A DNA stretch of 64,000 nt, from NCBI RefSeq assembly GCF_902859765.1, contig NZ_CADIJV010000013.1, forward strand, positions 62,001 through 126,000, read 5' to 3'. The first letter of the stretch is position 1. Each line of letters begins with the position of its first letter. The stretch comes from Achromobacter pulmonis. Lineage in GTDB: Bacteria; Pseudomonadota; Gammaproteobacteria; Burkholderiales; Burkholderiaceae_B. The position numbers and the translations under genes were made by a program. Below the pieces are notes generated by a model. The model was not told where the DNA came from. It saw nothing but the letters and a program-made list of their open reading frames with translations, and searched no databases. Shown here piece after piece: positions 1 to 64,000 of this stretch.

Positions 1-739
1 CGCGCGTCTTGGCCAGCGTCAGCACGCTGGCCGATTGTTCCAGGATGGCCACGGCCTTCTTCAATTCCTCGGCCGAGGCGCCATCTTCCAGGATGACCAT
101 GCGCGCGTTGCGGGCGTTGGCCATTTTCACGTCCGACATCTTGCCGTGGGTCTGGTAGACCTGGGTCCAATCCATTTTCTTGCCGGCCTTCAGGGCGATC
201 GGCTCGATATAGGTGAGCGCAGTGCTGCCGGCCGCGCGCACGGCGAAGGCGAAGTCGGCGGTGTGGCCGCTGCTGCCCTTGGCGCGCGCGCCCTTGACCA
301 TGCGGTTGGGGCCGACGCCGGCCGCCAGCGCCCGGCCCACCTGGGCGCGAAAGCGCAGCTGGCTGAAGCGCGGCATCCATTTGGCGCACTGGAACGACAG
401 CGCCATGGCCAGCTTGACGGCGTCCCACAAGGCTTCCTGCAATTGCTCGTTGGGGCCGGTGGCGACGATGGCGCCGGACTTGTCAAAGTGCGCCAGGCTG
501 ACGCCCGGGGTTTCGTTGAGGAAATCGATGCGCTTGGCCGCCACTTCGATCCCGTAGCTGGAGGCGTGCATCGCGGTCTCACAGGCGTCGGTGAGATAGA
601 AGGTGTCGTCGTCCGGATAGGCGATGAAAAACGCCGCGTGCTGGCCGTCCAGGCCCAGCGTCATCGGCGCGATTGCGCGGATCGCGTGTTCTCCCGCCGG
701 CAGGACGGTCCAGCCGGCGGCTTCCAGGAAATTGCTCAT
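1..739 (-). CDS. DUF1828/DUF1829-type protein (C-terminus cut by window edge)
   Basis: The frame opens at the ATG at 739 and runs off the left edge, giving about 246 residues without a stop. The N-terminal part (start MSNFLEAAGWTV, then a YPDDDTFYLTDACETAMHA stretch) resembles the DUF1828 fold, in which a protein displays a 'Y-x-L-T-D-x-G/C-x-T' strand. The rest would correspond to DUF1829. DUF1828/1829 proteins are found in phages and bacterial accessory regions and have no settled function. The start overlaps the stop of the upstream gene (736..1272) by an ATGA, so the two are translationally coupled. The family assignment is by motif memory only. The alternative is an unrelated hypothetical protein. 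Confidence 0.6.
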   Translation of the reverse strand, partial: MSNFLEAAGWTVLPAGEHAIRAIAPMTLGLDGQHAAFFIAYPDDDTFYLTDACETAMHASSYGIEVAAKRIDFLNETPGVSLAHFDKSGAIVATGPNEQLQEALWDAVKLAMALSFQCAKWMPRFSQLRFRAQVGRALAAGVGPNRMVKGARAKGSSGHTADFAFAVRAAGSTALTYIEPIALKAGKKMDWTQVYQTHGKMSDVKMANARNARMVILEDGASAEELKKAVAILEQSASVLTLAKTR

Positions 740-1272
740 AGGATCAGTTCGATTTGTCGGCCCTTGAGGGGATGCGCGAAACCGCCGGTCAGGGTCAGGT
801 TGGCCCTCGGCAGGAAATACTGCATCAGCTCGGCGATGGTATGCAGGGCGGGCACGACGGGCGCGGCGTAGCCTTCGCCTTCGTCGACCCAGATATGTTC
901 GTGGCTGCGGTCGGCCAGCGGCTTGCGGTAGTGCGGCCGGTCCTGGCCCACCAGACTGGTGTGGAAGGCGTCATCGGTGTCGACGCCGAAAACGCGGTGC
1001 GGGCCGACGAACAGGCTGGCGCAGAAGGCTTCGGCCAGGAAGATCGTGGCCTGGCCGTGCACGTCGGTGCGGGCGCCGCGATAGGTGGCGCGAAAGATCA
1101 CGTCGTCGCGCACCTCGCCCTTGACGCGGCACGGGCTGGCGAATTCCATCCATTGGGGGCTGATCGCGGCCGGCTTGGGGGTCCAGGTGACCGGTTTGAC
1201 GGTTTCCTTGGGCTCCGCAAGGATCTCTTGCACCTCATCAGGGGTGATTAACGGTTCGAACTTGTTGGCCAT
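736..1272 (-). CDS. Hypothetical protein coupled to the DUF1828-type gene
   Basis: The protein has 178 residues starting MANKFEPLITPDE. I recognise no family. It is soluble in appearance, with no membrane segment or signal peptide. It holds two His-rich patches (DRPHYRKPL and DRSHEHIWVDEGEG) and a C-terminal LPRANLTLTGGFAHPLKGRQIELIL strand-like tail that I quote only in part. It is the first gene of a two-gene operon and its TGA overlaps the ATG of the DUF1828-type gene by 4 bases, which suggests that the two products act together. A terminator lies just upstream and isolates the operon from the metallopeptidase gene. Confidence 0.6.
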   Translation of the reverse strand: MANKFEPLITPDEVQEILAEPKETVKPVTWTPKPAAISPQWMEFASPCRVKGEVRDDVIFRATYRGARTDVHGQATIFLAEAFCASLFVGPHRVFGVDTDDAFHTSLVGQDRPHYRKPLADRSHEHIWVDEGEGYAAPVVPALHTIAELMQYFLPRANLTLTGGFAHPLKGRQIELIL

Positions 1273-1318
1273 GGAACGGATCTAGAGTCGGGAAATGCAC
1301 CGCCGGGCCGCCCAGCGG

Positions 1319-1339
1319 AAAAGCCCCCTCGCGGGGGCT
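1319..1339 (-). terminator. Rho-independent terminator of the YpfJ-type gene
   Basis: A perfect 7-bp stem (AGCCCCC / GGGGGCT, loop TCGC) is followed on the minus strand by a short T run (AAAA on the plus strand at 1319-1322). It lies 115 bp after the stop of the metallopeptidase gene and before the two-gene DUF1828 operon. Confidence 0.7.
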
Positions 1340-1407
1340 CTGACCCGCGCCGCCGGATGGGCGCGGGGGCGTAATCTTACAAGATGAAGACGGTGCCGGT
1401 CTGTTCG

Positions 1408-1423
1408 CTGTACGGATATACAG
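1408..1423. promoter_or_regulatory. Weak SOS-box-like palindrome
   Basis: CTGT-N8-ACAG (CTGTACGGATATACAG) matches the LexA half-sites used in many proteobacteria, with a partly A+T-rich centre. It lies just after the metallopeptidase stop codon and about 135 bp upstream of the DUF1828 operon, with a terminator in between. A match of this strength is expected about once by chance in a window this size. Confidence 0.2.
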
Positions 1424-1453
1424 CCATGGCGGCCGGCGCGCCGGCATGCCGGG

Positions 1454-2308
1454 CTACAGCGAACTGGCGGCGAAAGTATCGCATTGCTTGAGGCTGCCGC
1501 TTTCCAGGCCGCGCTTGAACCAGCGCACGCGCTGCGCCGACGAGCCGTGGGTGAAGGCGTCGGGCACCACATAACCCTGGCTCTGCTTTTGCAGCCGGTC
1601 ATCGCCGATGGCGGTGGCGGCGGCCAGCGCTTCCTCGACGTCGCCGCTTTCGAGGATATTGCGGGCGGCGTTGGCGCGCTGCGCCCACAGGCCGGCGAAG
1701 CAGTCGGCCTGCAGTTCCATGCGCACCGACAGCGCGTTGGCCTGCGAGGGGTTGCGCCGGCGCAGGTTGTCGACCTGGTCGGAGATGCCCAGCAGATGCT
1801 GGACGTGGTGGCCGACCTCGTGCGCGATGACATAGGCCTGGGCGAAATCGCCGGGGGCCTTGAAGCGGCTCTGCAATTCGTCGAAAAAGGCCAGGTCGAT
1901 ATAGACCTTGCTGTCGCCGGGGCAGTAGAACGGCCCCATGGCGGCCTGGCCGGTGCCACAGGCGGTGGGCGTGGCGCCGCGGAACAGCACCAGCTTGGGC
2001 GGCACATATTGGCGGTTCAGGTCTTTCTGGAAGATGGCGCTCCAGGTGTCCTCGGTTTCGCCCAGCACCTTGGACACGAAGCGCGCCTGCGGGTCGTTGG
2101 CGGGCGGCCGGGTGGCCGGGCCGGTCTGCTGCTGCGTCGGCGGACCTTCGGCCATCTGCAGCACCACGCTGGGGTCGATGCCGAAATACATGGCCACCAG
2201 GGCCAGCACGATGGTGCCGATGCCGATGGTGCCGCGGCCGCCGATGCGCGGGCCGCTGGCGCGGCGGTCTTCCACGTTGTCGCTCTCGCGGGAATCGTCC
2301 AGGCGCAT
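1454..2308 (-). CDS. ypfJ: Neutral zinc metallopeptidase, YpfJ family
   Basis: The protein has 284 residues, the usual size for the YpfJ/Zn_peptidase (PF04228) family. The N-terminus carries an RxDDxRxSxNVEDRR-type stretch (MRLDDSRESDNVEDRR), then one membrane segment (about residues 27-45, IGIGTIVLALVAMYFG). The catalytic HEVGHH motif (about residue 165) and YIDLAFF precede it in the normal order. A membrane-anchored extracytoplasmic metalloprotease is expected; the physiological substrate of the family is unknown. It is a single gene with its own downstream terminator. Confidence 0.9.
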   Translation of the reverse strand: MRLDDSRESDNVEDRRASGPRIGGRGTIGIGTIVLALVAMYFGIDPSVVLQMAEGPPTQQQTGPATRPPANDPQARFVSKVLGETEDTWSAIFQKDLNRQYVPPKLVLFRGATPTACGTGQAAMGPFYCPGDSKVYIDLAFFDELQSRFKAPGDFAQAYVIAHEVGHHVQHLLGISDQVDNLRRRNPSQANALSVRMELQADCFAGLWAQRANAARNILESGDVEEALAAATAIGDDRLQKQSQGYVVPDAFTHGSSAQRVRWFKRGLESGSLKQCDTFAASSL

Positions 2309-2396
2309 ACTGTGTCTCCGGGCGGGCCCGCAGGGCCGCCATGTGTTGCCAGTGCCGCGATGGTGAAGCGGCCTTCAAGAGTGTTAGGATAAACCC

Positions 2397-3023
2397 ATGG
2401 CTCTCCATTTAGATATCCACCCCGCGAATCCGCAACCGCGTCTGCTCAAGCAGGCCGCCCAATGGCTGAACGACGGGGGCCTGGTGGCGGTGCCCACTGA
2501 TTCCAGCTATGCGGTGGTCGCGCGCCTGGACGACAAGAACGCGGCCGACGGCCTGCGCCGCCTGCGCGGCCTGGACGAACGCCATCACCTGACGCTGCTA
2601 TGCCGCGACCTGGCCGAGATCGGCCACTTCGCGCGCGTCGACAACCGCCAGTACCGCCTGCTCAAGGCCGCCACCCCGGGGCCCTGGACTTTCATCCTGG
2701 AAGCCACCAAGGAGGTGCCGCGGCGTGTCTCGCACCCGTCGCGCAAGACCATCGGCATCCGCGTGCCCGATCATGCCGTCATGCTGGGCCTGCTCGAACA
2801 GATGGGCGCGCCGCTGCTGTCCACCACCCTGATCCCGAAGGGGGAGGACGAGGCCCTGAACGACGCCGAGGCCATCCGCGAGCGCTACGCCCACGACCTG
2901 GCCGCCGTGATCGACGCCGGCGCCTGCCCGCAGTCGCCGACCACCGTGATCGACCTGACCGGCACCGAGCCGGCCGTGGTGCGGGTGGGCCGCGGCGATC
3001 CGGCCACGTTGGGCCTGGCCTGA
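2397..3023 (+). CDS. yciO: Sua5/YciO/YrdC family protein (YciO type)
   Basis: The protein has 208 residues with the whole YrdC fold: DGGLVAVPTDSSYAV near the start (the family's 'G-x-x-x-x-PTDT-x-Y' nucleotide and L-threonine region), K(N)AADGLRRLRGLDERHHLTLL, and the PGPWTFILEAT block. TsaC/Sua5 proteins make threonylcarbamoyl-AMP for the t6A tRNA modification. Length and the HPSRKTIGIRVPDH stretch fit the shorter YciO branch, whose contribution to t6A is weaker or uncertain. It is divergent from the metallopeptidase gene and probably shares a transcript with the downstream protease and dapA. Confidence 0.85.
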   Translation: MALHLDIHPANPQPRLLKQAAQWLNDGGLVAVPTDSSYAVVARLDDKNAADGLRRLRGLDERHHLTLLCRDLAEIGHFARVDNRQYRLLKAATPGPWTFILEATKEVPRRVSHPSRKTIGIRVPDHAVMLGLLEQMGAPLLSTTLIPKGEDEALNDAEAIRERYAHDLAAVIDAGACPQSPTTVIDLTGTEPAVVRVGRGDPATLGLA

Positions 3024-3192
3024 ACCCCGGTCGCCCGCGCCGGCAAGGCGCCGCCGCCATCCGCGGGCCGCTTGCCCGCCGCGCGGAAGGCCTGGCCCGC
3101 GTCCGCGGCGCTGCCGGCCGCTGCGGCGTCTTGCTCCGTTCCGTTTTTTGCCGCGCCTTTCTTCGCGCGGCTCCTCTACAATCCGGTTCGCC

Positions 3193-3840
3193 ATGAACGA
3201 GATCATCCAAACCATCGCGGTCTACGCGATACCGGTCATTTTCGCCATCACCCTGCACGAGGCCGCGCACGGCTACGTCGCGCGCATGCTCGGCGATCCG
3301 ACCGCGTACCAGGCGGGCCGCGTCAGCCTGAACCCGGCTCGCCATATCGACCCGATCGGCACGCTGCTGGTGCCGGTGGTGATCCTGCTGACTTCCAAGC
3401 TGCTCGGCAGCCCCGGCATGCTGTTCGGCTGGGCCAAGCCGGTGCCGGTGGATTTCGGCCGCCTGCGCCGCCCCAAGAAAGACATGCTGTGGGTGGCGCT
3501 GGCCGGGCCCGCCGCCAATCTGCTGATGGCCATCCTGTGGGTGTTTTCGCTGCGCCTGTTTCTCGAAACCGGCATGCAAGAGAGCTTCTGGTTCGAAATG
3601 GCCATGGCCGGCGTGCAGGTCAACCTGGTGCTGATGGCGCTGAACCTGCTGCCGGTCCCGCCGCTGGATGGGGGACGTATCCTTTTCAGCCTGCTGCCGA
3701 ACCGCCTGGCCTGGCAGTATTCGAAAATCGAGCCGTATGGCCTGGTCATCGTGGTGGTGCTGTTGGTCACCGATGTGCTGTGGATATTGATGCGTCCGGT
3801 ATTGGCTTTGGGGACGGCTATCGTCCAGTGGTTTCTGTAG
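3193..3840 (+). CDS. Site-2 protease family membrane metalloprotease (peptidase M50)
   Basis: The protein has 215 residues from the ATG at 3193 (MNEIIQTIAVYAIPV). I prefer this start to the in-frame one at 3148, because the upstream codons read as non-coding. The zinc motif HEAAH lies in the first membrane segment (about residue 23) and the second metal-ligand motif N-x-x-P-x-x-PLDGGRI near residue 155. Several hydrophobic segments fit the YwhC-like small M50 proteins, which cut membrane-embedded substrates; the substrate is unknown here. It lies just upstream of dapA, a common order in this family of bacteria. Confidence 0.88.
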   Translation: MNEIIQTIAVYAIPVIFAITLHEAAHGYVARMLGDPTAYQAGRVSLNPARHIDPIGTLLVPVVILLTSKLLGSPGMLFGWAKPVPVDFGRLRRPKKDMLWVALAGPAANLLMAILWVFSLRLFLETGMQESFWFEMAMAGVQVNLVLMALNLLPVPPLDGGRILFSLLPNRLAWQYSKIEPYGLVIVVVLLVTDVLWILMRPVLALGTAIVQWFL

Positions 3841-3927
3841 GAATTTGGCCAATATCCGTTAAACTCAGCGGTTTCACTGATTCTGGCCCTGGGGCATCCC
3901 GCCGTGGGGCTTTGGAGCCCTTCACTT

Positions 3928-4833
3928 ATGGCATCCCCTGCACCCGCCGCAGGCGTTAATTTCCAGGGCAGCATGGTGGCCCTTGTCACCCCGATGCAGC
4001 CCGACGGCAGCCTGGACTACGCTGCCTACCGGTCGTTGATCGACTGGCATATCCAGGAAGGAACCGATGCTCTGGTGGTGGTGGGCACCACCGGGGAGTC
4101 GCCGACGGTCTCCATGGAAGAACACGCGGAATTGATCCGCGTGGCGGTCGAGCATGCGGCGAACCGCATCCCGGTCATCGCCGGCGTGGGCGCCAATTCC
4201 ACCGATGAAGCCATCCACCTCACGCGCCACGCCAAGGCGGTGGGCGCGCAGGCCGGCCTGTCGGTGGTGCCGTACTACAACAAGCCGTCGCAGGAAGGCC
4301 TGTACCGCCACTTCCGCGCCATCGCGGAAGCCGTGGACCTGCCGACCATCCTGTACAACGTGCCCGGCCGCACCGTGGCCGACATGAGCACCGAAACCGT
4401 GCTGCGCCTGGCCCAGTTGCCGGGCATCATCGGCATCAAGGACGCCACCGGCGACATCGCCCGCGGCGGCCTGCTGCTGCGCGAGGCGCCGGCCAGCTTC
4501 CAGGTGTTCAGCGGCGACGATCCCACCGCCGCCGCCCTGATCCTGCTGGGCGCGCGTGGCAATATTTCCGTCACCGCCAACGTCGCGCCCAAGTTGATGC
4601 GCGACTTGTGTGCCGCCGCCCTGGCGGGCAATGTGCCGAAGGTGCGTGAACTTAATGCGTACCTGGCCCGTCTGAACAAGGCTTTGTTCGTTGAAGCCAA
4701 TCCTATTCCCGTCAAGTGGGCGCTGGCCGAAATGGGCCGCACCGCACTGGGCTACCGGTTGCCGCTGGTGGAACTGGGCGCGCAGCACCACGAAACGGTG
4801 CGTCGCGCGCTCCAGGAAACGGGCCTGCTCTAA
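3928..4833 (+). CDS. dapA: 4-hydroxy-tetrahydrodipicolinate synthase
   Basis: The protein has 301 residues from the ATG at 3928 ([23 protein letters not shown]). A GTG at 3904 would add eight residues not seen in the family. DapA condenses pyruvate with aspartate semialdehyde in lysine and diaminopimelate synthesis in the cytoplasm. The visible marks are GTTGESPT (substrate loop), [14 protein letters not shown] (catalytic Tyr), YNVPGRT and GIKDATGD, which contains the Schiff-base lysine, then the SGDD motif. The stop is followed 17 bp later by bamC, so the two are likely co-transcribed, as in E. coli. Confidence 0.97.
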
Positions 4834-4850
4834 ATATCGTGAGGATACGT

Positions 4851-5975
4851 ATGAACAAGCGTCATGCCGGTATGTCGGCATTGATGTCTCTGGTGTTGTT
4901 GGCCGGCTGCAGCGAGGTCAACCAATTCCTGGGCAATGAAGAGTCCGTCAACTACAAGAGCGCCGTCACCCAACGTGGCGAGCCGCTGAGCATTCCGCCC
5001 GACCTGACCCAGGCCGCCAGCGATCCGCGCTACCGCGCGCCGGCGTCGGGTTCCACGACCTATTCGCAATTCCAGCAGCAGGGCCAGGCGCAAGCCACGG
5101 CGCCCAAGAGCAGCAACGTGCTGCCGAACCGCCAGGACATGCGCGTCGAGCGCGATGGCGACCTGCGCTGGCTGGTGGTCGATCGCCCGCCCGAGGACGT
5201 GTTCCCGCGTCTGGTCGACTTCTGGACCGAAAACGGCTTCACCGTCGCCAGCAACAATCCGGCCGCCGGCCTGATCGAAACCGACTGGGCGGAGAACCGC
5301 GCCAAGATCCCGGAAAGCTGGCTGCGCCAGGCCCTGGGCGCGGTGCTGGAATCGGCCTGGGATAGCGGCGAGCGCGAAAAATTCCGCACCCGCGTCGAGC
5401 GCGTCAACGGCCACACCGAGATTTTCGTCAGCCATCGCCAGATGCTCGAAAAGCGCGTCGGCGGCGACGGCATGCAGGTACAATGGCAGAACGGCAAGGA
5501 AGACCCGGGCCTGAACGCCGCCATGCTGGCGCGCATGATGGTCTATCTGGGTACCGACGTCGACAACGCCCGCAAGCTGGTGCAGCAGGCCGAGGCCGCG
5601 CCGCAACAGCCGGCGGTGCAACAGGACGTGCGCGCCCAGGGCGCTGCCCTGATCGTCAACGAATCGTTCGACCGCGCCTGGCGCCGTGTCGGCGTGGCCT
5701 TGGACAGCGGCGGCTTCTCGGTCGAAGACCGCGACCGTTCGGCCGGCGATTACTACGTGCGCTACGTCGATACCGACACCGGCGAGCAGATCGACCAGCC
5801 GGGTTTCTTCAGCCGCATGTTCTCGGGCGACAAGAAAGCCGAGGCGCCGCAATACCGCATCCACCTGGTCGCCAGCGGCGATCAGACCAACGTGACGGTG
5901 CTGGACGCCAAGGGCACGCGCGACAACAGCGCCACGGCGCAACGCTTGCTGAGCGTGCTGAAAGACAAGATGTGA
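4851..5975 (+). CDS. bamC: Outer membrane protein assembly factor BamC (lipoprotein NlpB)
   Basis: The protein has 374 residues starting MNKRHAGMSALMSLVLL. A signal peptide ends in the lipobox LAGC, so Cys22 should be lipidated. BamC is an accessory lipoprotein of the BAM complex, which inserts beta-barrel proteins into the outer membrane. After the Cys comes the extended NYKSAVTQRGEPLSIPPDLTQ region, the part of BamC that lies along BamD, followed by two helix-grip domains (about residues 95-210 and 260-374). It starts 17 bp after dapA with a GAGGA ribosome site and ends 41 bp before a strong terminator. Confidence 0.95.
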   Translation: MNKRHAGMSALMSLVLLAGCSEVNQFLGNEESVNYKSAVTQRGEPLSIPPDLTQAASDPRYRAPASGSTTYSQFQQQGQAQATAPKSSNVLPNRQDMRVERDGDLRWLVVDRPPEDVFPRLVDFWTENGFTVASNNPAAGLIETDWAENRAKIPESWLRQALGAVLESAWDSGEREKFRTRVERVNGHTEIFVSHRQMLEKRVGGDGMQVQWQNGKEDPGLNAAMLARMMVYLGTDVDNARKLVQQAEAAPQQPAVQQDVRAQGAALIVNESFDRAWRRVGVALDSGGFSVEDRDRSAGDYYVRYVDTDTGEQIDQPGFFSRMFSGDKKAEAPQYRIHLVASGDQTNVTVLDAKGTRDNSATAQRLLSVLKDKM

Positions 5976-6016
5976 TGTCCCTTCTTCGCGTGGCGCCTTG
6001 GCGCCCGCGTCGATCC

Positions 6017-6045
6017 GGAAAAGGCCCCTCGGGGCCTTTTTTTTT
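6017..6045 (+). terminator. Rho-independent terminator of dapA-bamC
   Basis: An AAAAGGCCCC / GGGGCCTTTT hairpin with a two-base loop is followed by nine T residues. It lies 41 bp after the bamC stop. Confidence 0.95.
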
Positions 6046-6094
6046 GGGTGCGGCCGGCGAGGTGCGGCCGGCCTGCAATCGCCCGTGCACAAAA

Positions 6095-6126
6095 GAAAAC
6101 CCCGGCGCGAGGCCGGGGTTTTCTTT
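6095..6126 (-). terminator. Bidirectional terminator of the small lipoprotein gene
   Basis: GAAAACCCCGGC and GCCGGGGTTTTC form a long stem around a short GCGAG loop, with A and T tracts on both sides. It works for the convergent gene at 6155..6382 and as a backup for bamC. Confidence 0.85.
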
Positions 6127-6154
6127 CCTGGATCAGGGCGGGGGGGGGCTCTGA

Positions 6155-6382
6155 TCAGGAAGCGGGCGTGGTCGAGCCGCCGGGGGCATTCGAGCCGCCG
6201 CCAGGCGTGGTGGCTGGGGCGGGAGCCGGCGCCGGCGAGGTGGCCGGCGAGGGGCTGGAGGGCGCCGGGGCGCTGGCGCCCGGCGTGGGGTTGTTCGCGG
6301 GCGCCGGGGCATCTTCCTTCTTGTTGCAGGCACTGAGCGAGACCGCCAGCACCGACGCAATAATCAAGGTTTTGCTCATCAT
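6155..6382 (-). CDS. Small proline/alanine-rich lipoprotein
   Basis: The protein has 75 residues from the ATG at 6382 (MMSKTLIIASVLAVSLSAC). The start was chosen because AGGAG lies seven bases upstream; the longer reading frame back to 6433 lacks one. The signal peptide ends in the lipobox LSAC, followed by NKKEDAPAPANN and a long low-complexity Pro/Ala/Ser/Gly tail with PAPAPAP runs. It looks like a periplasm-facing lipoprotein with a disordered linker; function unknown. It is a single gene convergent with bamC and insulated by a terminator. Confidence 0.75.
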   Translation of the reverse strand: MMSKTLIIASVLAVSLSACNKKEDAPAPANNPTPGASAPAPSSPSPATSPAPAPAPATTPGGGSNAPGGSTTPAS

Positions 6383-6599
6383 TTTTAGACTCCTGTAGAT
6401 GACGACTCTTGAAACCCCGTCAGGGGAAACCAAGACTCAGGCTACAGGAAGCCGTAAGCGATGCGAGTGTGGAAATTAAAAAGGTCGCATCCCAATGGCA
6501 ACAAACCTTTCCACGCGGTGTGATGTCTTGCTGTATGTGACCTGGCGTACAGACCTCATTGCGTTCTGTGCAAGACGGATACGCACAGGTGTCCGGATA

Positions 6600-7793
6600 C
6601 TACGGGGCGACGTAATGAATCCAGCCCGAGTCCAGCCAATCCGCCAGGCAGGCGCGGGCGTCATCCGACAGGCGCGCGCAGGCCGGATCGGCGCAGTCCA
6701 GGCTGCGCGCGTCGGCCAGTTTGCACAGCGCGGGCGCGGCCGGCGTCATCGCGGTTTCGCCGTTGATGAAGAGCTGCTTGCCGCGATAGAGCATGCGGCT
6801 GCGGCGGTCCAGCACCAGCCTTCCGGCGGCGGGCCAGTCTTCTTCCAGATCCACCTCCAGGCCTTGCGGGCCATCGAAGACGCTGAGGTTGCTGGGTTCG
6901 GTCAGCCAGCAGCCCAGGAAGCGCGAGGCCAGCGCGTCGTCAAAGCGCAGCTTGCCGACGGTGTCGAGCGTGGCTTGGACCAGCGCGTCCGGCACCTGGG
7001 CCGGCGTGGCCACCGCGGCCTGGGCCGGGTCGCGGTAGACGGCCGACAGCTTGGGGCCGGGCAGCGCCGGTTCGCCGTAGGGGCCGCCCAGCAGCCCGAC
7101 GCGCGCCATCACCTGGTCGGCGGCGGCTTCGAGCAGGCCGCGCGCCAGCGTGGCCTGCGTGGGGGCACGGAAACCGATGGAGATGGTCATGCAGCCGTCG
7201 CCCATGGCGATGCCGTCATGCGCGGCCTGCGGCGGCAGGTAAAGCATGTCGCCCGGCGCCAGCACGGCCTGTTGCTCGGGCTGGAAATGGCTGAGGATCT
7301 TGAGCGGCAGCCCGGGTTCGAGCGACAGGTCCTTCTGGCGCCCGTAGCGCCATTCGCGCTGGCCGGCGGCCTGCAGCAGGAATACATCGTAGCTGTCGAA
7401 GTGCGGGCCGACGCCGCCGCCATGGCTGGCGATGCTGATCATCACGTCGTCCAGGCGCGCATCGGGGATGAAGCGGAACTGCTGCATCAGTTCGGCGGCG
7501 GCATCGCTGTGCAGGTCGACGCTTTGCACCAACAGGGTCCAGTCGCCTTCGTTGTCCTTCGGCAGGCGGGCGAAAGGGCCGCTTTCCATCTGCCATTCGC
7601 CGTTCTCGCGCCAGATCAGGCGCGATTCGACGTCGTCGCGGCGCGCCAGCTTCTTGATCGCGGCAAGGGTGACCGGCGGCTTGAAATCGGGAATGGCCTG
7701 GCGGATCAGCAGCGGCTTCTTTTGCCAGTAGCGGCGCATGAAGTCGTTGGGGCTCTGGTTGCCCAGCAGCGGCAGGGGATGGTCGAGGTTCAT
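6600..7793 (-). CDS. roxA: Ribosomal oxygenase, cupin/JmjC 2-oxoglutarate dioxygenase (RoxA/YcfD type)
   Basis: The protein has 397 residues starting [18 protein letters not shown]. The RoxA signature [14 protein letters not shown] is near the N-terminus. The Fe(II) facial triad is visible as HFD (in [12 protein letters not shown]) and the distal His in [10 protein letters not shown]. coli RoxA hydroxylates Arg81 of ribosomal protein L16 using O2 and 2-oxoglutarate. A winged-helix C-terminal region follows. The ATG overlaps the mutS stop as ATGA (7790-7793), so translation should be coupled to mutS, and any change in mutS transcription caused by the prophage should reach this gene. The frame continues upstream antisense inside mutS; I treat that extension as non-coding. 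Confidence 0.93.
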
Positions 7794-10462
7794 TGCAGGT
7801 GCTTCTTCAGGCGGTAGAGGGCGTCCAGCGCTTCGCGCGGGGTCAGGCTGTCGGGGTCGATGGCGGCGAGTTCCTCGCGCAGCGTGTCCAGCGCCTCGAT
7901 GGTGTCGGCGCGGTCGGCGGCGGCATAGGCCTGCGCATCGGCGTCGGCCGCGGCGGAGAACAGGCCCAGTTGCGGCGTGGGCGCGCCTTGCGCTTCGAGC
8001 CGTTCGAGTTCGCGGGTGGCCTGGCGGATCACGGCGGCGGGCACGCCGGCGCGTTGCGCCACCTGGATCCCATAGCTGCGGCTGGCCGGGCCTTCGCGCA
8101 CTTCGTGCAGGAATACGATGCCGCCAGCCGATTCGGCCGCCGCCAGGTGGACGTTGGCCGAGGCGGGCTGTTCGGCCGGCAGGCGCGTCAGCTCGAAGTA
8201 GTGGGTGGCGAACAGCGTCAGGGCGCGGTTGTGCGCCAGCAGGCGGCAGGCGATGGCCCACGCCAGCGCCAGGCCGTCGTAGGTGGAGGTGCCGCGGCCG
8301 ATCTCGTCCATCAGCACCAGGCTGTTGGGCGTGCTGGCCGCGAGGATGGCGGCGGCCTCGGTCATCTCCATCATGAAGGTCGAGCGCCCGCCCGCCAGGT
8401 CGTCGGCGGCGCCGATGCGGGTGAAGATGCGGTCGATGCGGCCGATGCGGGCGCGCGCCGCCGGCACGAAGCTGCCGATGCGCGCCAGCAGCACGATCAG
8501 CGCCACCTGCCGCATGTAGGTCGATTTACCGCCCATGTTGGGACCGGTGATCAGCAGCATGCGCCGCGCCGGATCGAGCCGGCAGCCGTTGGGCGTGAAA
8601 CGTTCGATGGCCTGTTCGACCACCGGGTGGCGGCCAGCGTCGATGTCGATGTCGGCCTGCTCGGACAGTTCGGGGGCGATCCAGTCGTGGCGTCGCGCGT
8701 GTTCGGCCAATGCGGCCAGAGTGTCCAGCTCGGCCAGCGCGCCGGCGCAGTCGGACAGCGGGCGCACGTGTTCGGCCAGCACGTCCAGCAATTGCTCGAA
8801 CAGCCATTTCTCGCGCGCCAGCGAGCGGTCCTGCGCCGACAGCACCTTGTCTTCCCAGGTCTTGAGTTCCGGGGTGATGTAGCGCTCGGCGTTCTTGAGG
8901 GTCTGGCGGCGGCGGTAGTCTTCCGGCACCTTGGCGGTCTGGCCCTTGGTGACTTCGATGTAGAAGCCGTGCACGCGGTTGAATTCGACGCGCAGGTTGC
9001 TGATGCCGGTGCGCTCGCGCTCGCGCGCTTCCAACTGCACCAGGAAGTCGCCGCCGTCGGCGGCCAGGGCGCGCAGTTCGTCCAGTTCGGCGTCAAAGCC
9101 GGCGGCCAGCACGCCGCCGTCGCGGATCGCCACGGCCGGTTCGGCGGCGATGGCGCGCGCCAGCAGGGCGGCCAGCGCCGGGTCCACCGACAGGTGCGAA
9201 ATCAGGTCATTCAGGCGCGGCGCGGCGGCCATCGGCGCCACCAGGTCGCGCAGCGCGGGCAGCGCGGCCAGCGCATCGCGCAGGCTGGCCAGTTCGCGCG
9301 GACGCACCGAGCGCAGCGCCAGCCGCGCGGCGATGCGTTCGATGTCGGGGAAGGCGTTGAGCGCGCCGCGCAGCGTCTCCAGCAGGCCGGCCGAGCCGAA
9401 GGTCTGCTCGACATCCATGCGGCCGGCCAGCAGCGTCGAGATGGCCTGTTGGCGGGCCTGGGCCGGCGCGTTGTCGCGCAGGGGATGGTGCAGCCAGCGG
9501 CGCAGCAGGCGGCTGCCCATGGGCGTGCGGCAGCCATCCAGCAGCGAGAACAGCGTGGGCGAGTCTTCGCCCGACAGCGTCTGCGTCAACTCCAGGTTGC
9601 GGCGCGTGACCGGGTCGAGCAGTACATACTGGCCGGGCCGCTCGGCCGACAGGCTCTGCACGTGCGCCAGCGCCTGCGACTGGGTGCGGGCGGCATAGCG
9701 CAGCAGCGCGCCGGCGGCGCAGATGCCGGCCGGCATGTCCTCGATGTCGAAGCCGGCCAGCGTATCGGTCTTGAAATGCGCCAGCAGGTGGGCGCGGGCG
9801 CCGTCGCTTTCGAAGTGCCAGTCCGGCACGCGCGAGCGGGCGCCCTCGAACGCGAAGTCGAATTCGGCGCTGTCGGCGCAGACGATCTCGGCCGGCGCGA
9901 TGCGGTGCAGTTCGGATTCGAGTTGTGCCGGCGCGCATTCGGTGACGCGGAAGTCGCCGCTGGCCAGGTTCAGCCAGGCCAGGCCGGCGCGCGGCGCGCG
10001 GGCATTGCCGGTGACGAACACCGCGGCCAGCGCGCGGTCGGCCTTGGCCGGCAGCAGCGCGTCGTCGGTCAGCGTGCCGGGCGTGACGATGCGCACGATG
10101 CGGCGCTCGACCGGGCCCTTGGAGGCGGCTGGATCGCCGATCTGTTCGCAGATGGCGACGGACTCGCCCATCGCCACCAGCCGCGCCAGGTACTGCTCCA
10201 TCGCGTGCACCGGCAGGCCGGCCATGGGAATGGGCGTGCCATTGGACGAGCCGCGCTTGGTCAGCGTCAGGTTGAGCAGGCGCGCGCCGCGCTCGGCGTC
10301 TTCATAGAACATTTCATAGAAGTCGCCCATGCGGTAGAACAGCAGCAGGGGGCCAGCCTCCGCCTTGAGGCGGAGGTACTGCTGCATCATGGGGGTGTGG
10401 CCTGAAAGCTGATCGTCCATTTCGGCCTGTGATTTGGGCTTCTTGCCTTGTGCTACTTGCAT
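7790..10462 (-). CDS. mutS: DNA mismatch repair protein MutS with phage-supplied N-terminus
   Basis: The protein has 890 residues if it starts at the ATG at 10462 ([10 protein letters not shown]); an ATG at 10420 (MDDQLS) gives 876. MutS binds mismatches and small loops and recruits MutL. Domains are complete: the [10 protein letters not shown] start, the mismatch-reading F-Y-E ([10 protein letters not shown], about residue 48), connector, core and clamp, then the ATPase with Walker [23 protein letters not shown] and Walker [17 protein letters not shown]. The first 20 residues before GHTPMM come from phage DNA right of attL. The native start (MNSATQTTAADAHA joined to GHTPMM) lies 41 kb away at 51729. 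The uninterrupted gene would encode 884 residues. The chimera should be functional, because nothing past residue 20 is altered. Confidence 0.96.
10383..10402. other. attL: attL core (20 bp) inside the mutS coding region
   Basis: TGCATCATGGGGGTGTGGCC is identical to 51668..51687 and the flanks differ immediately on both sides. On the minus strand it encodes G-H-T-P-M-M of MutS. The left flank is mutS; the right flank is phage DNA leading to the integrase. Confidence 0.95.
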
Positions 10463-10493
10463 TTCCACGGGGAAAGTTGGGTGAATCGTGTTG

Positions 10494-10522
10494 CTTATAT
10501 GGCCCAGCAACGCCCATCAAAA
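10494..10522 (-). promoter_or_regulatory. Candidate phage-borne promoter for the chimeric mutS
   Basis: On the minus strand a -10-like TATAAG (10494-10499) stands 17 bp from a weak -35-like TTTTGA (10517-10522). Transcription would begin about 25 bases before the ATG at 10462. This DNA is on the phage side of attL. Only the -10 is good, so the call is tentative. Confidence 0.4.
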
Positions 10523-10543
10523 CCCGCCAACACTTGCCGGTTT

Positions 10544-10614
10544 GGCGTAGGTTTTGGAGGGGTCGAATTGAGAAGTTACGCCGCTTGGGATAGGATTCTC
10601 GCAAAAGTTACGCC
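10544..10614. promoter_or_regulatory. Candidate integrase arm-binding sites
   Basis: AAGTTACGCC occurs twice as a direct repeat (10573-10582 and 10605-10614), 32 bp or about three helical turns apart. A related inverted copy, GGCGTAGGTT, lies at 10544-10553. A near-identical GGCGTAGCTTTTG lies at 51620-51632, beside attR. Repeats at both phage ends beside the core are the usual layout of arm-type sites for integrases with an N-terminal DUF4102 domain. Confidence 0.5.
10568..10596 (+). promoter_or_regulatory. Candidate integrase promoter
   Basis: TTGAGA (10568-10573) and TAGGAT (10591-10596) are 17 bp apart, 36 bp before the integrase ATG. The element overlaps both AAGTTACGCC repeats, so integrase binding could repress its own gene. 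Confidence 0.5.
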
Positions 10615-10631
10615 AGAGAATCCACCGCCCT

Positions 10632-11915
10632 ATGCAATTCGACGCCCGCGCCGCCAAGCTGCTTGAACCAGGCCGACACCTTACCATTGATGGCTACCCG
10701 GGGCTGCGCCTGGAGGCCTCCGCGACCACAAGAACCTGGATCTACCGATACAAGAGTCCGGTGAACGGAAAGATGCGCCAGAAGAAGCTGGGGCGGTGGC
10801 CAGCCATGTCAATTGCCGGGGCTGTTGTCGAGTGGGAAAAGCTACGCCAGCAGCGCGAGGCAGGCATCGACGTGGCGGTAGAAGCCAAGCAGCAGCGCCA
10901 GGCCGCCAAGGCCGCCGCGGTGGCGGCCCAGGAGAAGGCGAAGGGGGCGTTGACGGTGAAAGATGCCTGCGACCTGTACCACGCCGGCCATATCAAGCAC
11001 CATCGGAGCCTGAAGGGGCAAGTTGAAATCGCGCGGACTTTCCGAACGATGTTGGGTCCGCTTGCCGACAAACCCGCCGAGGCCGTCACACGGGCCGACG
11101 CGTTCGCCCTGATTGAATCGTTCGCCCACATCCCTGTGCAGGCTCAGATCCTACGCCGCGAACTGGGGGCGGCCTGGGACTATTGCCATGACGCGGGCAA
11201 GCTGCCTGAAACCGTGCCGAACTGGTGGAGGGCGATCCTCCGGGGAAAGCTGAAATCGAAAGGGAAGGCGATCAATGGCAAGAAGAGTGGCGTCAAGAAG
11301 CGTGTGCTGTCGCCGGCAGAGGCAGGGGAATTGATCCCCTGGTTGCCTAACTTTTCGCGCGACGTGGAAGATTTTTTGACGCTATATCTCTGGACTTGCG
11401 CCAGAGGTGCCGAAATCGGAGCGATGGAGGCCGAGGAAATCTCGGAAGAGGCTGATGGTCTGTGGTGGACCGTGCCAAAAGAGAAAACGAAGAATGCGAA
11501 GCGGGCGGAGGCCACGGATTTCCGCGTCCCGCTGGTCGGTCGTGCCGAGCAGGTTGTTAGACGTCGGAAGGCTGCATACGAGAGCGGCTACCTGTTCCCG
11601 TCCTATGGAAAGTCCGGCCACTGGGAACAAAAGTCAGTTCAGACGCGGGTTTACTACCATCAGCCCTATAGCGAAACGTCGCCGCACAGGAAGCGTGTCC
11701 GCTTGACAGTAACCCATTGGGCTCCTCACGACTTGCGGCGCACGTCGCGTACGTTCCTGGCTTCGCTGGGATGCCCGCGGGAAGTGGGCGAGGTAATACT
11801 GGGCCACATGCTTCCAGGCGTGGAGGGTGTCTACAACCGGCATGCGTATGACGACGAACGTCGCCTGTGGCTCGGGCGGCTGTCCAGTTATCTTGAGCAT
11901 CTAGCGGCGAATTAA
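10632..11915 (+). CDS. int: Phage integrase, tyrosine recombinase (DUF4102 type)
   Basis: The protein has 427 residues starting MQFDARAAKLLEPGRH. The N-terminal DUF4102-like domain (about residues 1-90, with GYPGLRLEAS and KKLGRWPAMSI) binds arm sites. A SAM-like core-binding domain follows, then the catalytic domain with R in WTCARGAEIGAM, H-x-x-R in HDLRRTSR, the second H in LGHMLPG and the nucleophile Tyr in GVYNRHAY. It should integrate and excise the prophage at the 20-bp core in mutS. It is the first gene inside attL and points inward, the standard position. Confidence 0.95.
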   Translation: MQFDARAAKLLEPGRHLTIDGYPGLRLEASATTRTWIYRYKSPVNGKMRQKKLGRWPAMSIAGAVVEWEKLRQQREAGIDVAVEAKQQRQAAKAAAVAAQEKAKGALTVKDACDLYHAGHIKHHRSLKGQVEIARTFRTMLGPLADKPAEAVTRADAFALIESFAHIPVQAQILRRELGAAWDYCHDAGKLPETVPNWWRAILRGKLKSKGKAINGKKSGVKKRVLSPAEAGELIPWLPNFSRDVEDFLTLYLWTCARGAEIGAMEAEEISEEADGLWWTVPKEKTKNAKRAEATDFRVPLVGRAEQVVRRRKAAYESGYLFPSYGKSGHWEQKSVQTRVYYHQPYSETSPHRKRVRLTVTHWAPHDLRRTSRTFLASLGCPREVGEVILGHMLPGVEGVYNRHAYDDERRLWLGRLSSYLEHLAAN

Positions 11916-11966
11916 AAATAGAATACTATTAGAAACATCTGGTTTTATTTTATATGGACGGCTCGC

Positions 11967-13748
11967 ATGCATGTTCGGGAATCGTTAAAAGAATTTATCC
12001 GATCCAAATCTGCGGAAGCCGTTGTGCTCCAAGGGCCTTGGGGGGTTGGAAAAACTCATTTGTGGCGAGAGGCAGTTCAGGAGTGGCATCAGCCAGACTC
12101 CGCGGCGCGGTACGCTTATGTATCGTTGTTTGGGGTTAACTCTCTGGACGCCCTCAAAGTCGCAGTGGCATATGCAGACGGCTTTGACGCTGATAGCAGC
12201 GGTCGCGATGCTCCCAATGAACAAGCTCAGCTCAAAGCTGGGCCATCCTCGCGGTCCAAGTTCTTCAAATTGGATCGTTGGAAGAAGCAGGGAGCGCGCA
12301 TAGCAGGGGCGATTAAACGCGGGGCCCCAGTGGCCGCAGCGGCTGCGCCAGGGAAAATTGGTGGGGGAGCAGGGCTTTCGCAGGCTCTGAACGCACTGGC
12401 TTTTTATCGCATTCGGCAGCAGTTGATCTGCTTCGATGATCTTGAACGGAGAGGAGCGAACTTATCTATCAGGGATCTTCTAGGGCTCGTCTCGTTCTTG
12501 GTGGAGCAAAGGCAATGCCGGGTATGCGTGATTCTTAACGATCAGCAAATAGTCGGTAAGGAGTTGGACGAATGGCGCGCGCAACGAGAGAAGGTCTTTA
12601 TTGCTGAGATTACGTATGACCCAAGCTTGGAACATACACTAACCGTCGCATTGGACAACTCAAGGTCCGAAGTATGGCTTGAACCCGCTCGAATCGCTCT
12701 TGAGGAGCTCGGCCTTAAGAATATTCGGTTGGTGCGTCGTATGACTCGCATGTTAGGCCTGGCGTTCAAAGCGAATGTGCCCGCTGCATTGGTGAACAAG
12801 GTCGTGCGGGAGACTATATTTTTGATGTATTCCCATAGCGGAGCCGGTGAGGGCGCGCCGCCGTTGGATTTTGTTATGAAATTCAACTCAATAACGAGAA
12901 TGGTCCAGCGGATGGCCAATGGGTCCGAGGCCCACCCGGAGACTGAAGAAGAGGCTCGATGGTCGGAGTTGATTCAATCCTATGGCTTTGACGGGAGCGG
13001 TGAGATTGCGAAAGTGCTCTGTGCTGGTGTTAGATCTGGATTCCCAGACTTGGATCGACTTTCGCGGGAGCTTGAGGCTTTCAACCAGAGCCATTCTCGG
13101 GATCTAGAGAAAATGGCATTCCGAGATTCTTGGGCCTTATATCACGATTACGTGACTGAGAATTGCGAGGAAACTCTAGACTCTTTGGATCGAAGTTGGC
13201 CTAACGCGTCCTCACACAGCGAGGCCACAAGTTTGCTCGCCGTTGTAGGTAAGTTTCGCCTCTACGGTCGGGGCGAGCGTGCTTCTCAGTTCATAGATCA
13301 ATGGATTCAAGAGAGGGTTGGGGAACGAGTCTATGAGCTCGAGCCTCGTGCCTTAAATGTCTTCGACACTATTACAGACGAGGAGTTTCTGGCGAAGGTG
13401 ACGGCTGCGCGCCTTGCCAATGTAGTGACCATGCCTTTGGCAGATGCGTTGCATGAAATTGCGCAGCGTAGGGAGTTGGACGCCTCGACACTTGCTATAG
13501 CCAAGTCCACAGTTGAAGAACTGTTGACCGCACTGGAAGAGAATCCGGGGCCTCACCTATCGTCAGCAATTTCCGTGTGCCTCGAACTAGGTGGTGCGCA
13601 CGGCCCTGACACCTGGGGATTGGCAGCGACTCGAATGCGCGAAGCACTTTTGATAATCGCAGGCCGTTCGCCGTGGAGTGCAGAGCGGATGTGGCACAAA
13701 TACCGTGTATCACTGCCTGATGCCTCTGCGGACATTGCCTCACCTTAG
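11967..13748 (+). CDS. KAP-like P-loop ATPase (candidate anti-phage accessory gene)
   Basis: The protein has 593 residues starting MHVRESLKEFIRSKSAEAVV. The Walker A is GPWGVGKTHL (about residue 23) and a Walker B is LICFDDLERR (about residue 150), followed by a VCVILNDQQI sensor-like strand. The rest is a long helical region with no membrane segment that I can see. The layout fits KAP/STAND-like NTPases, several of which serve in phage defence. The gene is visibly richer in A+T than its neighbours and stands alone beside the integrase, a usual cargo position. The defence role is inferred from position and fold only. A small GCCTCA/TGAGGC hairpin follows the stop. Confidence 0.7.
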   Translation: MHVRESLKEFIRSKSAEAVVLQGPWGVGKTHLWREAVQEWHQPDSAARYAYVSLFGVNSLDALKVAVAYADGFDADSSGRDAPNEQAQLKAGPSSRSKFFKLDRWKKQGARIAGAIKRGAPVAAAAAPGKIGGGAGLSQALNALAFYRIRQQLICFDDLERRGANLSIRDLLGLVSFLVEQRQCRVCVILNDQQIVGKELDEWRAQREKVFIAEITYDPSLEHTLTVALDNSRSEVWLEPARIALEELGLKNIRLVRRMTRMLGLAFKANVPAALVNKVVRETIFLMYSHSGAGEGAPPLDFVMKFNSITRMVQRMANGSEAHPETEEEARWSELIQSYGFDGSGEIAKVLCAGVRSGFPDLDRLSRELEAFNQSHSRDLEKMAFRDSWALYHDYVTENCEETLDSLDRSWPNASSHSEATSLLAVVGKFRLYGRGERASQFIDQWIQERVGERVYELEPRALNVFDTITDEEFLAKVTAARLANVVTMPLADALHEIAQRRELDASTLAIAKSTVEELLTALEENPGPHLSSAISVCLELGGAHGPDTWGLAATRMREALLIIAGRSPWSAERMWHKYRVSLPDASADIASP

Positions 13749-13779
13749 AATGAGGCATGATAGAGCGGCATATTGGCCG

Positions 13780-14052
13780 CTATGTCGATGGGCCCGTTGA
13801 AGTGTTGCCTCCAGTTGCCGCCTTCGGTTTTCGGGCGCTGGTGTTGTATGGGGGGAGTAACGTCGAACGGGGGCGGGTCAACGCCCACTGCATAATTTCT
13901 GTGTAAAGGTATCCAACGCGGCGGCCAGACAGCTCCCGAGGGGCGGGAAACTCGCCCCTACTGACCATGTTCTGAATAGTGGACTCGGCAAGTGTGGTGA
14001 TGGACGCCGCCGTGGGCAGGTCGACGTACACAGGCTCAATTCGAAGCTCCAT
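13780..14052 (-). CDS. AlpA/excisionase-like MerR-type HTH protein
   Basis: The protein has 90 residues from the ATG at 14052 (MELRIEPVYVDLPTAASI); GGAG lies nine bases upstream. An upstream TTG at 14067 is less likely. The pattern 'aA-x-x-L-x-x-S-T-I-Q-x-M-V-x-x-G-x-FPAPREL-x-G-R-R-V-G-Y' is the winged-helix DNA-binding fold of AlpA and Xis proteins. It is the last gene of the leftward operon and lies near the integrase, so it is the best candidate for the excision factor. The C-terminus is a low-complexity tail. Confidence 0.8.
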   Translation of the reverse strand: MELRIEPVYVDLPTAASITTLAESTIQNMVSRGEFPAPRELSGRRVGYLYTEIMQWALTRPRSTLLPPYNTSARKPKAATGGNTSTGPST

Positions 14053-14217
14053 GTTTTGTTTCTCCAACGGAGAACGGCGGCCGCTTTGCAGCGGGCGCCG
14101 TTCGTGTGGTCAGTTATCTTTTTGGGGCGCGGTTAGCGGTAGCCGCGGGGACATCTGGCGCGGTGCGGAGGAGGCGCCAGGCCGCCCGCCGGGGCGGCGT
14201 TGTTCTGGTTGGTCATG

Positions 14218-14246
14218 CTGACACCCCGATGGGGTTGGGGTACGAT
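14218..14246 (+). promoter_or_regulatory. Moron promoter, copy 1
   Basis: CTGACA (14218-14223) and TACGAT (14241-14246) are exactly 17 bp apart, 27 bp before the TTG start of the gene at 14273. The same boxes with the same GGTTGGG(G/A) spacer end occur at 15957-15985 before another single-gene moron. Confidence 0.75.
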
Positions 14247-14272
14247 CGCGCCCAGACAAATGGAGAGCATCC

Positions 14273-14680
14273 TTGAACGCGAAGACGGTAATCAGCCGCA
14301 GTGCGGCATTGCTTGGGTTGTATTTGGCCACCGTTGGCGGGCAACCTGCCAAAGCCCAGCAGACTGTGGATGCCGTGCCTCTGTGCAAGGCGGCGATCAG
14401 CATTCTTATGGGGCGCCCAATCTCGTCCATGTCTGGTTCGGAGCAAGATGGTTTGGCCACCGTATCCTACGCCAGGGCGTCTGATGGAGATACGTTCAAG
14501 TACCAATGCAAGATCGAGCAATCCAGGGTGATCTGGCGCAGCCTCATCGACGGCAAATGGGGCCGCTGGCGCAATGATCCGCGCGACGAGAAAGTTACGT
14601 ACAAGGTCGAGGGCGAGAAGCTGACGGTGTTCCTGGACGACTACAAACGGGAAACGCACACTCTGTCCAGCCTGAAGTAG
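14273..14680 (+). CDS. Small secreted protein, phage moron
   Basis: The protein has 135 residues from a TTG start, chosen because TGGAGAG lies six bases upstream and a good promoter precedes it. Residues 1-28 look like a Sec signal peptide (SAALLGLYLATVGGQPAKAQ), so the mature protein should be periplasmic. The rest is polar, with a YQCKIEQSRVIWR and a DGKWGRWRNDPRDE stretch. I recognise no family. It is a rightward single gene set between leftward genes and driven by its own promoter, the mark of a moron expressed in the lysogen. Confidence 0.7.
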   Translation: MNAKTVISRSAALLGLYLATVGGQPAKAQQTVDAVPLCKAAISILMGRPISSMSGSEQDGLATVSYARASDGDTFKYQCKIEQSRVIWRSLIDGKWGRWRNDPRDEKVTYKVEGEKLTVFLDDYKRETHTLSSLK

Positions 14681-14690
14681 GTCGTCCATA

Positions 14691-15107
14691 TCATGCCCCG
14701 CCTTCGCCCCGCTGGGCAGCATGGCGGACCCAGATGCAAACCGGTCCCCAGTCTTCGGTGTCATGGATGGACAGGACAAACCAGCCTTCGCCGTCGGGGC
14801 GGGGCGGTTCCCAGGCGCTGATATTGGAATCGCCGGCATCGCCCCAGTACGCGACTACGGCCGGGTGGTCCTCGGGCTCGCTTTCCAGATAGGCAATGTG
14901 GGTTTGCAACTGCTGGGCCTCGAACCACGCGGCGGCCTCGGCATCCTGGCCTTCTTCGAATTCAGGATGCGCCGGATGGGTCCAATAGCCGTCGCTGTCG
15001 CGTTCCACCGGGGCGGCCTGGATGAAGGGGGCGGGCACGTTCAGGGCGGCGCCCAGGAGGCTACCGAGTGCGGCGTCGGGGCTGGTCTTGGGGGCGGGGG
15101 TGTTCAT
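14691..15107 (-). CDS. Hypothetical phage protein coupled to the ParB-like gene
   Basis: The protein has 138 residues starting MNTPAPKTSPDAALGSLLG. It is acidic and soluble, rich in Trp and Glu (EFEEGQDAEAAAWFEAQQ and DTEDWGPVCIWVRHA). No family recognised. Its ATG overlaps the stop of the ParB-like gene as ATGA (15104-15107), so the two are coupled and probably act together. It is convergent with the secreted-protein moron, with 10 bp between the stops. Confidence 0.7.
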   Translation of the reverse strand: MNTPAPKTSPDAALGSLLGAALNVPAPFIQAAPVERDSDGYWTHPAHPEFEEGQDAEAAAWFEAQQLQTHIAYLESEPEDHPAVVAYWGDAGDSNISAWEPPRPDGEGWFVLSIHDTEDWGPVCIWVRHAAQRGEGGA

Positions 15108-15898
15108 GCGGTGGCTCCTTGTTCCTCGCCAAGCACCCAGCGCAGGGCAGCGGCGTAGTCTCCCTGGGCCTGCTCCAGCGCGGCCAGGATCTGCTTGCGG
15201 GACTTCACGCGGGGGCGCTCTCCCATGACGGCGGCTTGCTGGCGGCTGCGTTGGTGGGGCTTGGCGTCCTTGCCTGCCGCTACCAGGTCGGCCACCTTCG
15301 CCCGTTGCTCTTCTGGCTTGAGTTTCGCCAGGGCTTTGGCATGGGTAAGGGTGATTTGCCCTGCCTCGATGGCATCCTGGACGACCTTGGGGCTATCCAG
15401 CAGGGCCAGCGTGTCGCGTACCGTGGCGACGCTGCAGTTGTAGATGACGGCAATTTGGTCTTCACCTTTTCCCAATGCTAGGTGCCGGCGCATCTTCTCG
15501 GCGCGGCCGAGCGGACTGTCGGCCGTACGGGCCTCGTTCTCGCTGGCGATGGCGTCCAAAGCCGATTGCCGCTTGCCGGCGTACACCACTGCCGGAATCT
15601 GTCGCTCGGGTTCACCGCGGTTGCGGCGCCATTCGTTGGCGAGTCGGGCCGCCTTGACGCGTTGGCGCCCGAATACCACCTCGGCTTCGCCGGTCTCGGG
15701 GTTCTTGGAGACTGCGATGGGTTCCAGCACGCCTTGGTAATCGATATTGCGGGCCAGGGCTTCGTCCACCGGCAGATGGACACGTGCGTCGTACAGCGGG
15801 CTATTTTCGTCGGTGACGAGGGCCAGTTTGGCGGGGTCGAAGTTGAGCAGGTTGCTTTGGCCTTCTGCGCCATAAACGTCTTTCGATTTTTTTGCCAT
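15104..15898 (-). CDS. ParB-like nuclease-domain DNA-binding protein
   Basis: The protein has 264 residues from the ATG at 15898 (MAKKSKDVYGAEGQSN). Residues about 35-110 match the ParB N-terminal domain (YQGVLEPIAVSKN, EVVFGRQRVKAARLANEW, IPAVVYAG). A central HTH of the KorB/ParB type follows (EDQIAVIYNCSVATVRDTLALL), then a basic C-terminus. Chromosomal ParBs are CTP-dependent clamps. Phage relatives like this one, with no ParA nearby, are usually of unknown role in DNA metabolism or regulation. No ParA or obvious parS was seen, so a partition role is unlikely. Confidence 0.85.
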   Translation of the reverse strand: MAKKSKDVYGAEGQSNLLNFDPAKLALVTDENSPLYDARVHLPVDEALARNIDYQGVLEPIAVSKNPETGEAEVVFGRQRVKAARLANEWRRNRGEPERQIPAVVYAGKRQSALDAIASENEARTADSPLGRAEKMRRHLALGKGEDQIAVIYNCSVATVRDTLALLDSPKVVQDAIEAGQITLTHAKALAKLKPEEQRAKVADLVAAGKDAKPHQRSRQQAAVMGERPRVKSRKQILAALEQAQGDYAAALRWVLGEEQGATA

Positions 15899-15956
15899 GG
15901 TCTGTTCAGATTGAAGTGAGTGGACAAAGGGGGGGCTGGCCGGCCTGGCGGGGCGG

Positions 15957-15985
15957 CTGACACCTTGAGAAGGTTGGGATACGAT
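15957..15985 (+). promoter_or_regulatory. Moron promoter, copy 2
   Basis: CTGACA (15957-15962) and TACGAT (15980-15985) are 17 bp apart, 29 bp before the ATG at 16015. The boxes are identical to those at 14218-14246 and the spacers share GGTTGGG(G/A) before the -10 box, so the two promoters look like copies. Confidence 0.75.
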
Positions 15986-16014
15986 TCGCGGCAACCAATT
16001 GCCGAGAGAAAGTG

Positions 16015-16677
16015 ATGAAAAAGGGCGCCATATCCCAATTGAAGGTTATGGGCATGATCGCAGCGCTTCCCCTGCTGCTTGTGTTCTTCTGGAAATTCCC
16101 AGCCGGTTCTTCTGAATGGGCCTCTTGGGTACAGGCATTTGGCTCCATTGGGGCCATCATTGGCGCTATCGCAATTGCTACGTACCAAGCCGAAGCAAAC
16201 CGGCAGCAACTTGAATCGATGGCCGAGACAGCCGCGATGCAGCGAGTGGTCCAACTGAAGGCGATTCGGGGTCTATTACACGAATGGCAAAATGCGCTGA
16301 CGTCAACGTCGGTCACGTTCCAGACGACCGGTGCACAAAGCTTGGAGCCTATAGTTCAATACGCCGCGGCTAGGATCAGGCCTGTACAAACCGCATTTAG
16401 AGCGCTTCAAAAAATCCCATTTCACGAAGTTCCGCAGATATACATTGGCACGGAGGGGCTGAACTTGGTGATTCAATTCGAGCATGTTTTGTCGAACCTG
16501 GAGGATCTAGCAGGACTGGATATGAGTGCTTCTGATGCGGTGGTTCGCGCCAATGAATGCATCAATAACATCCGCACGTTTACCGGCAGGTCGGTTGAGA
16601 CCCTGGAGAAGATCGGCGATGTTGTGGAAAGGTACGATGGGAAGGTATCGCCGCGGATCCACGCGTTTGACCTCTAG
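16015..16677 (+). CDS. Small membrane protein, phage moron
   Basis: The protein has 220 residues from the ATG at 16015 (MKKGAISQLKVMGMIAALP), with GAGAG upstream. There are two hydrophobic segments near the N-terminus (about residues 10-28 and 38-56, the second being QAFGSIGAIIGAIAIATYQA), then a soluble helical domain. The layout of a short N-terminal hairpin plus a cytoplasmic domain resembles the moron at 17451. No family recognised. It is a rightward single gene with its own promoter, set against a leftward operon. Superinfection exclusion is a reasonable guess but is not shown. Confidence 0.7.
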   Translation: MKKGAISQLKVMGMIAALPLLLVFFWKFPAGSSEWASWVQAFGSIGAIIGAIAIATYQAEANRQQLESMAETAAMQRVVQLKAIRGLLHEWQNALTSTSVTFQTTGAQSLEPIVQYAAARIRPVQTAFRALQKIPFHEVPQIYIGTEGLNLVIQFEHVLSNLEDLAGLDMSASDAVVRANECINNIRTFTGRSVETLEKIGDVVERYDGKVSPRIHAFDL

Positions 16678-16724
16678 GGGCGAGTGTGCGGCTTGCTTGC
16701 AGCTCACCCCGCCAGATCTCTTTT

Positions 16725-16961
16725 TTATGCAAGCAAGCTCAGCAGCCAACTGAGTATCTGGCGTCCACAAAGCACGAACATCGCCAGCGTGGTGCCGGCT
16801 AGCCAGCCGACCGAGGGCGGGATATCAGCGTCCTCGCTCCAGTTGCCTTTGCCGGCGTGGTCACGGGGAGCGATGAAGTCGCCCGCCTTGCGGGCGGCCT
16901 TTGCGATGATGCACAGGGGGCGGACGCGGGCCGGGGGCGCGCTTGTGCAGATGGTGTTCAT
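16725..16961 (-). CDS. Small phage membrane protein
   Basis: The protein has 78 residues starting MNTICTSAPPARVRPLC. It has one C-terminal hydrophobic segment (GWLAGTTLAMFVLCGRQILSW, about residues 52-72, quoted in part). Its start overlaps the stop of the 42-residue gene upstream as ATGA (16958-16961). No family recognised. It belongs to the leftward early operon. Confidence 0.55.
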   Translation of the reverse strand: MNTICTSAPPARVRPLCIIAKAARKAGDFIAPRDHAGKGNWSEDADIPPSVGWLAGTTLAMFVLCGRQILSWLLSLLA

Positions 16962-17086
16962 TGGGTGGCGCTCCAGGGGTCGGCCGCGACGTAACGGCGT
17001 GAGAAGTAGTCGCCGAGGGGCGCCAGCACCAGCCGCGCGAACGCGAACAGGCCCAGGCCCCAGGCGAGGGGCTCGATGTAGGTCAT
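16958..17086 (-). CDS. Tiny hydrophobic phage protein (42 residues)
   Basis: The frame reads MTYIEPLAWGLGLFAFARLV, then a polar end (DYFSRRYVAADPWSATQ), 42 residues in all. One membrane segment spans about residues 5-24. Its TGA overlaps the ATG of the next gene as ATGA, the same coupling seen elsewhere in this operon, which is the main evidence that it is real. The ribosome site is weak. Function unknown. Confidence 0.5.
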   Translation of the reverse strand: MTYIEPLAWGLGLFAFARLVLAPLGDYFSRRYVAADPWSATQ

Positions 17087-17114
17087 GGGGATTTGCGCGG
17101 ATGCGCGGTGGTGA

Positions 17115-17215
17115 GGCTTCGGAGAGCAGGCCGGAAGGCCCGATCAGTTCACTTCCAGGATGAAAGTCACTTTTTGCGCCGGTGACGAAGCGGCGCCGGC
17201 CCGCTCTCCGAAGCC
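17115..17215. repeat. 20-bp inverted repeat around a 61-bp centre
   Basis: GGCTTCGGAGAGCAGGCCGG (17115-17134) is the reverse complement of CCGGCCCGCTCTCCGAAGCC (17196-17215) with one mismatch. It lies between two tiny leftward genes. A transcript from either strand could form a long stem; it could also be a protein-binding site. Confidence 0.7.
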
Positions 17216-17245
17216 GCCCCGGCGTTCGGGGCATGGCTTGCGGTG

Positions 17246-17320
17246 CTACTTACTGACGTCACGGCCGAAGTTGGCAACGTCGATCAGTTCTTCCAGGAAC
17301 CGTATGAAGGCGGCGAGCAT
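17246..17320 (-). CDS. Putative 24-residue phage peptide
   Basis: The frame reads MLAAFIRFLEELIDVANFGR plus DVSK, from the ATG at 17320. GGAG stands eight bases upstream, a better ribosome site than most genes nearby have. The peptide is an amphipathic helix in appearance. It lies in line with the tiny genes at 16725-17086 in the leftward operon. Its short length leaves real doubt. Confidence 0.35.
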   Translation of the reverse strand: MLAAFIRFLEELIDVANFGRDVSK

Positions 17321-17398
17321 GGGGAAGTCTCCAAGGGGATCAGGCAACAGCGCCTGCCGATGCCCCGCACGCGGGGCATGGGGAGGAGCTTTTCTAAA

Positions 17399-17427
17399 TT
17401 GCGTGGGCGTCTCGCTCTAACTAGAAT
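17399..17427 (+). promoter_or_regulatory. Promoter of the 17451 moron, behind a hairpin
   Basis: TTGCGT (17399-17404) and TAGAAT (17422-17427) are 17 bp apart, and GGAAGGAG precedes the ATG at 17451. A perfect ATGCCCCGC/GCGGGGCAT hairpin (17360-17379) lies just upstream and may insulate it. Confidence 0.6.
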
Positions 17428-17450
17428 CCGAGCACTTGGAGGAAGGAGCG

Positions 17451-18152
17451 ATGAGCAAGAAATTGACCTGGATCGGAATTGCGATCACCGTGGCCTACCT
17501 GACGGCAGCAGTCCTTTTGGGCTGGGGGAAATGGGATCAATTTTCGGAGATGAAGCCGAATGAAATTGGTGATTTCCTTGCCGGCGTTGTGGGGCCTTTA
17601 GCCTTGCTTTGGCTTATCCTCGGTTACTTTCAGCAAGGAGAGGAACTACGTGTCAGCACCGAGGCGTTGCGGCAGCAGGCGGAGGAACTGAAGCAATCTG
17701 TGGAGCATCAGCAGGACCTGGCTGAGGCCACACGTCGCCAAGTCGATGTGCAACTTCAAGCCTTTGCGCAAGACAGAAAGAAGGAGCGTGATGCTCTTCG
17801 CCCGATAATGTGGTTGTCCACCAGGGGATATTCGAGTACTGAAGGCGCTACGCAGGCCAACTTAAAGCTGGAAAATATTGGACATCGTGCTACCGAAGTG
17901 TTGGTCGAGTGCCGCTTAGGCAGTCGGGAGTTGCCCAGGTGGACCTTTGATACGCTGGGGAAAAATGAATCTGTGAAGCTATGGGCGAGCGGGTTGCGCC
18001 GCGAGGATATTGGGAGAATACGGTTCGTGGTGGCTTGGGTAGACGGTGCAGGAGAAAAGGGCATTCTTGAGTTTCCCGGGACAGTCGAACCCGTCACACC
18101 CCATGGTGTTCGAGTTGTGCTGGGGAGACCCTTTGAGCGAACGGATTGTTAG
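17451..18152 (+). CDS. Membrane protein with coiled coil, phage moron
   Basis: The protein has 233 residues from the ATG at 17451 (MSKKLTWIGIAITVAYLTAA), with a strong GGAAGGAG site. There are two membrane segments (about residues 6-25 and 43-62), followed by a heptad-rich stretch with RQQAEELKQSVEHQQDLAE (about residues 72-115) and a C-terminal beta-rich domain. This architecture is common among prophage-encoded membrane proteins of unknown function, some of which exclude other phages. It is a rightward single gene in a leftward region, with its own promoter and a terminator at 18255. Confidence 0.7.
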   Translation: MSKKLTWIGIAITVAYLTAAVLLGWGKWDQFSEMKPNEIGDFLAGVVGPLALLWLILGYFQQGEELRVSTEALRQQAEELKQSVEHQQDLAEATRRQVDVQLQAFAQDRKKERDALRPIMWLSTRGYSSTEGATQANLKLENIGHRATEVLVECRLGSRELPRWTFDTLGKNESVKLWASGLRREDIGRIRFVVAWVDGAGEKGILEFPGTVEPVTPHGVRVVLGRPFERTDC

Positions 18153-18254
18153 CAACGCTTGAAGCACCGCCTTTGGAGGCCACTTCCTGCATTTGGGTGG
18201 ATTAGCAATTTGGCTTGGTACAGCCCGGCTGATGGGTAAGCGCTGGCCCGCAGC

Positions 18255-18275
18255 GCGGGTCCAAACCCGCTTTTT
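18255..18275 (+). terminator. Terminator of the 17451 moron
   Basis: GCGGG/CCCGC with a six-base loop is followed by TTTTT, about 100 bp after the stop codon at 18152. Confidence 0.65.
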
Positions 18276-18309
18276 GGCAGCTCGCTGCTAGCACGAGATC
18301 CAATAGTTA

Positions 18310-19476
18310 TTAATCATCATCCCAAGTTGTCATGGGCGTACCAGCTATCGAAACATAATGCTTCCGCCCCTCTTTAATTAGTTCATCGTGGTTCTTGCCG
18401 AGCTTTTCGCACAAGCGTCGGATTGACGTGTCTAGATCTTCTATGCCGGTGATCTTTCCGTCCTCTACGGCTATCAATCCTAACGAAATAAGTCGCTTCT
18501 TGGACATGGGTGTCATGGGTGGTCCGATTTCAAGGGCTGCATGTCTGATCTCTGCAGTGTCTCCCATGCTACAGATTGTTTCCATCGCTTTGAGTTTGGA
18601 CTTCGCGGAATGGGTGGTGCGAGCGATGCTCCTGATTGAGTTCAGGCCTCGTTCAATATACTCGTCTGCCAACGAGTTTTCTCGTTGGTCAAACGCATGC
18701 TCTCGCCGTAGCTTACGGATTTCTTCGCGACGAGTGCGTTGCTGACGTGATTCCGCAAAGCGCGAAAATGGTGTAGATATTGCCGAACCTAATAGCACAA
18801 GAACTGCTATAAGGACTAAAAATGCGAAAAAGTATATTGGTGTACGAATCAGCTGAACCCAGATTGAGTTTGCCCCGACCGCCTGGCTGAACCAGGAACC
18901 TTGCTCGGCTGAGGAGTCGATGCTTGTTAAGGGTATGCCCCGCATACCTGCAATTTTTCCTAAGATTTCGATTTTGGGTCGATTCCCCTCCGCCCCGAGA
19001 ATGAGGAAGTTCACCGATATAGTGTCACCGGGTTCGATGATTATTGGAGCGATCACTATGCTGTTCGCATCCGTAATCAGTTTGACGTGATCCCTCAGGT
19101 AGTCGTTGGAGGTCAGAGCGCTGGGCCTATCAACAATCTGAGCTTCCTGGACCGATATGCGAACTGGTGCATTCGAGTCAAAACTGTCTAACCTGACCTC
19201 AGAATTTCCTTCGTTGCGGAGTGTTAGATCTGCAGACCAAAGGCTCTTCTTCGCCTCACGCAGATCTATGCCTCCATACGAGATGTCGAGGCCCCCAACA
19301 GGCTTTAACACATCGAAAACCGGGGAAAGGCTATTTACTACGGCTGTCAGTGCGGGCTTTCTTTCGTAGAACATCCCAAAGTAAACAGCAAGGATGAGGC
19401 TAAAAAGCGTGACCGCTGCCATTACTCCTGGTGATTTCGTCCATGACCATATGCGAGAGGGTAGTGATTTTGACAT
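18310..19476 (-). CDS. Two-segment membrane protein, unknown phage accessory
   Basis: The protein has 388 residues from the ATG at 19476 (MSKSLPSRIWSWTKSP). Residues about 19-38 form a membrane segment (VMAAVTLFSLILAVYFG), then comes a ~190-residue extracytoplasmic domain rich in beta strands, a second segment (about 230-253, IYFFAFLVLIAVLVLLG) and a basic cytoplasmic domain with RRE/KLRREH helices. I know no family for it. It is A+T-rich relative to its neighbours and is the first sizeable gene downstream of the CI-controlled leftward promoter. That position would make it early-expressed on induction, unless it has its own promoter. Confidence 0.65.
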   Translation of the reverse strand: MSKSLPSRIWSWTKSPGVMAAVTLFSLILAVYFGMFYERKPALTAVVNSLSPVFDVLKPVGGLDISYGGIDLREAKKSLWSADLTLRNEGNSEVRLDSFDSNAPVRISVQEAQIVDRPSALTSNDYLRDHVKLITDANSIVIAPIIIEPGDTISVNFLILGAEGNRPKIEILGKIAGMRGIPLTSIDSSAEQGSWFSQAVGANSIWVQLIRTPIYFFAFLVLIAVLVLLGSAISTPFSRFAESRQQRTRREEIRKLRREHAFDQRENSLADEYIERGLNSIRSIARTTHSAKSKLKAMETICSMGDTAEIRHAALEIGPPMTPMSKKRLISLGLIAVEDGKITGIEDLDTSIRRLCEKLGKNHDELIKEGRKHYVSIAGTPMTTWDDD

Positions 19477-19708
19477 CGGGAAGTCGTCCAGCGCGGGTGA
19501 TTCGGCATTGTGCCAAATTAGTCCATGACAGGGCCACCTATTTCTAGCGTGCGAAATGCCGATGCTTATAGAATGCCAAACAGGCGGAGCCTTGAAAGAG
19601 GGCGGATGGTCATATAACGACCGCGAACTCAAGCACTAGCTGATGACGGATGTTGCTGCGCTACTCGGAATAATGTTGGGGGACCGAGGGGCCGGGGTTA
19701 TCGTCGCC

Positions 19709-19884
19709 ACGCCCGGCTGGGCGTTGCCTGGCTGAACTTCGCGCCAAGCACACAGGGGCCAGGCTGTGTGCCTGGGTGATCCTGTTTCGCCCGTCCTCCC
19801 TCTCGGGGGCGGGCGGCCTCGATTGTTAAAGAACGATCGCAAAAGCGACTTTGACAAGCGCCGCTTTGACAGCGCTTGGATCGA
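19709..19884 (-). ncRNA. Structured nut-like leader of the leftward transcript
   Basis: On the minus strand, just after the leftward promoter, comes a boxA-like TTCTTTAACAATC (21-base region 19821-19835), then three strong hairpins. These are 19789-19814 (GCCCG/CGGGC with an inner C/G stem capped by GAGA), 19744-19775 (12-bp stem CCAGGCACACAG/CTGTGTGCTTGG with one G-U) and 19709-19724 (ACGCCC/GGGCGT). boxA followed by a small hairpin is the layout of lambda nut sites and rRNA leaders. No convincing protein frame explains this 240-bp stretch. Confidence 0.5.
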
Positions 19885-19931
19885 AGTATCGACAAATCGA
19901 TATTCATTGTCAATCGAAATGTCGATAAATT
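19885..19931 (-). promoter_or_regulatory. Leftward early promoter (pL-like) with repressor operators
   Basis: A consensus -35 TTGACA (19908-19913, read on the minus strand) and a GATACT -10 (19885-19890) are 17 bp apart. The inverted repeat TATCGA-CAAA-TCGATA (19887-19902) covers the spacer end and -10, and a second repeat TCGA-AATG-TCGA (19914-19925) covers the upstream side. The same ATCGAT half-sites form the operator in front of cro, so CI should silence this promoter in the lysogen. Confidence 0.65.
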
Positions 19932-19953
19932 TATGCTTCATGGTGCCTGGTCG

Positions 19954-19979
19954 AAAAAAAACCGCCAAAGCGGCGGTCG
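19954..19979 (-). terminator. Terminator of cI
   Basis: On the minus strand ACCGCC/GGCGGT forms a stem followed by eight T residues, about 40 bp after the cI stop. It separates the cI transcript from the leftward early promoter. Confidence 0.9.
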
Positions 19980-20019
19980 AGTAGGGGGCCCAGGTATCAG
20001 CCTCCGCGGTCCGTAGCGT

Positions 20020-20691
20020 CTAGAACTCCCGGTACTTGCTGGGCATGAGCACGGAGCCGATAGCGTGGACTTGATGGACCTCGGGTAGAGGAAGGGTCAG
20101 TCGAGTTCCGCCATTAACGGATTGCACCGTGTAGGCGTCACCTCCCTGGAAGAGAAATTCTTTAACCATCTTGCGCCCATCATTAAGCGCAATGGCTACA
20201 TATTCGCCGGCTGCGGGCGAAGAGTTGGGTTCGACAACTACGTACCAGCCATCTCGGATAGCGGGGAACATGCTGTCGCCACGAACCCGTAGCGCATACG
20301 CGTCCGGGTCGGATGAATGAGCTTCTACAAAGCCATCTACGCCGCGCGTTTGCACCTCTTCATACCAACCGTTCTCCCCAAGGCGCGCATAGCCCACCAC
20401 ATGGATCTTCGATGCGGACGGGCGCTTGGGACGTTCTGCGACTTGACCTGCCAAAGGCTCGCCATCGCCGTCAGCGAGCCATCGGGCGCTCACTCCATAG
20501 ACGTACGCAAGCCTGGCGGTGTAGGTGGACGATGTCGATCCATTGTTTTCAAGATCCGATAGCGTCCCCTGGCTCATACCAGCCTTGTCCGCCGCCTGCT
20601 TCTGTGTAAGGCCGGCCGCCTTTCGGGAAAGCTTTAGCCGAGCGCCGAAAGTGTCGGCGGGGTTTTGGGCGAGGAGAGTTAGCAAGAGCAT
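20020..20691 (-). CDS. cI: CI-type repressor with S24 autopeptidase domain
   Basis: The protein has 223 residues starting MLLLTLLAQNPADTFGARL. The HTH is LTQKQAADKAGMSQGTLSDLE (about residues 28-48). The LexA-like S24 domain carries the catalytic Ser in GDSMFPAIRDG and the Lys in KMVKEFLF. A linker with VVGYARLG stands where self-cleavage occurs in relatives. It maintains lysogeny by binding ATCGAT-type operators; RecA-stimulated cleavage would induce the phage after DNA damage. It is divergent from cro. No clear ribosome site stands before the ATG, so the maintenance transcript may be nearly leaderless. Confidence 0.94.
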   Translation of the reverse strand: MLLLTLLAQNPADTFGARLKLSRKAAGLTQKQAADKAGMSQGTLSDLENNGSTSSTYTARLAYVYGVSARWLADGDGEPLAGQVAERPKRPSASKIHVVGYARLGENGWYEEVQTRGVDGFVEAHSSDPDAYALRVRGDSMFPAIRDGWYVVVEPNSSPAAGEYVAIALNDGRKMVKEFLFQGGDAYTVQSVNGGTRLTLPLPEVHQVHAIGSVLMPSKYREF

Positions 20692-20720
20692 ATCGGGATT
20701 CTGATAGTCGCAGGCATTGA

Positions 20721-20757
20721 TTTATCGATTGACCGAATATCGATTAATCGATATTCT
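20721..20757 (+). promoter_or_regulatory. Rightward early promoter and CI/Cro operators
   Basis: TTGACC (20729-20734) and TATTCT (20752-20757) are 17 bp apart. The 20-bp sequence 20736-20755 (AATATCGATTAATCGATATT) is a perfect palindrome covering the spacer and -10. A second ATCGATT site lies at 20723-20730. Transcription would start about at the cro ATG (20765), so the cro message is leaderless or nearly so. Confidence 0.75.
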
Positions 20758-20764
20758 TCCGCCT

Positions 20765-20968
20765 ATGGACTGGAAATTGATCATTCAAGACCTTTGCTCC
20801 CTGGGACTTACCCAAGAGCAGATCGCCGTTGAAGTTGGCCTTAAGCAGCCGACCATCGCCGGCATTCTCTCGGGAGCGCAGAAGGATATGAAGTGGCAAA
20901 ACGGCGAGCGCCTAAGGGCCTTGCACTGCCGCCTCGCCCGGCAGCCAAACGAGGGCGCCCATGCATAG
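20765..20968 (+). CDS. cro: Cro-like HTH protein
   Basis: The protein has 67 residues from the ATG at 20765 (MDWKLIIQDLCSLGLTQEQI). The HTH is LTQEQIAVEVGLKQPTIAGIL. It stands in the cro position, divergent from cI across the shared operator. I chose this start over 20717 because the latter would begin inside the operator. There is no ribosome site, but the predicted transcription start falls at the ATG. In lambdoid phages Cro turns off the maintenance promoter and commits to lysis. Confidence 0.85.
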   Translation: MDWKLIIQDLCSLGLTQEQIAVEVGLKQPTIAGILSGAQKDMKWQNGERLRALHCRLARQPNEGAHA

Positions 20969-21314
20969 CTCCGCCCAGCAAAGCCACCTGGCTATCAACG
21001 TCGAGTCCGTTGTTTGGATGGGCGGGAAGGGGATTGTCATTGAGAGCGCTTCGCTTCCCCGCGGTACGGACACGTTTTGGATGGAGTTAGGCGCTGGCCT
21101 GGGCTATCTCGAATTCAAGGCTGTGGAAGGTTGTCGAGCCACTTTCCAAGCCAAGAGATCGCATCCGGCGACTTATCGAGTCCCAGGTCTACTAGTTTCA
21201 TTACGACATGTTTTGTGGCGTCGGCAGGCAGCGATCGAAGCCGAGCGAGGAATCGTTGCTTATCGGGAGGCGGCAGGTCGCTTGCCAGAATCTTCGCCTC
21301 GATCAGGGCTTTGA
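20961..21314 (+). CDS. Doubtful small phage protein, probably truncated
   Basis: The frame starts inside the cro stop (ATGCATAG) and reads naturally for about 52 residues (MHSSAQQSHLAINVESVVWM, then GTDTFWMELGAGLGYLEF). It then runs for 200 bp antisense to the convergent gene at 21115..21612, where its codon use degrades. The first part looks like a genuine phage gene. The end was probably lost when the convergent segment was acquired. Function unknown. Confidence 0.35.
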   Translation: MHSSAQQSHLAINVESVVWMGGKGIVIESASLPRGTDTFWMELGAGLGYLEFKAVEGCRATFQAKRSHPATYRVPGLLVSLRHVLWRRQAAIEAERGIVAYREAAGRLPESSPRSGL

Positions 21315-21612
21315 TGGTGTCGTCATGAAGCTTGATCGTCACCACGCCCAGGATTGCCGAGAGCCCGCCATCGTCTGCCAGGAAGTCGATGGCTCGGGCG
21401 GTTGCCCGAATGCTGACCGCTTCCCTTGGCCATTCCTGAAACTTCGGCCCGCTGACCTCCAGAAGCCCGTGTCCCTCCAGGTATCGGATTTCCGGATAGG
21501 CGTCTTTGGCGGAATGGCCGCCGATTCCATCGTTGCAGATGAACCAGTCCGGATGCGCAGCCACGGCCGCTGCAAGGATGTCGTGTTCCCGGTCTCGCCT
21601 GTACTTATCCAT
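21115..21612 (-). CDS. Hypothetical phage protein downstream of a CAA repeat
   Basis: The protein has 165 residues from the ATG at 21612 (MDKYRRDREHDILAAAVAAH), with AAGG upstream. It reads as a soluble alpha/beta protein: HPDWFICNDGIGGHSAKDAYP, a strand-rich centre, then an amphipathic C-terminus. The N-terminal part (YLEGHGLLEVSG) resembles a winged-helix element, but I recognise no family. The frame is open upstream through eight Gln codons, which come from the CAA repeat; I take these as untranslated. Confidence 0.7.
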   Translation of the reverse strand: MDKYRRDREHDILAAAVAAHPDWFICNDGIGGHSAKDAYPEIRYLEGHGLLEVSGPKFQEWPREAVSIRATARAIDFLADDGGLSAILGVVTIKLHDDTIKALIEAKILASDLPPPDKQRFLARLRSLPADATKHVVMKLVDLGLDKSPDAISWLGKWLDNLPQP

Positions 21613-21621
21613 TTTCGAACC

Positions 21622-21645
21622 TTGTTGTTGTTGTTGTTGTTGTTG
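21622..21645. repeat. Trinucleotide repeat (TTG)8, CAA on the coding strand
   Basis: Eight uninterrupted TTG units lie 10 bp upstream of the start of the leftward gene at 21612. On that gene's strand it reads (CAA)8. It is the only simple-sequence repeat of this length that I saw in the window. Confidence 0.95.
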
Positions 21646-21685
21646 GGACCGCGTCAGCGCGGGACTCGTGTGTGTCGTCCGCAGC

Positions 21686-21889
21686 CTAGAAAGGCTTGTC
21701 TTCCGTCTTGGTGGAGGGCCTGTCGATGGACAACGACATCTTGGTGGTGGTGGAGAACGCGACGCCATTCCCAAAGTTCATTTCGTGAATCCGGACGTCA
21801 ACTTCAGCGCCGCAGAGTTCCGAGAGGGCCTTTGCGATGGTGGCTTGAATCTCTTCAGTCGAATGCTTTTTTAGAGGGAAATCAAACAT
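21686..21889 (-). CDS. Hypothetical phage protein (67 residues)
   Basis: The frame reads MFDFPLKKHSTEEIQATIAK and ends SIDRPSTKTEDKPF, with natural codon use throughout. No membrane segment or family recognised. AAGGA stands nine bases upstream. Its start codon overlaps the start of the divergent gene at 21888: the four bases CATG serve both genes in opposite directions. It is probably co-transcribed with the gene at 21115..21612. Confidence 0.65.
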   Translation of the reverse strand: MFDFPLKKHSTEEIQATIAKALSELCGAEVDVRIHEMNFGNGVAFSTTTKMSLSIDRPSTKTEDKPF

Positions 21890-22154
21890 GGAAGGCTTTC
21901 CTTTTCAAAGTGAGCAGCCTGTTCTCTTGCTTCTCAGTTGCGCCGAAATCTTTGGCCGCCCACCGATGAGCGAACGTGCGGTCAAAGTCTATTTCCACGC
22001 GGTGGGTGTGGGCGATGTTGGTCGTTTGGTGACCACGTTGCATCAGGCTATCCGCCATGGCGACCGCTTCCCGACTCCGCACGACCTGCGAGTGGCGATG
22101 GGGATTGACCCTATAGGTCCGGCCTTCCCGGTGGGCGAGATGAACCATGTATAG
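21888..22154 (+). CDS. Hypothetical phage protein (88 residues)
   Basis: The frame reads MEGFPFQSEQPVLLLLSCAE, then FGRPPMSERAVKVYFHAVG and HGDRFPTPHDLRVAMGI. Codon use is natural. The opposite frame over the same bases is rich in His and looks like a shadow. The FPTPHDLR end recalls the C-terminus of lambda-P-like loaders, but the protein is too short to assign. A GAGGG site stands about nine bases upstream, inside the divergent gene. Confidence 0.65.
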   Translation: MEGFPFQSEQPVLLLLSCAEIFGRPPMSERAVKVYFHAVGVGDVGRLVTTLHQAIRHGDRFPTPHDLRVAMGIDPIGPAFPVGEMNHV

Positions 22155-22165
22155 GCCGATTTATG

Positions 22166-22411
22166 TCAATGCGTCTGACCTGGGGGCGCTGGAGTCGCGC
22201 TCGTTTCGAGGGTGCGAAGTGCCGACTGCATTTGCTCTATCAGGTCTCGAAGCTGCGCAGGCGTTAACGCGTAGTGCCGACCAGGGTTGGCCTCTTCTGG
22301 GCGTTGCATGGGATTCGTCAGGAAATCGAACTTGATTACCGCCAACCCAAGTTGTGGGACGGGCCCAGCCGTCCAATTTGCGACAGGGAAAAGCGGAATG
22401 TTTTCAGCCAT
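22166..22411 (-). CDS. BssS-like phage protein
   Basis: The protein has 81 residues from the ATG at 22411 (MAENIPLFPVANWTAGPVPQ); GGAGG stands six bases upstream and decides the start over the longer frame. The pattern 'GLAVIKFDFLTNPMQ..EEAxPGRHYALTPAQLRDLI' matches the BssS family, small proteins first linked to biofilm control in E. coli and frequent in phage early regions. Its molecular role is not settled. The C-terminal 15 residues are a Pro/Ala/Thr tail. Confidence 0.7.
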   Translation of the reverse strand: MAENIPLFPVANWTAGPVPQLGLAVIKFDFLTNPMQRPEEANPGRHYALTPAQLRDLIEQMQSALRTLETSATPAPPGQTH

Positions 22412-22497
22412 GGTCAGCCTCCTCCAACAGGGGCGAGTGAATTGCGTGAGAGCGACCATTCTAAGGGGCTGACCGCCCATTTTCAGGAGAAAGCGCA

Positions 22498-22593
22498 TGT
22501 ATAGCGCGACGACGCCGGCCCAGCCGACACCGCAGCCGGGATTGCCGGCCAAGCAAAGCGACAAGGTCCAGATCGGGCCGCTGGACGTTTGAA
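22498..22593 (+). CDS. Putative 31-residue phage peptide
   Basis: The frame starts MYSATTPAQPTPQPGLPAKQ and ends SDKVQIGPLDV. AGGAG stands seven bases before the ATG, a near-ideal site. It is Pro/Gln-rich and probably unfolded. It is divergent from the BssS-like gene and 84 bp upstream of the CII-family gene. Short length keeps confidence low. Confidence 0.35.
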
Positions 22594-22676
22594 GTTTGTT
22601 CTTCATGTCGCACATCGTAGGGCAGGGGGCTTTACCCCGAAACCCTGATCGCACCTGGATTTCAAGGTAAGACCTG

Positions 22677-23204
22677 ATGACCCATCGCTACACACAGATC
22701 GACCCGCATGACGCGCTGTACATCAGCGTGCAGAAGACGCCCGGGGGCGTTGAAGAGTTGGCGGCGTTCATGACAAACCGCCGCGGCGTGTCGATGCACG
22801 CAGAAACCCTGCGCCAGAAGCTGCGCAAGGTGAAGGGCCAATCCATGTCCCTGGACCTTTTCGAACTCGCCACCGAATGGATGCTGGAGAAGCAAGGCGG
22901 GGCGGACTATGCCCGGGATTGGCTGCTGGCCCTGGCGCTGCGTCACGGCGTGGCCGCCAACATCCTGCCGCCGGCGCCGCATCACGCGAACGAGGTGGAC
23001 GCCGCCCGCCAGAAGGTCATGGAAATGTCGCACCTCAATGGCGAGTTGTCGGCCGTGGCCATCGAGGCGTTGGCCGACGGTGCCATCTGCACTGCCGACG
23101 CCTCGGCCATCGTGACCGAATGCCGCAAGATCGTGGAGAAAGCCCAGCGCCTGATGCGCAACGTCCAGCGGGCGGCAGACGACAAGGCGAGGGCGGGATG
23201 CTGA
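22677..23204 (+). CDS. Phage regulatory protein, CII family
   Basis: The protein has 175 residues starting MTHRYTQIDPHDALYISVQK. The N-terminal half with NRRGVSMHAETLRQKLRKVK is the HTH of the 'phage regulatory CII' family (PF06892), followed by a helical region with ALRHGVAANILPPAP. Relatives in P2- and lambda-like phages activate or tune lysogeny genes. It opens the rightward replication operon, in which each following gene overlaps the one before by 4-28 bases. Confidence 0.85.
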   Translation: MTHRYTQIDPHDALYISVQKTPGGVEELAAFMTNRRGVSMHAETLRQKLRKVKGQSMSLDLFELATEWMLEKQGGADYARDWLLALALRHGVAANILPPAPHHANEVDAARQKVMEMSHLNGELSAVAIEALADGAICTADASAIVTECRKIVEKAQRLMRNVQRAADDKARAGC

Positions 23205-23503
23205 CGCGTGGAGATTCGGGGCGCCCGGTGCGCGCATTACGCGCGCCTGCGGCTGGCAAGGGGGCGGCGCTGTCTCGCGTAGCGGCCATGATGTGTGGCA
23301 ACGCGAAATTCCAGCGGTGGGTTGTATCCCGCATCGGCGCCGCCCCGCAGGGCGTGAGCCCCAACCAGCACGCGGCGCAGTTCGTGCGCAACGCCTGCGG
23401 TATCGACAGTCGCGCGCAGTTGGACCACAACGCCACCGCCGCGACTCTGTTTCATGAGGCCGTTCGCAAGCCGTTCCTGAAGTGGAGCGGCCTGTATGCG
23501 TAA
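23198..23503 (+). CDS. Hypothetical phage protein
   Basis: The protein has 101 residues starting MLTRGDSGRPVRALRAPAAG. It overlaps the CII-family gene by seven bases and the next gene by eight. It has a helical basic centre (NAKFQRWVVSRIGAAPQG and NQHAAQFVRNACGIDSRAQL). Proteins of this pattern, conserved between the CII-like and O-like genes of related phages, have no assigned role. Confidence 0.7.
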   Translation: MLTRGDSGRPVRALRAPAAGKGAALSRVAAMMCGNAKFQRWVVSRIGAAPQGVSPNQHAAQFVRNACGIDSRAQLDHNATAATLFHEAVRKPFLKWSGLYA

Positions 23504-23801
23504 CACCTTGCACATGTTCAAGGGCTACCGTGTGCCGCCGGAGACCGCGCAGGCGGTGCGGAAGGCGATCATCGACACTACCCGCGAGGTGGACTTGTCC
23601 GCCTTGCGCGCACTGGTGCTGCCAGCATTGGTCGCCGTCGATCCCTGGCCGCGAAGCTCGCGGGAGGACGCCGCGGTTGCTGCGGTCGACTCGTTCCTAT
23701 TCGACGCGGTGCGCGCCGGCCTAGTCAAGCGCCATTCGAACGGCTGGCGCTTTTCCCATTGGCGCCGGGTCAAGAAGCAGCAGGGGGCGGTATGTCGTTG
23801 A
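23496..23801 (+). CDS. Hypothetical phage protein
   Basis: The protein has 101 residues starting MRNTLHMFKGYRVPPETAQA. The C-terminal part (DSFLFDAVRAGLVKRHSNGW) looks like a winged-helix wing, so it may bind DNA. It overlaps the genes on both sides by 8 and 10 bases in the replication operon. No family recognised. Confidence 0.65.
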   Translation: MRNTLHMFKGYRVPPETAQAVRKAIIDTTREVDLSALRALVLPALVAVDPWPRSSREDAAVAAVDSFLFDAVRAGLVKRHSNGWRFSHWRRVKKQQGAVCR

Positions 23802-24274
23802 GCCGCAAGACGCCATTGCGCCAGAAGACGCCCATGAGGCGTGGCAAGCCCATGCGCCAGGGCGCCGCCCTGAAGTCGAGCGGGAAGCGCATGTCGGCCC
23901 GCCGCAGCACGCCGCGCGCCACCAAGACCGTGTACCGCAACCGCGCCTTGTTGAACCTGGCCAAGGGCAAGCCCTGCTTGCTTCAGATTCCCGACGTGTG
24001 CATCGGCGGCACGCAGACCACGGTCGCCTGCCATTCGAACCAGGCGAGGCACGGCAAGGCCGGTTGGCTGAAGGCGCACGACTGGGCTGCAGCTTGGGGT
24101 TGCAATGCGTGCCACGCCTACATCGACCAGAACACTACCGGCGCCTCCTATGACGAGAAGGTGGCCTTGTGGGAAGCGGGCTTCGAGAGGACGCGCCTTT
24201 CGCTGATTGTGCTCGGCGTATGGCCCATCGAAGCCGAGATTGGGTATCAACTTTTGTATGGAGAGTCGCCATGA
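23792..24274 (+). CDS. DUF1364-type putative phage nuclease
   Basis: The protein has 160 residues from the ATG at 23792 (MSLSRKTPLRQKTPMRRGKP). A very basic N-terminal tail is followed by a compact zinc-finger-like core: CLLQIPDVC, VACHSNQARHGKAGWLKAHD and WGCNACHAYIDQ. This is the DUF1364 signature; the related Ref/NinX-like proteins are HNH-type nucleases of phage recombination. Its four Cys and the His residues needed for metal binding are all present. Stop and next start overlap as ATGA. Confidence 0.8.
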   Translation: MSLSRKTPLRQKTPMRRGKPMRQGAALKSSGKRMSARRSTPRATKTVYRNRALLNLAKGKPCLLQIPDVCIGGTQTTVACHSNQARHGKAGWLKAHDWAAAWGCNACHAYIDQNTTGASYDEKVALWEAGFERTRLSLIVLGVWPIEAEIGYQLLYGESP

Positions 24275-25116
24275 GCGTGAAAGTCATGGGGATGGTGTTT
24301 GACCGGTATCCGAACGGCGGCGGGGAAATGATCCTTGCGCTTGCGCTCGCGGACCATTCCAGCGACGACGGGACTGGCATCTATCCCTCTATCGCGTCCC
24401 TGGCCGAGAAGACGCGTCAGTCCGTGCGGGCAGTGCAGTACCAGCTGCGCGGCATGGAAAAGGCGGGTTGGCTGATCCTGGTCAACGCGGGCAATGGAGG
24501 GCGCAATATGCGCCGCGAGTACCGCATTTCTGAGGCCTGGATAAAGGGTGCAGATTTTGCATCCCTCAAACCGGCCGCGCATGAGCAAGAAAACGGTGCA
24601 GATTTTGCACCCGTTGAAGAAGCGGAAAAGGGTGCAAACCACGACACAAAGGGTGCAACTGACGACGTAAAGGGTGCAAACGACGACACGAAAGGGTGCA
24701 ACGGGTTGCACCCGCATATAACCGTCAATGAACCGTCAGAACCATCAAGAACCGTCAAAGGCGCGCGCAAGCGCTCGCCAGGGTTCGATCCGATGAACCT
24801 GGAGTTGCCGGACTGGCTCGATGCGGAACTGTGGGGGCGCTGGGTGCGTCACCGCGTGCAGATCCGCAAGCCGTTGACCGAAGAGGCCGCCAAGCAGCAG
24901 GTGGTCGACCTCATGGCCTTCCGACAGCAGGGGCATACGCCGGAGAGCGTCATTGCCCATGCCATCGGCAGAAGCTGGCAAGGCCTGTTCGCACCGAATG
25001 GCGCCGTCGTCGGAGCTTCGTCCAGGCCCGGCAAGTTCAACCCCACCGCACACGTGAACCGCAATCGCACCTCAGGAGCAAACGGCTATGACGACGGTCG
25101 CACAATCGACGGGTAA
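24271..25116 (+). CDS. Replication initiator, lambda O-like, with origin iterons inside
   Basis: The protein has 281 residues starting MSVKVMGMVFDRYPNGGGEM. The N-terminal HTH (IASLAEKTRQSVRAVQYQLRG) is the HTH_36-type domain of phage replication proteins. A low-complexity middle has the repeated unit KGANDDTKGA (about residues 125-150), encoded by DNA iterons. The C-terminal domain (about 165-260) has LPDWLDAELWGRWVRHR. As in lambda O, the initiator carries its own origin. It is followed by a P-like gene with a 29-base overlap. Confidence 0.8.
   Translation: MSVKVMGMVFDRYPNGGGEMILALALADHSSDDGTGIYPSIASLAEKTRQSVRAVQYQLRGMEKAGWLILVNAGNGGRNMRREYRISEAWIKGADFASLKPAAHEQENGADFAPVEEAEKGANHDTKGATDDVKGANDDTKGCNGLHPHITVNEPSEPSRTVKGARKRSPGFDPMNLELPDWLDAELWGRWVRHRVQIRKPLTEEAAKQQVVDLMAFRQQGHTPESVIAHAIGRSWQGLFAPNGAVVGASSRPGKFNPTAHVNRNRTSGANGYDDGRTIDG
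24543..24712. other. ori: Phage replication origin with AAAGGGTGCA iterons
   Basis: The 10-mer AAAGGGTGCA starts at 24543, 24627, 24648, 24669 and 24691, with a variant AAACGGTGCA at 24591. The last four are 21, 21 and 22 bp apart, two helical turns each. At 24546, 24595 and 24694 the GGTGCA faces an inverted TGCA(C/T)CC, making short palindromes. The cluster lies in the O-like gene, as the lambda origin does. Confidence 0.75.
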
Positions 25117-25846
25117 TCGGTCCATGTGGGCCGTGCCGATGGCGAAGCTGGACGGGATTTCCCTGATCGACCATCTGTGGAACCGGCTTTCCGGCACCTA
25201 TGGCGGGCGCTGGCTGAAGGACTTCCCGGATATGCAGAGTATCGAGAACTGGAAGGAGGCCTGGGCGGAAGCGTTCGACGAAGAGCGATTGACGCCGCAG
25301 GACGTGGCCGAGGGCCTGCGGACGTGCCGCCGCATGTCGCCCGATTGGCCGCCGAGTGTTGGCGAGTTCATCCGGGCGTGCCGGCCGGACCTGGAGCCCG
25401 AGGTGGCTTTCCACAAGGCGGCAGCGGGGATGGTCGCACGCCACAACGGCGAACAGGGCCATTGGCCGCACCCGGCGATTTTCTGGGCGGCGGTGGAAGT
25501 GGGGGCGCACGACATGCAGCATTGCTCATACGCCACGATGAAGGCGCGGTGGGATCGAACATTGAATGAGGTGCTGGCCCGTGGCGATTGGAAGCCGGTC
25601 CCAGCCATCGCCAAGGCGTTGCCCGCCACGCCCGTGACGGCTGCAAGCCGCGCCCAGGCAGAAGAGCAGATGCGCAAGATCGGCGCTACGGGGATCATGG
25701 ACCAAAGCGGACGGGATCCGTTGCGCGGTTGGAAGCGCATCATCGCCGAGACGCAGAATCCGAAGGGCCGGCGCTACTCCCCGGGCGTCGTGGCGATGGC
25801 TCATAACGCGCTGCGGCTGGGCACGGACCTGGGGGCGCAAGTATGA
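25088..25846 (+). CDS. Replication protein P-like (helicase loader)
   Basis: The protein has 252 residues starting MTTVAQSTGNRSMWAVPMAK. The block 'LWNRLSGTYGGRWLKDFPD', then WKEAWAEAFDEERLTPQDV and DWPPSVGEFIRACRPD matches the lambda P family, whose members bring the host DnaB helicase to the O-bound origin. The C-terminus is more variable. It overlaps the O-like gene by 29 bases and the nuclease gene by an ATGA. Confidence 0.8.
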   Translation: MTTVAQSTGNRSMWAVPMAKLDGISLIDHLWNRLSGTYGGRWLKDFPDMQSIENWKEAWAEAFDEERLTPQDVAEGLRTCRRMSPDWPPSVGEFIRACRPDLEPEVAFHKAAAGMVARHNGEQGHWPHPAIFWAAVEVGAHDMQHCSYATMKARWDRTLNEVLARGDWKPVPAIAKALPATPVTAASRAQAEEQMRKIGATGIMDQSGRDPLRGWKRIIAETQNPKGRRYSPGVVAMAHNALRLGTDLGAQV

Positions 25847-26283
25847 GCCGTTGGCCGCGCTACCAACTGACCGCCACCAAGACTGGCGTCAAGGTCAAAC
25901 CCGCAATCAGTGAGGACGTTATCCAGGCCCAGGTGATTACATGGGCCAAGCGCCAGGTCAAGGTGTGTCCAGAGTTGGGCCGACTATTCCACGTTCCCAA
26001 CGGCGGCCAGCGTCATGCGGCGGTTGCCGCGAAGTTGCAGGGGCAGGGCGTTAAACCCGGCGTGCCGGACCTGTGCCTACCGGTGCCGCGCTTTGGCAGC
26101 CATGGGCTGTGGATCGAGATGAAAACTCAGGAAGGCCGCGTAAGTCCGCACCAGAAGGATTGGATTGAGTTTCTTCGCTCCGCCGGCTACCGCGTCGAGG
26201 TTTGCCGCAGCTTTGACGAAGCGCGTGATGTGTTGCTGAGCTACCTGAATCCGAAAGTACCTTATTCCCCGGAGATTTACTGA
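25843..26283 (+). CDS. VRR-NUC domain nuclease
   Basis: The protein has 146 residues starting MSRWPRYQLTATKTGVKVKP. The PD-(D/E)XK core is visible: E24 (PAISEDVIQAQV), HVPNGGQR, GVKPGVPDL with the metal-binding Asp, WIEMKTQEG with E-x-K, and the closing HQKDWIEFLRSAGY. Stand-alone VRR-NUC proteins act on branched DNA and replace RusA-type resolvases in many phages. It overlaps the neighbours as ATGA and TGATG. Confidence 0.9.
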   Translation: MSRWPRYQLTATKTGVKVKPAISEDVIQAQVITWAKRQVKVCPELGRLFHVPNGGQRHAAVAAKLQGQGVKPGVPDLCLPVPRFGSHGLWIEMKTQEGRVSPHQKDWIEFLRSAGYRVEVCRSFDEARDVLLSYLNPKVPYSPEIY

Positions 26284-26927
26284 TGACTGCCCTGACCCTC
26301 TCTCGCTTGCCCTCCACTCCGGTGGTCGAGGTCAAGCCCAGCCGGCTGTTCGCAACCGCGCACGCCGCTTTGACCTTTGCCTTCAACCATTCGGATCAGG
26401 TCTATGACAAGCCCATGATGGCTCGTATGGCACAGGCTCCGACAGATGGGGGCAAGGGTCTTGGCGGGACCGATGGCGCAGGCCAGGCCGCCTATGTGTT
26501 TCGAACGCTGGAACCGATGCCTGTCTTGTACCGTGCGATTTTGGTTGCGCGCTTTGCGCCTCGCACGGACAGATGCAAGTGCTGCCAGGGAACCGTGGAC
26601 CGTCACGATTGGTTGGCCGCGATCCGCCAGATATCGGACGCAGCTGCTTGCGACGCGCTGTCGGCGCATCCGACGCCCCGCATTCTGAGGGATGCCATTG
26701 TGGCGCGTTACTTCGGCAAGGAAGTGAAGCTGTCGGACGCAGCCGACCGCGCCGGCGTGAGCGCTGCTACTGCCACCAATCACAACGGCAAGATCAAATT
26801 GTGGCTGTATGGCACCCGTACCACCAAGCATAAGGACGGCGGGCGCGGTGACGGAAAAAAAGGCATTGAGGCGCTCGCCATGGAATACGCCGCCGACTTG
26901 CTGGCTGCCAAAGGTCTGTGCGACTGA
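26283..26927 (+). CDS. Q-like late gene regulator (probable)
   Basis: The protein has 214 residues starting MTALTLSRLPSTPVVEVKPS. It has a short metal-binding-like CKCCQG near residue 98 and a C-terminal HTH (KLSDAADRAGVSAATATNHNG) of sigma-region-4 style. It is the last gene of the replication operon, just before the late region, where lambdoid phages keep the antiterminator Q. The role is inferred mainly from position. A strong terminator lies 70 bp downstream, a natural target of such a protein. Confidence 0.6.
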   Translation: MTALTLSRLPSTPVVEVKPSRLFATAHAALTFAFNHSDQVYDKPMMARMAQAPTDGGKGLGGTDGAGQAAYVFRTLEPMPVLYRAILVARFAPRTDRCKCCQGTVDRHDWLAAIRQISDAAACDALSAHPTPRILRDAIVARYFGKEVKLSDAADRAGVSAATATNHNGKIKLWLYGTRTTKHKDGGRGDGKKGIEALAMEYAADLLAAKGLCD

Positions 26928-26995
26928 CTGTCTTGTCAGATTAAAATTTCTCTGCTAAAGTTCGTCCTGTTTAGTCACTTTGAAAAAGTGCGTCA

Positions 26996-27032
26996 GCAAA
27001 AACCCGCCGAGCATAAGCCGGCGGGTTTTTGC
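26996..27032. terminator. Bidirectional terminator after the Q-like gene
   Basis: GCAAAAACCCGCCG and CGGCGGGTTTTTGC form a perfect 14-base stem with T tracts on both strands. It ends the early rightward operon and also the leftward gene at 27041..27220. Confidence 0.9.
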
Positions 27033-27040
27033 TAAACAAG

Positions 27041-27220
27041 CTACCCGCGGCCGCTCTTGTTCTTTGTGGGGTCCACAATTTTGTAGCCCTGACCGGGCTT
27101 TGGAGTGGGCGGAAAGGGCTCGTTTTTTACAACGGTCCGTTCCTTTCCTGTCCCACCGCCGCGAGGTCCGACGATTTCGTATTGGCCGGATCGATTGGCC
27201 TTTTCTCCTGGCTTCTTCAT
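27041..27220 (-). CDS. YjzC-like small protein
   Basis: The protein has 59 residues from the ATG at 27220 (MKKPGEKANRSGQYEIVGPR); GGAG stands seven bases upstream. The pattern 'G-x-x-A-x-x-S-G-QYE..GPRGG..GKERTV..GEPFPPTPKPG' is seen in a common family of short basic proteins sometimes called YjzC-like; the function is unknown. It is the only leftward gene in the late half, ended by the shared terminator. Confidence 0.65.
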   Translation of the reverse strand: MKKPGEKANRSGQYEIVGPRGGGTGKERTVVKNEPFPPTPKPGQGYKIVDPTKNKSGRG

Positions 27221-27277
27221 CGCATAGCTCCTTTGATAGTTGGCTGGGCGCATACGCGTCCCGCGAAATACCATAGC

Positions 27278-27309
27278 AATAAAAGCTTACGTAATCGTAA
27301 GTGTTTATT
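27278..27309. promoter_or_regulatory. Imperfect 32-bp palindrome upstream of two morons
   Basis: AATAAA-AG-CTTACG-TAAT-CGTAAG-TG-TTTATT is symmetrical except at the two AG/TG positions and in the loop. It lies in the A+T-rich gap between the leftward YjzC-like gene and the rightward gene at 27436 and has no T tract typical of a terminator. An operator for one or both is plausible. Confidence 0.45.
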
Positions 27310-27435
27310 GTTTAGATGCTACAACGTAGCTAATTCGCGCGTCCCCGCACTGATCGTTTGTCCGGCTTCCATAGAAATTATCAAAATGTAGTTTTATGTT
27401 AAAAACGCCCAAACCGGTCTGGAGTGGCGTGCAAG

Positions 27436-28443
27436 ATGAAGAAGCTTGTGATTGGAAATGAAGCCCAGGCGATCGCAGCGATCGAGAAGGCACTCAGCAA
27501 GGAAGGCTTCAGCAACGATATCGTTGCGTTGGAATTCAAGAATTGGCCTATTCTTGAAATCGTTCTAGAAGGGCCTGGCTATAAGAGCACAATCACTCCA
27601 GACATGGCGAAAGCTCTGGTGGAGTTGCAAAGGGCGTTGAATCGAACCTTTGCTCGTTACGCTCACGGTGAGGCATCGGCAGTTCGTCTAACCGACAAAG
27701 AGCGGCAAGAGATCCAGTTCAAGGCGAAGGTCGAAGACGGCTGCTCATTAATCAAGGTCGACCTCAGAGAGTTTTCTGGAAAGCTGGCAACTGCGGTGGC
27801 GGATAAATTGACTCCTGAAATGTTAGTCGCGAGCATTGTGGGCGTGGCTGTCGTCGCGGGCAGCACGATGGCCTATAAGGCCTATCTGAACGCCAGAACG
27901 AGAAACAAAGAAATCGAAAGTTCTGACAAAACGCGAATTGCTTTGTCAGAACAAGAGACCCGACGCCTCGAAGTGGTGGCAGGCTTGAAGGCAAAGGTTG
28001 CCAGCCTACGGCCCATTGAGCAGGATTTCGATGACGTGCGCGACGATATTGTCCGTGGCATTTCCGACGCGTCGACCCTGGAAGTTAATGGAGTCGAAAT
28101 CACGCGGGAGACTGCGATGACGGCGGCGAAGACGTTGCGGGTGCGTTCGACTGACGGTCAAGCAAACGGAACGTATTACGTGGATGAATCGAGCTTTAGA
28201 AACCCTCACGAAACTCGCATCATGGTGAGAAACGCGTCCACTGAACAGCAGTTTCCGGCCAGCTTCAAAGACAGCAGCTTAAAGGGGGCGCAAATCCAAC
28301 TTCTTAAGGATGCTGCATTTGACCGAACGAGGGTGTACTTGAGCATTAACACTAAGGAGCGGCGAGGAGAAATCGTCTCGGCGCAGATTGTGGGAGTCAA
28401 ACCCCAGCCTAAGCAAAAGCGTCGCATCATCCGGCGCCGTTAG
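27436..28443 (+). CDS. Membrane-anchored moron of unknown function
   Basis: The protein has 335 residues from the ATG at 27436 (MKKLVIGNEAQAIAAIEKAL); a GTG at 27424 is possible. The N-terminal 110 residues are alpha/beta with ITPDMAKALVELQRALNRTF. One membrane segment (about 133-153, LVASIVGVAVVAGSTMAYKA) follows, then a helical region and a ~150-residue C-terminal domain ending KQKRRIIRRR. No family recognised. It has its own terminator and lies between the Q-like gene and the packaging genes, a common place for lysogen-expressed defence or exclusion genes. Confidence 0.65.
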   Translation: MKKLVIGNEAQAIAAIEKALSKEGFSNDIVALEFKNWPILEIVLEGPGYKSTITPDMAKALVELQRALNRTFARYAHGEASAVRLTDKERQEIQFKAKVEDGCSLIKVDLREFSGKLATAVADKLTPEMLVASIVGVAVVAGSTMAYKAYLNARTRNKEIESSDKTRIALSEQETRRLEVVAGLKAKVASLRPIEQDFDDVRDDIVRGISDASTLEVNGVEITRETAMTAAKTLRVRSTDGQANGTYYVDESSFRNPHETRIMVRNASTEQQFPASFKDSSLKGAQIQLLKDAAFDRTRVYLSINTKERRGEIVSAQIVGVKPQPKQKRRIIRRR

Positions 28444-28483
28444 GCTGACGAATACCTCTCCCGCTTGACGTAATTTTGCATTG

Positions 28484-28509
28484 CCGCCCTCAGCAGGGCG
28501 GTTTTTTTT
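28484..28509 (+). terminator. Terminator of the 27436 moron
   Basis: CCGCCCT/AGGGCGG with a CAGC loop is followed by eight T residues, 40 bp after the stop. Confidence 0.95.
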
Positions 28510-28615
28510 GTTCAATTTGTTGCCCCGTCCCGCACCAAAGAAGCTACGTGTTGCTCCGGTCGAGAGGGCAGCGCTTCGCGCCGCACGGCGCTTGCGACAA
28601 GATCGGGAGGTGGGG

Positions 28616-29002
28616 ATGGCAAGGCGAACGGTGTTCCCTTGTCGGCATCGAGGCTGCGCAGCTTTAGTGCGTATGCCCGGCTATTGCGACAAGCACGCGA
28701 GCGAGGCGATCGGATGGAGGCCCGACCGTGACAGGGGCAACCGGCACCAGCGCGGATATGGCGCGGGCTGGGATAGGCTTCGAGCGCTGATCCTCAAGCG
28801 CGATCGTTACCTGTGCCAATGCGAGGAATGCCAGCGAACCGGCCGAGTGCTGCCGGCCACCGAAGTGGACCATCGGATACCGAAGGCCGAGGGTGGCACC
28901 GACGAGCCGCACAACCTATGCGCGATCAACGTGGAGTGTCACAAGCGCAAGACAGCCAAGGAAAGCGGCAGAGCCCGCGCGAAGTCGAAGCGGTGGCCCT
29001 GA
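28616..29002 (+). CDS. HNH endonuclease of the packaging module
   Basis: The protein has 128 residues from the ATG at 28616 (MARRTVFPCRHRGCAALVRM); GGGAGG stands upstream and decides the start over 28481. A zinc-binding C-x4-C/C-x2-H pair is followed by YLCQCEECQ and the HNH core (EVDHRIPKAEGG, then NLCAINVECHKRK). HK97-type phages keep this gene beside the terminase, where it is needed for correct cutting of packaged DNA. Confidence 0.93.
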   Translation: MARRTVFPCRHRGCAALVRMPGYCDKHASEAIGWRPDRDRGNRHQRGYGAGWDRLRALILKRDRYLCQCEECQRTGRVLPATEVDHRIPKAEGGTDEPHNLCAINVECHKRKTAKESGRARAKSKRWP

Positions 29003-29064
29003 CCCTAGGGCGTCCCGGATCGCCGGCTGCCGGGCTGCTGCGGCGGTCTGCGGTGCCGGCCGAG

Positions 29065-29160
29065 GCTCGACGGGAGGGGGGAGGGTCAATCTCTGGGCCG
29101 AAGGCCGCCAGTACCGCCCGTTCCGTCTTTTTTTTACGCCCGCGAAAAATGAAATTTAGC
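29065..29160. other. Candidate cos region (no gene)
   Basis: The 200-bp gap between the HNH gene and terS has no protein frame of quality. It contains a G-rich run and GAGGGTCAATCTCTGGGCC (29081-29099), then an A/T-rich stretch with TTTTTTTT and two near-inverted pieces, GCGCAATTTGCGC. Phages with this HNH-terS order usually have their cohesive end here. The site is inferred from position only. Confidence 0.3.
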
Positions 29161-29202
29161 GGATCGCGCAATTTGCGCACTTTTTGACCAATGGAGTAGG
29201 TC

Positions 29203-29685
29203 ATGCCAGGAGTTGCTGGGCGCTCCGGGCGCAAGCCGAAGCCGGCGGCAAAGAAGCTGGCGGCGGGCAACCCGGGAAAGCGTGCGATCAATAACGACGC
29301 GCCGTCATATGGCGAGATAACAAACGTCTTCGCGCCTGAATGGTTGCAGGGACACGGGCGCGATCTGTGGGAACACTTGGCGCCGCTGTTGTGCCGTGAA
29401 AAGATCCTGCAGGCCACCGATATCCAAAACCTGGAAGCCTACTGCGCCGCCTATGGCAGGTTCCGCTGGGCGGAAGAGGACATTCAGAAGAATGGAATCG
29501 TGGTGGCTGGCTCGCAGGGCGGACCGCTGAAGAACCCTGCGGCGACCGTCGCCAACGAGGCGTTGAAGCAGATGGCGACCTATGGCGCATTTCTCGGGCT
29601 CGACCCGTCCAGCCGGCAGCGCTTGCAAGGGCCGAAGAAGGCCGGCAAGGGGAATCCCTTCGCCGCGCTGCTGGGCGGAGGCTGA
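29203..29685 (+). CDS. terS: Terminase small subunit, P27 family
   Basis: The protein has 160 residues starting MPGVAGRSGRKPKPAAKKLA. The GRSGRKP and NPGKR starts, then PEWLQGHGRDLWEHLAPLL and the ATDIQNLEAYCAAYGRFRWA helices, are the P27 family pattern. The C-terminus has the usual SSRQRLQGPKK. TerS binds the packaging site and brings it to the large subunit. It lies 3 bp before terL. Confidence 0.94.
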   Translation: MPGVAGRSGRKPKPAAKKLAAGNPGKRAINNDAPSYGEITNVFAPEWLQGHGRDLWEHLAPLLCREKILQATDIQNLEAYCAAYGRFRWAEEDIQKNGIVVAGSQGGPLKNPAATVANEALKQMATYGAFLGLDPSSRQRLQGPKKAGKGNPFAALLGGG

Positions 29686-29688
29686 CTG

Positions 29689-31407
29689 ATGGCCGCGCCC
29701 CAGTACCCACGGGTGGCGCAGGCGCTGAAATTTGCAAAGGACGTTGTGAAAGGCAAGGTTCCGGCCTGCCGCTACGTTGTCCTGGCCTGCCAGCGCCACC
29801 TGGATGACCTTACCGCCAGCAAGGTGGCGAAATATCCGTATCGATTCAATGCTGCCGAGGCAGAAAAAAAGCTCGCGCTTATCGAGTTGATGCCCCATAC
29901 AAAGGGGGAATGGGCGTTCAAGCGTCAGTTGGTGACGCTTGAACCTTGGCAAAAGTTCGGCTTGGCGGCAACGTTCGGTTGGGTGAAGAAAAAAGGCGGT
30001 TTGCGCCGCTTTCGCGAGTCCTATTGGGAGGTGCCGCGTAAGAACGGCAAAAGCGTGATCGCCGCGGGCGTCGGGATATCGATGTTCGTGGCTGATGATG
30101 AGTTCGGCGCCGAGGTGTATTCGGGGGCGACCACCGAAAAGCAGGCCTGGGAGGTGTTCCGGCCCGCGCGCTTGATGGTGCAGCGTTCCCCTATGCTGAT
30201 TGAGCATATGGGCATTGAGGTGAACGCGCAGGCGTTGGCCAGGCCGGAGGACGGCAGTCGATTCGAGCCGGTCATCGGTAATCCGGGAGACGGAGCCTCC
30301 CCATCCTGTTCAATCGTCGACGAATACCATGAACACGACAGCGCGGCCTTGTACGAAACCATGCTGACCGGCATGGGCGCGCGCCGCCACCCGCTGATGT
30401 TCATCATCACCACGGCCGGCGCGAACATCGAGGGCCCGTGCTACGACAAGCGCCGCGAAGTAATCGAGATGCTTGAGGGCCTAGTGCCCAACGATGAGCT
30501 TTTCGGCTGGATCTGGACGCTGGATGAGGGGGACGATTGGACGGACCCCAAGGTCTTGGCAAAGGCGAACCCCAATATGGGCGTCTCCGTTTATGCCGAC
30601 TACTTGGTAAGCCAGCAGCAACGCGCCATAAAGCAGGCGCGTTTTACCAACACGTTCAAGACCAAGCACTTGAACGTGTGGGTGACGGCGAAAGCGGGTT
30701 TCTTCAACCTGCAACAGTGGGAAGCCTGCAAGGACGAAACGTTGACGCTGGAGCAGTTTGAGGGGCAAAACTGCATTCTCGGTTTCGACTTGGCGCGCAA
30801 GCTGGATATGAACAGCATGGCGCGCGTCTTCTACCGGGACATCGACGGCAAGCGCCACTACTACAGTGTGGCCCCGCGTTTTTGGGTTCCGGAGGATACG
30901 GCCAACGATATCGAGAACCGCCGAATGGCGGAGCGGTTTCAGAAGTGGATCAATACGGGGCATCTGTACACGACGGAAGGCGCGGAGATCGACTATCGCG
31001 ATATTCACGCAGAGGCTTTGGATGCGAACCGGCTGAACGCTGTGGAGCAGTCGCCGATAGACCCGAGTGGGGCAACAAACCTCTCGCATCACCTGGACGA
31101 TGATGGGCTAACCCCCGTCACCATCGTGCAGAACTACACCAACATGAGCGATCCCATGAAGGAACTGGAGGCGGCGATTCAGTCCGGCCGTTTCCACCAT
31201 GACGGAAATCCCATCATGACCTGGTGTATCAGCAACGTTATTGGCAAGAACCTGCCCGGTAACGATGACGTGGTGCGTCCCATCAAGCAAGGCAACGACA
31301 ACAAGATCGACGGCGCGGTGGCGCTGATCATGGCCGTGGGCCGCGCAATGCTGCCTCCGGTGGCACCGAGCAACCCCTACGGCAAACGTGGATTGAGAAC
31401 GCTCTAA
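29689..31407 (+). CDS. terL: Terminase large subunit (ATPase and nuclease)
   Basis: The protein has 572 residues starting [20 protein letters not shown]. The ATPase has Walker [14 protein letters not shown] (about residue 115), preceded by LEPWQKF, and Walker [11 protein letters not shown] (about 205), with ITTAGAN as the coupling motif. The RNase-H-like nuclease has [10 protein letters not shown] (about 365) and the closing DGAVALIMA. It translocates DNA into the prohead and cuts it. The family is Terminase_1, typical of HK97-like phages. The TAA overlaps the portal start as TAATG. Confidence 0.97.
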
Positions 31408-32633
31408 TGGCTTGGTACTCGAAATTTCTTCCGATGTCGAAGAAGGCGGCATCGCCGCCGGAGGTTATTGACAGCCCCGACAAGCTGGCGGCCTTCTTGG
31501 GCGGCGTGCAAACGGGCGCCGGCGTTGCGGTGTCAATGCGCGCGGCGATGCAGTACTCGGCCATGATGTCTTGCGCTCGCGTGATAGCCGAGGATATTGG
31601 CAAGTTGCCGCTGCACCTGTACGAGCAGGACGGTCGAATGCGCGAACGGCTGGCGGATGACCCGTTGTCCACGCTCCTGAATGTCGCGCCCAATGAGTTC
31701 ATGACCGCGCGGGAATTCTGGGAGACCTGCGGTCTCCACTTGGCTCTGCGAGGCAACTTTTACGCCTGGAAGAATGTGGTGCGCGGTACGGTCCGCGAGT
31801 TGCTGCCACTACATCCTGGCTCTGTCGTTCCGAGGCTGCGCAGTGATTGGTCAGTGGTCTACCAGGTCACCTTTCCCAACGGAAAGGTCGACATCTTGCC
31901 GCAGGATGCGATTTTTCACGTTCGCATCCTGAGCATGGACGGACTGAACGGATTGGACCCAATAACGTACTTCGCGCGCGAGGTGCTGGGAGAGGCAATC
32001 GCCGCTGACCGCCAGGCGCAAGGAATGTTTCGCCAAGGCGCGAAGCTGTCCGGGGTGCTCTCGACTGAGGGGACGCTGAATGATGACGCCTACGCTCGCA
32101 TCCGAGAAGACTGGGAACAGACATACGGCGGGGTGGAGAATGCCTACAAGGTTGCGATCCTCGAAGGCGGGCTGAACTTCAAAGAAATCAGCATGACCAA
32201 CGAACAGGCGCAGTTTCTGGAGCAACGCAAGTTCAAGCGCGGTGAGATGGCGGGGCTATATCGGATTGCACCGCACAAGATCGGCGACCTGGAACACGCG
32301 ACCTTTTCCAACATCGAGCATCAAAGCCAGGAACATGTGACCGACTGCCTTATGCCGTTGGCTACCAAGATCGAAGCCCGCATTCGGGTGTCGCTGGTGC
32401 CAAAGGACCGCAGAAATCGAGTTTTTGCCAAGTTCAACATGAACGCCCTGCTACGTGGCGACATGACGGCGCGGGCCAACTACTACACCAAGCAAATCCA
32501 GAACGGCGTTTACTCACCCAACGACGTGCGCGAGCTGGAGGACGAGAACCCCCGGGACGGCGGGGATATCTACCTCACGCCTTCCAATATGTTGATCGAC
32601 GGGAAAGTGCCGGCGGCGCCGGCGAAGGAATGA
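31407..32633 (+). CDS. Portal protein, HK97 family
   Basis: The protein has 408 residues starting [20 protein letters not shown]. The pattern SARVIAEDIGKLPLHLYE, then HPLS.LL.V.PNEFMTAREFWE, GNFYAWK and DPITYFAREVLGEA is the HK97-type portal (PF04860). A dodecamer forms the DNA channel at one vertex of the head. It overlaps terL by one base and precedes the protease by 1 bp. Confidence 0.96.
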   Translation: MAWYSKFLPMSKKAASPPEVIDSPDKLAAFLGGVQTGAGVAVSMRAAMQYSAMMSCARVIAEDIGKLPLHLYEQDGRMRERLADDPLSTLLNVAPNEFMTAREFWETCGLHLALRGNFYAWKNVVRGTVRELLPLHPGSVVPRLRSDWSVVYQVTFPNGKVDILPQDAIFHVRILSMDGLNGLDPITYFAREVLGEAIAADRQAQGMFRQGAKLSGVLSTEGTLNDDAYARIREDWEQTYGGVENAYKVAILEGGLNFKEISMTNEQAQFLEQRKFKRGEMAGLYRIAPHKIGDLEHATFSNIEHQSQEHVTDCLMPLATKIEARIRVSLVPKDRRNRVFAKFNMNALLRGDMTARANYYTKQIQNGVYSPNDVRELEDENPRDGGDIYLTPSNMLIDGKVPAAPAKE

Positions 32634-32634
32634 T

Positions 32635-33273
32635 ATGGAAATCAAACGCATCTCTGTGCCCTTCGAAATCAAGGAAGTGGCGGACACCGGAGAGTTCATC
32701 GGATACGCGTCGGTCTTTGGCGTGAAGGATGCCTACGACGAGATCGTGGTCCCCGGCGCCTTTGCCGACTCCATCGCGGACTGGAAAGGGAAGAACGCGA
32801 TGCCGCCCATTCTCTGGCAGCACCGCAGTGGAGAGCCCATCGGTGTGCATACCGAGATGCGCGAGGACTCGGTGGGGCTGTACATCGAGGGAAAGCTGGT
32901 GATGGGCGTTTCGCGCGCCCAGGAAGCACATGCGCTCATGAAGGCGAAAGCCGTTCGCGGGATCTCCATCGGCTTCGTCACACGAGAAGACAGCTTTGAT
33001 CGCGTGAGCGGGGTCCGGTCCCTCAAGCGTGTGGACCTCTGGGAAAACTCCATCGTGACGTTCCCGGCCAACCCTGCGGCGCAGGTTACGGGCGTCAAGC
33101 GGCTGCAAGAGGCCGACAGCATTCGGGACTGCGAGGCCTACCTACGGGATGTGGCGGGTATGTCGCAGTCGGAGGCAAAGGCATTCGTGTCTCGCCTCGC
33201 CGGTATCTCTCAACGGGATGTTGAGAGCGTCCAGGCGCTGCAACGGCTGAAATCTGCCATGCGCCTCTCGTAA
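32635..33273 (+). CDS. Prohead protease, HK97 family (S78)
   Basis: The protein has 212 residues starting MEIKRISVPFEIKEVADTGE. It has the S78 layout: GYASVFGVKD, ILWQHRSGEPIG with the catalytic His, and KAVRGISIGF with the catalytic Ser (about residue 110), followed by the VDLWENSIVTFPANP strand. It removes the delta domain of the capsid protein during maturation. It is followed by a terminator-like hairpin and the capsid gene. Confidence 0.95.
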   Translation: MEIKRISVPFEIKEVADTGEFIGYASVFGVKDAYDEIVVPGAFADSIADWKGKNAMPPILWQHRSGEPIGVHTEMREDSVGLYIEGKLVMGVSRAQEAHALMKAKAVRGISIGFVTREDSFDRVSGVRSLKRVDLWENSIVTFPANPAAQVTGVKRLQEADSIRDCEAYLRDVAGMSQSEAKAFVSRLAGISQRDVESVQALQRLKSAMRLS

Positions 33274-33295
33274 GTGGCTTTCAACGCAACCAATC

Positions 33296-33321
33296 AAGGC
33301 CCGCCAAGCGCGGGCCTTTTT
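33296..33321 (+). terminator. Hairpin between protease and capsid genes
   Basis: AAGGCCCGC/GCGGGCCTT is followed by TTT, 23 bp after the protease stop. Probably a partial terminator or a processing point that sets the high capsid-to-protease ratio. Confidence 0.7.
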
Positions 33322-33338
33322 CATTTCAGGAAGGAAAT

Positions 33339-34529
33339 ATGGAACTGAAACAGATCATCGAAGACCTGGGCCGCTCGTTCGAAGAATTCAAGAGTGCCAA
33401 CGACCAACGTCTGGCCAAGCTCGCCAAGGGCGAAACGGTCGAATCGCTGGAAGCCAAGCTGGCGAAGATCGACGCCGACATCAAACGCCTGGACGACCTG
33501 AAGTCGGCCGTGGAAGACCTGGAAAAGCGCGCCAATCGCATCGGCGTGCCCGGCGCCGAAGACCCGGAAGCCGCTGCCTACAAGTCCGGCTTCGACAAGT
33601 TCATGCGCAAGGGCGACTCGTCCGAGATCGAGCAGAAGGCCATCAATACGGGCACCGAGGCCGATGGCGGCTATGCCGTGCCGGAGCAACTGGATCGCCA
33701 GATCATCCAGTTGCTGCGCCGGACGACCGCCATGCGCGATCTGGCCCGAGTTATCACCATCGGCACCCCCGACTACAAGAAGCTGGCCAACCTCGGCGGC
33801 GCGGCCGGCGGCTGGGTCGGCGAAGAGGACGCCCGTCCGGAGACCGCCCATCCCAAGCTGGGCCAGGTATCGGCCTACATGGGGGAAATCTACGCGAACC
33901 CCGGCGCCACGCAAACCTCGCTGGATGACGTGTTCTTCAATGTCGAACAATGGCTGAACGAGGAGGTGAACATCACCTTCTCGGAGAAGGAAAACGCGGC
34001 GTACACGTCCGGGGACGGCGTGAAGAAGCCGAAGGGCTTCCTGGCCTATCCCGTCGCGCTGACCAAGGACGGCACGCGACCCTTCGGCACCATTCAGGTG
34101 GTGGACACCGGAACGGCCGGAACTTTCAACGGCGACAACCTGATCGACCTGGTGTACGAGGTCAAGAAGGGCTATCGCCAGAACGGCAAGTGGTCGATGA
34201 CCACGATGGGCCTGAAGATGGCCCGCAAGCTCAAGGACGCCGAAGGCAACTATCTGTGGCAACCGGGCCTGCAGGCCGGCGAACCGTCGTTGCTGCTGGG
34301 CTATCCGGTCGTCGAAAACGACGACATGCCGGACCCCGTGGCCGATGCGTTGTCCGTGGGCTTCGGCGACTGGAAGCGCTTTTACACCATAGCCGACCGC
34401 ATCGGCACGCGCATCCTGCGTGACCCGTATACCAACAAGCCGTATGTGCATTTCTACACCACCAAGCGTGTCGGCGGCATGGTCGAGGACTCGCAGGCCG
34501 TCAAGCTGCTGCGTCTGAAGGCGGCTTAA
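33339..34529 (+). CDS. Major capsid protein, HK97 fold
   Basis: The protein has 396 residues starting MELKQIIEDLGRSFEEFKSA. The first ~95 residues form a charged coiled coil, the delta scaffolding domain that the S78 protease removes. The mature part begins near GTEADGGYAVPEQLD and has the family blocks TTAMRDLARVITIG, GGWVGEEDARPETAHPKLG and QVSAYMGEIYANPGATQTSLDD. The C-terminus ends in a strand DSQAVKLLRLKAA. GGAAGGAAAT precedes the ATG. Confidence 0.96.
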   Translation: MELKQIIEDLGRSFEEFKSANDQRLAKLAKGETVESLEAKLAKIDADIKRLDDLKSAVEDLEKRANRIGVPGAEDPEAAAYKSGFDKFMRKGDSSEIEQKAINTGTEADGGYAVPEQLDRQIIQLLRRTTAMRDLARVITIGTPDYKKLANLGGAAGGWVGEEDARPETAHPKLGQVSAYMGEIYANPGATQTSLDDVFFNVEQWLNEEVNITFSEKENAAYTSGDGVKKPKGFLAYPVALTKDGTRPFGTIQVVDTGTAGTFNGDNLIDLVYEVKKGYRQNGKWSMTTMGLKMARKLKDAEGNYLWQPGLQAGEPSLLLGYPVVENDDMPDPVADALSVGFGDWKRFYTIADRIGTRILRDPYTNKPYVHFYTTKRVGGMVEDSQAVKLLRLKAA

Positions 34530-34577
34530 CCATGCCCGGCCGGCCCGCGTGGCCGGCCTGGTCTTCTGGAGATTGAT

Positions 34578-34892
34578 ATGCCGATCAAGATCACGAAGGC
34601 GTTTCAGTGGTCGCCCAACGGTTACGACGTCACCACCGTCGAAATCGGTGAGCATGAATCGTTGCCAGATCGCGCGGCCGAGATCGCTTTGCAACTTGGT
34701 GTGGTTGGTGAGCAGGAGCAGACGCCGGCCACTCCGCCTGTCGCGGTCGTGGCTACGGCGGCGCCGGAAAGTGCGCAGAATGGAGCGGGCAGCGAGCCGT
34801 CTCAAGTGCCGAGCGCCGCCAGTGAAGGGGCGGCAACCGACCAGACCGAGGGTAAGTCCGGCCGGCGCCGCAATCGTGCTGCGGGGGCGTGA
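34578..34892 (+). CDS. Hypothetical structural protein
   Basis: The protein has 104 residues starting MPIKITKAFQWSPNGYDVTT. The first 45 residues look folded (AFQWSPNGYDVTTVEIGEHE). The rest is a disordered Ala/Pro/Glu tail ending in a basic GRRRNRAAGA. It lies between the capsid and the connector, where many HK97-like phages keep a small protein of unknown role. The next ATG follows after 1 bp. Confidence 0.7.
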   Translation: MPIKITKAFQWSPNGYDVTTVEIGEHESLPDRAAEIALQLGVVGEQEQTPATPPVAVVATAAPESAQNGAGSEPSQVPSAASEGAATDQTEGKSGRRRNRAAGA

Positions 34893-34893
34893 C

Positions 34894-35199
34894 ATGGTTG
34901 ATAACTGGCTGACGCTGGAAGAGGCGTGCAGTCACCTGCGTACAGATCCTGGCGCCGAGGCTGACCCGGATATTCGGATGGCTCTGGAGGCGGCTAAGGC
35001 GGTCGTTTCGGACTACCTGCGGCGCCCGATACCATGGGCCAACGCCGCGGGGGAGGTCGTGCCTGTCCCTGGCAGTGTCGTGGCTGCCACAAAGCTGGTT
35101 CTGGGTGAACTATACGAGAACCGCGAGGCAGCAGCGAACCCGCTGAGCGAAGGGGTGAAGCTCCTCCTTTGGCCGCATAGAAACGTCAGGATCATGTGA
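34894..35199 (+). CDS. Head-tail connector protein (gp6-like)
   Basis: The protein has 101 residues starting MVDNWLTLEEACSHLRTDPG. The pattern LTLEEACSHLR..P......D..I..AL.AAKAVVSDYLRRPI, then ATKLVLGELYENREA matches HK97 gp6/PF05135, which forms the ring below the portal. Its TGA overlaps the next start as TGATG. Confidence 0.87.
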   Translation: MVDNWLTLEEACSHLRTDPGAEADPDIRMALEAAKAVVSDYLRRPIPWANAAGEVVPVPGSVVAATKLVLGELYENREAAANPLSEGVKLLLWPHRNVRIM

Positions 35200-35534
35200 T
35201 GAGCGCCGGCAAACGAAATCGCCTACTGGAAATCCTGCGCCGTGGTCAAAGGCGTGACCAAGCAAACGACCTTATCGATGAGTGGGAGCCAATCGGAAAA
35301 GCCTGGGCCTCCATTCGATACGTCTCGGGGATCGTCGCAGTCAAGGCGGGAGCCGAGCAGGAAGTGACCAAGGCCAGCATACGCCTTACCTATAGGAGAA
35401 ACATCGAGATGGGGATGCGCTTGCGCCACGGGAACGACGTTTTTGAGGTCGATGTGGTTCTGCCTGACGAGGATCGCCGCCGGCATGTGGACCTGGTGTG
35501 TCGAAAGCTGAGCGAGCGCGAGGTGGTGGCATGA
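35199..35534 (+). CDS. Head closure / head-tail adaptor protein
   Basis: The protein has 111 residues starting MSAGKRNRLLEILRRGQRRD. The block WEPIGKAWASIRYVSG, then AEQEVTKASIRLTYRRNIEMGMRLRHGNDVFEV, quoted in part, matches the SPP1 gp16-like closure family (PF05521). It plugs the portal exit until tail joining. Overlaps its neighbours by 1 and 4 bases. Confidence 0.87.
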   Translation: MSAGKRNRLLEILRRGQRRDQANDLIDEWEPIGKAWASIRYVSGIVAVKAGAEQEVTKASIRLTYRRNIEMGMRLRHGNDVFEVDVVLPDEDRRRHVDLVCRKLSEREVVA

Positions 35535-36025
35535 GGAAGGCCAAGCTTTTCCGGCCAAACTCGGTTTCGTTCACGATGGAGGGGGACATAGAGGCCCAGG
35601 TGGGCGCCTTCTTTGATCGAATCAAGGAAGAGGCATTGCGCCCCGCGGCGCACGCGATGGCCGTCGTCTTGTATGACGAAATGCGGCTGCGTGTGCCCCA
35701 TCGTCTTGGCAAGCTCCAATCTGCCATTTATCGCTGGTTCGACGACAAGCGGTCGACGCCGGATCGGAAAACCTACATGGTCGGCGTCAACGTCAAGAAG
35801 GCACCCCATTGGTGGCTGGTCGAATATGGGCACTGGCGGCGCCATGCCGTTGTCCAGTTGGACGATGGGGGTTGGATCACGCTGAAGAACAAGCCGCTCA
35901 GAGTGCCCGTCTTTGTCCCGGCCCAGTCCTACCTGCGGTCCTCTGTGGACGCCAAGCTCAAGGCTGCTGCGGAGGCCGGCCGTCGGCGGCTGGCCGAGAA
36001 GGTGCGGGAGATTCAGAATGGTTGA
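35531..36025 (+). CDS. HK97 gp10-like tail-joining protein
   Basis: The protein has 164 residues starting MRKAKLFRPNSVSFTMEGDI. The centre has YDEMRLRVPHRLGKLQSAI and WWLVEYGHWRRHAVV, the 'VEYG' and 'P-h-x-T-G-x-L' marks of the HK97 gp10 family; PAQSYLRSSVDA closes it. It lies between the closure and the tail completion gene, with ATGA coupling on its left. Confidence 0.85.
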   Translation: MRKAKLFRPNSVSFTMEGDIEAQVGAFFDRIKEEALRPAAHAMAVVLYDEMRLRVPHRLGKLQSAIYRWFDDKRSTPDRKTYMVGVNVKKAPHWWLVEYGHWRRHAVVQLDDGGWITLKNKPLRVPVFVPAQSYLRSSVDAKLKAAAEAGRRRLAEKVREIQNG

Positions 36026-36368
36026 ATCGTTGATGCTCCAGGCATTGGCGCCGATCTTCGAAGGGCGTGTATATCCCGACGCTGCGGCCGGCGATACGCC
36101 GATGCCTTTCGCCACGTTCCAGCAAGTCGGGGGCACGTCCACAGTGTTCATGGACGGCGCCTTGCCGGACAAGCAGAACGCCCGCATGCAGATCACCGTA
36201 TGGGCAAAGGGCAGGGCGCAGGCGTCGGAGCTTATCGCCAAGGTGCAGACGGCGTTGTGCGGCGCGCCGTACTTCGGATTGCCTCAAGGGGCGCCCGTCT
36301 CGCTGCGTGACCAGGAAACCGGCTTTAAGGGTGCCATGCAGGACTTCAGTATCTGGTACACGCCATGA
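36018..36368 (+). CDS. Tail completion protein, DUF3168 type
   Basis: The protein has 116 residues starting MVESLMLQALAPIFEGRVYP. The pattern PFATFQQVGGTS, NARMQITVWAKGRAQASELI and FKGAMQDFSIWYTP is typical of DUF3168 proteins, which cap the tail tube at the head side. It overlaps the gp10-like gene by 8 bases and the next by an ATGA. Confidence 0.85.
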   Translation: MVESLMLQALAPIFEGRVYPDAAAGDTPMPFATFQQVGGTSTVFMDGALPDKQNARMQITVWAKGRAQASELIAKVQTALCGAPYFGLPQGAPVSLRDQETGFKGAMQDFSIWYTP

Positions 36369-36802
36369 CGACTCCCATTGTTATCGCCGGTGCCAGCGTT
36401 GCTTTATGTGCCGATGTTCCGCGAGTCGTGGGGCCGGGTGCGTTTGATTCGCTGGCGTTCATCCCTATTCGAGGCGTGCGGGTCTCTGGCTCGCTTGTGC
36501 TTCAGTACCAGACTGCCGCCTTCCATGCCCTGGGAAGCGCTGCGCCATTCCAGCGCCGGGTGGCTCGGGCGCCCCAGACTTTGCAACTGGAGCTTCTGCG
36601 TCTGGTCGACCCAGGACAGGCCATGGTGCGGCAGGCTGTCGGGCTGGATAAGCCCTACAGCTACCGCATCACGCTGCCGCGCGTTGGGGCGCATTTCTTC
36701 GTTGCCCGCGCCTCAAGCCGTTCCCTCTCAGTCGGCAGTGCCACCGACCTGGCCGGCGTGACGGTCACTCTTGAACTGGAAAGCCAGATTGTCGAGCCGT
36801 AG
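36365..36802 (+). CDS. Hypothetical tail protein
   Basis: The protein has 145 residues starting MTTPIVIAGASVALCADVPR. It is beta-rich, with PFQRRVARAPQTLQLELLRL and ITLPRVGAHFFVARASSRSL. I recognise no family. It lies just before the tail tube gene and starts within the DUF3168 stop (ATGA). A tail-terminator or tube-associated role is possible from position. Confidence 0.65.
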   Translation: MTTPIVIAGASVALCADVPRVVGPGAFDSLAFIPIRGVRVSGSLVLQYQTAAFHALGSAAPFQRRVARAPQTLQLELLRLVDPGQAMVRQAVGLDKPYSYRITLPRVGAHFFVARASSRSLSVGSATDLAGVTVTLELESQIVEP

Positions 36803-36853
36803 CAGGCCGCTACATCCATTTCCGTCGTCTGCCCGCTTTGGGCAAAACCTACA

Positions 36854-36876
36854 GCCCGCGATAGCGGGCATTTTTT
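36854..36876 (+). terminator. Terminator before the tail tube gene
   Basis: GCCCGC/GCGGGC with a GATA loop, then six T residues. Confidence 0.88.
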
Positions 36877-36899
36877 CGTTCAATGCAAGGAGCTTAGAC

Positions 36900-37547
36900 A
36901 TGTCTGTCTCTCTTCCGAACGGTGTTGTCCTGTCGCTCGCGACCGGCTACGCCAATTCGAAAGCCATTTCGGCGATCACCAACGCCAATCCCGCCGTCGC
37001 CTCCAGCGCGGCTCACGGCCTGGCCAATGGCGCCCTGGTCGAACTGAAATCCGGCTGGCAAAAGCTGAACGAGCGCATCTTGCGCGTCGCGGATGCCGCT
37101 GCTGGCACGTTCGCCCTGGAGGGTATGAACACCCTCTCGCCGATCCAGTTCCCGGCCGGCACCGGGGGCGGTTCCGTTCGCGAAATCACCACCTTCACGC
37201 AGATTTCGCAGATCCTGGAAGTGTCCACGTCGGGCGGCGAAATGCAGTTCGCCACCTACAGCTTCCTGGAAAACGACTTCGAAGCGCAGATCCCGACGCA
37301 AGCCAGTGCGCAGTCGCTGGCGATCACCATCGCCGACGATCCCTCGCTGCCCGGCTACAAGGCGCTCCAAGCCGCCGCCGAACTGCGTGAAGTGCGCGCC
37401 CTGCGCGTTGCGTTCCCCAATGGTTCGGTGCTGCTCTACAACGGCTACGTGTCGTTCAACGAGACTCCGACCATGACCAAGGGCGAAGTGATGGGCGTGC
37501 AGGCCACCTTTTCGCTACTGTCGCGGCCCGTTCGCTACGCCGCGTAA
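36900..37547 (+). CDS. Major tail tube protein
   Basis: The protein has 215 residues from the ATG at 36900 (MSVSLPNGVVLSLATGYANS), with AAGGAG upstream. It has the two-domain pattern of siphoviral tube proteins: a beta sandwich to about residue 155 (TFTQISQILEVSTSGGEMQF), then a second part with GYKALQAAAELREVRALRV and a closing strand. It is isolated by hairpins on both sides, fitting its high expression. The next gene is the tail chaperone. Confidence 0.87.
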   Translation: MSVSLPNGVVLSLATGYANSKAISAITNANPAVASSAAHGLANGALVELKSGWQKLNERILRVADAAAGTFALEGMNTLSPIQFPAGTGGGSVREITTFTQISQILEVSTSGGEMQFATYSFLENDFEAQIPTQASAQSLAITIADDPSLPGYKALQAAAELREVRALRVAFPNGSVLLYNGYVSFNETPTMTKGEVMGVQATFSLLSRPVRYAA

Positions 37548-37575
37548 TTTCCAAGGCCGGCCAAGCGCCAGCCTA

Positions 37576-37606
37576 CGGGCCGCCCACGGACGGGTGGCCC
37601 GTTTTT
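37576..37606 (+). terminator. Terminator after the tail tube gene
   Basis: CGGGCCGCCC/GGGTGGCCCG with a short loop, then five T residues, 28 bp after the stop. Confidence 0.88.
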
Positions 37607-37634
37607 CCCAATTCTCTATTTTTCGGAATCTCTC

Positions 37635-37952
37635 ATGGCAAAGATCAAGTTCACCCTCACGCCCAATCCGACCTTCAAGCACAAGGTGCCGATGCCCATT
37701 CCGGGTGGTGCGTTCGCGGATGTGGAGTTCACCTTCAAGCACCGCGGCAAGGAGGAATTCACCGAGTTTCTGGAGCGCGCCAAGGACATGGACGACACCG
37801 ACCTGGTGCTGGCCATCGCCAGCGGCTGGGAACTGGAAGAGCCGTTCGACAAGGACAACGTGGGTCAGCTGGTCGAGAACTACGTCGGCGCGGCCCGCGC
37901 CATCTTCACGGCCTACATGGACGAAATCGTCAAGGCCCGCCTGGGAAACTGA
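37635..37952 (+). CDS. Tail assembly chaperone, short form (G-like)
   Basis: The protein has 105 residues starting MAKIKFTLTPNPTFKHKVPM. It is acidic and helical, with FTFKHRGKEEFTEFLERAKD. It is the short product of a frameshift pair; such chaperones coat the tape measure while the tail forms. The last codons contain the slippery heptamer at 37943-37949, just before the TGA. Confidence 0.87.
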   Translation: MAKIKFTLTPNPTFKHKVPMPIPGGAFADVEFTFKHRGKEEFTEFLERAKDMDDTDLVLAIASGWELEEPFDKDNVGQLVENYVGAARAIFTAYMDEIVKARLGN

Positions 37953-38260
37953 CCTCGCTGGGTGCGGCGCTCTACCGCCGGCCTCCAGATGTGAAGGAAC
38001 TGGAGGCATTCGGCCTTACGCCGGAAGACGTAGAGGCGCCGCCTGTCGAAATATGGCCGGAGAGCCAGCAGGCGTTCGAAATATTCGCTTCGCTGCGGAC
38101 CCAGTGGCGGGTCAGCTTTGCCGGCGTGACCGGCCTGGACTATGGCGTTCTCTATCGCAGGCTTGACCGTCTTGGCTTGTCTGCCGAGCGATACGACGAG
38201 TTGGAAGACCAGATCCGCGTCCTTGAGGATGCGGCGATGCAGGAAATAAATCGCAAGTAG
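37635..38260 (+). CDS. Tail assembly chaperone, long form by -1 frameshift (GT-like)
   Basis: At 37943-37949 the sequence G-GGA-AAC is read in the zero frame, an ideal X-XXY-YYZ slip site. A -1 slip avoids the TGA and continues through GKLTSLGAALYRRPPDVKEL into the frame that ends at 38260, giving about 208 residues. The downstream part (KELEAFGLTPEDVEAPPVEI) has no good start of its own beyond a GTG at 37991 and no ribosome site. Lambda G/GT works the same way with GGGAAAG. Confidence 0.85.
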
Positions 38261-38295
38261 CCGCCTATGGGTGGCTTATCTTTTTGGAATGTGTC

Positions 38296-41200
38296 ATGAC
38301 TGATGAACTGGCCAGAAGTGTTATCCGGGTCGATGGTGACGCGTCCGGGCTGACTGCGGCCATGGCCGAGGTGACACAGGAAACCGGCAAAGCCAAGAAG
38401 TCGCTCGCAGCGTTGGGGCGTGACGCATCGCAAGGGATGACCAAGGCGGCCGAAGAGGGCACGCAGGCCGGCCGCAAGCTGGAGCGGGCCACGCAAAGCC
38501 TGGTGAACCAGATTGAGCGCCAAATTGCCGTGACCGGCGCGGGCGCACGCGGAACCGCCTCCTACTATGTGGAACTGGCAAAGCAGCGCGGCATCGACGC
38601 CAATCAGCTGAAGCCCTATCTGGACCAGCTTGAGGCCGTGACGCGCAAGCAGGCCGAGGCCAAGGCCGCGATCCAGGCCACCGCGCCGGCGGTCGAGCAA
38701 ATGGGCATGTCGGCCAAGGCCGCCGCTGCGGCAATGCGCGGGCTGCCTGCCCAATTCACCGACATTATCGTGTCGTTGCAGGGCGGTCAGCGTCCCATGA
38801 CGGTGCTGATGCAGCAGGGCGGCCAGCTGAAGGACATGTTTGGCGGTCTTGGTCCCGCTGCGCGGGCGATGGGTAGCTACATTGCCGGCCTGGTCAATCC
38901 GTTCACGCTGGCCGCCGGTGCGGTGGCATTCCTGGGGGCGGCCTACCTGAAAGGGGTAGACGAATCCCAGGCGTTTAACCGGACCGTCATTCAAACGGGC
39001 GGGGTTGCGGGCGTGACGGCCGGCCAGCTGCAGGACATGTCCCGCCGTGTGGGCGATGTGGCCGGCACGCAGGGAAAGGCGGCAGACGCGCTTAAGCTCT
39101 TTGCCAGTTCTGCCAAGGTCGGTGCGGAGAATATGGAGCAGTTCACCGCGGCGGCGGTGCGCTGGGAGAAGGTCACGGGCGCCGCCGTTGCCGATACGGT
39201 GCAGAACTTCATCGAGTTGGGGAAATCGCCGCTGGAAGCGGCCCTCAAGCTCAATGAGGGCATGAACTTCCTGACCGCGACGACGTATGAGCAGATCCGC
39301 GCGCTGGAGCGGCAGGGCAAGACCGCCGAGGCGGCGAGCGTGGCCCAGCGTGCCTATGCCGACGCGCTCAACGACCGCGCGCCCAAGTTGTCCCAGAATC
39401 TCGGGCTGCTGGAGCGTGCCTGGAAGGGAGTGAGCGACACCGCCCGTGGGGCCTGGGATGCGATGCTTGATATCGGCCGCGCCGGCACGCTTGAAGAGCG
39501 CATTGCCAAGCAGGCTGCGACCGTTCAAGCGCTGGAAAGCAAGCTTCAGGCTCGATTGGCTCGCGGTGCTGCCACCGGCAACATGGCCGATCTGATCAAG
39601 GCTGCCGCGACCGAACAGGAGCGACTGGAGCGCGAGTATTTCGAGGCCCAAGGCAAGGCGCAGGCCGAGCGGGACCGCCGCAAGGCGCTGGACCAGACGC
39701 AGTTTCGCGCCGACTACCTGGAGGACGACAGCCGCAACACGAAGCCGCAACAGCGCCAGCGCGCCATCGAGAAGGAGGCGGCGGCATTCCGCAAGGCGGC
39801 GGAGGGCCTGAAGGAAGGCACGGACGAGTATCGCCGGGTCTACGCTGCCCACAAGGTCAAGCTGGCCGATATCGACAAGCAATTTGAGGATAAGGATGCG
39901 GGCAAGGGCCCGTCCGGTGCCGAGTCGGAAATAGCTCGCCTGCGTGCCCGGATCGCAGAAGAAAGGGCGCTCGCGGTCGAATTGGACCAGCGCGGCTTGC
40001 ACACGAGCAAGCTGAACGAGTATGAGCGGCGCTCGGCGGAAATCGGCGAACTGCTCAAGGGGAACCTCAAATCCCAGGTGCGGGCCAGCCTGGAGCGTAC
40101 CAAGGCGCTGGCGACCGAGGCGGGAGCGCTGATGCGTGCCAACGCGGAGACGAAGGCTTTCCAAGAGTCCCGCGAGAAGTATTTCGCCAGCCTGGAGGAC
40201 GGCGTAGCCAAGATCGCTCAAGAGGCGCAAAGCGTTGAAGACCAGGTTGCCACCTATGGCCTGAGCAAAGCCGCGCTGGAGCAGTTGACGATCGCGCGCC
40301 TGGAGGAACGCAAGGCCGCGCTCCAGGGGTTCGACGGCTCCGAGCGGGAAGTCGAACTCATCGAGAAGGAAATCGAGGCACGCAAGCGCTTGGGAGCCGC
40401 AATCCGGCAGAAGGACATCAAGGACGCCCAGAAGAAGGCGACCGACGAAATGGCGCGCGACTGGGAGCGCACCGTGGACAAGTACGGTGACGTGTTCCGC
40501 CAGGGCTTTGCCGACATGTTGAACAACGGCAAGGATGGCTGGAAGTCGTTCACGAAGTCGCTTGTCACGACGTTCAAGACGACTGTGGCGGACCAGATCT
40601 ATCGGATGTTCGCCCAGCCGTTCGTGGCGACCATCATCGGCAACCTGGCCGGCGTGATGGGCAGCAGTGCGGGCGGCGGGGGCTTGGGCGGTGTGGCTGG
40701 CGCTCAAGGTGCTGTCGGCGGTGGGCTGAGCTTAATGAACGCCCTGAGCGTTGCGCGCACCGCCTATAGCGCCCTGACCGGGGGCTTCACGGCAACGCTC
40801 GCCTCGGGCATCTCCTCTATCGGCAGCGCGATTGGATCCTCGGCCGCGCAGCATTTTGCCCTGGGGATGACCGGCCAGGGGGCGAGCTTAGCGGCCGGCC
40901 TTGCCGGTCCGACGACGGCGGGCAGTTCGGCCGCCGCTGCTGGGTCCATGATGGCAAGCGCGATCCCGGTGGCTGGCTGGATCGCCGCGGGGATGATGAT
41001 CAATCGCTCGCTGTATCGGGCAGGCTGGGATGCGGGCAACGGCACCATGGCGCCGATTGCCAAGTACAACCCGATTACCGGGCCCTCCCTATGGACCGAT
41101 AAGGCGCTGCGTGCCGTGGGCGTGGGCGGTGAGTGGGCGTCGATCCTGTCGGGTTCGTCGCTTATCGCTCGCGCCTTCGGGCGCGGTGCCAAGCAGTACG

Positions 41201-43893
41201 GCGACACCACGATGGTGGGGGATTTCAACTCACTCGGCTTCAATGGTTACACCAGCACGCCCTGGAAGCAAAAGGGCGGCTGGTTCCGCAGCAGCCGTAG
41301 CGGGATGCAGGTCGGCGCCCTGGATGGCGACTTCCTGAGTGACGTTGGCGCAGCATTCGAACAGATGAAGACAAATGCGGCCGGCCTTGCCGAAGCGGTC
41401 GGCGTGTCGGCCACATCGCTTGCCACCTACCGCGATCAATTCCGAATCAAGCTGACCAAGGACCAGGAGGAAAACCAGAAGCTTTTGGAAGAGGCGCTGG
41501 CGAATGTGGGTGAGAACATGGTGCGTTCGCTGGTGCCGAACATCGCCGACTTTTCCAAGGAGAACGAAACCGCCTCAGCTACCTTGCAGCGCCTTGGGGC
41601 CAATCTGGGGGCGGCCAATCGGGCGCTCAAGTTGCTGGATCTGAAGCTCTATGACGTGTCGGTGTCGGGCGCGGCCACCGCCTCCAAGCTGGTGGACGTC
41701 TTTGGCAGTATTGACGCGATGAGCCAGGCGACTGCTCAGTATTACCAACTGTACTACTCCGAGGCCGAGCGGGCGAAGCTGAGCTTGGCCGACATGGCGG
41801 ATTCGCTGAAGGGCCTCAATCTCGCCTTACCCAACACCATGGCCGAGTTGCGAGGGATGGTTTCGGCGCTGGATCTGACGACCGACGCCGGCCGCAAGGC
41901 TTATGTGGCGCTCCTGGCTATTGCGCCGGAGTTCGCCGCAGTCATGGAGGCTACCACCCGCCGGGGCCAGGAGGCCGCCAGCAAGTTACTGGAGGCGTTC
42001 ACGGGCCGTGGTTCCCTCGCGGGTGCCTTGGACGGGGTGGCGTTGAAGGCGTTGTTGCTCGCCGATTCGTTGGCTCAGGTCGGCACGTCGACGGGGCAGA
42101 TATCCCGCCTCTTTCTCGATCTGGATTCGGGCTTGCTCGATTTCAGTGTCTCCAATGTCCGATTGGACGGCTCGCTTTCGGGCGCTCAAGAGGCCAGTAT
42201 GTCTCTGGTTGAGCAGATGGAAGTGCTGCGCAGCACGGTCGGTGGCACCGTCATTGACTTTGCCGGGTTGGCCGGGGCGCTGGAAAAGGTCGACTCCGAC
42301 GTTTTTGTGGCGACCTTGACCGCCGCTTTTGAGCAGCTTGCCACCCGCATGCGGTCATTGTTGGACAGCATCGCCAATGAGCGAATAGCGGTCCGCCAAG
42401 CGGCCCAGCAGGTGCTGGACCCGGGAGCGATGTCGCCTGAGGCTATCCGCAAGGGCATCCAGGAGATTGCGACTGCCTTGCCTAGCAACGCCGGACTAGT
42501 GGCGGCTGGCGCGCAGTTGAACGATGCTGAGTCGGTGCTTGCGCAGAAGTTGAGCGCGCGAAATGCCGCGGAGCGGTCATACAACTCGGTCAAGGCGTCA
42601 CACGACACCGCGACGGGAAACCTTGCCGCGGCCCAACAGCGGGCCACTGACGCTCAGGCGTGGCTGGACAAGCTTAACTGGGATATCTACGCGCCGAAGA
42701 CGGTTCCGTACAAGAAAAAGAACTGGAAGGAACTGGATGCCGCGCGTTCCGTTGCCCAGGCGCAGCTACCCGCTGCCCAGCAGGCGCTTGCACAGGCCCA
42801 GGCGGCACTGGCGGCCGCGCAGGCCGCCGCAGCTGCGGCGCCGAGCGCGTCAGAGGTCAGCCGGCTACAGGCGGCCTATGCATCGGCCGTGACGGAAGCC
42901 GCCAGCGCGCAAGCGGTGGCGACCGAGGCGGCGAACAAGGCTCGCACCGAGCAGACGGCCTATGCGGATGCGTTGCAGAAGTTCGCCCTGGATGCCACCA
43001 AATCGGTAGGCAAGCTGGGCGAGCTTCGCGCGGAAACGCTGCGGTACTACGAAGCCCAGAAGGCGCTGGCGAACTTGCTCGCGGAGGGAGCCAAGGGCCT
43101 GCGCAAGACGGTGAAGGACTACCGCATTAGCCAGTTGTCGCCTGAAGACCAGTTCGCCAACTTGCAGGCGGATTACGCCAAGGCGTATGCCAAGGCCATG
43201 GGGGCTGATGGGGAGGAACTTGCCGGCTATGCCGACGAGTTGAACAACCTGATGTTGCCCATGCTGGAGGCAGCCAAGGGGGCGTTCTCCTCGGATGAGC
43301 AGTATCAGGCGTTCATCGCCACGGCCTTGGCTCGCGCCGAGGCTGTGGCGGGGCGCATGGATGCTGTGGCGCCGAAGGACTACCAGAAGGAGAGCCTGGA
43401 CCTACTTGCCGAGATCGACGCCAAGCTGTTGGAACTGGAGAAATCTGCGCTTTCGGGCGATCAGGTGCTGACCAACGCGATCAATGCTGCGCGTGATGCG
43501 ACGGTGAACGGGCTGCGACAGGTCGTCAACGCCTTGACCGGCAAGGCGGTCGCGGCATTTGCCAAAGGCGGCTTCCACACTGGTGGCCTGCGCTTGGTCG
43601 GTGAGAACGGGCCGGAACTGGAAGTCACTGGACCGTCTCGGATTTTCAATGCGGATCAGACGCGGGCAATCCTGGCGGGCGGTGACGACAGCCAGATGCT
43701 GGTGCTGCTGCGAGCGCTCTTGCAAGAGCAACAGCGACTGCGGGAGGAAGTCGAAAACTTGCGGATCGAGGCGCGGGCGACGGCGAGCAATACCGGCAAG
43801 GCGGCGCGCCAGTTGGATCGCATTGAAGCCGATGGCCTGGTTGTCCGGCCGGATGGTGCTGAAGCGCTACGTGTGGAGGTTATGAACGCATGA
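38296..43893 (+). CDS. Tail tape measure protein
   Basis: The protein has 1865 residues from the ATG at 38296 (MTDELARSVIRVDGDASGLT). The N-terminal region has the TMP_2-type block with RTVIQTGGVAGVTAGQLQDM and FIELGKSPLEAALKLNEGM. Long coiled-coil segments follow (about residues 360-720), then Gly/Ala-rich hydrophobic stretches (about 780-900) and a C-terminal half with QAALAAAQAAAAAAP heptads and a final EQQRLREEVENL helix. By the usual rule of about 0.15 nm per residue, the tail would be near 280 nm. The end overlaps the next ATG by 4 bases. Confidence 0.95.
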   Translation: MTDELARSVIRVDGDASGLTAAMAEVTQETGKAKKSLAALGRDASQGMTKAAEEGTQAGRKLERATQSLVNQIERQIAVTGAGARGTASYYVELAKQRGIDANQLKPYLDQLEAVTRKQAEAKAAIQATAPAVEQMGMSAKAAAAAMRGLPAQFTDIIVSLQGGQRPMTVLMQQGGQLKDMFGGLGPAARAMGSYIAGLVNPFTLAAGAVAFLGAAYLKGVDESQAFNRTVIQTGGVAGVTAGQLQDMSRRVGDVAGTQGKAADALKLFASSAKVGAENMEQFTAAAVRWEKVTGAAVADTVQNFIELGKSPLEAALKLNEGMNFLTATTYEQIRALERQGKTAEAASVAQRAYADALNDRAPKLSQNLGLLERAWKGVSDTARGAWDAMLDIGRAGTLEERIAKQAATVQALESKLQARLARGAATGNMADLIKAAATEQERLEREYFEAQGKAQAERDRRKALDQTQFRADYLEDDSRNTKPQQRQRAIEKEAAAFRKAAEGLKEGTDEYRRVYAAHKVKLADIDKQFEDKDAGKGPSGAESEIARLRARIAEERALAVELDQRGLHTSKLNEYERRSAEIGELLKGNLKSQVRASLERTKALATEAGALMRANAETKAFQESREKYFASLEDGVAKIAQEAQSVEDQVATYGLSKAALEQLTIARLEERKAALQGFDGSEREVELIEKEIEARKRLGAAIRQKDIKDAQKKATDEMARDWERTVDKYGDVFRQGFADMLNNGKDGWKSFTKSLVTTFKTTVADQIYRMFAQPFVATIIGNLAGVMGSSAGGGGLGGVAGAQGAVGGGLSLMNALSVARTAYSALTGGFTATLASGISSIGSAIGSSAAQHFALGMTGQGASLAAGLAGPTTAGSSAAAAGSMMASAIPVAGWIAAGMMINRSLYRAGWDAGNGTMAPIAKYNPITGPSLWTDKALRAVGVGGEWASILSGSSLIARAFGRGAKQYGDTTMVGDFNSLGFNGYTSTPWKQKGGWFRSSRSGMQVGALDGDFLSDVGAAFEQMKTNAAGLAEAVGVSATSLATYRDQFRIKLTKDQEENQKLLEEALANVGENMVRSLVPNIADFSKENETASATLQRLGANLGAANRALKLLDLKLYDVSVSGAATASKLVDVFGSIDAMSQATAQYYQLYYSEAERAKLSLADMADSLKGLNLALPNTMAELRGMVSALDLTTDAGRKAYVALLAIAPEFAAVMEATTRRGQEAASKLLEAFTGRGSLAGALDGVALKALLLADSLAQVGTSTGQISRLFLDLDSGLLDFSVSNVRLDGSLSGAQEASMSLVEQMEVLRSTVGGTVIDFAGLAGALEKVDSDVFVATLTAAFEQLATRMRSLLDSIANERIAVRQAAQQVLDPGAMSPEAIRKGIQEIATALPSNAGLVAAGAQLNDAESVLAQKLSARNAAERSYNSVKASHDTATGNLAAAQQRATDAQAWLDKLNWDIYAPKTVPYKKKNWKELDAARSVAQAQLPAAQQALAQAQAALAAAQAAAAAAPSASEVSRLQAAYASAVTEAASAQAVATEAANKARTEQTAYADALQKFALDATKSVGKLGELRAETLRYYEAQKALANLLAEGAKGLRKTVKDYRISQLSPEDQFANLQADYAKAYAKAMGADGEELAGYADELNNLMLPMLEAAKGAFSSDEQYQAFIATALARAEAVAGRMDAVAPKDYQKESLDLLAEIDAKLLELEKSALSGDQVLTNAINAARDATVNGLRQVVNALTGKAVAAFAKGGFHTGGLRLVGENGPELEVTGPSRIFNADQTRAILAGGDDSQMLVLLRALLQEQQRLREEVENLRIEARATASNTGKAARQLDRIEADGLVVRPDGAEALRVEVMNA

Positions 43894-44780
43894 AAGTGAT
43901 CAAGCCGGCTTCTATTGGCCGCGATCAGTTGGTTTCGTCCAGCGTGCCCGAAGATGAGTACGCCACCTATAACCCCTCCATTGATTATCCAGTGGGGGAG
44001 AAGGTGGTGTACGACTCCAAGGTGTACGAGTGCGTCCAGACGCCGAACAAGGGCAATACGCCGGGGGCGGCGCCGCTGTACTGGGCGCTGGCCGGACCGA
44101 CGAACCGATGGGCAATGTTCGATAGCGAGGTAAGCACGCAGACGATTGGCGACAGCCCGTTGCGCGTGGTGGTGCGCCCTGGTTTGGTCAACAGCCTGGC
44201 ACTGCTGGAACTCGTTGGGACGAGGGTTCATGTCGTCGGTCGCGAGGGTTCGGATGGGCCAGTTCTCTACGACACCGAACGCGTACTGGAAGGGTCGATA
44301 GTGACCAACTGGTACGAGTACTTCTTCGAACCGTTCTCGCCTCTGACGGAGCTTGTCCTTACCGACCTGCCGGCCTATGGCAGCCTGCATCTTGACGTGT
44401 CGATCTTCGCGCCGGAGGCGCAAGCCGCGTGCGGGGCCATGGTCTGCGGCACCGCCTATTTCATTGGCGAGGCGGAATACGGCGGCAGCGCTGGGATTGT
44501 CGACTACAGCCGCAAGGAAACCTCGGAGACAGGCGTTACGACGTTCCGCAAACGCCGGTTCTCGCGTCGTATGTCGCAGCGTCTGTGGCTTGAGGGCGCG
44601 CGGTTCGCGGCCGTATATCGGCTCCTGTCTGGACTTCGCGCCACTCCCTGCGTTTGGATCGGCACGGACGCGGAGGGCTACGGCCCCTTGACCGTCTACG
44701 GCTTTTATCGGGACTTTTCCATCGATATCGCATATCCCCTGGTGAAGTTCTGCAACCTTGAAATCGAAGGACTTACTTGA
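43890..44780 (+). CDS. Tail tip protein with carbohydrate-binding-like module
   Basis: The protein has 296 residues starting MKVIKPASIGRDQLVSSSVP. Residues about 25-70 (YNPSIDYPVGEKVVYDSKVY, then ECVQTPNKGNTPGA) match the CBM5/12-like module found in phage tail proteins: an aromatic-lined loop with a 'Y-x-x-G-x-x-V' core. The remainder is beta-rich, with a Cys-containing QAACGAMVCGTAYFIGEAE. It lies between the tape measure and the fibre and probably belongs to the tail tip. Confidence 0.75.
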   Translation: MKVIKPASIGRDQLVSSSVPEDEYATYNPSIDYPVGEKVVYDSKVYECVQTPNKGNTPGAAPLYWALAGPTNRWAMFDSEVSTQTIGDSPLRVVVRPGLVNSLALLELVGTRVHVVGREGSDGPVLYDTERVLEGSIVTNWYEYFFEPFSPLTELVLTDLPAYGSLHLDVSIFAPEAQAACGAMVCGTAYFIGEAEYGGSAGIVDYSRKETSETGVTTFRKRRFSRRMSQRLWLEGARFAAVYRLLSGLRATPCVWIGTDAEGYGPLTVYGFYRDFSIDIAYPLVKFCNLEIEGLT

Positions 44781-44781
44781 T

Positions 44782-46227
44782 ATGGCAATTACGAGCCTTC
44801 CGACCCCGCCCAGTCGAAGCGATCCGGAGAATTTTCCGGAACGGGCGGACGCATTTATGGCTGCGCTGCCCCAGTTCGCCTCCGAGGCCAACGCCCTGCA
44901 AGCGGAGGTGGCTGAGGCAGTCGCGGCGGCCGACGCTGATGCCTTGGAAGCTGCCTCCAGCAAAGCCGCCGCGCAGGTCAGCCAGAGCCAGGCTGAACAA
45001 TCCGCGCTCGCTGCTGAAGTCTCTCGGCATGCCGCAGGCCAGATGGCTGACGAAGCGGGGGCGAGCGCGCAGTTGGCGCAACAGTGGGCCAGCAAGATAG
45101 GGGCGCCCGTCGATGGAGACGCTTTTTCGGCGAAGCACTACGCCGAGTTGGCTGCCAGGGGAGCAGGGCTGCCTGTCTATATGCCCGGCAGTGTGCCCCA
45201 GCTGGACGTTGGACCTATCTATATTGCAGGGAAGGGCATTGCAGAATGGAACCCGGGTACCGGCCATTATCACGTTCGCTTCGATACCCCTGTGGGGGCG
45301 GTGGCGTGGTGGCCTCTGCGCTCGTCCATTCCTGCTGGTCGTATCCCTGCGGACGGGTTCCTGCTGGCGCGAGCTACATGCCCAGAGCTGGCCCAAATGG
45401 TGATCGACGGTAAGCTGCCTGTGGTGACTGAATCGGAATGGCTGGCCGATCCGCTCAAGCGTGGCTGCTACACCTTGGGCGATGGCTCCACCACCATCCG
45501 AGTGCCGGACCTCAACGGGCAGTCAGCCGGATCTGTAGGCGCATTGTTCTTGAGAGGCGATGGTGCGCTCTCCAACAATACCAACGGCCTTATCCAGCGT
45601 GATGCGTTGCAGAACATCACCGGAAAAACTCGAAATTGGCTCACTCTCCCTAATTCCCAGGACCCAGGTGAAGGGGCGCTGCGAAAAGAAGATATCGGTT
45701 CCACGGGTTCAGGCGGTACGTCTGTAACTCTGCAATTTGTGAACTTGGGTTTTGACGCCTCGCGGTCCGCGAGAACAGCGGCAGAGACCCGACCCGTCAA
45801 CGTTTCCGGCGTTTGGACAATTCAGGCTTTCGGCGTGGTCACCAATCCCGGAAGCGTCGACGCCGCGCAGTTGGCAAGTGACTATGCCGCGCTGAACTCG
45901 GCATTCCAGAATGCTCGCAGCCAAGTATTCGGTGTGGGGCAGAGCTATCAGGACGTCACGGGCTCGCGGGCATTCGATCTGACCGTCTACACCAACACAA
46001 CCGGGCGTCCCATCGTCATCCATATTGGGTTCAACCTGTCAGGGTCTGGGATTGTGGAGGTTCAGATTCGGCCAAGCGGCGCCACGGGTTGGATTCCGGG
46101 AAATCTGATGGGTTGGCCCTCTGCTATTACCGGCATGTCGATGATGTGCGTTATAGCCGCGGGCGCGTCCTACCGAATGCAGAAGGGCAATTCAGCCACC
46201 ATCAGCAACGTCTACGAGTATCGATAA
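44782..46227 (+). CDS. Tail fibre with collar domain (probable receptor-binding protein)
   Basis: The protein has 481 residues from the ATG at 44782 (MAITSLPTPPSRSDPENFPE). The N-terminus RSDPENFPERADAFMAALPQ is a known phage tail-fibre attachment pattern, followed by Ala-rich coiled coil. Residues about 175-275 match a tail collar domain (DGFLLARATCPELAQ, GDGSTTIRVPDLNG, ALFLRGDG), and the C-terminal 130 residues form a beta-rich tip. It should decide host range. Confidence 0.85.
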   Translation: MAITSLPTPPSRSDPENFPERADAFMAALPQFASEANALQAEVAEAVAAADADALEAASSKAAAQVSQSQAEQSALAAEVSRHAAGQMADEAGASAQLAQQWASKIGAPVDGDAFSAKHYAELAARGAGLPVYMPGSVPQLDVGPIYIAGKGIAEWNPGTGHYHVRFDTPVGAVAWWPLRSSIPAGRIPADGFLLARATCPELAQMVIDGKLPVVTESEWLADPLKRGCYTLGDGSTTIRVPDLNGQSAGSVGALFLRGDGALSNNTNGLIQRDALQNITGKTRNWLTLPNSQDPGEGALRKEDIGSTGSGGTSVTLQFVNLGFDASRSARTAAETRPVNVSGVWTIQAFGVVTNPGSVDAAQLASDYAALNSAFQNARSQVFGVGQSYQDVTGSRAFDLTVYTNTTGRPIVIHIGFNLSGSGIVEVQIRPSGATGWIPGNLMGWPSAITGMSMMCVIAAGASYRMQKGNSATISNVYEYR

Positions 46228-46667
46228 TGCAGACATTCAGAGATACAGAAACGGGAGAGTTTTGGGAGTTCGACAGCGACGTTCTAGTGGAAAGCGAGGG
46301 TGGAGTCTACAAATTTGTCGCGCCATTTGGCGGCGTTCTGGACACGCCATCCACTTTGGTTCAGTCGTCTCGGTCCCCGAGTGTTGAGGTGAAATATGTG
46401 CCCGCGTCAGTCTCCCGCTACCAGGGCCGCGAGGCCATGCGCCTCACGCCATTCACCAAGCAAGGAGAGGCGGACTGGACGTTGTTCGACGCATTCGAAG
46501 AACTGTTGAACGACCCCAGCACCCCAGCTTACTACCGTCGTGCCTGGGACGAGTTGCAGGCTTTTGAGCGAGAGAGCGCGATGCTCAATGCAGCGGCCGA
46601 AGTCCTGGGCCTCACTCAGGCCAAGCTGGATGACTTATTCCGGCTTGCGGCAGCTTTGAAGGCCTAG
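46227..46667 (+). CDS. Tail fibre assembly-like protein
   Basis: The protein has 146 residues starting MQTFRDTETGEFWEFDSDVL. It starts at the TAATG overlap with the fibre stop. The N-terminal half reads as a beta-rich DTETGEFWEFD repeat-like strand, the C-terminal half as helices (AWDELQAFERESAMLNAAAE). Its place directly after the fibre suggests an assembly chaperone or a tip component. Family not certain. Confidence 0.7.
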   Translation: MQTFRDTETGEFWEFDSDVLVESEGGVYKFVAPFGGVLDTPSTLVQSSRSPSVEVKYVPASVSRYQGREAMRLTPFTKQGEADWTLFDAFEELLNDPSTPAYYRRAWDELQAFERESAMLNAAAEVLGLTQAKLDDLFRLAAALKA

Positions 46668-46698
46668 CGCCCGGCAACCACGTATTGGTCTTTTTCTT

Positions 46699-46721
46699 GC
46701 CCGCTTCGGCGGGCTTTTTTT
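46699..46721 (+). terminator. Terminator between tail and lysis genes
   Basis: GCCCGC-TTCG-GCGGGC followed by seven T residues, 32 bp after the stop. Confidence 0.95.
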
Positions 46722-46745
46722 CGTCCACACAACGGGAGGGCAGCA

Positions 46746-47216
46746 ATGCGAACCCATCAAGGGAGTATTCGAATGGAACCCAGTTCCACCGGTTTGGGTG
46801 GCTTGGCGGCCTTGAAGGTCGCAATGGCTTACGGCATTCCCGCCGCCGTGGCCGCAATGCTCGGGCTGCTGATCATGCCGCCCCGCACCGCGCGGGAATT
46901 CACCGTTCGCACCGTTTGCACGGTCGCGTGTTCCTTCATGTTTGGGCCGGCCTTGGCCGGCGCAGTCATCGCGTGGAAGCCGGGCCTGATGGATGCCATG
47001 ACTTGGTTGGCCCACCATGGCGCCGGATCCGACGATGCGCTACTGGCGAAGTTCTATGTCCTGGGGCCGAGCATGCTGCTTGCCGGCTTGCCGGCATGGT
47101 GGGTGCTGGGCGCCTACATGCGCTGGATGGCGAGCATGCGGCAAAAGGGATTATTGGAATGGTTGGCCGAGGCACGGGCCAAGCTGCTGGGCCTTCGGTC
47201 GGGCGGGGAGGGCTGA
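46746..47216 (+). CDS. Holin-like membrane protein
   Basis: The protein has 156 residues from the ATG at 46746, with GGGAGG six bases upstream; an ATG at 46773 (MEPSS) is the second choice, and dual starts are known in holins. Three hydrophobic segments are visible (about residues 28-44, 60-76 and 105-125, such as YGIPAAVAAMLGLLIM). It is the first gene of the lysis cassette, directly before the endolysin. The holin role is by topology and position. Confidence 0.75.
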   Translation: MRTHQGSIRMEPSSTGLGGLAALKVAMAYGIPAAVAAMLGLLIMPPRTAREFTVRTVCTVACSFMFGPALAGAVIAWKPGLMDAMTWLAHHGAGSDDALLAKFYVLGPSMLLAGLPAWWVLGAYMRWMASMRQKGLLEWLAEARAKLLGLRSGGEG

Positions 47217-47219
47217 ACT

Positions 47220-47711
47220 ATGGACTTGAAGAAGATGATCTATAGCGCTATCACTCCCGCGCTGGCGCTGCTGCCGGCGCGCATGGACACGGCCGAAGCG
47301 CGCGTCATGCTGCTGGCAATCGGCCTACAGGAAAGCCGCTTTTTGCATCGGCGCCAGATCGGCGGCCCGGCGCGAGGCTTCTGGCAGTTCGAGAAGGGCA
47401 CCCGCGCGAGCCGCGGCGGCGTGTGGGGCGTGTTCCTGCACGCGGCGAGCAAGGGCCACTTGGCGGCCTTGTGCAAGGCCCGCAGTGTGGCTTGTGACCC
47501 GGACGCAATCTATGCGGCGCTGGAGTATGACGACGTGCTGGCCGCTGGTGTGGCGCGGTTGCTGCTGTGGACCGATCCCAAGCCGCTACCGGCCATTGGC
47601 GATGCCGACGCGGCGTGGTCGCAGTACCTGCGCACCTGGCGCCCTGGAAAGCCTCAGCCGCAGACCTGGCCGGCGCTGTATGCCCAGGCCATGGCCGCGA
47701 TGGAGGTCTGA
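47220..47711 (+). CDS. Endolysin, transglycosylase-like
   Basis: The protein has 163 residues starting MDLKKMIYSAITPALALLPA. The catalytic Glu is likely in AIGLQESRFLHRRQIGGPAR, followed by GFWQFEKG: the 'Q-E-S' and 'G-x-x-QF' marks of SLT/goose-lysozyme folds. It should cut peptidoglycan after the holin opens the membrane; there is no clear signal peptide. It lies 3 bp after the holin and 2 bp before Rz. Confidence 0.82.
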   Translation: MDLKKMIYSAITPALALLPARMDTAEARVMLLAIGLQESRFLHRRQIGGPARGFWQFEKGTRASRGGVWGVFLHAASKGHLAALCKARSVACDPDAIYAALEYDDVLAAGVARLLLWTDPKPLPAIGDADAAWSQYLRTWRPGKPQPQTWPALYAQAMAAMEV

Positions 47712-47713
47712 CC

Positions 47714-47980
47714 ATGCTCGCATTCATGCAACGGATATGGGGCTATGTCGTCGCCGCTGCGGCGGCGGTTGTCGCGGTGGTGTTGGTCTATTCGCGCGGG
47801 CGCAGCGCCGGCCGCGCGGATGAGCGCCAGGAGCGAAACGACCGAATCAACGAGCAGGCGGCGAAAGCCCGCCAGGAGGTGCGCAATGTGGAGGATGAAG
47901 TGGCCCGTATGGGCGATGACGCTGTTTCTGATCGGCTCAAGTCTGGCTGGGTGCGCGGCCCCCGCCGGGGTGGGCGTTGA
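47714..47980 (+). CDS. Rz: Inner membrane spanin (Rz-like)
   Basis: The protein has 88 residues starting MLAFMQRIWGYVVAAAAAVV. One N-terminal membrane segment (to about residue 27) is followed by a charged coiled coil (GRADERQERNDRINEQAAKA). It is short for an Rz, but the nested Rz1 frame confirms the call. It bridges the inner membrane to the Rz1 lipoprotein and fuses the membranes at lysis. Confidence 0.85.
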   Translation: MLAFMQRIWGYVVAAAAAVVAVVLVYSRGRSAGRADERQERNDRINEQAAKARQEVRNVEDEVARMGDDAVSDRLKSGWVRGPRRGGR

Positions 47981-48107
47981 GTATTGCGACCATGCACGGC
48001 CGATCTACTTCGATTCGGATGCACAAGTCGAAGCTACTCCGTCGCAGGTACGCCGCCAAGTGTTGGACCGCAACGAGGTTTGGCGTGTCCTGTGCGATTC
48101 TCGCTAA
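47886..48107 (+). CDS. Rz1: Outer membrane spanin lipoprotein (Rz1-like), nested start
   Basis: The protein has 73 residues from the ATG at 47886 (MWRMKWPVWAMTLFLIGSSL); AGGAGG stands six bases upstream. The lipobox is LAGC, so it should be an outer-membrane lipoprotein. It starts inside Rz in the +1 frame and runs 127 bases past its stop, the usual overlapping Rz/Rz1 layout. It has Cys residues in the mature part (EYCDHARP and VLCDSR), which may pair. Confidence 0.85.
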   Translation: MWRMKWPVWAMTLFLIGSSLAGCAAPAGVGVEYCDHARPIYFDSDAQVEATPSQVRRQVLDRNEVWRVLCDSR

Positions 48108-48283
48108 TGTGCCCGCATGAGTTGCAGCTTGCACGGAAAATAAAGCGGGCTTGCGAGAGCGCAGTTGCCGAAGTAAGTGGCACTCAACTGGATTTCCGTC
48201 GAGTGCCTTGGCATACCTCATGGGCCGAATTTACTAAATGGGGTTCGCTTAGGCGGGGTTGGAATTCCCTTCCGCTGGGCTAA
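48107..48283 (+). CDS. Putative 58-residue protein after Rz1
   Basis: The frame reads MCPHELQLARKIKRACESAV, then AEVSGTQLDFRRVPWHTSWA and an aromatic end. It begins in the Rz1 stop (TAATG). Codon use is plausible, but there is no strong ribosome site. Unknown. Confidence 0.4.
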   Translation: MCPHELQLARKIKRACESAVAEVSGTQLDFRRVPWHTSWAEFTKWGSLRRGWNSLPLG

Positions 48284-48589
48284 TTAGCGCAAGCGTTGGA
48301 AAGTCGGATTGCCAGTGTTTCTGGCATGCGCAAGCGCATGTTCACTCATGAGTATGCAACCACCGCTATACGCGGTCATCGCGTCTTGAACAAAGGCCGC
48401 AGCGGCCCATTTCTTGTAGAAGGCCGTTTGAATGAACCAATCTTCAACTCTTTCTGTGACGCGTTGGGCGCTTTCGCCAGAGTCTTGGTTGAATAGTGCC
48501 AGCACACGGTCTCTATCGCAAAGTAGAGGTGGTGAACTTGGCGGGTAATTAGCGGGCTCGGGGAATACGAAACGACGACCAAGTGCCAT
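48284..48589 (-). CDS. Hypothetical phage protein
   Basis: The protein has 101 residues starting MALGRRFVFPEPANYPPSSP. It has natural composition, with RVLALFNQDSGESAQRVTER and helical KKWAAAAFVQDAMTAYSG. No family recognised. It is leftward, convergent with the lysis genes and preceded by an A+T-rich region that could hold a lysogen promoter, so it is a likely moron. The ribosome site is weak (AAAAAGATAT). Confidence 0.6.
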   Translation of the reverse strand: MALGRRFVFPEPANYPPSSPPLLCDRDRVLALFNQDSGESAQRVTERVEDWFIQTAFYKKWAAAAFVQDAMTAYSGGCILMSEHALAHARNTGNPTFQRLR

Positions 48590-48733
48590 ATATCTTTTTG
48601 TGTGAAAAATTAAGGAGATTTTAATGTATCACAGTGTGTCGCTATCGATTCAAGGTCCATTTCTATTGCCCTCCTAGCACCTCGTTCACCGGAAGGTAGT
48701 CAGATGACTCGAAAGTTTGGAGCGCTCCTATTA

Positions 48734-49048
48734 TTAATCGACCATCCATTGCATCCACCAGCCCTGGTAGTAGCGCACGCCGGCGATTTCTTCGAAGCCA
48801 CAGACCATCATGCCGCGGTCGGAGTTGAAGGTGAGAAGCTGGGGTTCTAGAAGGTCAGGAATCGCGCTTGGCACCCTAGCGCCGAACTTGGCAAGGGCAT
48901 CCATGCTCATGCGCTCAACATGGCGATTCAGCCCCTTGTGAAGCATGGAGTACATCCGGACTGTACCCACGACGGGCAGGCCTGGGTCGTTGTCGCGGCG
49001 GCGTTCGCCAAGGTGGTGTGTGCGTAGGACGCTGCACTGGAATTGCAC
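48734..49048 (-). CDS. Hypothetical phage protein beside the SOS box
   Basis: The protein has 104 residues from a GTG start at 49048 (read MQFQCSVLRTHHLGERRRDN). It ends GVRYYQGWWMQWMVD. No family recognised; it looks soluble, with a strand-rich C-terminus. Its start is 15 bp from a strong SOS box, so it may be part of the damage-inducible unit with the divergent gene at 49142. Confidence 0.6.
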   Translation of the reverse strand: MQFQCSVLRTHHLGERRRDNDPGLPVVGTVRMYSMLHKGLNRHVERMSMDALAKFGARVPSAIPDLLEPQLLTFNSDRGMMVCGFEEIAGVRYYQGWWMQWMVD

Positions 49049-49063
49049 GATCTGCTCGAAAAA

Positions 49064-49087
49064 TACTGTACATATATCCAGTATAAT
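49064..49087 (+). promoter_or_regulatory. SOS (LexA) box overlapping a consensus -10
   Basis: TACTGTACATATATCCAGTA (49064-49083) matches the LexA consensus TACTGT-N8-ACAGTA at all but one half-site base (CCAG for ACAG). The rightward -10 TATAAT (49082-49087) overlaps its end, so LexA would block that promoter. The rightward start would be near 49094, and the ATG is at 49142. Confidence 0.75.
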
Positions 49088-49141
49088 TCCCCCTCAAAGC
49101 GGTGCAATTAGGCCCCGATTTTGCCCGTTGGGGGACGGAAC

Positions 49142-49336
49142 ATGGCGGATGTGTCGGACTGGCAGCAGAGGGATGAGTACTACTGGGCGGGGCCTGGAGG
49201 CTGGACGATCTGCAAGGTGTTCGCGCAGAACCGCTGGCAGTACGAAGTCTGGGGAGCGAACGGCACGCGCCACGGCATGGAGCCGACTCTGGCCGCCGCG
49301 ATCACGCTTTACGACAAGGTCAAGCCGGCGGCATAG
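49142..49336 (+). CDS. Small phage protein under SOS control
   Basis: The protein has 64 residues from the ATG at 49142 (MADVSDWQQRDEYYWAGPGG). It is Trp/Tyr-rich, with WTICKVFAQNRWQYEVWGAN, a compact beta protein in appearance. No family recognised. It stands downstream of a consensus -10 overlapped by a LexA box. Small SOS-controlled phage proteins are often antirepressors or inhibitors; this one could trigger induction, but that is inference. It is convergent with the SRAP gene and overlaps its end by 17 bp. Confidence 0.7.
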   Translation: MADVSDWQQRDEYYWAGPGGWTICKVFAQNRWQYEVWGANGTRHGMEPTLAAAITLYDKVKPAA

Positions 49337-50012
49337 GCGGCACCGGCTCGATGGCGTCAGGAAGTTGGTATTTTGAGTTCCCCACTTCCTGGCGCACCGG
49401 GTGCCAGGTGAACGTCGTTTCCGGTAGGCCATGCTCCAGCAGCGCAAGTGCGTGGGCGGTGGGAAATTCCGGATCCATCCAGTGGATGGCCAGGTCGGCC
49501 GGCAGCGCCACCGGCCGGCGGTCGTGTACGTCGATCATGCCGCCAGCGGCGTCGTTGGTGACGATGGCGAAACCGTGGGCCTCGTCCTTCTCCGTGTCCA
49601 GCCGCCAGTTGCTCAGGCCGGCGAAGAACAGGGGCGCATTGTCGGTGGCGTGGATGTAGTAGGGCTGCTTGGGCGGCTGCGGCCCATCGGCTAGAGGCTT
49701 CCATTCATACCAGCCATCTGCCGGCACCAGGATACGGCCACGGGCCGTGAGCAGCTTCCACGGCCAGGCGTTGGCGAGGATCTTGTCCAGCCTCGCGTTT
49801 GACATGAGGTACTTGGAGTTGTGCGGGCGCCAGCCCCAGGGCAGCCGCTCCAGTTCGAAGTCGCTCGCGAGCCGGTGCATTGCCATTGGGCGCGTGCCTG
49901 GTGGGATGTTGTAGCGGGGGCCGGCCGGGTCATCGAAGACGCGGCGAGGGTTGGGAAAGATGCGCTCGACGTAATCAAGCGGCCCGGACTTCTGGACGAT
50001 GCGACCGCACAT
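49320..50012 (-). CDS. SRAP-family protein (YedK/HMCES), abasic-site DNA crosslinker
   Basis: The protein has 230 residues from the ATG at 50012, reading MCGRIVQKSGPLDYVERIFP. AGGAG stands upstream and decides the start. The catalytic Cys2 is exposed after Met removal, and the active-site blocks YNIPPGTRP, LVPADGWYEWK and DVHDRRPVALP (with the conserved His) are all present. HMCES/YedK proteins trap abasic sites in single-stranded DNA as a stable DNA-protein crosslink. Prophages often carry them beside SOS genes, and one lies just next door here. Length is normal for the family. Confidence 0.95.
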   Translation of the reverse strand: MCGRIVQKSGPLDYVERIFPNPRRVFDDPAGPRYNIPPGTRPMAMHRLASDFELERLPWGWRPHNSKYLMSNARLDKILANAWPWKLLTARGRILVPADGWYEWKPLADGPQPPKQPYYIHATDNAPLFFAGLSNWRLDTEKDEAHGFAIVTNDAAGGMIDVHDRRPVALPADLAIHWMDPEFPTAHALALLEHGLPETTFTWHPVRQEVGNSKYQLPDAIEPVPPMPPA

Positions 50013-50157
50013 GATGCGCTCCTGACCAGGGGAGCGACCAGTATAGATGCAGAATTTCACGAACAAATCGCGTCTTGGATGCCATTGCCTCTGTTATCTG
50101 AGACCTCAGCGAAGGCGGAGCGCTATTCAGCCGCTCGCTCCCTCCGCCACAAATGGA

Positions 50158-50179
50158 AGCGGCCCCCTTGGGGGCCGCT
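50158..50179 (-). terminator. Strong hairpin after the toxin-antitoxin-chaperone operon
   Basis: AGCGGCCCCC/GGGGGCCGCT is a perfect 10-base stem with a two-base loop, 21 bp after the operon's last stop. There is no clear T tract. Confidence 0.6.
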
Positions 50180-50199
50180 AGAAGAGTAAGGAACCAAGC

Positions 50200-50661
50200 T
50201 TACCTACTCGTGTTGGAGTCGCTGAAAGGGCGGAACTGCGGTTGTACAAACAAGGGCACTAGCAGTTCTCGGATTCCGAGGCGAGAGGCCAAGCCATAAA
50301 GGTGCTCGCGCACATATGGGAGTAGCAGGAAGGGAGCGTTGCCCCGCGCCCATGCATCTATCATCCGCTCTTCGAACCTCTGGGTGTCGATGGTGAACAA
50401 ACCAACTACCTCGACCTCGAGCAAAAATGGGACCTCGCTATCCGCCGTTTCGCCGTCGCAGTCCCTTCCAACACTGGCGCGGACGCCAACGGAGATGGAA
50501 CTGCTTTCTTTGTCGAAAGCATTGTGGCCACTCTGGAACGAGAAATTGACTTCCTTATCCCAGACTTTTGCTTCGTCGGGGTCGTGGACTTCGGCATGCA
50601 GTCGTTTGACTGCAAGCGAGATCAACTGCATCGGATGCAGCTCATGCTTTTCCTGGTTCAT
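50200..50661 (-). CDS. cmdC: SecB-like chaperone (CmdC-like) of a TAC defence operon
   Basis: The protein has 153 residues from the ATG at 50661 (MNQEKHELHPMQLISLAVKR). The pattern FLLEVEVVGLFTID, then NAPFLLLPYVREHLYGLASR and the closing LLVPLFVQPQF matches SecB. The start inside the previous gene's stop (ATGA) supports this choice over 50706. SecB-like proteins in toxin-antitoxin-chaperone operons stabilise the antitoxin; phage infection can free the toxin. Here it is the last gene after an ADP-ribosyltransferase and a small protein, the order T-A-C. Confidence 0.88.
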   Translation of the reverse strand: MNQEKHELHPMQLISLAVKRLHAEVHDPDEAKVWDKEVNFSFQSGHNAFDKESSSISVGVRASVGRDCDGETADSEVPFLLEVEVVGLFTIDTQRFEERMIDAWARGNAPFLLLPYVREHLYGLASRLGIRELLVPLFVQPQFRPFSDSNTSR

Positions 50662-50957
50662 GCTGCGAGTAGATACCGATCGTCGTTGGCAGCTTTCGTT
50701 TGCCACTTAAGGCATTCGTCTATCAAAGTTTCGTAGGAAAAGTCAGCTTGCCAATCTTGGAAACTGTCCGAATTTTCCATAGAGAAACGCAGATGTGCCA
50801 CTCTATCCAAAGAGTCGGCAAATCGAGAAAGAGTCTGTAGTCCCAGCGTCAGAGGATCTTCAGAGAAAGAATTGATGCGCGCACGAAATTCTTCAGTCGT
50901 AAGTGCTGAAATTTCGGCGATTGCAGCAGCAATGGCGTCTCTGGTCTTAGGAGTCAT
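50658..50957 (-). CDS. cmdA: Antitoxin-like middle gene (CmdA-like)
   Basis: The protein has 99 residues starting MTPKTRDAIAAAIAEISALT. It is all-helical and acidic, with HLRFSMENSDSFQDWQADFS near the C-terminus. It fits the antitoxin slot: it overlaps the upstream toxin stop and the downstream chaperone start as ATGA on both sides. No DNA-binding motif is evident. The antitoxin role is from operon order and likeness to CmdTAC, not from a family signature. Confidence 0.75.
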   Translation of the reverse strand: MTPKTRDAIAAAIAEISALTTEEFRARINSFSEDPLTLGLQTLSRFADSLDRVAHLRFSMENSDSFQDWQADFSYETLIDECLKWQTKAANDDRYLLAA

Positions 50958-51517
50958 GTTGATTCCTTCCGTTCACTAGGCAAAAGTCTAATATTTGTCA
51001 CTAAATCGTGTCGCTCGTGTCGAACGACGTAGCAATGCGGCATTGCTCCGAAATAGTCCATTGGCCGAGATTGCCGCTTCTTAAATTTTGGTGGCCTAGG
51101 AATGCTCGCCTTGATCACCGCAAATTTAATCCCTGCCTGTCTTTCTATCGTATCAATAAAGTCACGAGAAATCTGTGCCATCTGGTCCTTGTCGGCGCAG
51201 CCGTGTTGTGCGGCCCACCGCGCAAGTTGGTTTTGGGTGCTTTCCTCAGTGAGATCTAAGAATTCTTCCTCGGGCTTCTCAACATCCACTCCGAGGACTG
51301 CACAGGACTTGTCTTCGTCGTCAGCGTACATCCCGTGATGACTGGCGAACATCCACCATTGCACCCCATACTCATGGGCGAGAAAAGGATCTTCCTCGTA
51401 AGCCCAAAAGTAAGCGCCAGGACCAACTTGGCCTTCATTCGAACTGCGGAAGCGACCTTCTCGCATGATCGCTTCTGCTCGAGTCATTGACGTTCCATGA
51501 GTACCGTATAGCACCAC
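50954..51517 (-). CDS. cmdT: ADP-ribosyltransferase toxin (CmdT-like)
   Basis: The protein has 187 residues from a GTG at 51517, with GGAGG nine bases upstream. The N-terminus VLYGTHGTSMTRAEAIMREG, then SSNEGQVGPGAYFW is the ADP-ribosyltransferase pattern, an H-G-T motif and a strand-helix 'G-x-G-A-Y-F'. CmdT of the E. coli CmdTAC system ADP-ribosylates mRNA and stops phage growth. The whole operon here has the same three parts in the same order and is close to attR, a common place for defence cargo. The match is by recollection; no search was done. Confidence 0.78.
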   Translation of the reverse strand: MVLYGTHGTSMTRAEAIMREGRFRSSNEGQVGPGAYFWAYEEDPFLAHEYGVQWWMFASHHGMYADDEDKSCAVLGVDVEKPEEEFLDLTEESTQNQLARWAAQHGCADKDQMAQISRDFIDTIERQAGIKFAVIKASIPRPPKFKKRQSRPMDYFGAMPHCYVVRHERHDLVTNIRLLPSERKEST

Positions 51518-51540
51518 TCGCCAATTCCTCCGTTCAAATT

Positions 51541-51568
51541 ATCGTATGTTGGTGGAGGTTAATTGTAA
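51541..51568 (-). promoter_or_regulatory. Promoter of the CmdTAC-like operon
   Basis: On the minus strand TTACAA (51563-51568) and TACGAT (51541-51546) are 16 bp apart. The GGAGG and the GTG start follow after about 25 bp. Both boxes match four of six bases. Confidence 0.5.
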
Positions 51569-51660
51569 GCTAGTACAACAAAAAGTCCAGGCGCTTAGCC
51601 AAAGTTGAGAGTGGTTTTTGGCGTAGCTTTTGTTTTTTCTTCAAAATCTTCCTATGGAAG

Positions 51661-51729
51661 TCACCTATGCATCATGGGGGTGTGGCCCGCGTGGGCGTCG
51701 GCGGCGGTGGTCTGTGTTGCGGAATTCAT
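51661..51729 (-). pseudogene. mutS: Stranded native 5' end of mutS
   Basis: The ATG at 51729 reads MNSATQTTAADAHAGHTPMM, then HR and a TGA in phage DNA. The residues from GHTPMM are the attR copy of the MutS coding core, so this is the start of mutS left behind by integration. Joining it to 10382 across the core restores an 884-residue MutS. A TACAAT -10-like box lies 10 bases before the ATG on the minus strand. Confidence 0.93.
51668..51687. other. attR: attR core (20 bp)
   Basis: Identical to attL at 10383-10402. Left flank is phage, with an arm-site-like GGCGTAGCTTTTG at 51620-51632; right flank is host DNA with the original mutS start. Confidence 0.95.
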
Positions 51730-51775
51730 GCCCGTGATTGTATCGGGCCGGGGCGCGGGGGGACGGTGACGGCGC

Positions 51776-52402
51776 TCAATACAGCGTGCTGGCGACCCGC
51801 GCGGGCAGATCGCGGTCGTAGGCCACGCCGTCGAAGGTGCCGGCGGTCAGGTCGGACAGCACGCGGCCGACGCTGGGCAGCGCCGCGCGCGGGATCTGCG
51901 TGGCCGGGTCCCACAGCCGCGAGCGCAGCAGGGCGCGCGAGCATTGGAAATAGACGGCTTGCACATCGACGATCAGGACGGAGCGCGGTTGCTTGCCGTC
52001 CATCTCGAATCGTTGCAGCAATGCCGGGTCGACGCTGATGCGCGCGATGCCGTTCACGCGCAGCGTCTCGTTGACGCCGGGGATCAGGAACAGCAGCGCC
52101 ACGCGTGGGTCGGCCAGGATGTTGCGCAGGCTGTCGATGCGGTTGTTGCCGCGCCGGTCCGGCAGTAACAGCGTCTTTTCATCCTCGATCACTACGAAGC
52201 CGGCGGGATCGCCGCGCGGCGAGACATCCAGGCCATCGGGGCCCGAGGTGGCCAGCGCCGCGAACGGCGCGGCCTCGATGAAGGCGCGGTAGTGCGGATG
52301 GACGTGGTCGACTTCCTTCTTGAGCGAGGCTTCACCCGGTTCGCCATACAGGGCTTGCAGGGCGGCGGCGTCGGTAACGAAGTGAGCGGGGTTCAAGGGC
52401 AT
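51776..52402 (-). CDS. Pyridoxamine-5'-phosphate-oxidase-like FMN flavoprotein
   Basis: The protein has 208 residues starting MPLNPAHFVTDAAALQALYG. The pattern FAALATSGPDGLDVSPRGDP, LLPDRRGNNRIDSLRNIL and VALLFLIPGVNETLRVNG matches PPOX-type split-barrel proteins of the MSMEG_1061 family, which bind FMN; the substrate is unknown. Its stop is 46 bp from the original mutS start, so before integration it may have been co-transcribed with mutS. Confidence 0.92.
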   Translation of the reverse strand: MPLNPAHFVTDAAALQALYGEPGEASLKKEVDHVHPHYRAFIEAAPFAALATSGPDGLDVSPRGDPAGFVVIEDEKTLLLPDRRGNNRIDSLRNILADPRVALLFLIPGVNETLRVNGIARISVDPALLQRFEMDGKQPRSVLIVDVQAVYFQCSRALLRSRLWDPATQIPRAALPSVGRVLSDLTAGTFDGVAYDRDLPARVASTLY

Positions 52403-52435
52403 GGCGAAGGCTCGGGAAAAGGGGGAGGCGGTGCG

Positions 52436-52750
52436 TTATTGCACGCGCACCGGCATGCTGCAATCGTAGAAGCATACCTCGCCGTCGCCGCCGCGTTCTT
52501 GCTTGCACTCGGCGAGCACCCTATCCGTCGCGGCCCCGAGCGTGGGGGCGATCCGGGAGAGGGCGATGCCGTTGCCCCAGACGATCGCGCCGCATTGCTT
52601 GGCGTGCGAGACCTGCTCGCGGCCGTCGCCACCGCCTTTGTTGGCGCAGACCGCATCGGAGTCGTTTTCGGCTGGTCGCCGGCTCTTCCTGCTGCCGGCC
52701 GCGCCAACTTTGCCGGCGATGGCATCCAGGGCGGTGGGTGGCGCTTGCAC
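52436..52750 (-). CDS. Hypothetical Cys-containing protein
   Basis: The protein has 104 residues from a tentative GTG at 52750. The natural part runs from about SDAVCANKGGGDGREQVSHA to the end (AECKQERGGDGEVCFYDCSM) with conserved-looking Cys residues. The reading frame is open further upstream but with unlikely composition. Start and family unknown; it could be a fragment. Confidence 0.45.
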   Translation of the reverse strand: MQAPPTALDAIAGKVGAAGSRKSRRPAENDSDAVCANKGGGDGREQVSHAKQCGAIVWGNGIALSRIAPTLGAATDRVLAECKQERGGDGEVCFYDCSMPVRVQ

Positions 52751-52776
52751 GCCCCGAGAATAGGGCAAAAGCCGGT

Positions 52777-52848
52777 TCAGGCTTCCTGGCCGTAGCCGAA
52801 GGGCCAGCGGCGGCGGGTGGGTTCGGGCTTGGCGGTGTCTTCTTGCAT
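52777..52848 (-). CDS. Putative 23-residue host peptide
   Basis: The frame reads MQEDTAKPEPTRRRWPFGYG plus QEA. GGAG stands six bases before the ATG. Small Trp/Arg peptides of this look are seen in related genomes, but I cannot name it. Low certainty because of length. Confidence 0.4.
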   Translation of the reverse strand: MQEDTAKPEPTRRRWPFGYGQEA

Positions 52849-52944
52849 GTTTTTCTCCGTAGGGTGCATTCGGGGGGATTCTATTTCCCGAGATGTAACA
52901 GCATTGCAAGGGATCGTTAGCACTCTATCGTTGCGGGCCGCACG

Positions 52945-53208
52945 CTAGTCGACCGCGAACAGCGTGACCTGGCGCTCGAGCGCGTAGGTGGCGCGGTAGC
53001 GGGCGGGCGTGGCTCCCCGGTCGATCAGCAGCAGGCCTTCGCGTTCTGCGGCGGCCAGGACTTCGCGCAGCTTCTGGCCGCCGTCCAGGCCGGTGGCTTC
53101 CTGCAGCCGCCGCAGGGGCAGATAGTCGCCGTTCTTGACTCCGGACAGGCGCGGGAAGGCGTTGAGCCAGATGCTGCGGCTGGGCGGGGAATTGATCAGA
53201 CTGGTCAT
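52945..53208 (-). CDS. Small winged-helix-like protein under SOS control
   Basis: The protein has 87 residues starting MTSLINSPPSRSIWLNAFPR. The block YLPLRRLQEATGLDGGQKLR, then LAAAEREGLLLIDRGATPAR, reads as a winged-helix core. Its ATG is 26 bp from a perfect SOS box. No family recognised. It is a chromosomal gene of the SOS regulon, if the box works. Confidence 0.7.
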   Translation of the reverse strand: MTSLINSPPSRSIWLNAFPRLSGVKNGDYLPLRRLQEATGLDGGQKLREVLAAAEREGLLLIDRGATPARYRATYALERQVTLFAVD

Positions 53209-53233
53209 GGGCGAGGGTCCCTTGCGGTCGGAT

Positions 53234-53253
53234 TACTGTATGAATGAACAGTA
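53234..53253 (-). promoter_or_regulatory. SOS (LexA) box, perfect
   Basis: TACTGTATGAATGAACAGTA has both perfect CTGT and ACAG half-sites with the TA flanks of the consensus. The gene at 52945..53208 begins 26 bp downstream. Confidence 0.85.
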
Positions 53254-53317
53254 TATCCGAACGTCGGACCGAATCCCGATGGGGATGTCGCACCGGAACG
53301 GCGCCGGGCCGCGGACG

Positions 53318-54217
53318 CTAGCGCGCCGCTCCGGTATGGGCCAGCAGGCATTGCACCAGCGCGTCGAACACTGTCTTGCAACGCGGGCTGGCGCGCAGGT
53401 CTTCGTGCATGGTGATCCAGGTTTCGAGCTGGAATGAGACCTGGTCGGGCAGCACGCGCACCAGTTGCCGGTCGCGGCGGGCCAGCGCCACCTGGCAGAC
53501 GCCGATGCCGGCGCCGGCGCGGATCAGGGCCAGTTGCGCCAGGTCGCTGTCGGCCCGCAGGGTGAAGCTGTCGCGGCTCCAGGACACCGCCAGGCGCTTG
53601 CCGGCGCCGCGCAGGAAGGGCGTTTCGGTGTCGTAGCCGATCAGCGTGTGGCCGGACAGGCCGGCCAGCGTGGCCGGCGTGCCGCAGCGGCGCAGGTAGT
53701 CCTTGCGCGCGTACAGACCGATCTCGACATGGCCGACGGGGCGCGCGATCAGTTGTTCCTGCTTTGGCGGCGCCATGCGCACGGCGATGTCGGCTTCGCG
53801 CAGCAGCAGGTTCTGCACGCGGTTGGTGGGGGCCAGTTCGAGGGTCAGGCGCGGGTGGTCGCGGCGCAGGCGCGCCAGCACCGGCGGCAGCACCTCGATG
53901 CCGATGACCTCGCTGGCCGAGATCCGCACGGTGCCGGCCACGCCTGGGCCTTGCGCGGCGGCCGCGCGTTCCAGGGCCGCGGCATGGCTGTGCATGGCCT
54001 CGGCGTAGCCGCGCAGCGACAGGGCGGCGTCAGTGGCCAGCAGGCCGGTCTGCGAGCGGGTGAACAGGACCTGGCCCAGGGCCCGTTCGAGCGCCGCGAT
54101 GTGGCGGCCGACCGTGGGTTGGGTGATGTCGAGCGTGCGCGCGGCGCCGGACAGCGAGCCCTCGGCGAGCACGGCGAGAAAGCTGCGGTAGAGTTCCCAG
54201 CCGATCGGTTTGGTCAT
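53318..54217 (-). CDS. LysR-family transcription regulator
   Basis: The protein has 299 residues starting MTKPIGWELYRSFLAVLAEG. The HTH is SLSGAARTLDITQPTVGRHI, followed by FTRSQTGLLATDAALSL. The effector domain has ISASEVIGIEVLPPVLARLR. It is divergent from the epimerase-like gene at 54310 across a 92-bp gap, so it likely controls that gene and itself. Confidence 0.93.
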   Translation of the reverse strand: MTKPIGWELYRSFLAVLAEGSLSGAARTLDITQPTVGRHIAALERALGQVLFTRSQTGLLATDAALSLRGYAEAMHSHAAALERAAAAQGPGVAGTVRISASEVIGIEVLPPVLARLRRDHPRLTLELAPTNRVQNLLLREADIAVRMAPPKQEQLIARPVGHVEIGLYARKDYLRRCGTPATLAGLSGHTLIGYDTETPFLRGAGKRLAVSWSRDSFTLRADSDLAQLALIRAGAGIGVCQVALARRDRQLVRVLPDQVSFQLETWITMHEDLRASPRCKTVFDALVQCLLAHTGAAR

Positions 54218-54309
54218 GCATAAATGTATAGCTACTGGGCGAAGTTCGGCAATTTATTTTGTATGGCCGCCGCGCCAGAATGGTCGCCATGGATTCACGG
54301 GAGATGACC

Positions 54310-55320
54310 ATGACGATGATCGAATCGAGCCGGCCGGGCACCGCGCTGGTGCTGGGCGCCACCGGCGGCGTCGGGGGCGAGGCGGCGCGCCAGTTGCGTG
54401 ACGCCGGCTGGGGCGTGCGCGCGCTGGCGCGCGGGCTGGCGACGGAAACGGCGCAGCGCGATGGCATGACCTGGCTGCGCGGCGATGCCATGAACCGCCA
54501 GGACGTGGCGCGGGCGGCGCTCGGGTGCGAGGTGATCGTGCATGCGGTCAATCCGCCCGGCTACCGCCGCTGGGGCGAGTTGGTGCTGCCGATGATCGAC
54601 AACACCATTGCGGTGGCGACCGCACAGGGCGCAACGATCGCGCTGCCGGGCACGATCTACAACTACGGGCCGGACGCGTTTGTGTTGTTGCGCGAGACTT
54701 CGCCGCAGCACCCGCTGACGCGCAAGGGCGCGATCCGGGTGGAACTCGAACGCCGGCTGCAAGTGGCCAGCGAACGCGGGGCGCGCGCGCTGGTGCTGCG
54801 GGCGGGTGATTTCTTCGGCCCGCGCGCCGGCAACAACTGGTTTTCGCAAGGGCTGGTCAAGCCGGGGCGGCCGTTGAAGCGGGTCAGCATGCCGGGGGCG
54901 CCGGGCGTGGGGCATCAGTGGAGCTATCTGCCGGACGTGGGGCGGGCGCTGGTCGAGCTGCTGGCGCGGCGCGATGCGCTGGCGCCGTTTGCGGCCTTCC
55001 ACATGGCGGGGCATTGGGATCCGGACGGCACGCGGATGGCGGCGGCGATCGTGCGGGTGGCGCGCCGCCATGGCCTCGAGCCGCGCGTGGCCGCGTTTCC
55101 GTGGGGATTGCTGCGACTGGCGGCGCCGTTCTCGGAGACCCTGCGCGAGTTGCTGGAGATGCGCTACCTGTGGCGCCAGCCGCTGCGCATGGACAACGCG
55201 CGCCTGGTCGGTGTGCTGGGCGCCGAACCGCATACGCCGCTGGACGTGGCGGTGGCGGCGACGCTGCGCGGCCTGGGCTGCCTGCCGCCCGCGCTGCCGG
55301 CGGCCGCGGCCGTGGCATGA
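54310..55320 (+). CDS. NAD-dependent epimerase/dehydratase family protein
   Basis: The protein has 336 residues from the ATG at 54310 (MTMIESSRPGTALVLGATGG); GGGAG stands six bases upstream, better than the earlier ATGs. The Rossmann motif is VLGATGGVGGEAARQL. The catalytic Tyr-x-x-x-Lys is not obvious where expected (YNYGPDAFVLL), so it may be an atypical SDR or NmrA-like protein. It is divergent from a LysR regulator. Confidence 0.82.
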   Translation: MTMIESSRPGTALVLGATGGVGGEAARQLRDAGWGVRALARGLATETAQRDGMTWLRGDAMNRQDVARAALGCEVIVHAVNPPGYRRWGELVLPMIDNTIAVATAQGATIALPGTIYNYGPDAFVLLRETSPQHPLTRKGAIRVELERRLQVASERGARALVLRAGDFFGPRAGNNWFSQGLVKPGRPLKRVSMPGAPGVGHQWSYLPDVGRALVELLARRDALAPFAAFHMAGHWDPDGTRMAAAIVRVARRHGLEPRVAAFPWGLLRLAAPFSETLRELLEMRYLWRQPLRMDNARLVGVLGAEPHTPLDVAVAATLRGLGCLPPALPAAAAVA

Positions 55321-55411
55321 GGCGCGGCCCGGCGCATCCGGCTTGCTGGCGCCGGACCGGGCCATGCACAATGGCGCCACGCGGCCGTTCGCAGCGCCGC
55401 GGGAGCGCCCG

Positions 55412-56317
55412 ATGCCCGATTTGCCGTTTTCCGCCACGCTGGATGCCCGCGAACGCGTGACCATTGCCCACGGTTCCCACCGCGCCGAGTTCGCGCCTGG
55501 CGGCGGCGGACGCCTGACGCGGCTGTCGACGGGCGCGCATGACTGGATCGTGCCGCTGGTCGAGACGGATTGGCCGCCGGCGCAATGGCCGCGCGCCGGG
55601 TCGTATCCGTTGACGCCCTATTCGAACCGGGTGCGCGACGGCGTGTTCACCTTCGCCGGCGAGCGCCACGCGTTGCAATCGCTGCCGGGGCGGCCGCAGG
55701 CGATCCATGGCGGCGGCCTGTACCAGCCCTGGCAGGTGCGTCACCTGGCCGATGACGCGGTCGACCTGGTGCTGCAACAGCCGGCCGGCGTACTGGGCTG
55801 GCCGTGGCCGTATGAGTGCGTGCAGCGCTACCGGCTGGATTCGCGCGGCCTGTCGCTGACGCTGTTGATGATCAACCAGGGCGATGCGCCGATGCCGTTC
55901 GGCTGCGGCATCCATCCGTATTTCACCGCCGAGCGGGTGGCGCTGCATGCGCGCCGCGCGTGGCCGACGGATGCGGACGGCCTGCCCGGCGCCAGCCAGA
56001 CGACGCACGTGCGCGAGCTGGGCCAGTCTGCCGAGGGCTGCGATACCTATCTGTCGCAGTGGGGCGGGCGCGCCACGCTGCGCTGGCCGGACGGGCACGA
56101 ACTGGCGTTGCACGCCGACGCGGCGTTCGCACACCTGGTGGTCTACACCGCGCCGGGCTCGGATTTCCTGTGCGTGGAGCCGGTGACCAACGTGGCCGAT
56201 GCCTTCAACCTGGCGGCGGCGGGCGAGACCCGCACCGGCCTGCGGGTGCTGGCGCCGGGCGAGCGCTTCAGCGCGACGCTGTTGCTGGCGCTGCGGCCAC
56301 CGCGTGGCGCGCGTTGA
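55412..56317 (+). CDS. Aldose 1-epimerase family protein
   Basis: The protein has 301 residues from the ATG at 55412 (MPDLPFSATLDARERVTIAH), with GGGAG six bases upstream. The galactose-mutarotase-like beta barrel is visible: YPLTPYSNRVRDG, then AIHGGGLYQPWQV with the active-site His, FGCGIHPYF with the second His, and the acid DFLCVEPVTNVADAFN. It would interconvert sugar anomers; the specific sugar is unknown. Confidence 0.9.
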   Translation: MPDLPFSATLDARERVTIAHGSHRAEFAPGGGGRLTRLSTGAHDWIVPLVETDWPPAQWPRAGSYPLTPYSNRVRDGVFTFAGERHALQSLPGRPQAIHGGGLYQPWQVRHLADDAVDLVLQQPAGVLGWPWPYECVQRYRLDSRGLSLTLLMINQGDAPMPFGCGIHPYFTAERVALHARRAWPTDADGLPGASQTTHVRELGQSAEGCDTYLSQWGGRATLRWPDGHELALHADAAFAHLVVYTAPGSDFLCVEPVTNVADAFNLAAAGETRTGLRVLAPGERFSATLLLALRPPRGAR

Positions 56318-56393
56318 GGCCGGCGGCGATGCGGCTGGCAACGGCCGTAAGCTCCGGCGATAATCCGGCAAAACCCAATCCAGGAGTCGTTAC

Positions 56394-56750
56394 GTGAAAA
56401 AGCTCAGCACCGAACAATTGCAGGCGGCGGCCGAGACGCTGCGCCGGGTGCAGGCCAGGCTGGCCCGTTCGGGCAGCCTGCCGCTGGAGCCGACGATCTA
56501 CGCCAGCGCCAAGGGCTTCCGCCGCAACGTGCCCGACTATGTCTGGGCGTGGCTGTCGGGCCTGCTGGCGCCGCACAAGAGCCTGTCGGCCTGGATGGAC
56601 GCGCATCGACCCGGTTGGCGCGAGGGCAAGATTCCGGCGGCGGTGGTGTACGCGCGCACCGAGAACGGCTGGTTCGACTGGTTGATTGCCCAGCTCGAGG
56701 CCGAGATTGGCGATCCGCGCGCACGCGCCCGGCGCGACGGCCAGGCCTGA
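56394..56750 (+). CDS. Hypothetical protein
   Basis: The protein has 118 residues starting MKKLSTEQLQAAAETLRRVQ. It is soluble and helical, with RNVPDYVWAWLSGLLAPHKS and AAVVYARTENGWFDWLIAQL. No family recognised. It is preceded by AGGAG and follows the epimerase by 76 bp. Confidence 0.7.
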   Translation: MKKLSTEQLQAAAETLRRVQARLARSGSLPLEPTIYASAKGFRRNVPDYVWAWLSGLLAPHKSLSAWMDAHRPGWREGKIPAAVVYARTENGWFDWLIAQLEAEIGDPRARARRDGQA

Positions 56751-56754
56751 GCGC

Positions 56755-57018
56755 TCAGGCGCGGATGCGGGACGCGCGCAGGCGCCGCAGCAACAGGCAA
56801 ACGGTTTCCTGCGCCGCGGCCACCAGCAGCGCGGCCAGGATGGCGCTGAGCACCAGCTCGTCCCACATGCGCGGCGGCCCGACCCGGAACTGGATCGTGT
56901 CGAACACCAGTCCAGTCGTGACACCCGCGACGATGACGGCTCTCAGGCCCTGCAGCGGCACCAGCCGCAGCATCAGCAGGGCGATCGCCACCATGCCCCA
57001 GAGCATGGGTTCCAGCAT
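56755..57018 (-). CDS. Small integral membrane protein
   Basis: The protein has 87 residues starting MLEPMLWGMVAIALLMLRLV. Three hydrophobic segments are visible (about 3-20, 24-41 and 53-72), with a basic C-terminus (LLRRLRASRIRA). No family recognised. Its stop is 4 bp from the convergent gene at 56394. Confidence 0.65.
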   Translation of the reverse strand: MLEPMLWGMVAIALLMLRLVPLQGLRAVIVAGVTTGLVFDTIQFRVGPPRMWDELVLSAILAALLVAAAQETVCLLLRRLRASRIRA

Positions 57019-57165
57019 TTGGTCGGACAGCTGAGAAATCAGGGCAAACTCCCGAAAGCGCGGCAGCGGGTTAAAGGTCTGCCGCGCGCAGTCGAGTTTT
57101 TACCTCTTTCCGCGCGCGAATGCGAGACGCCCGTCCCAATTATGTCGTTGGGGCGGGGCGGCGTT

Positions 57166-58179
57166 TCAGAAACCCTCCAGCACGACTTTGCCGCGCGCCT
57201 TGCCGCTTTCGATGAAGGCGTGCGCGCGCCGCAGGTTTTCGGCGTTGATGCGGCCATAGTGCTCGCCCAGCGTGGTGCGCAGGGTGCCGTTGTCGATCAG
57301 CCGCGCGGCCTGGTTCAGCAGTTCGTGTTGGGCGATCAGGTCGGGCGTGTTGTGCAGCGGCCGGGCGAACATGAACTCCCAGTGCAGCGAGGCCGACTTG
57401 CCCTTGAGCAGGCGCACGTCGATGGCGGCGGGATCGTCGATCAGGGCGATCTTGCCTTGCGGCGCGATGGCTTCGGCCAACTGCGCGAAGTGCTGGTCGG
57501 TCTGGGTCAGGCCGGCGATGAAGCTGACCTGCGGCTGGCCGATGCGCTTGAGTTCCCCGGCCAGCGGTTTGGTGTGGTCGATGACGTGATGGGCGCCCAG
57601 CCCTTTGACCCAGGCCTGGGTCTCGGGCCGCGAGGCGGTGCCGATGATGGTCAGGCCGGTCAACTGGCGCGCCAGTTGCACCAGGATCGAACCGACGCCG
57701 CCGGCCGCGCCCACCACCAGCAGCGTGCCCTGGCTGGGCGCGGCGTTGTCCAGCACCCGCAGGCGGTCGAACAGCAGTTCCCAGGCGGTGATGGTGGTCA
57801 GCGGCAGCGCGGCAGCCTGGGCGAAGTCCAGGCTTTGCGGCATGCGGCCGACGATGCGCTCGTCGACCACGTGCAGTTCGCTGTTGGCGCCGGGACGCGT
57901 CAGGGCGCCGGCGTACCAGACGCGGTCGCCGGGCGCGAACAGGCGGGTCTTGGCGCCCACGGCGCGCACGATGCCGGCGGCGTCCCAGCCGATGATCTCG
58001 GGCTGGCCGTCCTTGGGCTTGCGGTTGGCGCGGATTTTGACGTCCACCGGGTTGACGGAGATGGCCTTGACCTCGACCAGCAGGTCATGGTCGCCGGGCA
58101 CGGGGTCGGGCGCGGTGATGTCCTGCAGCGATTGCGGATCGGTGGCGGGCAGGTTCTGGAAGTAGGCGATGGCTTTCAT
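57166..58179 (-). CDS. Zinc-type alcohol dehydrogenase-like / quinone oxidoreductase
   Basis: The protein has 337 residues starting MKAIAYFQNLPATDPQSLQD. It has the GroES-like fold (VKAISVNPVDVKIRAN, IIGWDAAGIVRAVGA, FAPGDRVWYAGA) and the nucleotide-binding GAAGGVGSILVQLARQ. No structural zinc lobe is present, as in the NADPH quinone oxidoreductase branch. It lies 26 bp after the SDR gene and is probably in its operon. Confidence 0.92.
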   Translation of the reverse strand: MKAIAYFQNLPATDPQSLQDITAPDPVPGDHDLLVEVKAISVNPVDVKIRANRKPKDGQPEIIGWDAAGIVRAVGAKTRLFAPGDRVWYAGALTRPGANSELHVVDERIVGRMPQSLDFAQAAALPLTTITAWELLFDRLRVLDNAAPSQGTLLVVGAAGGVGSILVQLARQLTGLTIIGTASRPETQAWVKGLGAHHVIDHTKPLAGELKRIGQPQVSFIAGLTQTDQHFAQLAEAIAPQGKIALIDDPAAIDVRLLKGKSASLHWEFMFARPLHNTPDLIAQHELLNQAARLIDNGTLRTTLGEHYGRINAENLRRAHAFIESGKARGKVVLEGF

Positions 58180-58205
58180 GTGACGATCTCGAAACGGGAA
58201 GGGGA

Positions 58206-59000
58206 TCAGGCGATGGTGCGGACCACGCCGCCATCGACGCGCAAGGCGGCGCCGTTGGTGGCCGAGGACTGGCGCGAGCAGGTGTAGACGACCATATTGG
58301 CCACTTCCTCCACCGTCGCCAGGCGGCGCAGCAGCGAGGTCGGCCGGTGCTGGGCGATGAAGTCGCGTTCCATCCGGTCTTGCGGCAGGCCCTGCGCTTT
58401 GGCCATCTCGGCGAAGAAGTCGACCACGCCTTCGGAACGGGTCGGGCCGGGCAGCACCGCGTTGACGGTGACGCCGCTGCCGGCGGTCAGTTCGGCCAGG
58501 CCGCGCGAGACGCCCAGCAGCGCGGTCTTGCTGACGCCGTAGTGGATCATCTCGGCAGGAATGTGCAGCGCCGATTCGCTGGAGATGAAGACGATGCGGC
58601 CCCAGTCGGCGGCCAGCATGCGCGGCAGGTAATAGCGCGACAGGCGCACGCCGCTCATGACGTTGGTGTCGAGCATGTAGCGCCAGTCGTCGTCGGTGAT
58701 TTCAGTGAAGGACTTGGGCGCGAAGTAGCCGGCGTTGTTGACCAGGATATCGACGTCGGGATGGGCGGCGCAGATCGAGGCGGCGCCGTCGGCGGTGGAC
58801 AGGTCGGCCTGCACCGTATGCACCTGGGCGGCTGGGTGCTGGCGCGCGATGGCGGCGGCGGCCTGCTGGAGCTTATCGGCGTTGCGGCCATGCAGCACTA
58901 CCTGGGCGCCGGCCTCGGCCAGGCCCTGGGCGATGGCCAGGCCGATGCCGCCGGATGAGCCGGTGACCAGGGCTTTCTTGCCGTCGAGTTCGATTTTCAT
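58206..59000 (-). CDS. SDR family oxidoreductase
   Basis: The protein has 264 residues from the ATG at 59000 (MKIELDGKKALVTGSSGGIG); GGAG stands upstream and decides the start over 59012. Cofactor motif TGSSGGIGLAIA, NNAG, catalytic Ser in FISSESALHI, and Y-x-x-x-K in HYGVSKTALLG are all present. It is divergent from a LysR gene 111 bp away and upstream of the MDR oxidoreductase. Confidence 0.94.
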   Translation of the reverse strand: MKIELDGKKALVTGSSGGIGLAIAQGLAEAGAQVVLHGRNADKLQQAAAAIARQHPAAQVHTVQADLSTADGAASICAAHPDVDILVNNAGYFAPKSFTEITDDDWRYMLDTNVMSGVRLSRYYLPRMLAADWGRIVFISSESALHIPAEMIHYGVSKTALLGVSRGLAELTAGSGVTVNAVLPGPTRSEGVVDFFAEMAKAQGLPQDRMERDFIAQHRPTSLLRRLATVEEVANMVVYTCSRQSSATNGAALRVDGGVVRTIA

Positions 59001-59111
59001 GGGGGACTCCAAAGCGTTGCGGGGATGGCGCCATCATTGCCCAGTGGCGGGCGAGGAAAAACCGGCTAGCATCGGACTCAGTTTCAATGGTTTTTTGAAA
59101 ATGAGACCCCT

Positions 59112-60023
59112 ATGGTCCGGTTTGAGGATTTGCGCATCTTTGTCGCGGCGGCGGATCACGGCAGCTTCTCGGCCGCCGCGCGCGAGCTGGACCTGACGCC
59201 GGCGGTGGCCAGCGCGGCGCTCAAGCGGCTGGAACTGTCGCTTGAAACCCGCCTGTTCGTGCGCTCGACGCGCAGCCTGCGGCTGACCGGTGACGGCGAG
59301 CGCTACCTGGAATATGCGCGCGCCGCGCTGGCCAGCCTGCAGGCCGGCCAGAGCGCGCTGGCGCGCGACAAGACGGCGATCTCCGGCACGCTCTCGGTGT
59401 CGATTCCGTCGGACCTGGGCCGCCATGTGCTGCTGCCCTGGCTCGATGAGTTCCAACAACGTCATCCGCGCGTGAACTTCCAGGTGCGCATCAGCGACCG
59501 CCTGGCCGACCTGTACCGGCAGCCGGTCGACATCGCGCTGCGCTACGGCACGCCCGGCGATTCCGGCCTGGTGGCGCTGCCGCTGGGCGAACACAATCGC
59601 CGCGTGGTGTGCGCCGCGCCGGCTTATTTCGCGCGCCACGGCATGCCACGGACACCGGCGGACCTGCGCCGCCACAACTGCCTGTGCTTCGTGCTGGGCG
59701 AATCGCTGCACGACCGCTGGGCGTTCGAGCACGAGGAGGGCGCCGTGACCGTGCCGGTCAAGGGTGACCGGGTTGGCGACGATGGCGACCTGGTGCGGCG
59801 CTGGGCGCTGGCCGGCCATGGCGTGGCCTACAAGTCGCGCTACGACGTGCTGGCCGATCTGCGCGCCGGGCGGCTGGTGCAGGCCCTGGCCGATTGCCGC
59901 GGCGAGCCATCGCCGCTGTATCTGCTGTGCGTGCACCGCATGCTGCTGTCGCCCGCGGTCAAGCGGCTGCGCGAGTTCCTGCAGGCGCGTCTGCGCGACT
60001 TCGAGGCGGGGGCCGCGTCGTGA
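59112..60023 (+). CDS. LysR-family transcription regulator
   Basis: The protein has 303 residues starting MVRFEDLRIFVAAADHGSFS. The HTH is SFSAAARELDLTPAVASAAL, followed by FVRSTRSLRLTGDGERYL. The effector domain is of the CrgA/PecT branch (SGTLSVSIPSDLGRHVLLPW). It is divergent from the SDR/MDR pair and is their likely regulator. Confidence 0.93.
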   Translation: MVRFEDLRIFVAAADHGSFSAAARELDLTPAVASAALKRLELSLETRLFVRSTRSLRLTGDGERYLEYARAALASLQAGQSALARDKTAISGTLSVSIPSDLGRHVLLPWLDEFQQRHPRVNFQVRISDRLADLYRQPVDIALRYGTPGDSGLVALPLGEHNRRVVCAAPAYFARHGMPRTPADLRRHNCLCFVLGESLHDRWAFEHEEGAVTVPVKGDRVGDDGDLVRRWALAGHGVAYKSRYDVLADLRAGRLVQALADCRGEPSPLYLLCVHRMLLSPAVKRLREFLQARLRDFEAGAAS

Positions 60024-60035
60024 CCGCCGCGCCGC

Positions 60036-60539
60036 TCAGTGATGGGCGGCGGCGCGGTTGGCGGCGCGGGTGCGCGCCGCCTTCTTGGCGGCGGCCGAGC
60101 GTCCCGCCGGGCCCTTGGTGGCGGCGGCCTTCCTGGCGGCGGCGGAGCGGTCCGCCGCGGTGCGCCGTGACGCCGACTTGGACGCATGGCGCGACAGCGC
60201 GGACTTGGACGCCGGCTTGGTGCTCTCACGCTTGAGGGCGCGGGTGGAGGCGCGGGCGCGGGTGGCGGATTTGGCGTGGCCGTCGTGCGCCATCTCGCTG
60301 TCCTGCCTGGCCTTGCGGCGAGTGGATGCGGTGGCCTTCTTCGGCGTGGGCAGATCGACGCCGGCGCGGCGCGCTTTCGACAGCCCGATGGCGATGGCCT
60401 GCTTGGTCGAGCGCACCCCGTGCTTGCCGTCGCGCACGTGGTCGATTTCCTCGCGCACGAATTCGCCCGCTTGGGTGGATGGGGACTTGCCTTGCTTCTT
60501 GTCGCGCGCGGCGCGTTGCAGCGTTTTCCGTTCAGGCAT
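60036..60539 (-). CDS. DUF6496-like protein with histone-H1-like tail
   Basis: The protein has 167 residues starting MPERKTLQRAARDKKQGKSP. The first ~70 residues (FVREEIDHVRDGKHGVRSTK, then QAIAIGLSKARRAGVDLP) are the conserved DUF6496-like part. The rest is a Lys/Arg/Ala/Ser repeat tail (KSASRRTAADRSAAARKAA) like bacterial H1 homologues. It may bind DNA or RNA by charge; role unknown. Its length may vary among strains because of the repeats. Confidence 0.75.
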   Translation of the reverse strand: MPERKTLQRAARDKKQGKSPSTQAGEFVREEIDHVRDGKHGVRSTKQAIAIGLSKARRAGVDLPTPKKATASTRRKARQDSEMAHDGHAKSATRARASTRALKRESTKPASKSALSRHASKSASRRTAADRSAAARKAAATKGPAGRSAAAKKAARTRAANRAAAHH

Positions 60540-60727
60540 GACAACCTCCTGGCTTGCGTTTCAGAAGCGAGACCGGGACGTGGCCGCGGCCGCGTCGACG
60601 GAACTCGTAACACCACGCTATGCCTCACGCGGTATTCTGTGTGTTCGAATGGATTGCCGGTCGTAAGCGCCGGAACCCCGCGCGCGGCCGACGATTCGCA
60701 ACGCTTCCCCCTCAAAGGAGACGAGCT

Positions 60728-60946
60728 ATGTCGAATCATGTCTACAAGCAGATCGAACTGGTGGGCTCTTCCACCACGTCCACCGACGATGCGATCAGCA
60801 AGGCCATCGAACGCGCATCCGAAACGCTGCGCAACCTGGATTGGTTCGAGGTCACCGAGGTGCGCGGCCACATCAAGGACGGCAAGGTGGCGCATTGGCA
60901 GGTCGGGTTGAAGATCGGCATGCGCCTGGAGGACGGCGACGTCTAG
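60728..60946 (+). CDS. Dodecin family flavin-binding protein
   Basis: The protein has 72 residues from the ATG at 60728 (MSNHVYKQIELVGSSTTSTD), with AAAGGAG upstream. The pattern VYKxIELVGSS..S.DDAI..A...A..T..NL.WFEV.E.RG.I and VGLKIGMRLED is dodecin, a dodecameric store for riboflavin or FMN. Trp39 (LDWFEV) stacks on the flavin. It is a single gene with no operon partner. Confidence 0.94.
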   Translation: MSNHVYKQIELVGSSTTSTDDAISKAIERASETLRNLDWFEVTEVRGHIKDGKVAHWQVGLKIGMRLEDGDV

Positions 60947-61020
60947 GGGCGCCGGCTGGCAGCCCGAGAGCGCACCGCGTTCAGGCTGACACCGCGCCGC
61001 GGCCATGGCGGCCTGCTCCT

Positions 61021-61592
61021 TTTTTGAGCGGTCTTTGCAAGTGCTTGTCGGATAAGCTTTTTTTCAGCTTGTCATGAGACTGTTCAGAGGTTTGTCCACA
61101 TCCGGTGGGGACAAGTCCGGCGCCGAAGCCGTGGCCGCGTCGGCCGCCGCCGGGCGGGGCCTCGCAACGGCGGGGCTGCGCCTTTATTGCCCGCCAGGCG
61201 CAAGCTGTTGGCGGCAAAGGGAATTTTGCCGCTGCCCGCAGACTGTCCTCAGCCTTATCCACATTTCCCGGGGACAACCGGGGCGGCGCCGGCACGTGGT
61301 TGGGCGATTCTTGACCAGCGCTTGCAGGCACTTGATGTGCAAGGGAAAAATCCACCTGCCCTCATGCTGTCCTCATGCTTGTCCACAGAATGCTGGGACA
61401 AATGCCGGCCGGGGCGGGCCTTTGCGCGAGATGCGCGGCCGGCAGGCCGGCGACAGTGGATAAGTCCGGCGGACTTTCGCTGCGGGGGCGATTGCGCATT
61501 CTTTGAGCGGCGTTTGCAAGTGCCCGGCCTGACAGGTTTTTTTGCACCTGCCCCCGAACTGTCCTCAAGCTTCTCCACAGCAGACGGGGATA
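61021..61592. repeat. Four imperfect ~94-bp repeats with DnaA-box-like cores
   Basis: Units at about 61021-61113, 61180-61276, 61308-61402 and 61499-61592 share TTTGAGCG-x-x-x-TTTGCAAGTGC at the left (in the first and last), a central hairpin, CTGTCCTCA and a DnaA-box-like core near the right, and (G)GGGACA at the end. Cores are TTGTCCACA (61092), TTATCCACA (61255, a perfect DnaA box), TTGTCCACA (61379) and TTCTCCACA (61571), with an inverted near-box at 61455-61463. No protein frame explains this 660-bp gene-free stretch. Confidence 0.85.
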
Positions 61593-61606
61593 GGTACGCG
61601 CCGCCG

Positions 61607-62023
61607 CTATGCCGTGCCCGACTTGGCGCCCGCCGCCGCCAGCAGCTTGTCGCCGCCATGTTGCTTGAGCGCGGCATCCAGCGCCTTCTGGTAGTCGGGC
61701 TGGGCGCTTTCCAGGCGCGCCAGCCCGTCCTGCGTCAACACGGTATAGACCCCTCGCTTGTCGTCCGGGCACAGGTCGCGGATGGTGAGGCCGGCGCGCT
61801 CCAGGCGCTCGACCATGCGCGCCACCGAACTCTGGTGCAGGCCGAGGTGCGAGGCCAGTTCCTGCATGCGCAGCTCCGTGTCGGGCGAGCGCGCCAGGAC
61901 TTCCAGCGCGCGGTATTCCGACAGGCCCAGGCGGTGGCGGGCTTGCAGCACGCCGCCCACATCGCTCTCGACGTTGGCGACGACTTGAATCAGTTTGAGC
62001 CATGCATCACTTTTTCTGGACAT
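61607..62023 (-). CDS. MarR-family transcription regulator
   Basis: The protein has 138 residues from the ATG at 62023 (MSRKSDAWLKLIQVVANVES); GGGAG stands about ten bases upstream. The winged helix is LRMQELASHLGLHQSSVARM, followed by RDLCPDDKRGVYTVLTQDG. It is next to two SMR exporter genes, and similar palindromes stand before it and before them, so it probably represses both. Confidence 0.92.
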   Translation of the reverse strand: MSRKSDAWLKLIQVVANVESDVGGVLQARHRLGLSEYRALEVLARSPDTELRMQELASHLGLHQSSVARMVERLERAGLTIRDLCPDDKRGVYTVLTQDGLARLESAQPDYQKALDAALKQHGGDKLLAAAGAKSGTA

Positions 62024-62072
62024 GAGCCTTGTGCTCCCTTTGCTGGACATTCGATTGCGTCATTTTCCCATA

Positions 62073-62086
62073 TGTATGTCCATGCA
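62073..62086. promoter_or_regulatory. MarR-type operator, copy 1
   Basis: TGTATG-TC-CATGCA lies about 50 bp upstream of the MarR start. The same sequence with a GC centre is found at 62993-63006 upstream of the SMR pair. Confidence 0.55.
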
Positions 62087-62149
62087 AGTGCTGGGCGGCC
62101 GCGGCCTGCCGCGGGCAACGCGTTGGGCAGGCCGCGGCGGCCATGGCGC

Positions 62150-62539
62150 TCATGCGGGCCGGGTGTGCCCGCGGTCGCGCAGCCTGGCGCTGTCGGCCAG
62201 TTTCAACCAGACCACGCCGCCGATGATGACGGCCAGCCAGAACGCCTGGGCCAGTGTCAACGGTTGATCGAGCAGGATGCTGCCGAAGGCGGCGGCGCCG
62301 ACCGAGCCGATACCGGCCCATACCGCGTAGCCGATTCCGACGTCGATGGATTTCAAGGCGACGCTGAGCGCATACAGCGTCAGCAGGAAGAAGACCCCGG
62401 CGGAAATTGACCAGCCCGGTACCGTGAAGGCCTGGCTGCCACCGACGCTGAGGGCATAGCCGATCTCGAAGGCGCTGGCCAGCAGCAGCATGATCCAGGC
62501 GCGTCCGTTGCCCGGGGTGGTGTGGTGGGTTGTGTTCAT
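62150..62539 (-). CDS. Small multidrug resistance (SMR) transporter subunit
   Basis: The protein has 129 residues starting MNTTHHTTPGNGRAWIMLLL. It has four membrane helices and the essential Glu in ASAFEIGYALSVGG, with GYAVWAGIGSVGAA in helix 3. The N- and C-terminal tails are longer than in EmrE. It follows a second SMR gene by 55 bp, so the two probably form a heterodimer like EbrAB or YkkCD. Confidence 0.93.
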   Translation of the reverse strand: MNTTHHTTPGNGRAWIMLLLASAFEIGYALSVGGSQAFTVPGWSISAGVFFLLTLYALSVALKSIDVGIGYAVWAGIGSVGAAAFGSILLDQPLTLAQAFWLAVIIGGVVWLKLADSARLRDRGHTRPA

Positions 62540-62594
62540 GTTGGATTCCTTGTTGCGTTCAGGTCAGTGGAGATGAATCGGTTGTTCCGGGGTG

Positions 62595-62915
62595 TCAGGC
62601 GGCGCCGCTCAGCCGCAGGCCCACCACGCCGCCGATGACCAGGGCGATGCCGACGGCCTTGCCTGCGTTCAGCCGCTGGCCGAAGAACAGGGCGCCCAGC
62701 ACCACGATGCCGACGCCCGCCACCGAGGTCCAGATTGCGTAGCCGACGCCGACATCGAAGGTGAGCAGGGCCAGGCTGAGGAAGTAGGTGGCGATCGCCC
62801 CGCTGACCAGCGTTGCGGCGGTCCAGCCCAAGCGGGTGAACCCTTTCGCGTTGCCCGCGGCAATGGCGACTGCGATTTCAAAGACCACGGCGATTGCCAG
62901 ATATAGCCAACTCAT
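62595..62915 (-). CDS. Small multidrug resistance (SMR) transporter subunit
   Basis: The protein has 106 residues starting MSWLYLAIAVVFEIAVAIAA. Four membrane helices, essential Glu13 in VVFEIAVAIA, GYAIWTSVAGVGIVVLG in helix 3. It is the first gene of the SMR pair and lies downstream of a MarR-type operator. Confidence 0.94.
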   Translation of the reverse strand: MSWLYLAIAVVFEIAVAIAAGNAKGFTRLGWTAATLVSGAIATYFLSLALLTFDVGVGYAIWTSVAGVGIVVLGALFFGQRLNAGKAVGIALVIGGVVGLRLSGAA

Positions 62916-62992
62916 GGTGAAGCTCCTTATGTAGAGGGTGCGCCGCGGGGGGCGCGTCGATATGCCACGGGGGCGGTTTTTCGGTAAATCAA

Positions 62993-63006
62993 TGTATGCG
63001 CATGCA
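62993..63006. promoter_or_regulatory. MarR-type operator, copy 2
   Basis: TGTATG-CG-CATGCA lies 78 bp upstream of the SMR gene pair, in an A+T-rich gap. It repeats the sequence at 62073-62086 apart from the two central bases. Confidence 0.55.
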
Positions 63007-63096
63007 TATTAATGGGAGTTCCGTGGTGCGTCAAACTATTTGCGCGTGCATGTATTTTGCGGATGGGCGGATATCGCGCGCCGGTGGCGGGCAGTC

Positions 63097-63122
63097 AAAA
63101 AAAACCCCCGACGTGTCGGGGG
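63097..63122 (-). terminator. Terminator of the FMN reductase gene
   Basis: On the minus strand CCCCCGAC/GTCGGGGG is followed by eight T residues, 80 bp after the stop. Confidence 0.9.
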
Positions 63123-63199
63123 GGGGATCGCCCGCAACCGGGTGGGCGATCGGTGCCGGGCGGGGCGGCGCCCCAGGCCCGGCAACGGCGGCAATCAAA

Positions 63200-63754
63200 T
63201 CAGCTGTTGAACTTCTTGATCCAGTCGACGTAGCGGTCGATCCAGCCTTGCAGGAATTTGCGCGTGCCTTCGTTGGTGATGTTGTACTGGTCGTCGATCA
63301 GGCCGTCGGTGTATTGCAGGAAGACTTCCGGCGTCGTCAGGGCGATGGCGCCCTCGGCGGCCAGGATGTTGCGCAGGTGCTGCTGCATGAGCGCGGTGCC
63401 GGCGGCGCTGGGCGAGGTGCCGAGAATGCCGACGGCCTTGCCGGCCCAGGAATTCTGGCCCCAGGGACGCGTGCCCCAGTCGATCGCGTTCTTGATGGCG
63501 GCGGGCAGCGAACGATTGTGCTCGGGCGAGACGAACAGGATGCCCTGGGCATCGAGGATCTGCTGCTTGAGTTTGGCCGCGGGCGCCGGCAGGTTGTTCT
63601 CGTTGTCCTGGTTGTACAGCGGCACGTCGCCCAGGCTGACGTATTCGAACTTGAAGTCGGCCGGGACCAACTTTTCCAGCGCGCGCGCCAGGCGCAGGTT
63701 GATCGACGCGGCGCGCAGGCTGCCAACGAAGACAGCGATCTTGTAGGTGCTCAT
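63200..63754 (-). CDS. NADPH-dependent FMN reductase (chromate/quinone reductase type)
   Basis: The protein has 184 residues from the ATG at 63754 (MSTYKIAVFVGSLRAASINL); AGGAG stands upstream and decides the start over 63802. The flavodoxin-like fold has the FMN-binding GSLRAASINLRLA and SPEHNRSLPAAIKNAIDW. Relatives such as ChrR and YieF reduce quinones, nitro compounds and chromate. It is a single gene with its own terminator. Confidence 0.93.
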   Translation of the reverse strand: MSTYKIAVFVGSLRAASINLRLARALEKLVPADFKFEYVSLGDVPLYNQDNENNLPAPAAKLKQQILDAQGILFVSPEHNRSLPAAIKNAIDWGTRPWGQNSWAGKAVGILGTSPSAAGTALMQQHLRNILAAEGAIALTTPEVFLQYTDGLIDDQYNITNEGTRKFLQGWIDRYVDWIKKFNS

Positions 63755-63899
63755 GAGGTGGGGCTCCTGGGTCGGGAAGACCCAGTGTAGACCTGTCCTC
63801 ATGACGGCTCAATGGCGCCGCGCCCATAACGTTATGGGCGGTATGGACGTGTGTCGAGTTGCATCCGCCGCGTGCCGGCGCCGGCACGGCGCGGCCGTT

Positions 63900-64000
63900 T
63901 CAACCGCTCATCAGGCTGACATGCGCCGCGACAACGCGCCAGCCTTGCGGCGTGCGCATCCAGGTCTGGCTCTGGCGGCCAATGCGGTCACTGCCGTCGC
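63900..64000 (-). CDS. AtzH-like protein, C-terminal end only
   Basis: The last 33 residues before the TGA at 63900-63902 read [20 protein letters not shown], then [12 protein letters not shown]. The 'GRQSQTW[16 protein letters not shown]' end is typical of AtzH-like (DUF3225, NTF2-fold) proteins, which accompany amidohydrolases. The gene runs off the right edge. Confidence 0.7.

Follow-up and report, generated by a model that had tools for sequence, protein, structure and literature searches.

A siphophage-type prophage inside mutS of an Achromobacter genome carries an in-frame replacement start for the gene

Introduction

Integrated elements within the mismatch-repair gene mutS were described by Chu et al. 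2017 (mBio, PMC5296598), a paper that is drawn on here in excerpt. They lie at the mutS codons HTPMMQQ in hundreds of Beta- and Gammaproteobacteria, range from 4 to >150 kb, include some prophages (e.g. that of B. multivorans CF2) and provide the gene with a new start and upstream region. Scarless excision with no frameshift was detected by PCR in E. coli 536, P. putida F1 and B. multivorans CF2, and in V. splendidus 12B01 excision leaves a 2-bp frameshift that gives rise to a hypermutator. The same text proposes that excision toggles mutS between two control regions. A putative prophage at mutS of B. pseudomallei MSHR305, GI8c, has a 15-bp repeat (ACGCCGATGATGCAG) over the same codons, but a replacement start of the kind reported below is not described for it in the excerpted account (PMC2612704). 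The SpyCI elements of Streptococcus pyogenes are likewise phage-like and lie at the 5′ end of a mismatch-repair gene, in this case mutL, which they silence when integrated; in strain Manfredo a promoter inside the SpyCI int pseudogene rescues mutL (PMC3430984, excerpts). Lastly, the mobilisable IMEVchUSA3 and the conjugative SXT have target genes other than mutS (dusA and prfC respectively), and a lacZ fusion indicated that dusA is still expressed, at a reduced level, when IMEVchUSA3 is in place (PMC8409611, excerpts).

Here we describe the anatomy, the reading frame, the joined host site and the family recurrence of a ~41-kb siphophage-type prophage at 10383-51687 of the window, i.e. the whole 64-kb stretch of DNA analysed, inside mutS of an Achromobacter genome. 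The locus resembles the elements of Chu et al. 2017, as excerpted, in its HTPMMQQ site, in an int gene adjoining mutS, in an element-supplied start and upstream region and in a host start orphaned on the opposite side. Unlike V. splendidus 12B01, and as in E. coli 536, P. putida F1 and B. multivorans CF2, its joined site is intact in silico. A mutS prophage with a replacement start is therefore an already published kind to which the window adds one member, and the idea of a mutS switch, raised in a first-pass annotation of this DNA, is also published in outline in that paper. No report of an Achromobacter mutS prophage was found in a search of the open-licence literature. The first-pass annotation had taken SpyCI as its precedent. 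The parallel holds for a phage-like element at the start of a mismatch-repair gene, but it ends there: integrated SpyCI silences mutL, whereas the window element keeps mutS readable and the lysogen frame is intact. From the excerpts consulted, the mutS elements and the dusA and prfC elements are closer precedents. We are highly confident that the locus is best explained as a mutS-integrating temperate siphophage with an in-frame replacement start, and that it belongs with the elements described by Chu et al. 2017 as an additional member.

Results and Discussion

Boundaries and gene content of the prophage

The window covers positions 62001-126000 of one contig in a 5.67-Mb, 91-contig draft; its features are collected in Table 1. 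Positions 10383-10402 and 51668-51687 carry the same 20-bp core, TGCATCATGGGGGTGTGGCC, letter for letter, which bears out the first-pass annotation. The chance expectation for exact 20-mers in 64 kb is ~0.007. However, a second, unrelated pair of exact 20-mers occurs in host DNA (52111/63358), and core length alone is therefore indecisive. Rather, we regard the core pair as the true att sites because it brackets a prophage running from the integrase to the right end and has mutS on both sides. An assembly artefact or chance repeat with no integrated phage could draw on the draft state of the genome and on this other 20-bp repeat, yet the window is interior to a single contig of 139,658 bases, and six other Achromobacter genomes have the same junction type and integrase family with both junctions on one contig each. 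We consider this reading so improbable that it can practically be set aside. When the host flanks were joined in silico they gave an 884-aa MutS with one terminal stop, and precise excision would therefore leave no scar. No RNA families were found at Rfam gathering scores across 9000-53000.

Table 1. Features of the mutS prophage, with window coordinates.
Feature	Position	Strand	Basis or remark
Hybrid mutS, 890 aa, phage start and host body	7790..10462	-	Pfam MutS I-V all matched; single terminal stop
attL core	10383..10402	.	Exactly equal to 51668-51687; codes for mutS GHTPMM
Phage-supplied 5′ end of mutS, 20 codons	10403..10462	-	Also 20 codons in seven aligned Achromobacter elements
Divergent intergenic region, mutS start to int	10463..10631	.	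Contains TTTTGA (10517-10522) and TATAAG (10494-10499)
Candidate integrase arm-type site TTGGCGTAGGTTTTG	10542..10556	+	Exact match; similar sequence in relatives' left arms
Candidate integrase arm-type site CTGGCGTAACTTTTG	10602..10616	-	One mismatch
Tyrosine recombinase (integrase), 427 aa, divergent from mutS	10632..11915	+	Arm-DNA-bind_3 over cut-off; Phage_integrase slightly under cut-off; PHROG integrase
CI-type repressor, S24 peptidase domain	20020..20691	-	Pfam/PHROGs
Palindrome TATCGATTAATCGATA beside cI, candidate operator	20738..20753	+	Only other window match at 19887-19902
Terminase small and large subunits, portal, head protease, major capsid	29203..34529	+	Pfam/PHROGs
Major tail protein, 1869-aa tape measure, tail fibre (siphophage-type tail)	36771..46227	+	Pfam/PHROGs
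SRAP-family gene (SOS response associated peptidase), towards the right end	49320..50066	-	
Right-end ORFs, direction away from attR	50200..51517	-	
Candidate right-arm integrase site TTGGCGTAGCTTTTG	51618..51632	+	Exact match
Orphaned host mutS start MNSATQTTAADAHAGHTPMMHR, then stop	51661..51729	-	Native form in unoccupied Achromobacter
attR core	51668..51687	.	Exact copy of attL core
Displaced native mutS promoter candidate GGCCCGATACAATCACGGGC	51730..51749	-	TACAAT ends 7 nt before ATG

The first-pass annotation had called the element a full siphophage, and the identification of int, CI, head and tail genes by Pfam/PHROGs agrees with this. Proteins resembling the replication proteins O and P and a spanin are also encoded (Pfam or PHROGs). 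All the gene classes of a temperate siphophage are represented, from int and CI through replication and head genes to those for a long non-contractile tail, and the ~41-kb prophage looks like a complete one of siphophage type. A gene for a KAP-family P-loop NTPase lies directly 3′ of int (11967-13748) and is possibly an accessory or defence gene. The ORFs at the right end (50200-51517) could be transcribed from the displaced host mutS promoter.

A hybrid mutS at attL and an orphaned start at attR

The mutS frame runs from a phage-side ATG (10460-10462, minus strand) through 20 codons into GHTPMMQQ, and its translation matches the first-pass claim that the phage side of attL extends the frame by 20 codons to an ATG at 10462. 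The hybrid MutS is 890 aa long, has no internal stop and contains five MutS Pfam domains. It was also claimed that repair is kept in the lysogen; what stands of this is an intact MutS reading frame of that length and domain content, and retention of the full frame in the lysogen is well supported by the sequence, which in turn lends no support to expression of the gene or to any control of mutation rate. At attR lies the host start MNSATQTTAADAHA-GHTPMM, read from an ATG at 51727-51729 on the minus strand. Now a stub of 22 codons closed by HR-stop, it resembles the native mutS starts of unoccupied Achromobacter genomes. The N-terminal stretch of E. coli MutS is a short flexible tail, which fits with the replacement being tolerated.

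The following course of events is proposed. A temperate Achromobacter siphophage would integrate by its tyrosine recombinase at the GHTPMM codons of mutS through the 20-bp core, and would thereby sever the host promoter and the first 14 mutS codons from the gene. A replacement ATG and 20 in-frame codons, carried between the phage core and the divergent int, would take their place, so that the lysogen would have an intact MutS reading frame with an altered N-terminal tail. Precise excision would then give back native mutS scarlessly. We infer both expression of mutS from the phage side and active excision.

What integration displaces was read in 41 Achromobacter loci whose mutS starts were located by protein (L068-L108). 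A native block, CCCGATACAAT[CT]ACGGGC, with inverted flanks, lies immediately before the ATG; in the form CCCGATACAAT[CT]ACGGGCATG it was found at 34/34 intact native starts and at 6/8 orphaned starts. Both deviating copies are orphaned, one in G025 and the other being the broken copy of G032. With TACAAT ending 7 nt before the ATG, the native mutS RNA may be nearly leaderless. Integration would replace this native control region by one on the phage side.

Relatives of the integrase and conservation of the mutS frame

The first-pass annotation had proposed a search of other genomes for phages at the GHTPMM codons of mutS. Elements at this site were found: mutS is split in 7 other Achromobacter genomes, and a set of 42 elements was assembled from relatives of the integrase. 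With the window's own genome included in each count, the integrase was found in 10/268 family genomes (E ≤ 1e-60), 7/399 order genomes (E ≤ 1e-90) and 3/369 class genomes (E ≤ 1e-40). The two non-self matches at class level, both 33% identical, adjoin a mutS with an ATG-led HTPMMQQ start. Relatives beside mutS are 33-97% identical overall, two of them in other orders of the class.

From 37 loci, 34 include the 5′ end of the integrase, and the mutS core (TPMM codons) lies within 700 bp in 26 of these (21 distinct after dropping the duplicates L004, L007, L008, L009 and L020) and is not found in 8. Scoring of the best 80 of 205 IMG/VR relatives gave 46 loci cut at int, 28 with the core and 6 lacking the strict motif, two of which show ETPMM or HTPVM. 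The 21 distinct loci and the 28 from IMG/VR make 49 sequences, which were reduced to 42 non-redundant elements at 85% identity over 120 nt, with the variant-motif loci L147 and L211 left out. In 10/49 of the sequences the core is followed by non-mutS sequence, as attP would be. Among these ten is a deposited genome, that of Acidovorax phage Aval, which has an ATG...HTPMMH-stop stub beside int at the left end of the record.

The mutS frame is open from an ATG, GTG or TTG into the core in 42/42 elements, compared with 6/42 and 22/42 for the other two frames. For ATG specifically, the counts are 33/42 in the mutS frame and 5 and 6 in the others. Stops within 12 codons before the core are absent from the mutS frame (0/42) and are found in 17/42 and 9/42 elements in the other frames. 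Moreover, mutS runs for 853-893 aa to its stop in 11/11 genome-contig loci with downstream mutS. Among the seven Achromobacter elements, dN/dS for the replacement codons varied from 0.23 to 1.39 in the pairs with changes (20 of 21), and therefore the constraint seems to be mainly on the frame rather than on the residues. A claim of purifying selection on the replacement codons was dropped, the dN/dS evidence being weak and variable.

Phages in mutS must bring a coding start, or else the host becomes a mutator, and it is likely that the replacement segment is retained so that this does not happen. Of the 42 non-redundant elements, one comes from a deposited phage genome; together they form a clean comparative set for a functional host start inside a phage attachment site, and the same set serves the question of possible differences in mutation rate among lysogens.

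Integrases of the same family are also found at loci not beside mutS (L023, L028 (phage KS9), L032, L203 and L210), and several of these non-mutS relatives share another target sequence when compared by eye. A tree of 57 integrases, from which cut-at-int loci were excluded and in which near-identical sequences were merged, contains 46 at mutS and 11 elsewhere. The family therefore seems to have switched targets at some point; as the tree is midpoint-rooted, we make no claim for the direction of site switching.

Putative control of mutS from the phage side

The control region of mutS in the lysogen should lie in the divergent intergenic region (10463-10631), unless it is located inside int. The promoter suggested there by the first-pass annotation (TATAAG/TTTTGA) did not hold up. 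The promoter scan lists no mutS-direction promoter at TTTTGA-17-TATAAG, and the best match near attL to a sigma-70 matrix combines that TATAAG with TTGATG across a 15-nt spacing. It scores only 0.5 sd above shuffles, which is about the level of chance. TATAAG is shared only with the near-identical L005 among the six other aligned Achromobacter elements and is absent from the remaining five. TTTTGA falls within a block that is well conserved across these siblings, close to the candidate integrase arm sites, and conservation around it would appear to exceed the needs of a promoter hexamer. Across the 42 elements, the same matrix gave a mean z of the best score of -0.22 (s.e.m. 0.15) in the mutS direction and 0.46 antisense, so that nothing in the mutS direction exceeded the shuffles. 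By eye, no ribosome-binding site common to the sibling elements was found.

A palindrome beside cI, the one chosen by eye as candidate operator, has no match near attL at ≤3 mismatches, and control of mutS by the phage repressor through this palindrome was accordingly rejected. Likewise, no LexA-like box was found at ≤2 mismatches in 10383-10640, and one with 2 mismatches was found at 51563.

These results bear on the proposal of a switch, in which mutS would follow phage state or growth phase and the mutation rate of the lysogen would shift on induction or in stationary phase. The excerpted precedents of V. splendidus 12B01, with its frameshift and hypermutator phenotype, and of SpyCI at mutL speak for it, as does the position of the phage-side start next to candidate integrase arm sites, where intasome formation could affect transcription. 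However, the joined empty site restores an intact native mutS, the phage start has neither a cI-palindrome match nor a LexA-like box nearby, and no frameshift accompanies the elements of E. coli 536, P. putida F1 and B. multivorans CF2 (PMC5296598, excerpts). Moreover, because the prophage has an S24-type CI together with head and tail genes, its induction should normally end in lysis and not in a surviving mutator state. Taken together, we think a switch unlikely here and prefer the reading of a temperate phage that brings its own in-frame mutS start.

Candidate integrase and IHF sites in and beside the replacement codons

At ≤3 mismatches, the candidate arm-type motif has 9 matches in the window against 3.39 expected, a number reached by 1/100 shuffles, in a comparison that is partly circular as the motif was derived from both arms. 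Candidate IHF sites were scored as matches to 8 or 9 of the 9 fixed positions of the consensus WATCAANNNNTTR. In 22/42 elements such a match is found inside the replacement codons, at a distance of exactly 36 nt upstream of TPMM and in register with the reading frame (e.g. L022, L024, L025, L029, L031, L034, L163 and L199). A second is found at -66 or -67 in 18/42, so that 26/42 elements have at least one of the two positions filled and 16/42 have neither; all other offsets from -150 to -13 have ≤1 match each. At ≥8/9 positions there is no candidate IHF site in the window's own arms, and the window's Achromobacter group, like some others, is also without one.

In many relatives, then, the replacement codons seem to serve as part of attP as well. 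A candidate IHF site at a fixed place within these codons is possibly a new detail at the level of the family; a search of the open-licence literature found no report of IHF in the att sites of mutS elements. Since candidate arm sites lie just upstream of the start and IHF candidates are present at set distances within the codons or shortly ahead of them in 26/42 elements, though not in the window's group, we tentatively suggest a dual-use start, in which the same stretch would serve as mutS codons and as a recombination site, and assembly of the excision complex would shut off phage-side transcription of mutS and tie mismatch repair to the state of recombination. We hold this to be possible rather than probable.

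The candidate IHF site inside the in-frame segment of 22/42 elements is also a separate constraint on the DNA, and as such it could favour a reading in which the insertion is dead weight: mutS of the lysogen would be expressed poorly or not at all, and the open frame would be a by-product of constraints on the att site. A phage-side promoter that does not rise above chance and the lowered expression of dusA under IMEVchUSA3 (PMC8409611, excerpts) point the same way. Yet the IHF consensus would not itself set which frame is open, and it is the mutS frame that is open from a start in 42/42 elements (6/42 and 22/42 for the others) and has no stops near the core. Furthermore, mutS is intact in 11/11 long occupied loci. 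We therefore judge dead weight to be very unlikely, and retain the replacement start as the better account of the segment.

Occupancy of mutS in Achromobacter

The sample comprised 43 Achromobacter genomes, with the native start read in 41 besides that of the window (G000); G023 was unmatched to the native start. In these 41, the native start is joined to mutS in 33, cut at HTPMM in 7 and intact with a remnant in one (G032). In total, mutS is split in 8/43 genomes, the window's included. As this is about one in five of the Achromobacter species genomes, anyone comparing strains for mutS or mutator status should reckon with a split gene. The window's integrase family accounts for seven of the splits (G000, G014, G018, G025, G030, G034 and G036). 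The integrase of G036 is broken into three frames, and therefore not all such elements are active.

In G005, mutS contains a different tyrosine recombinase of 329 aa (L116 1-2344, L117), unmatched by the window integrase at E ≤ 1e-60. Here mutS apparently starts with a GTG that overlaps the stop of an element ORF (GTGA), so that its translation may be coupled to that of the integrase operon. This recombinase has two relatives in the 399 order genomes, one of which (L215, 51%) also adjoins mutS. G032 (L081) apparently retains the remnant of an old element next to a restored mutS: 4.4 kb upstream of its intact native gene is a broken copy of the native start (MN-stop), and the stretch separating the two contains an IS3-like transposase and an S24 repressor. 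The mutS start of G023 (L115, 11288 onwards), MQAGQAKTQKSRAAGDESLNG, is like the phage-supplied starts, and no phage gene was seen adjoining it. Its upstream flank contains a Cas3 gene together with CRISPR-like repeats, and similarity ends just upstream of the ATG. Either such a host was the source of the element's start, or an element's start was retained by the host. Lastly, G030 (L092) has a second partial native mutS start region ~350 bp from its attR copy, a possible sign that elements have inserted here more than once.
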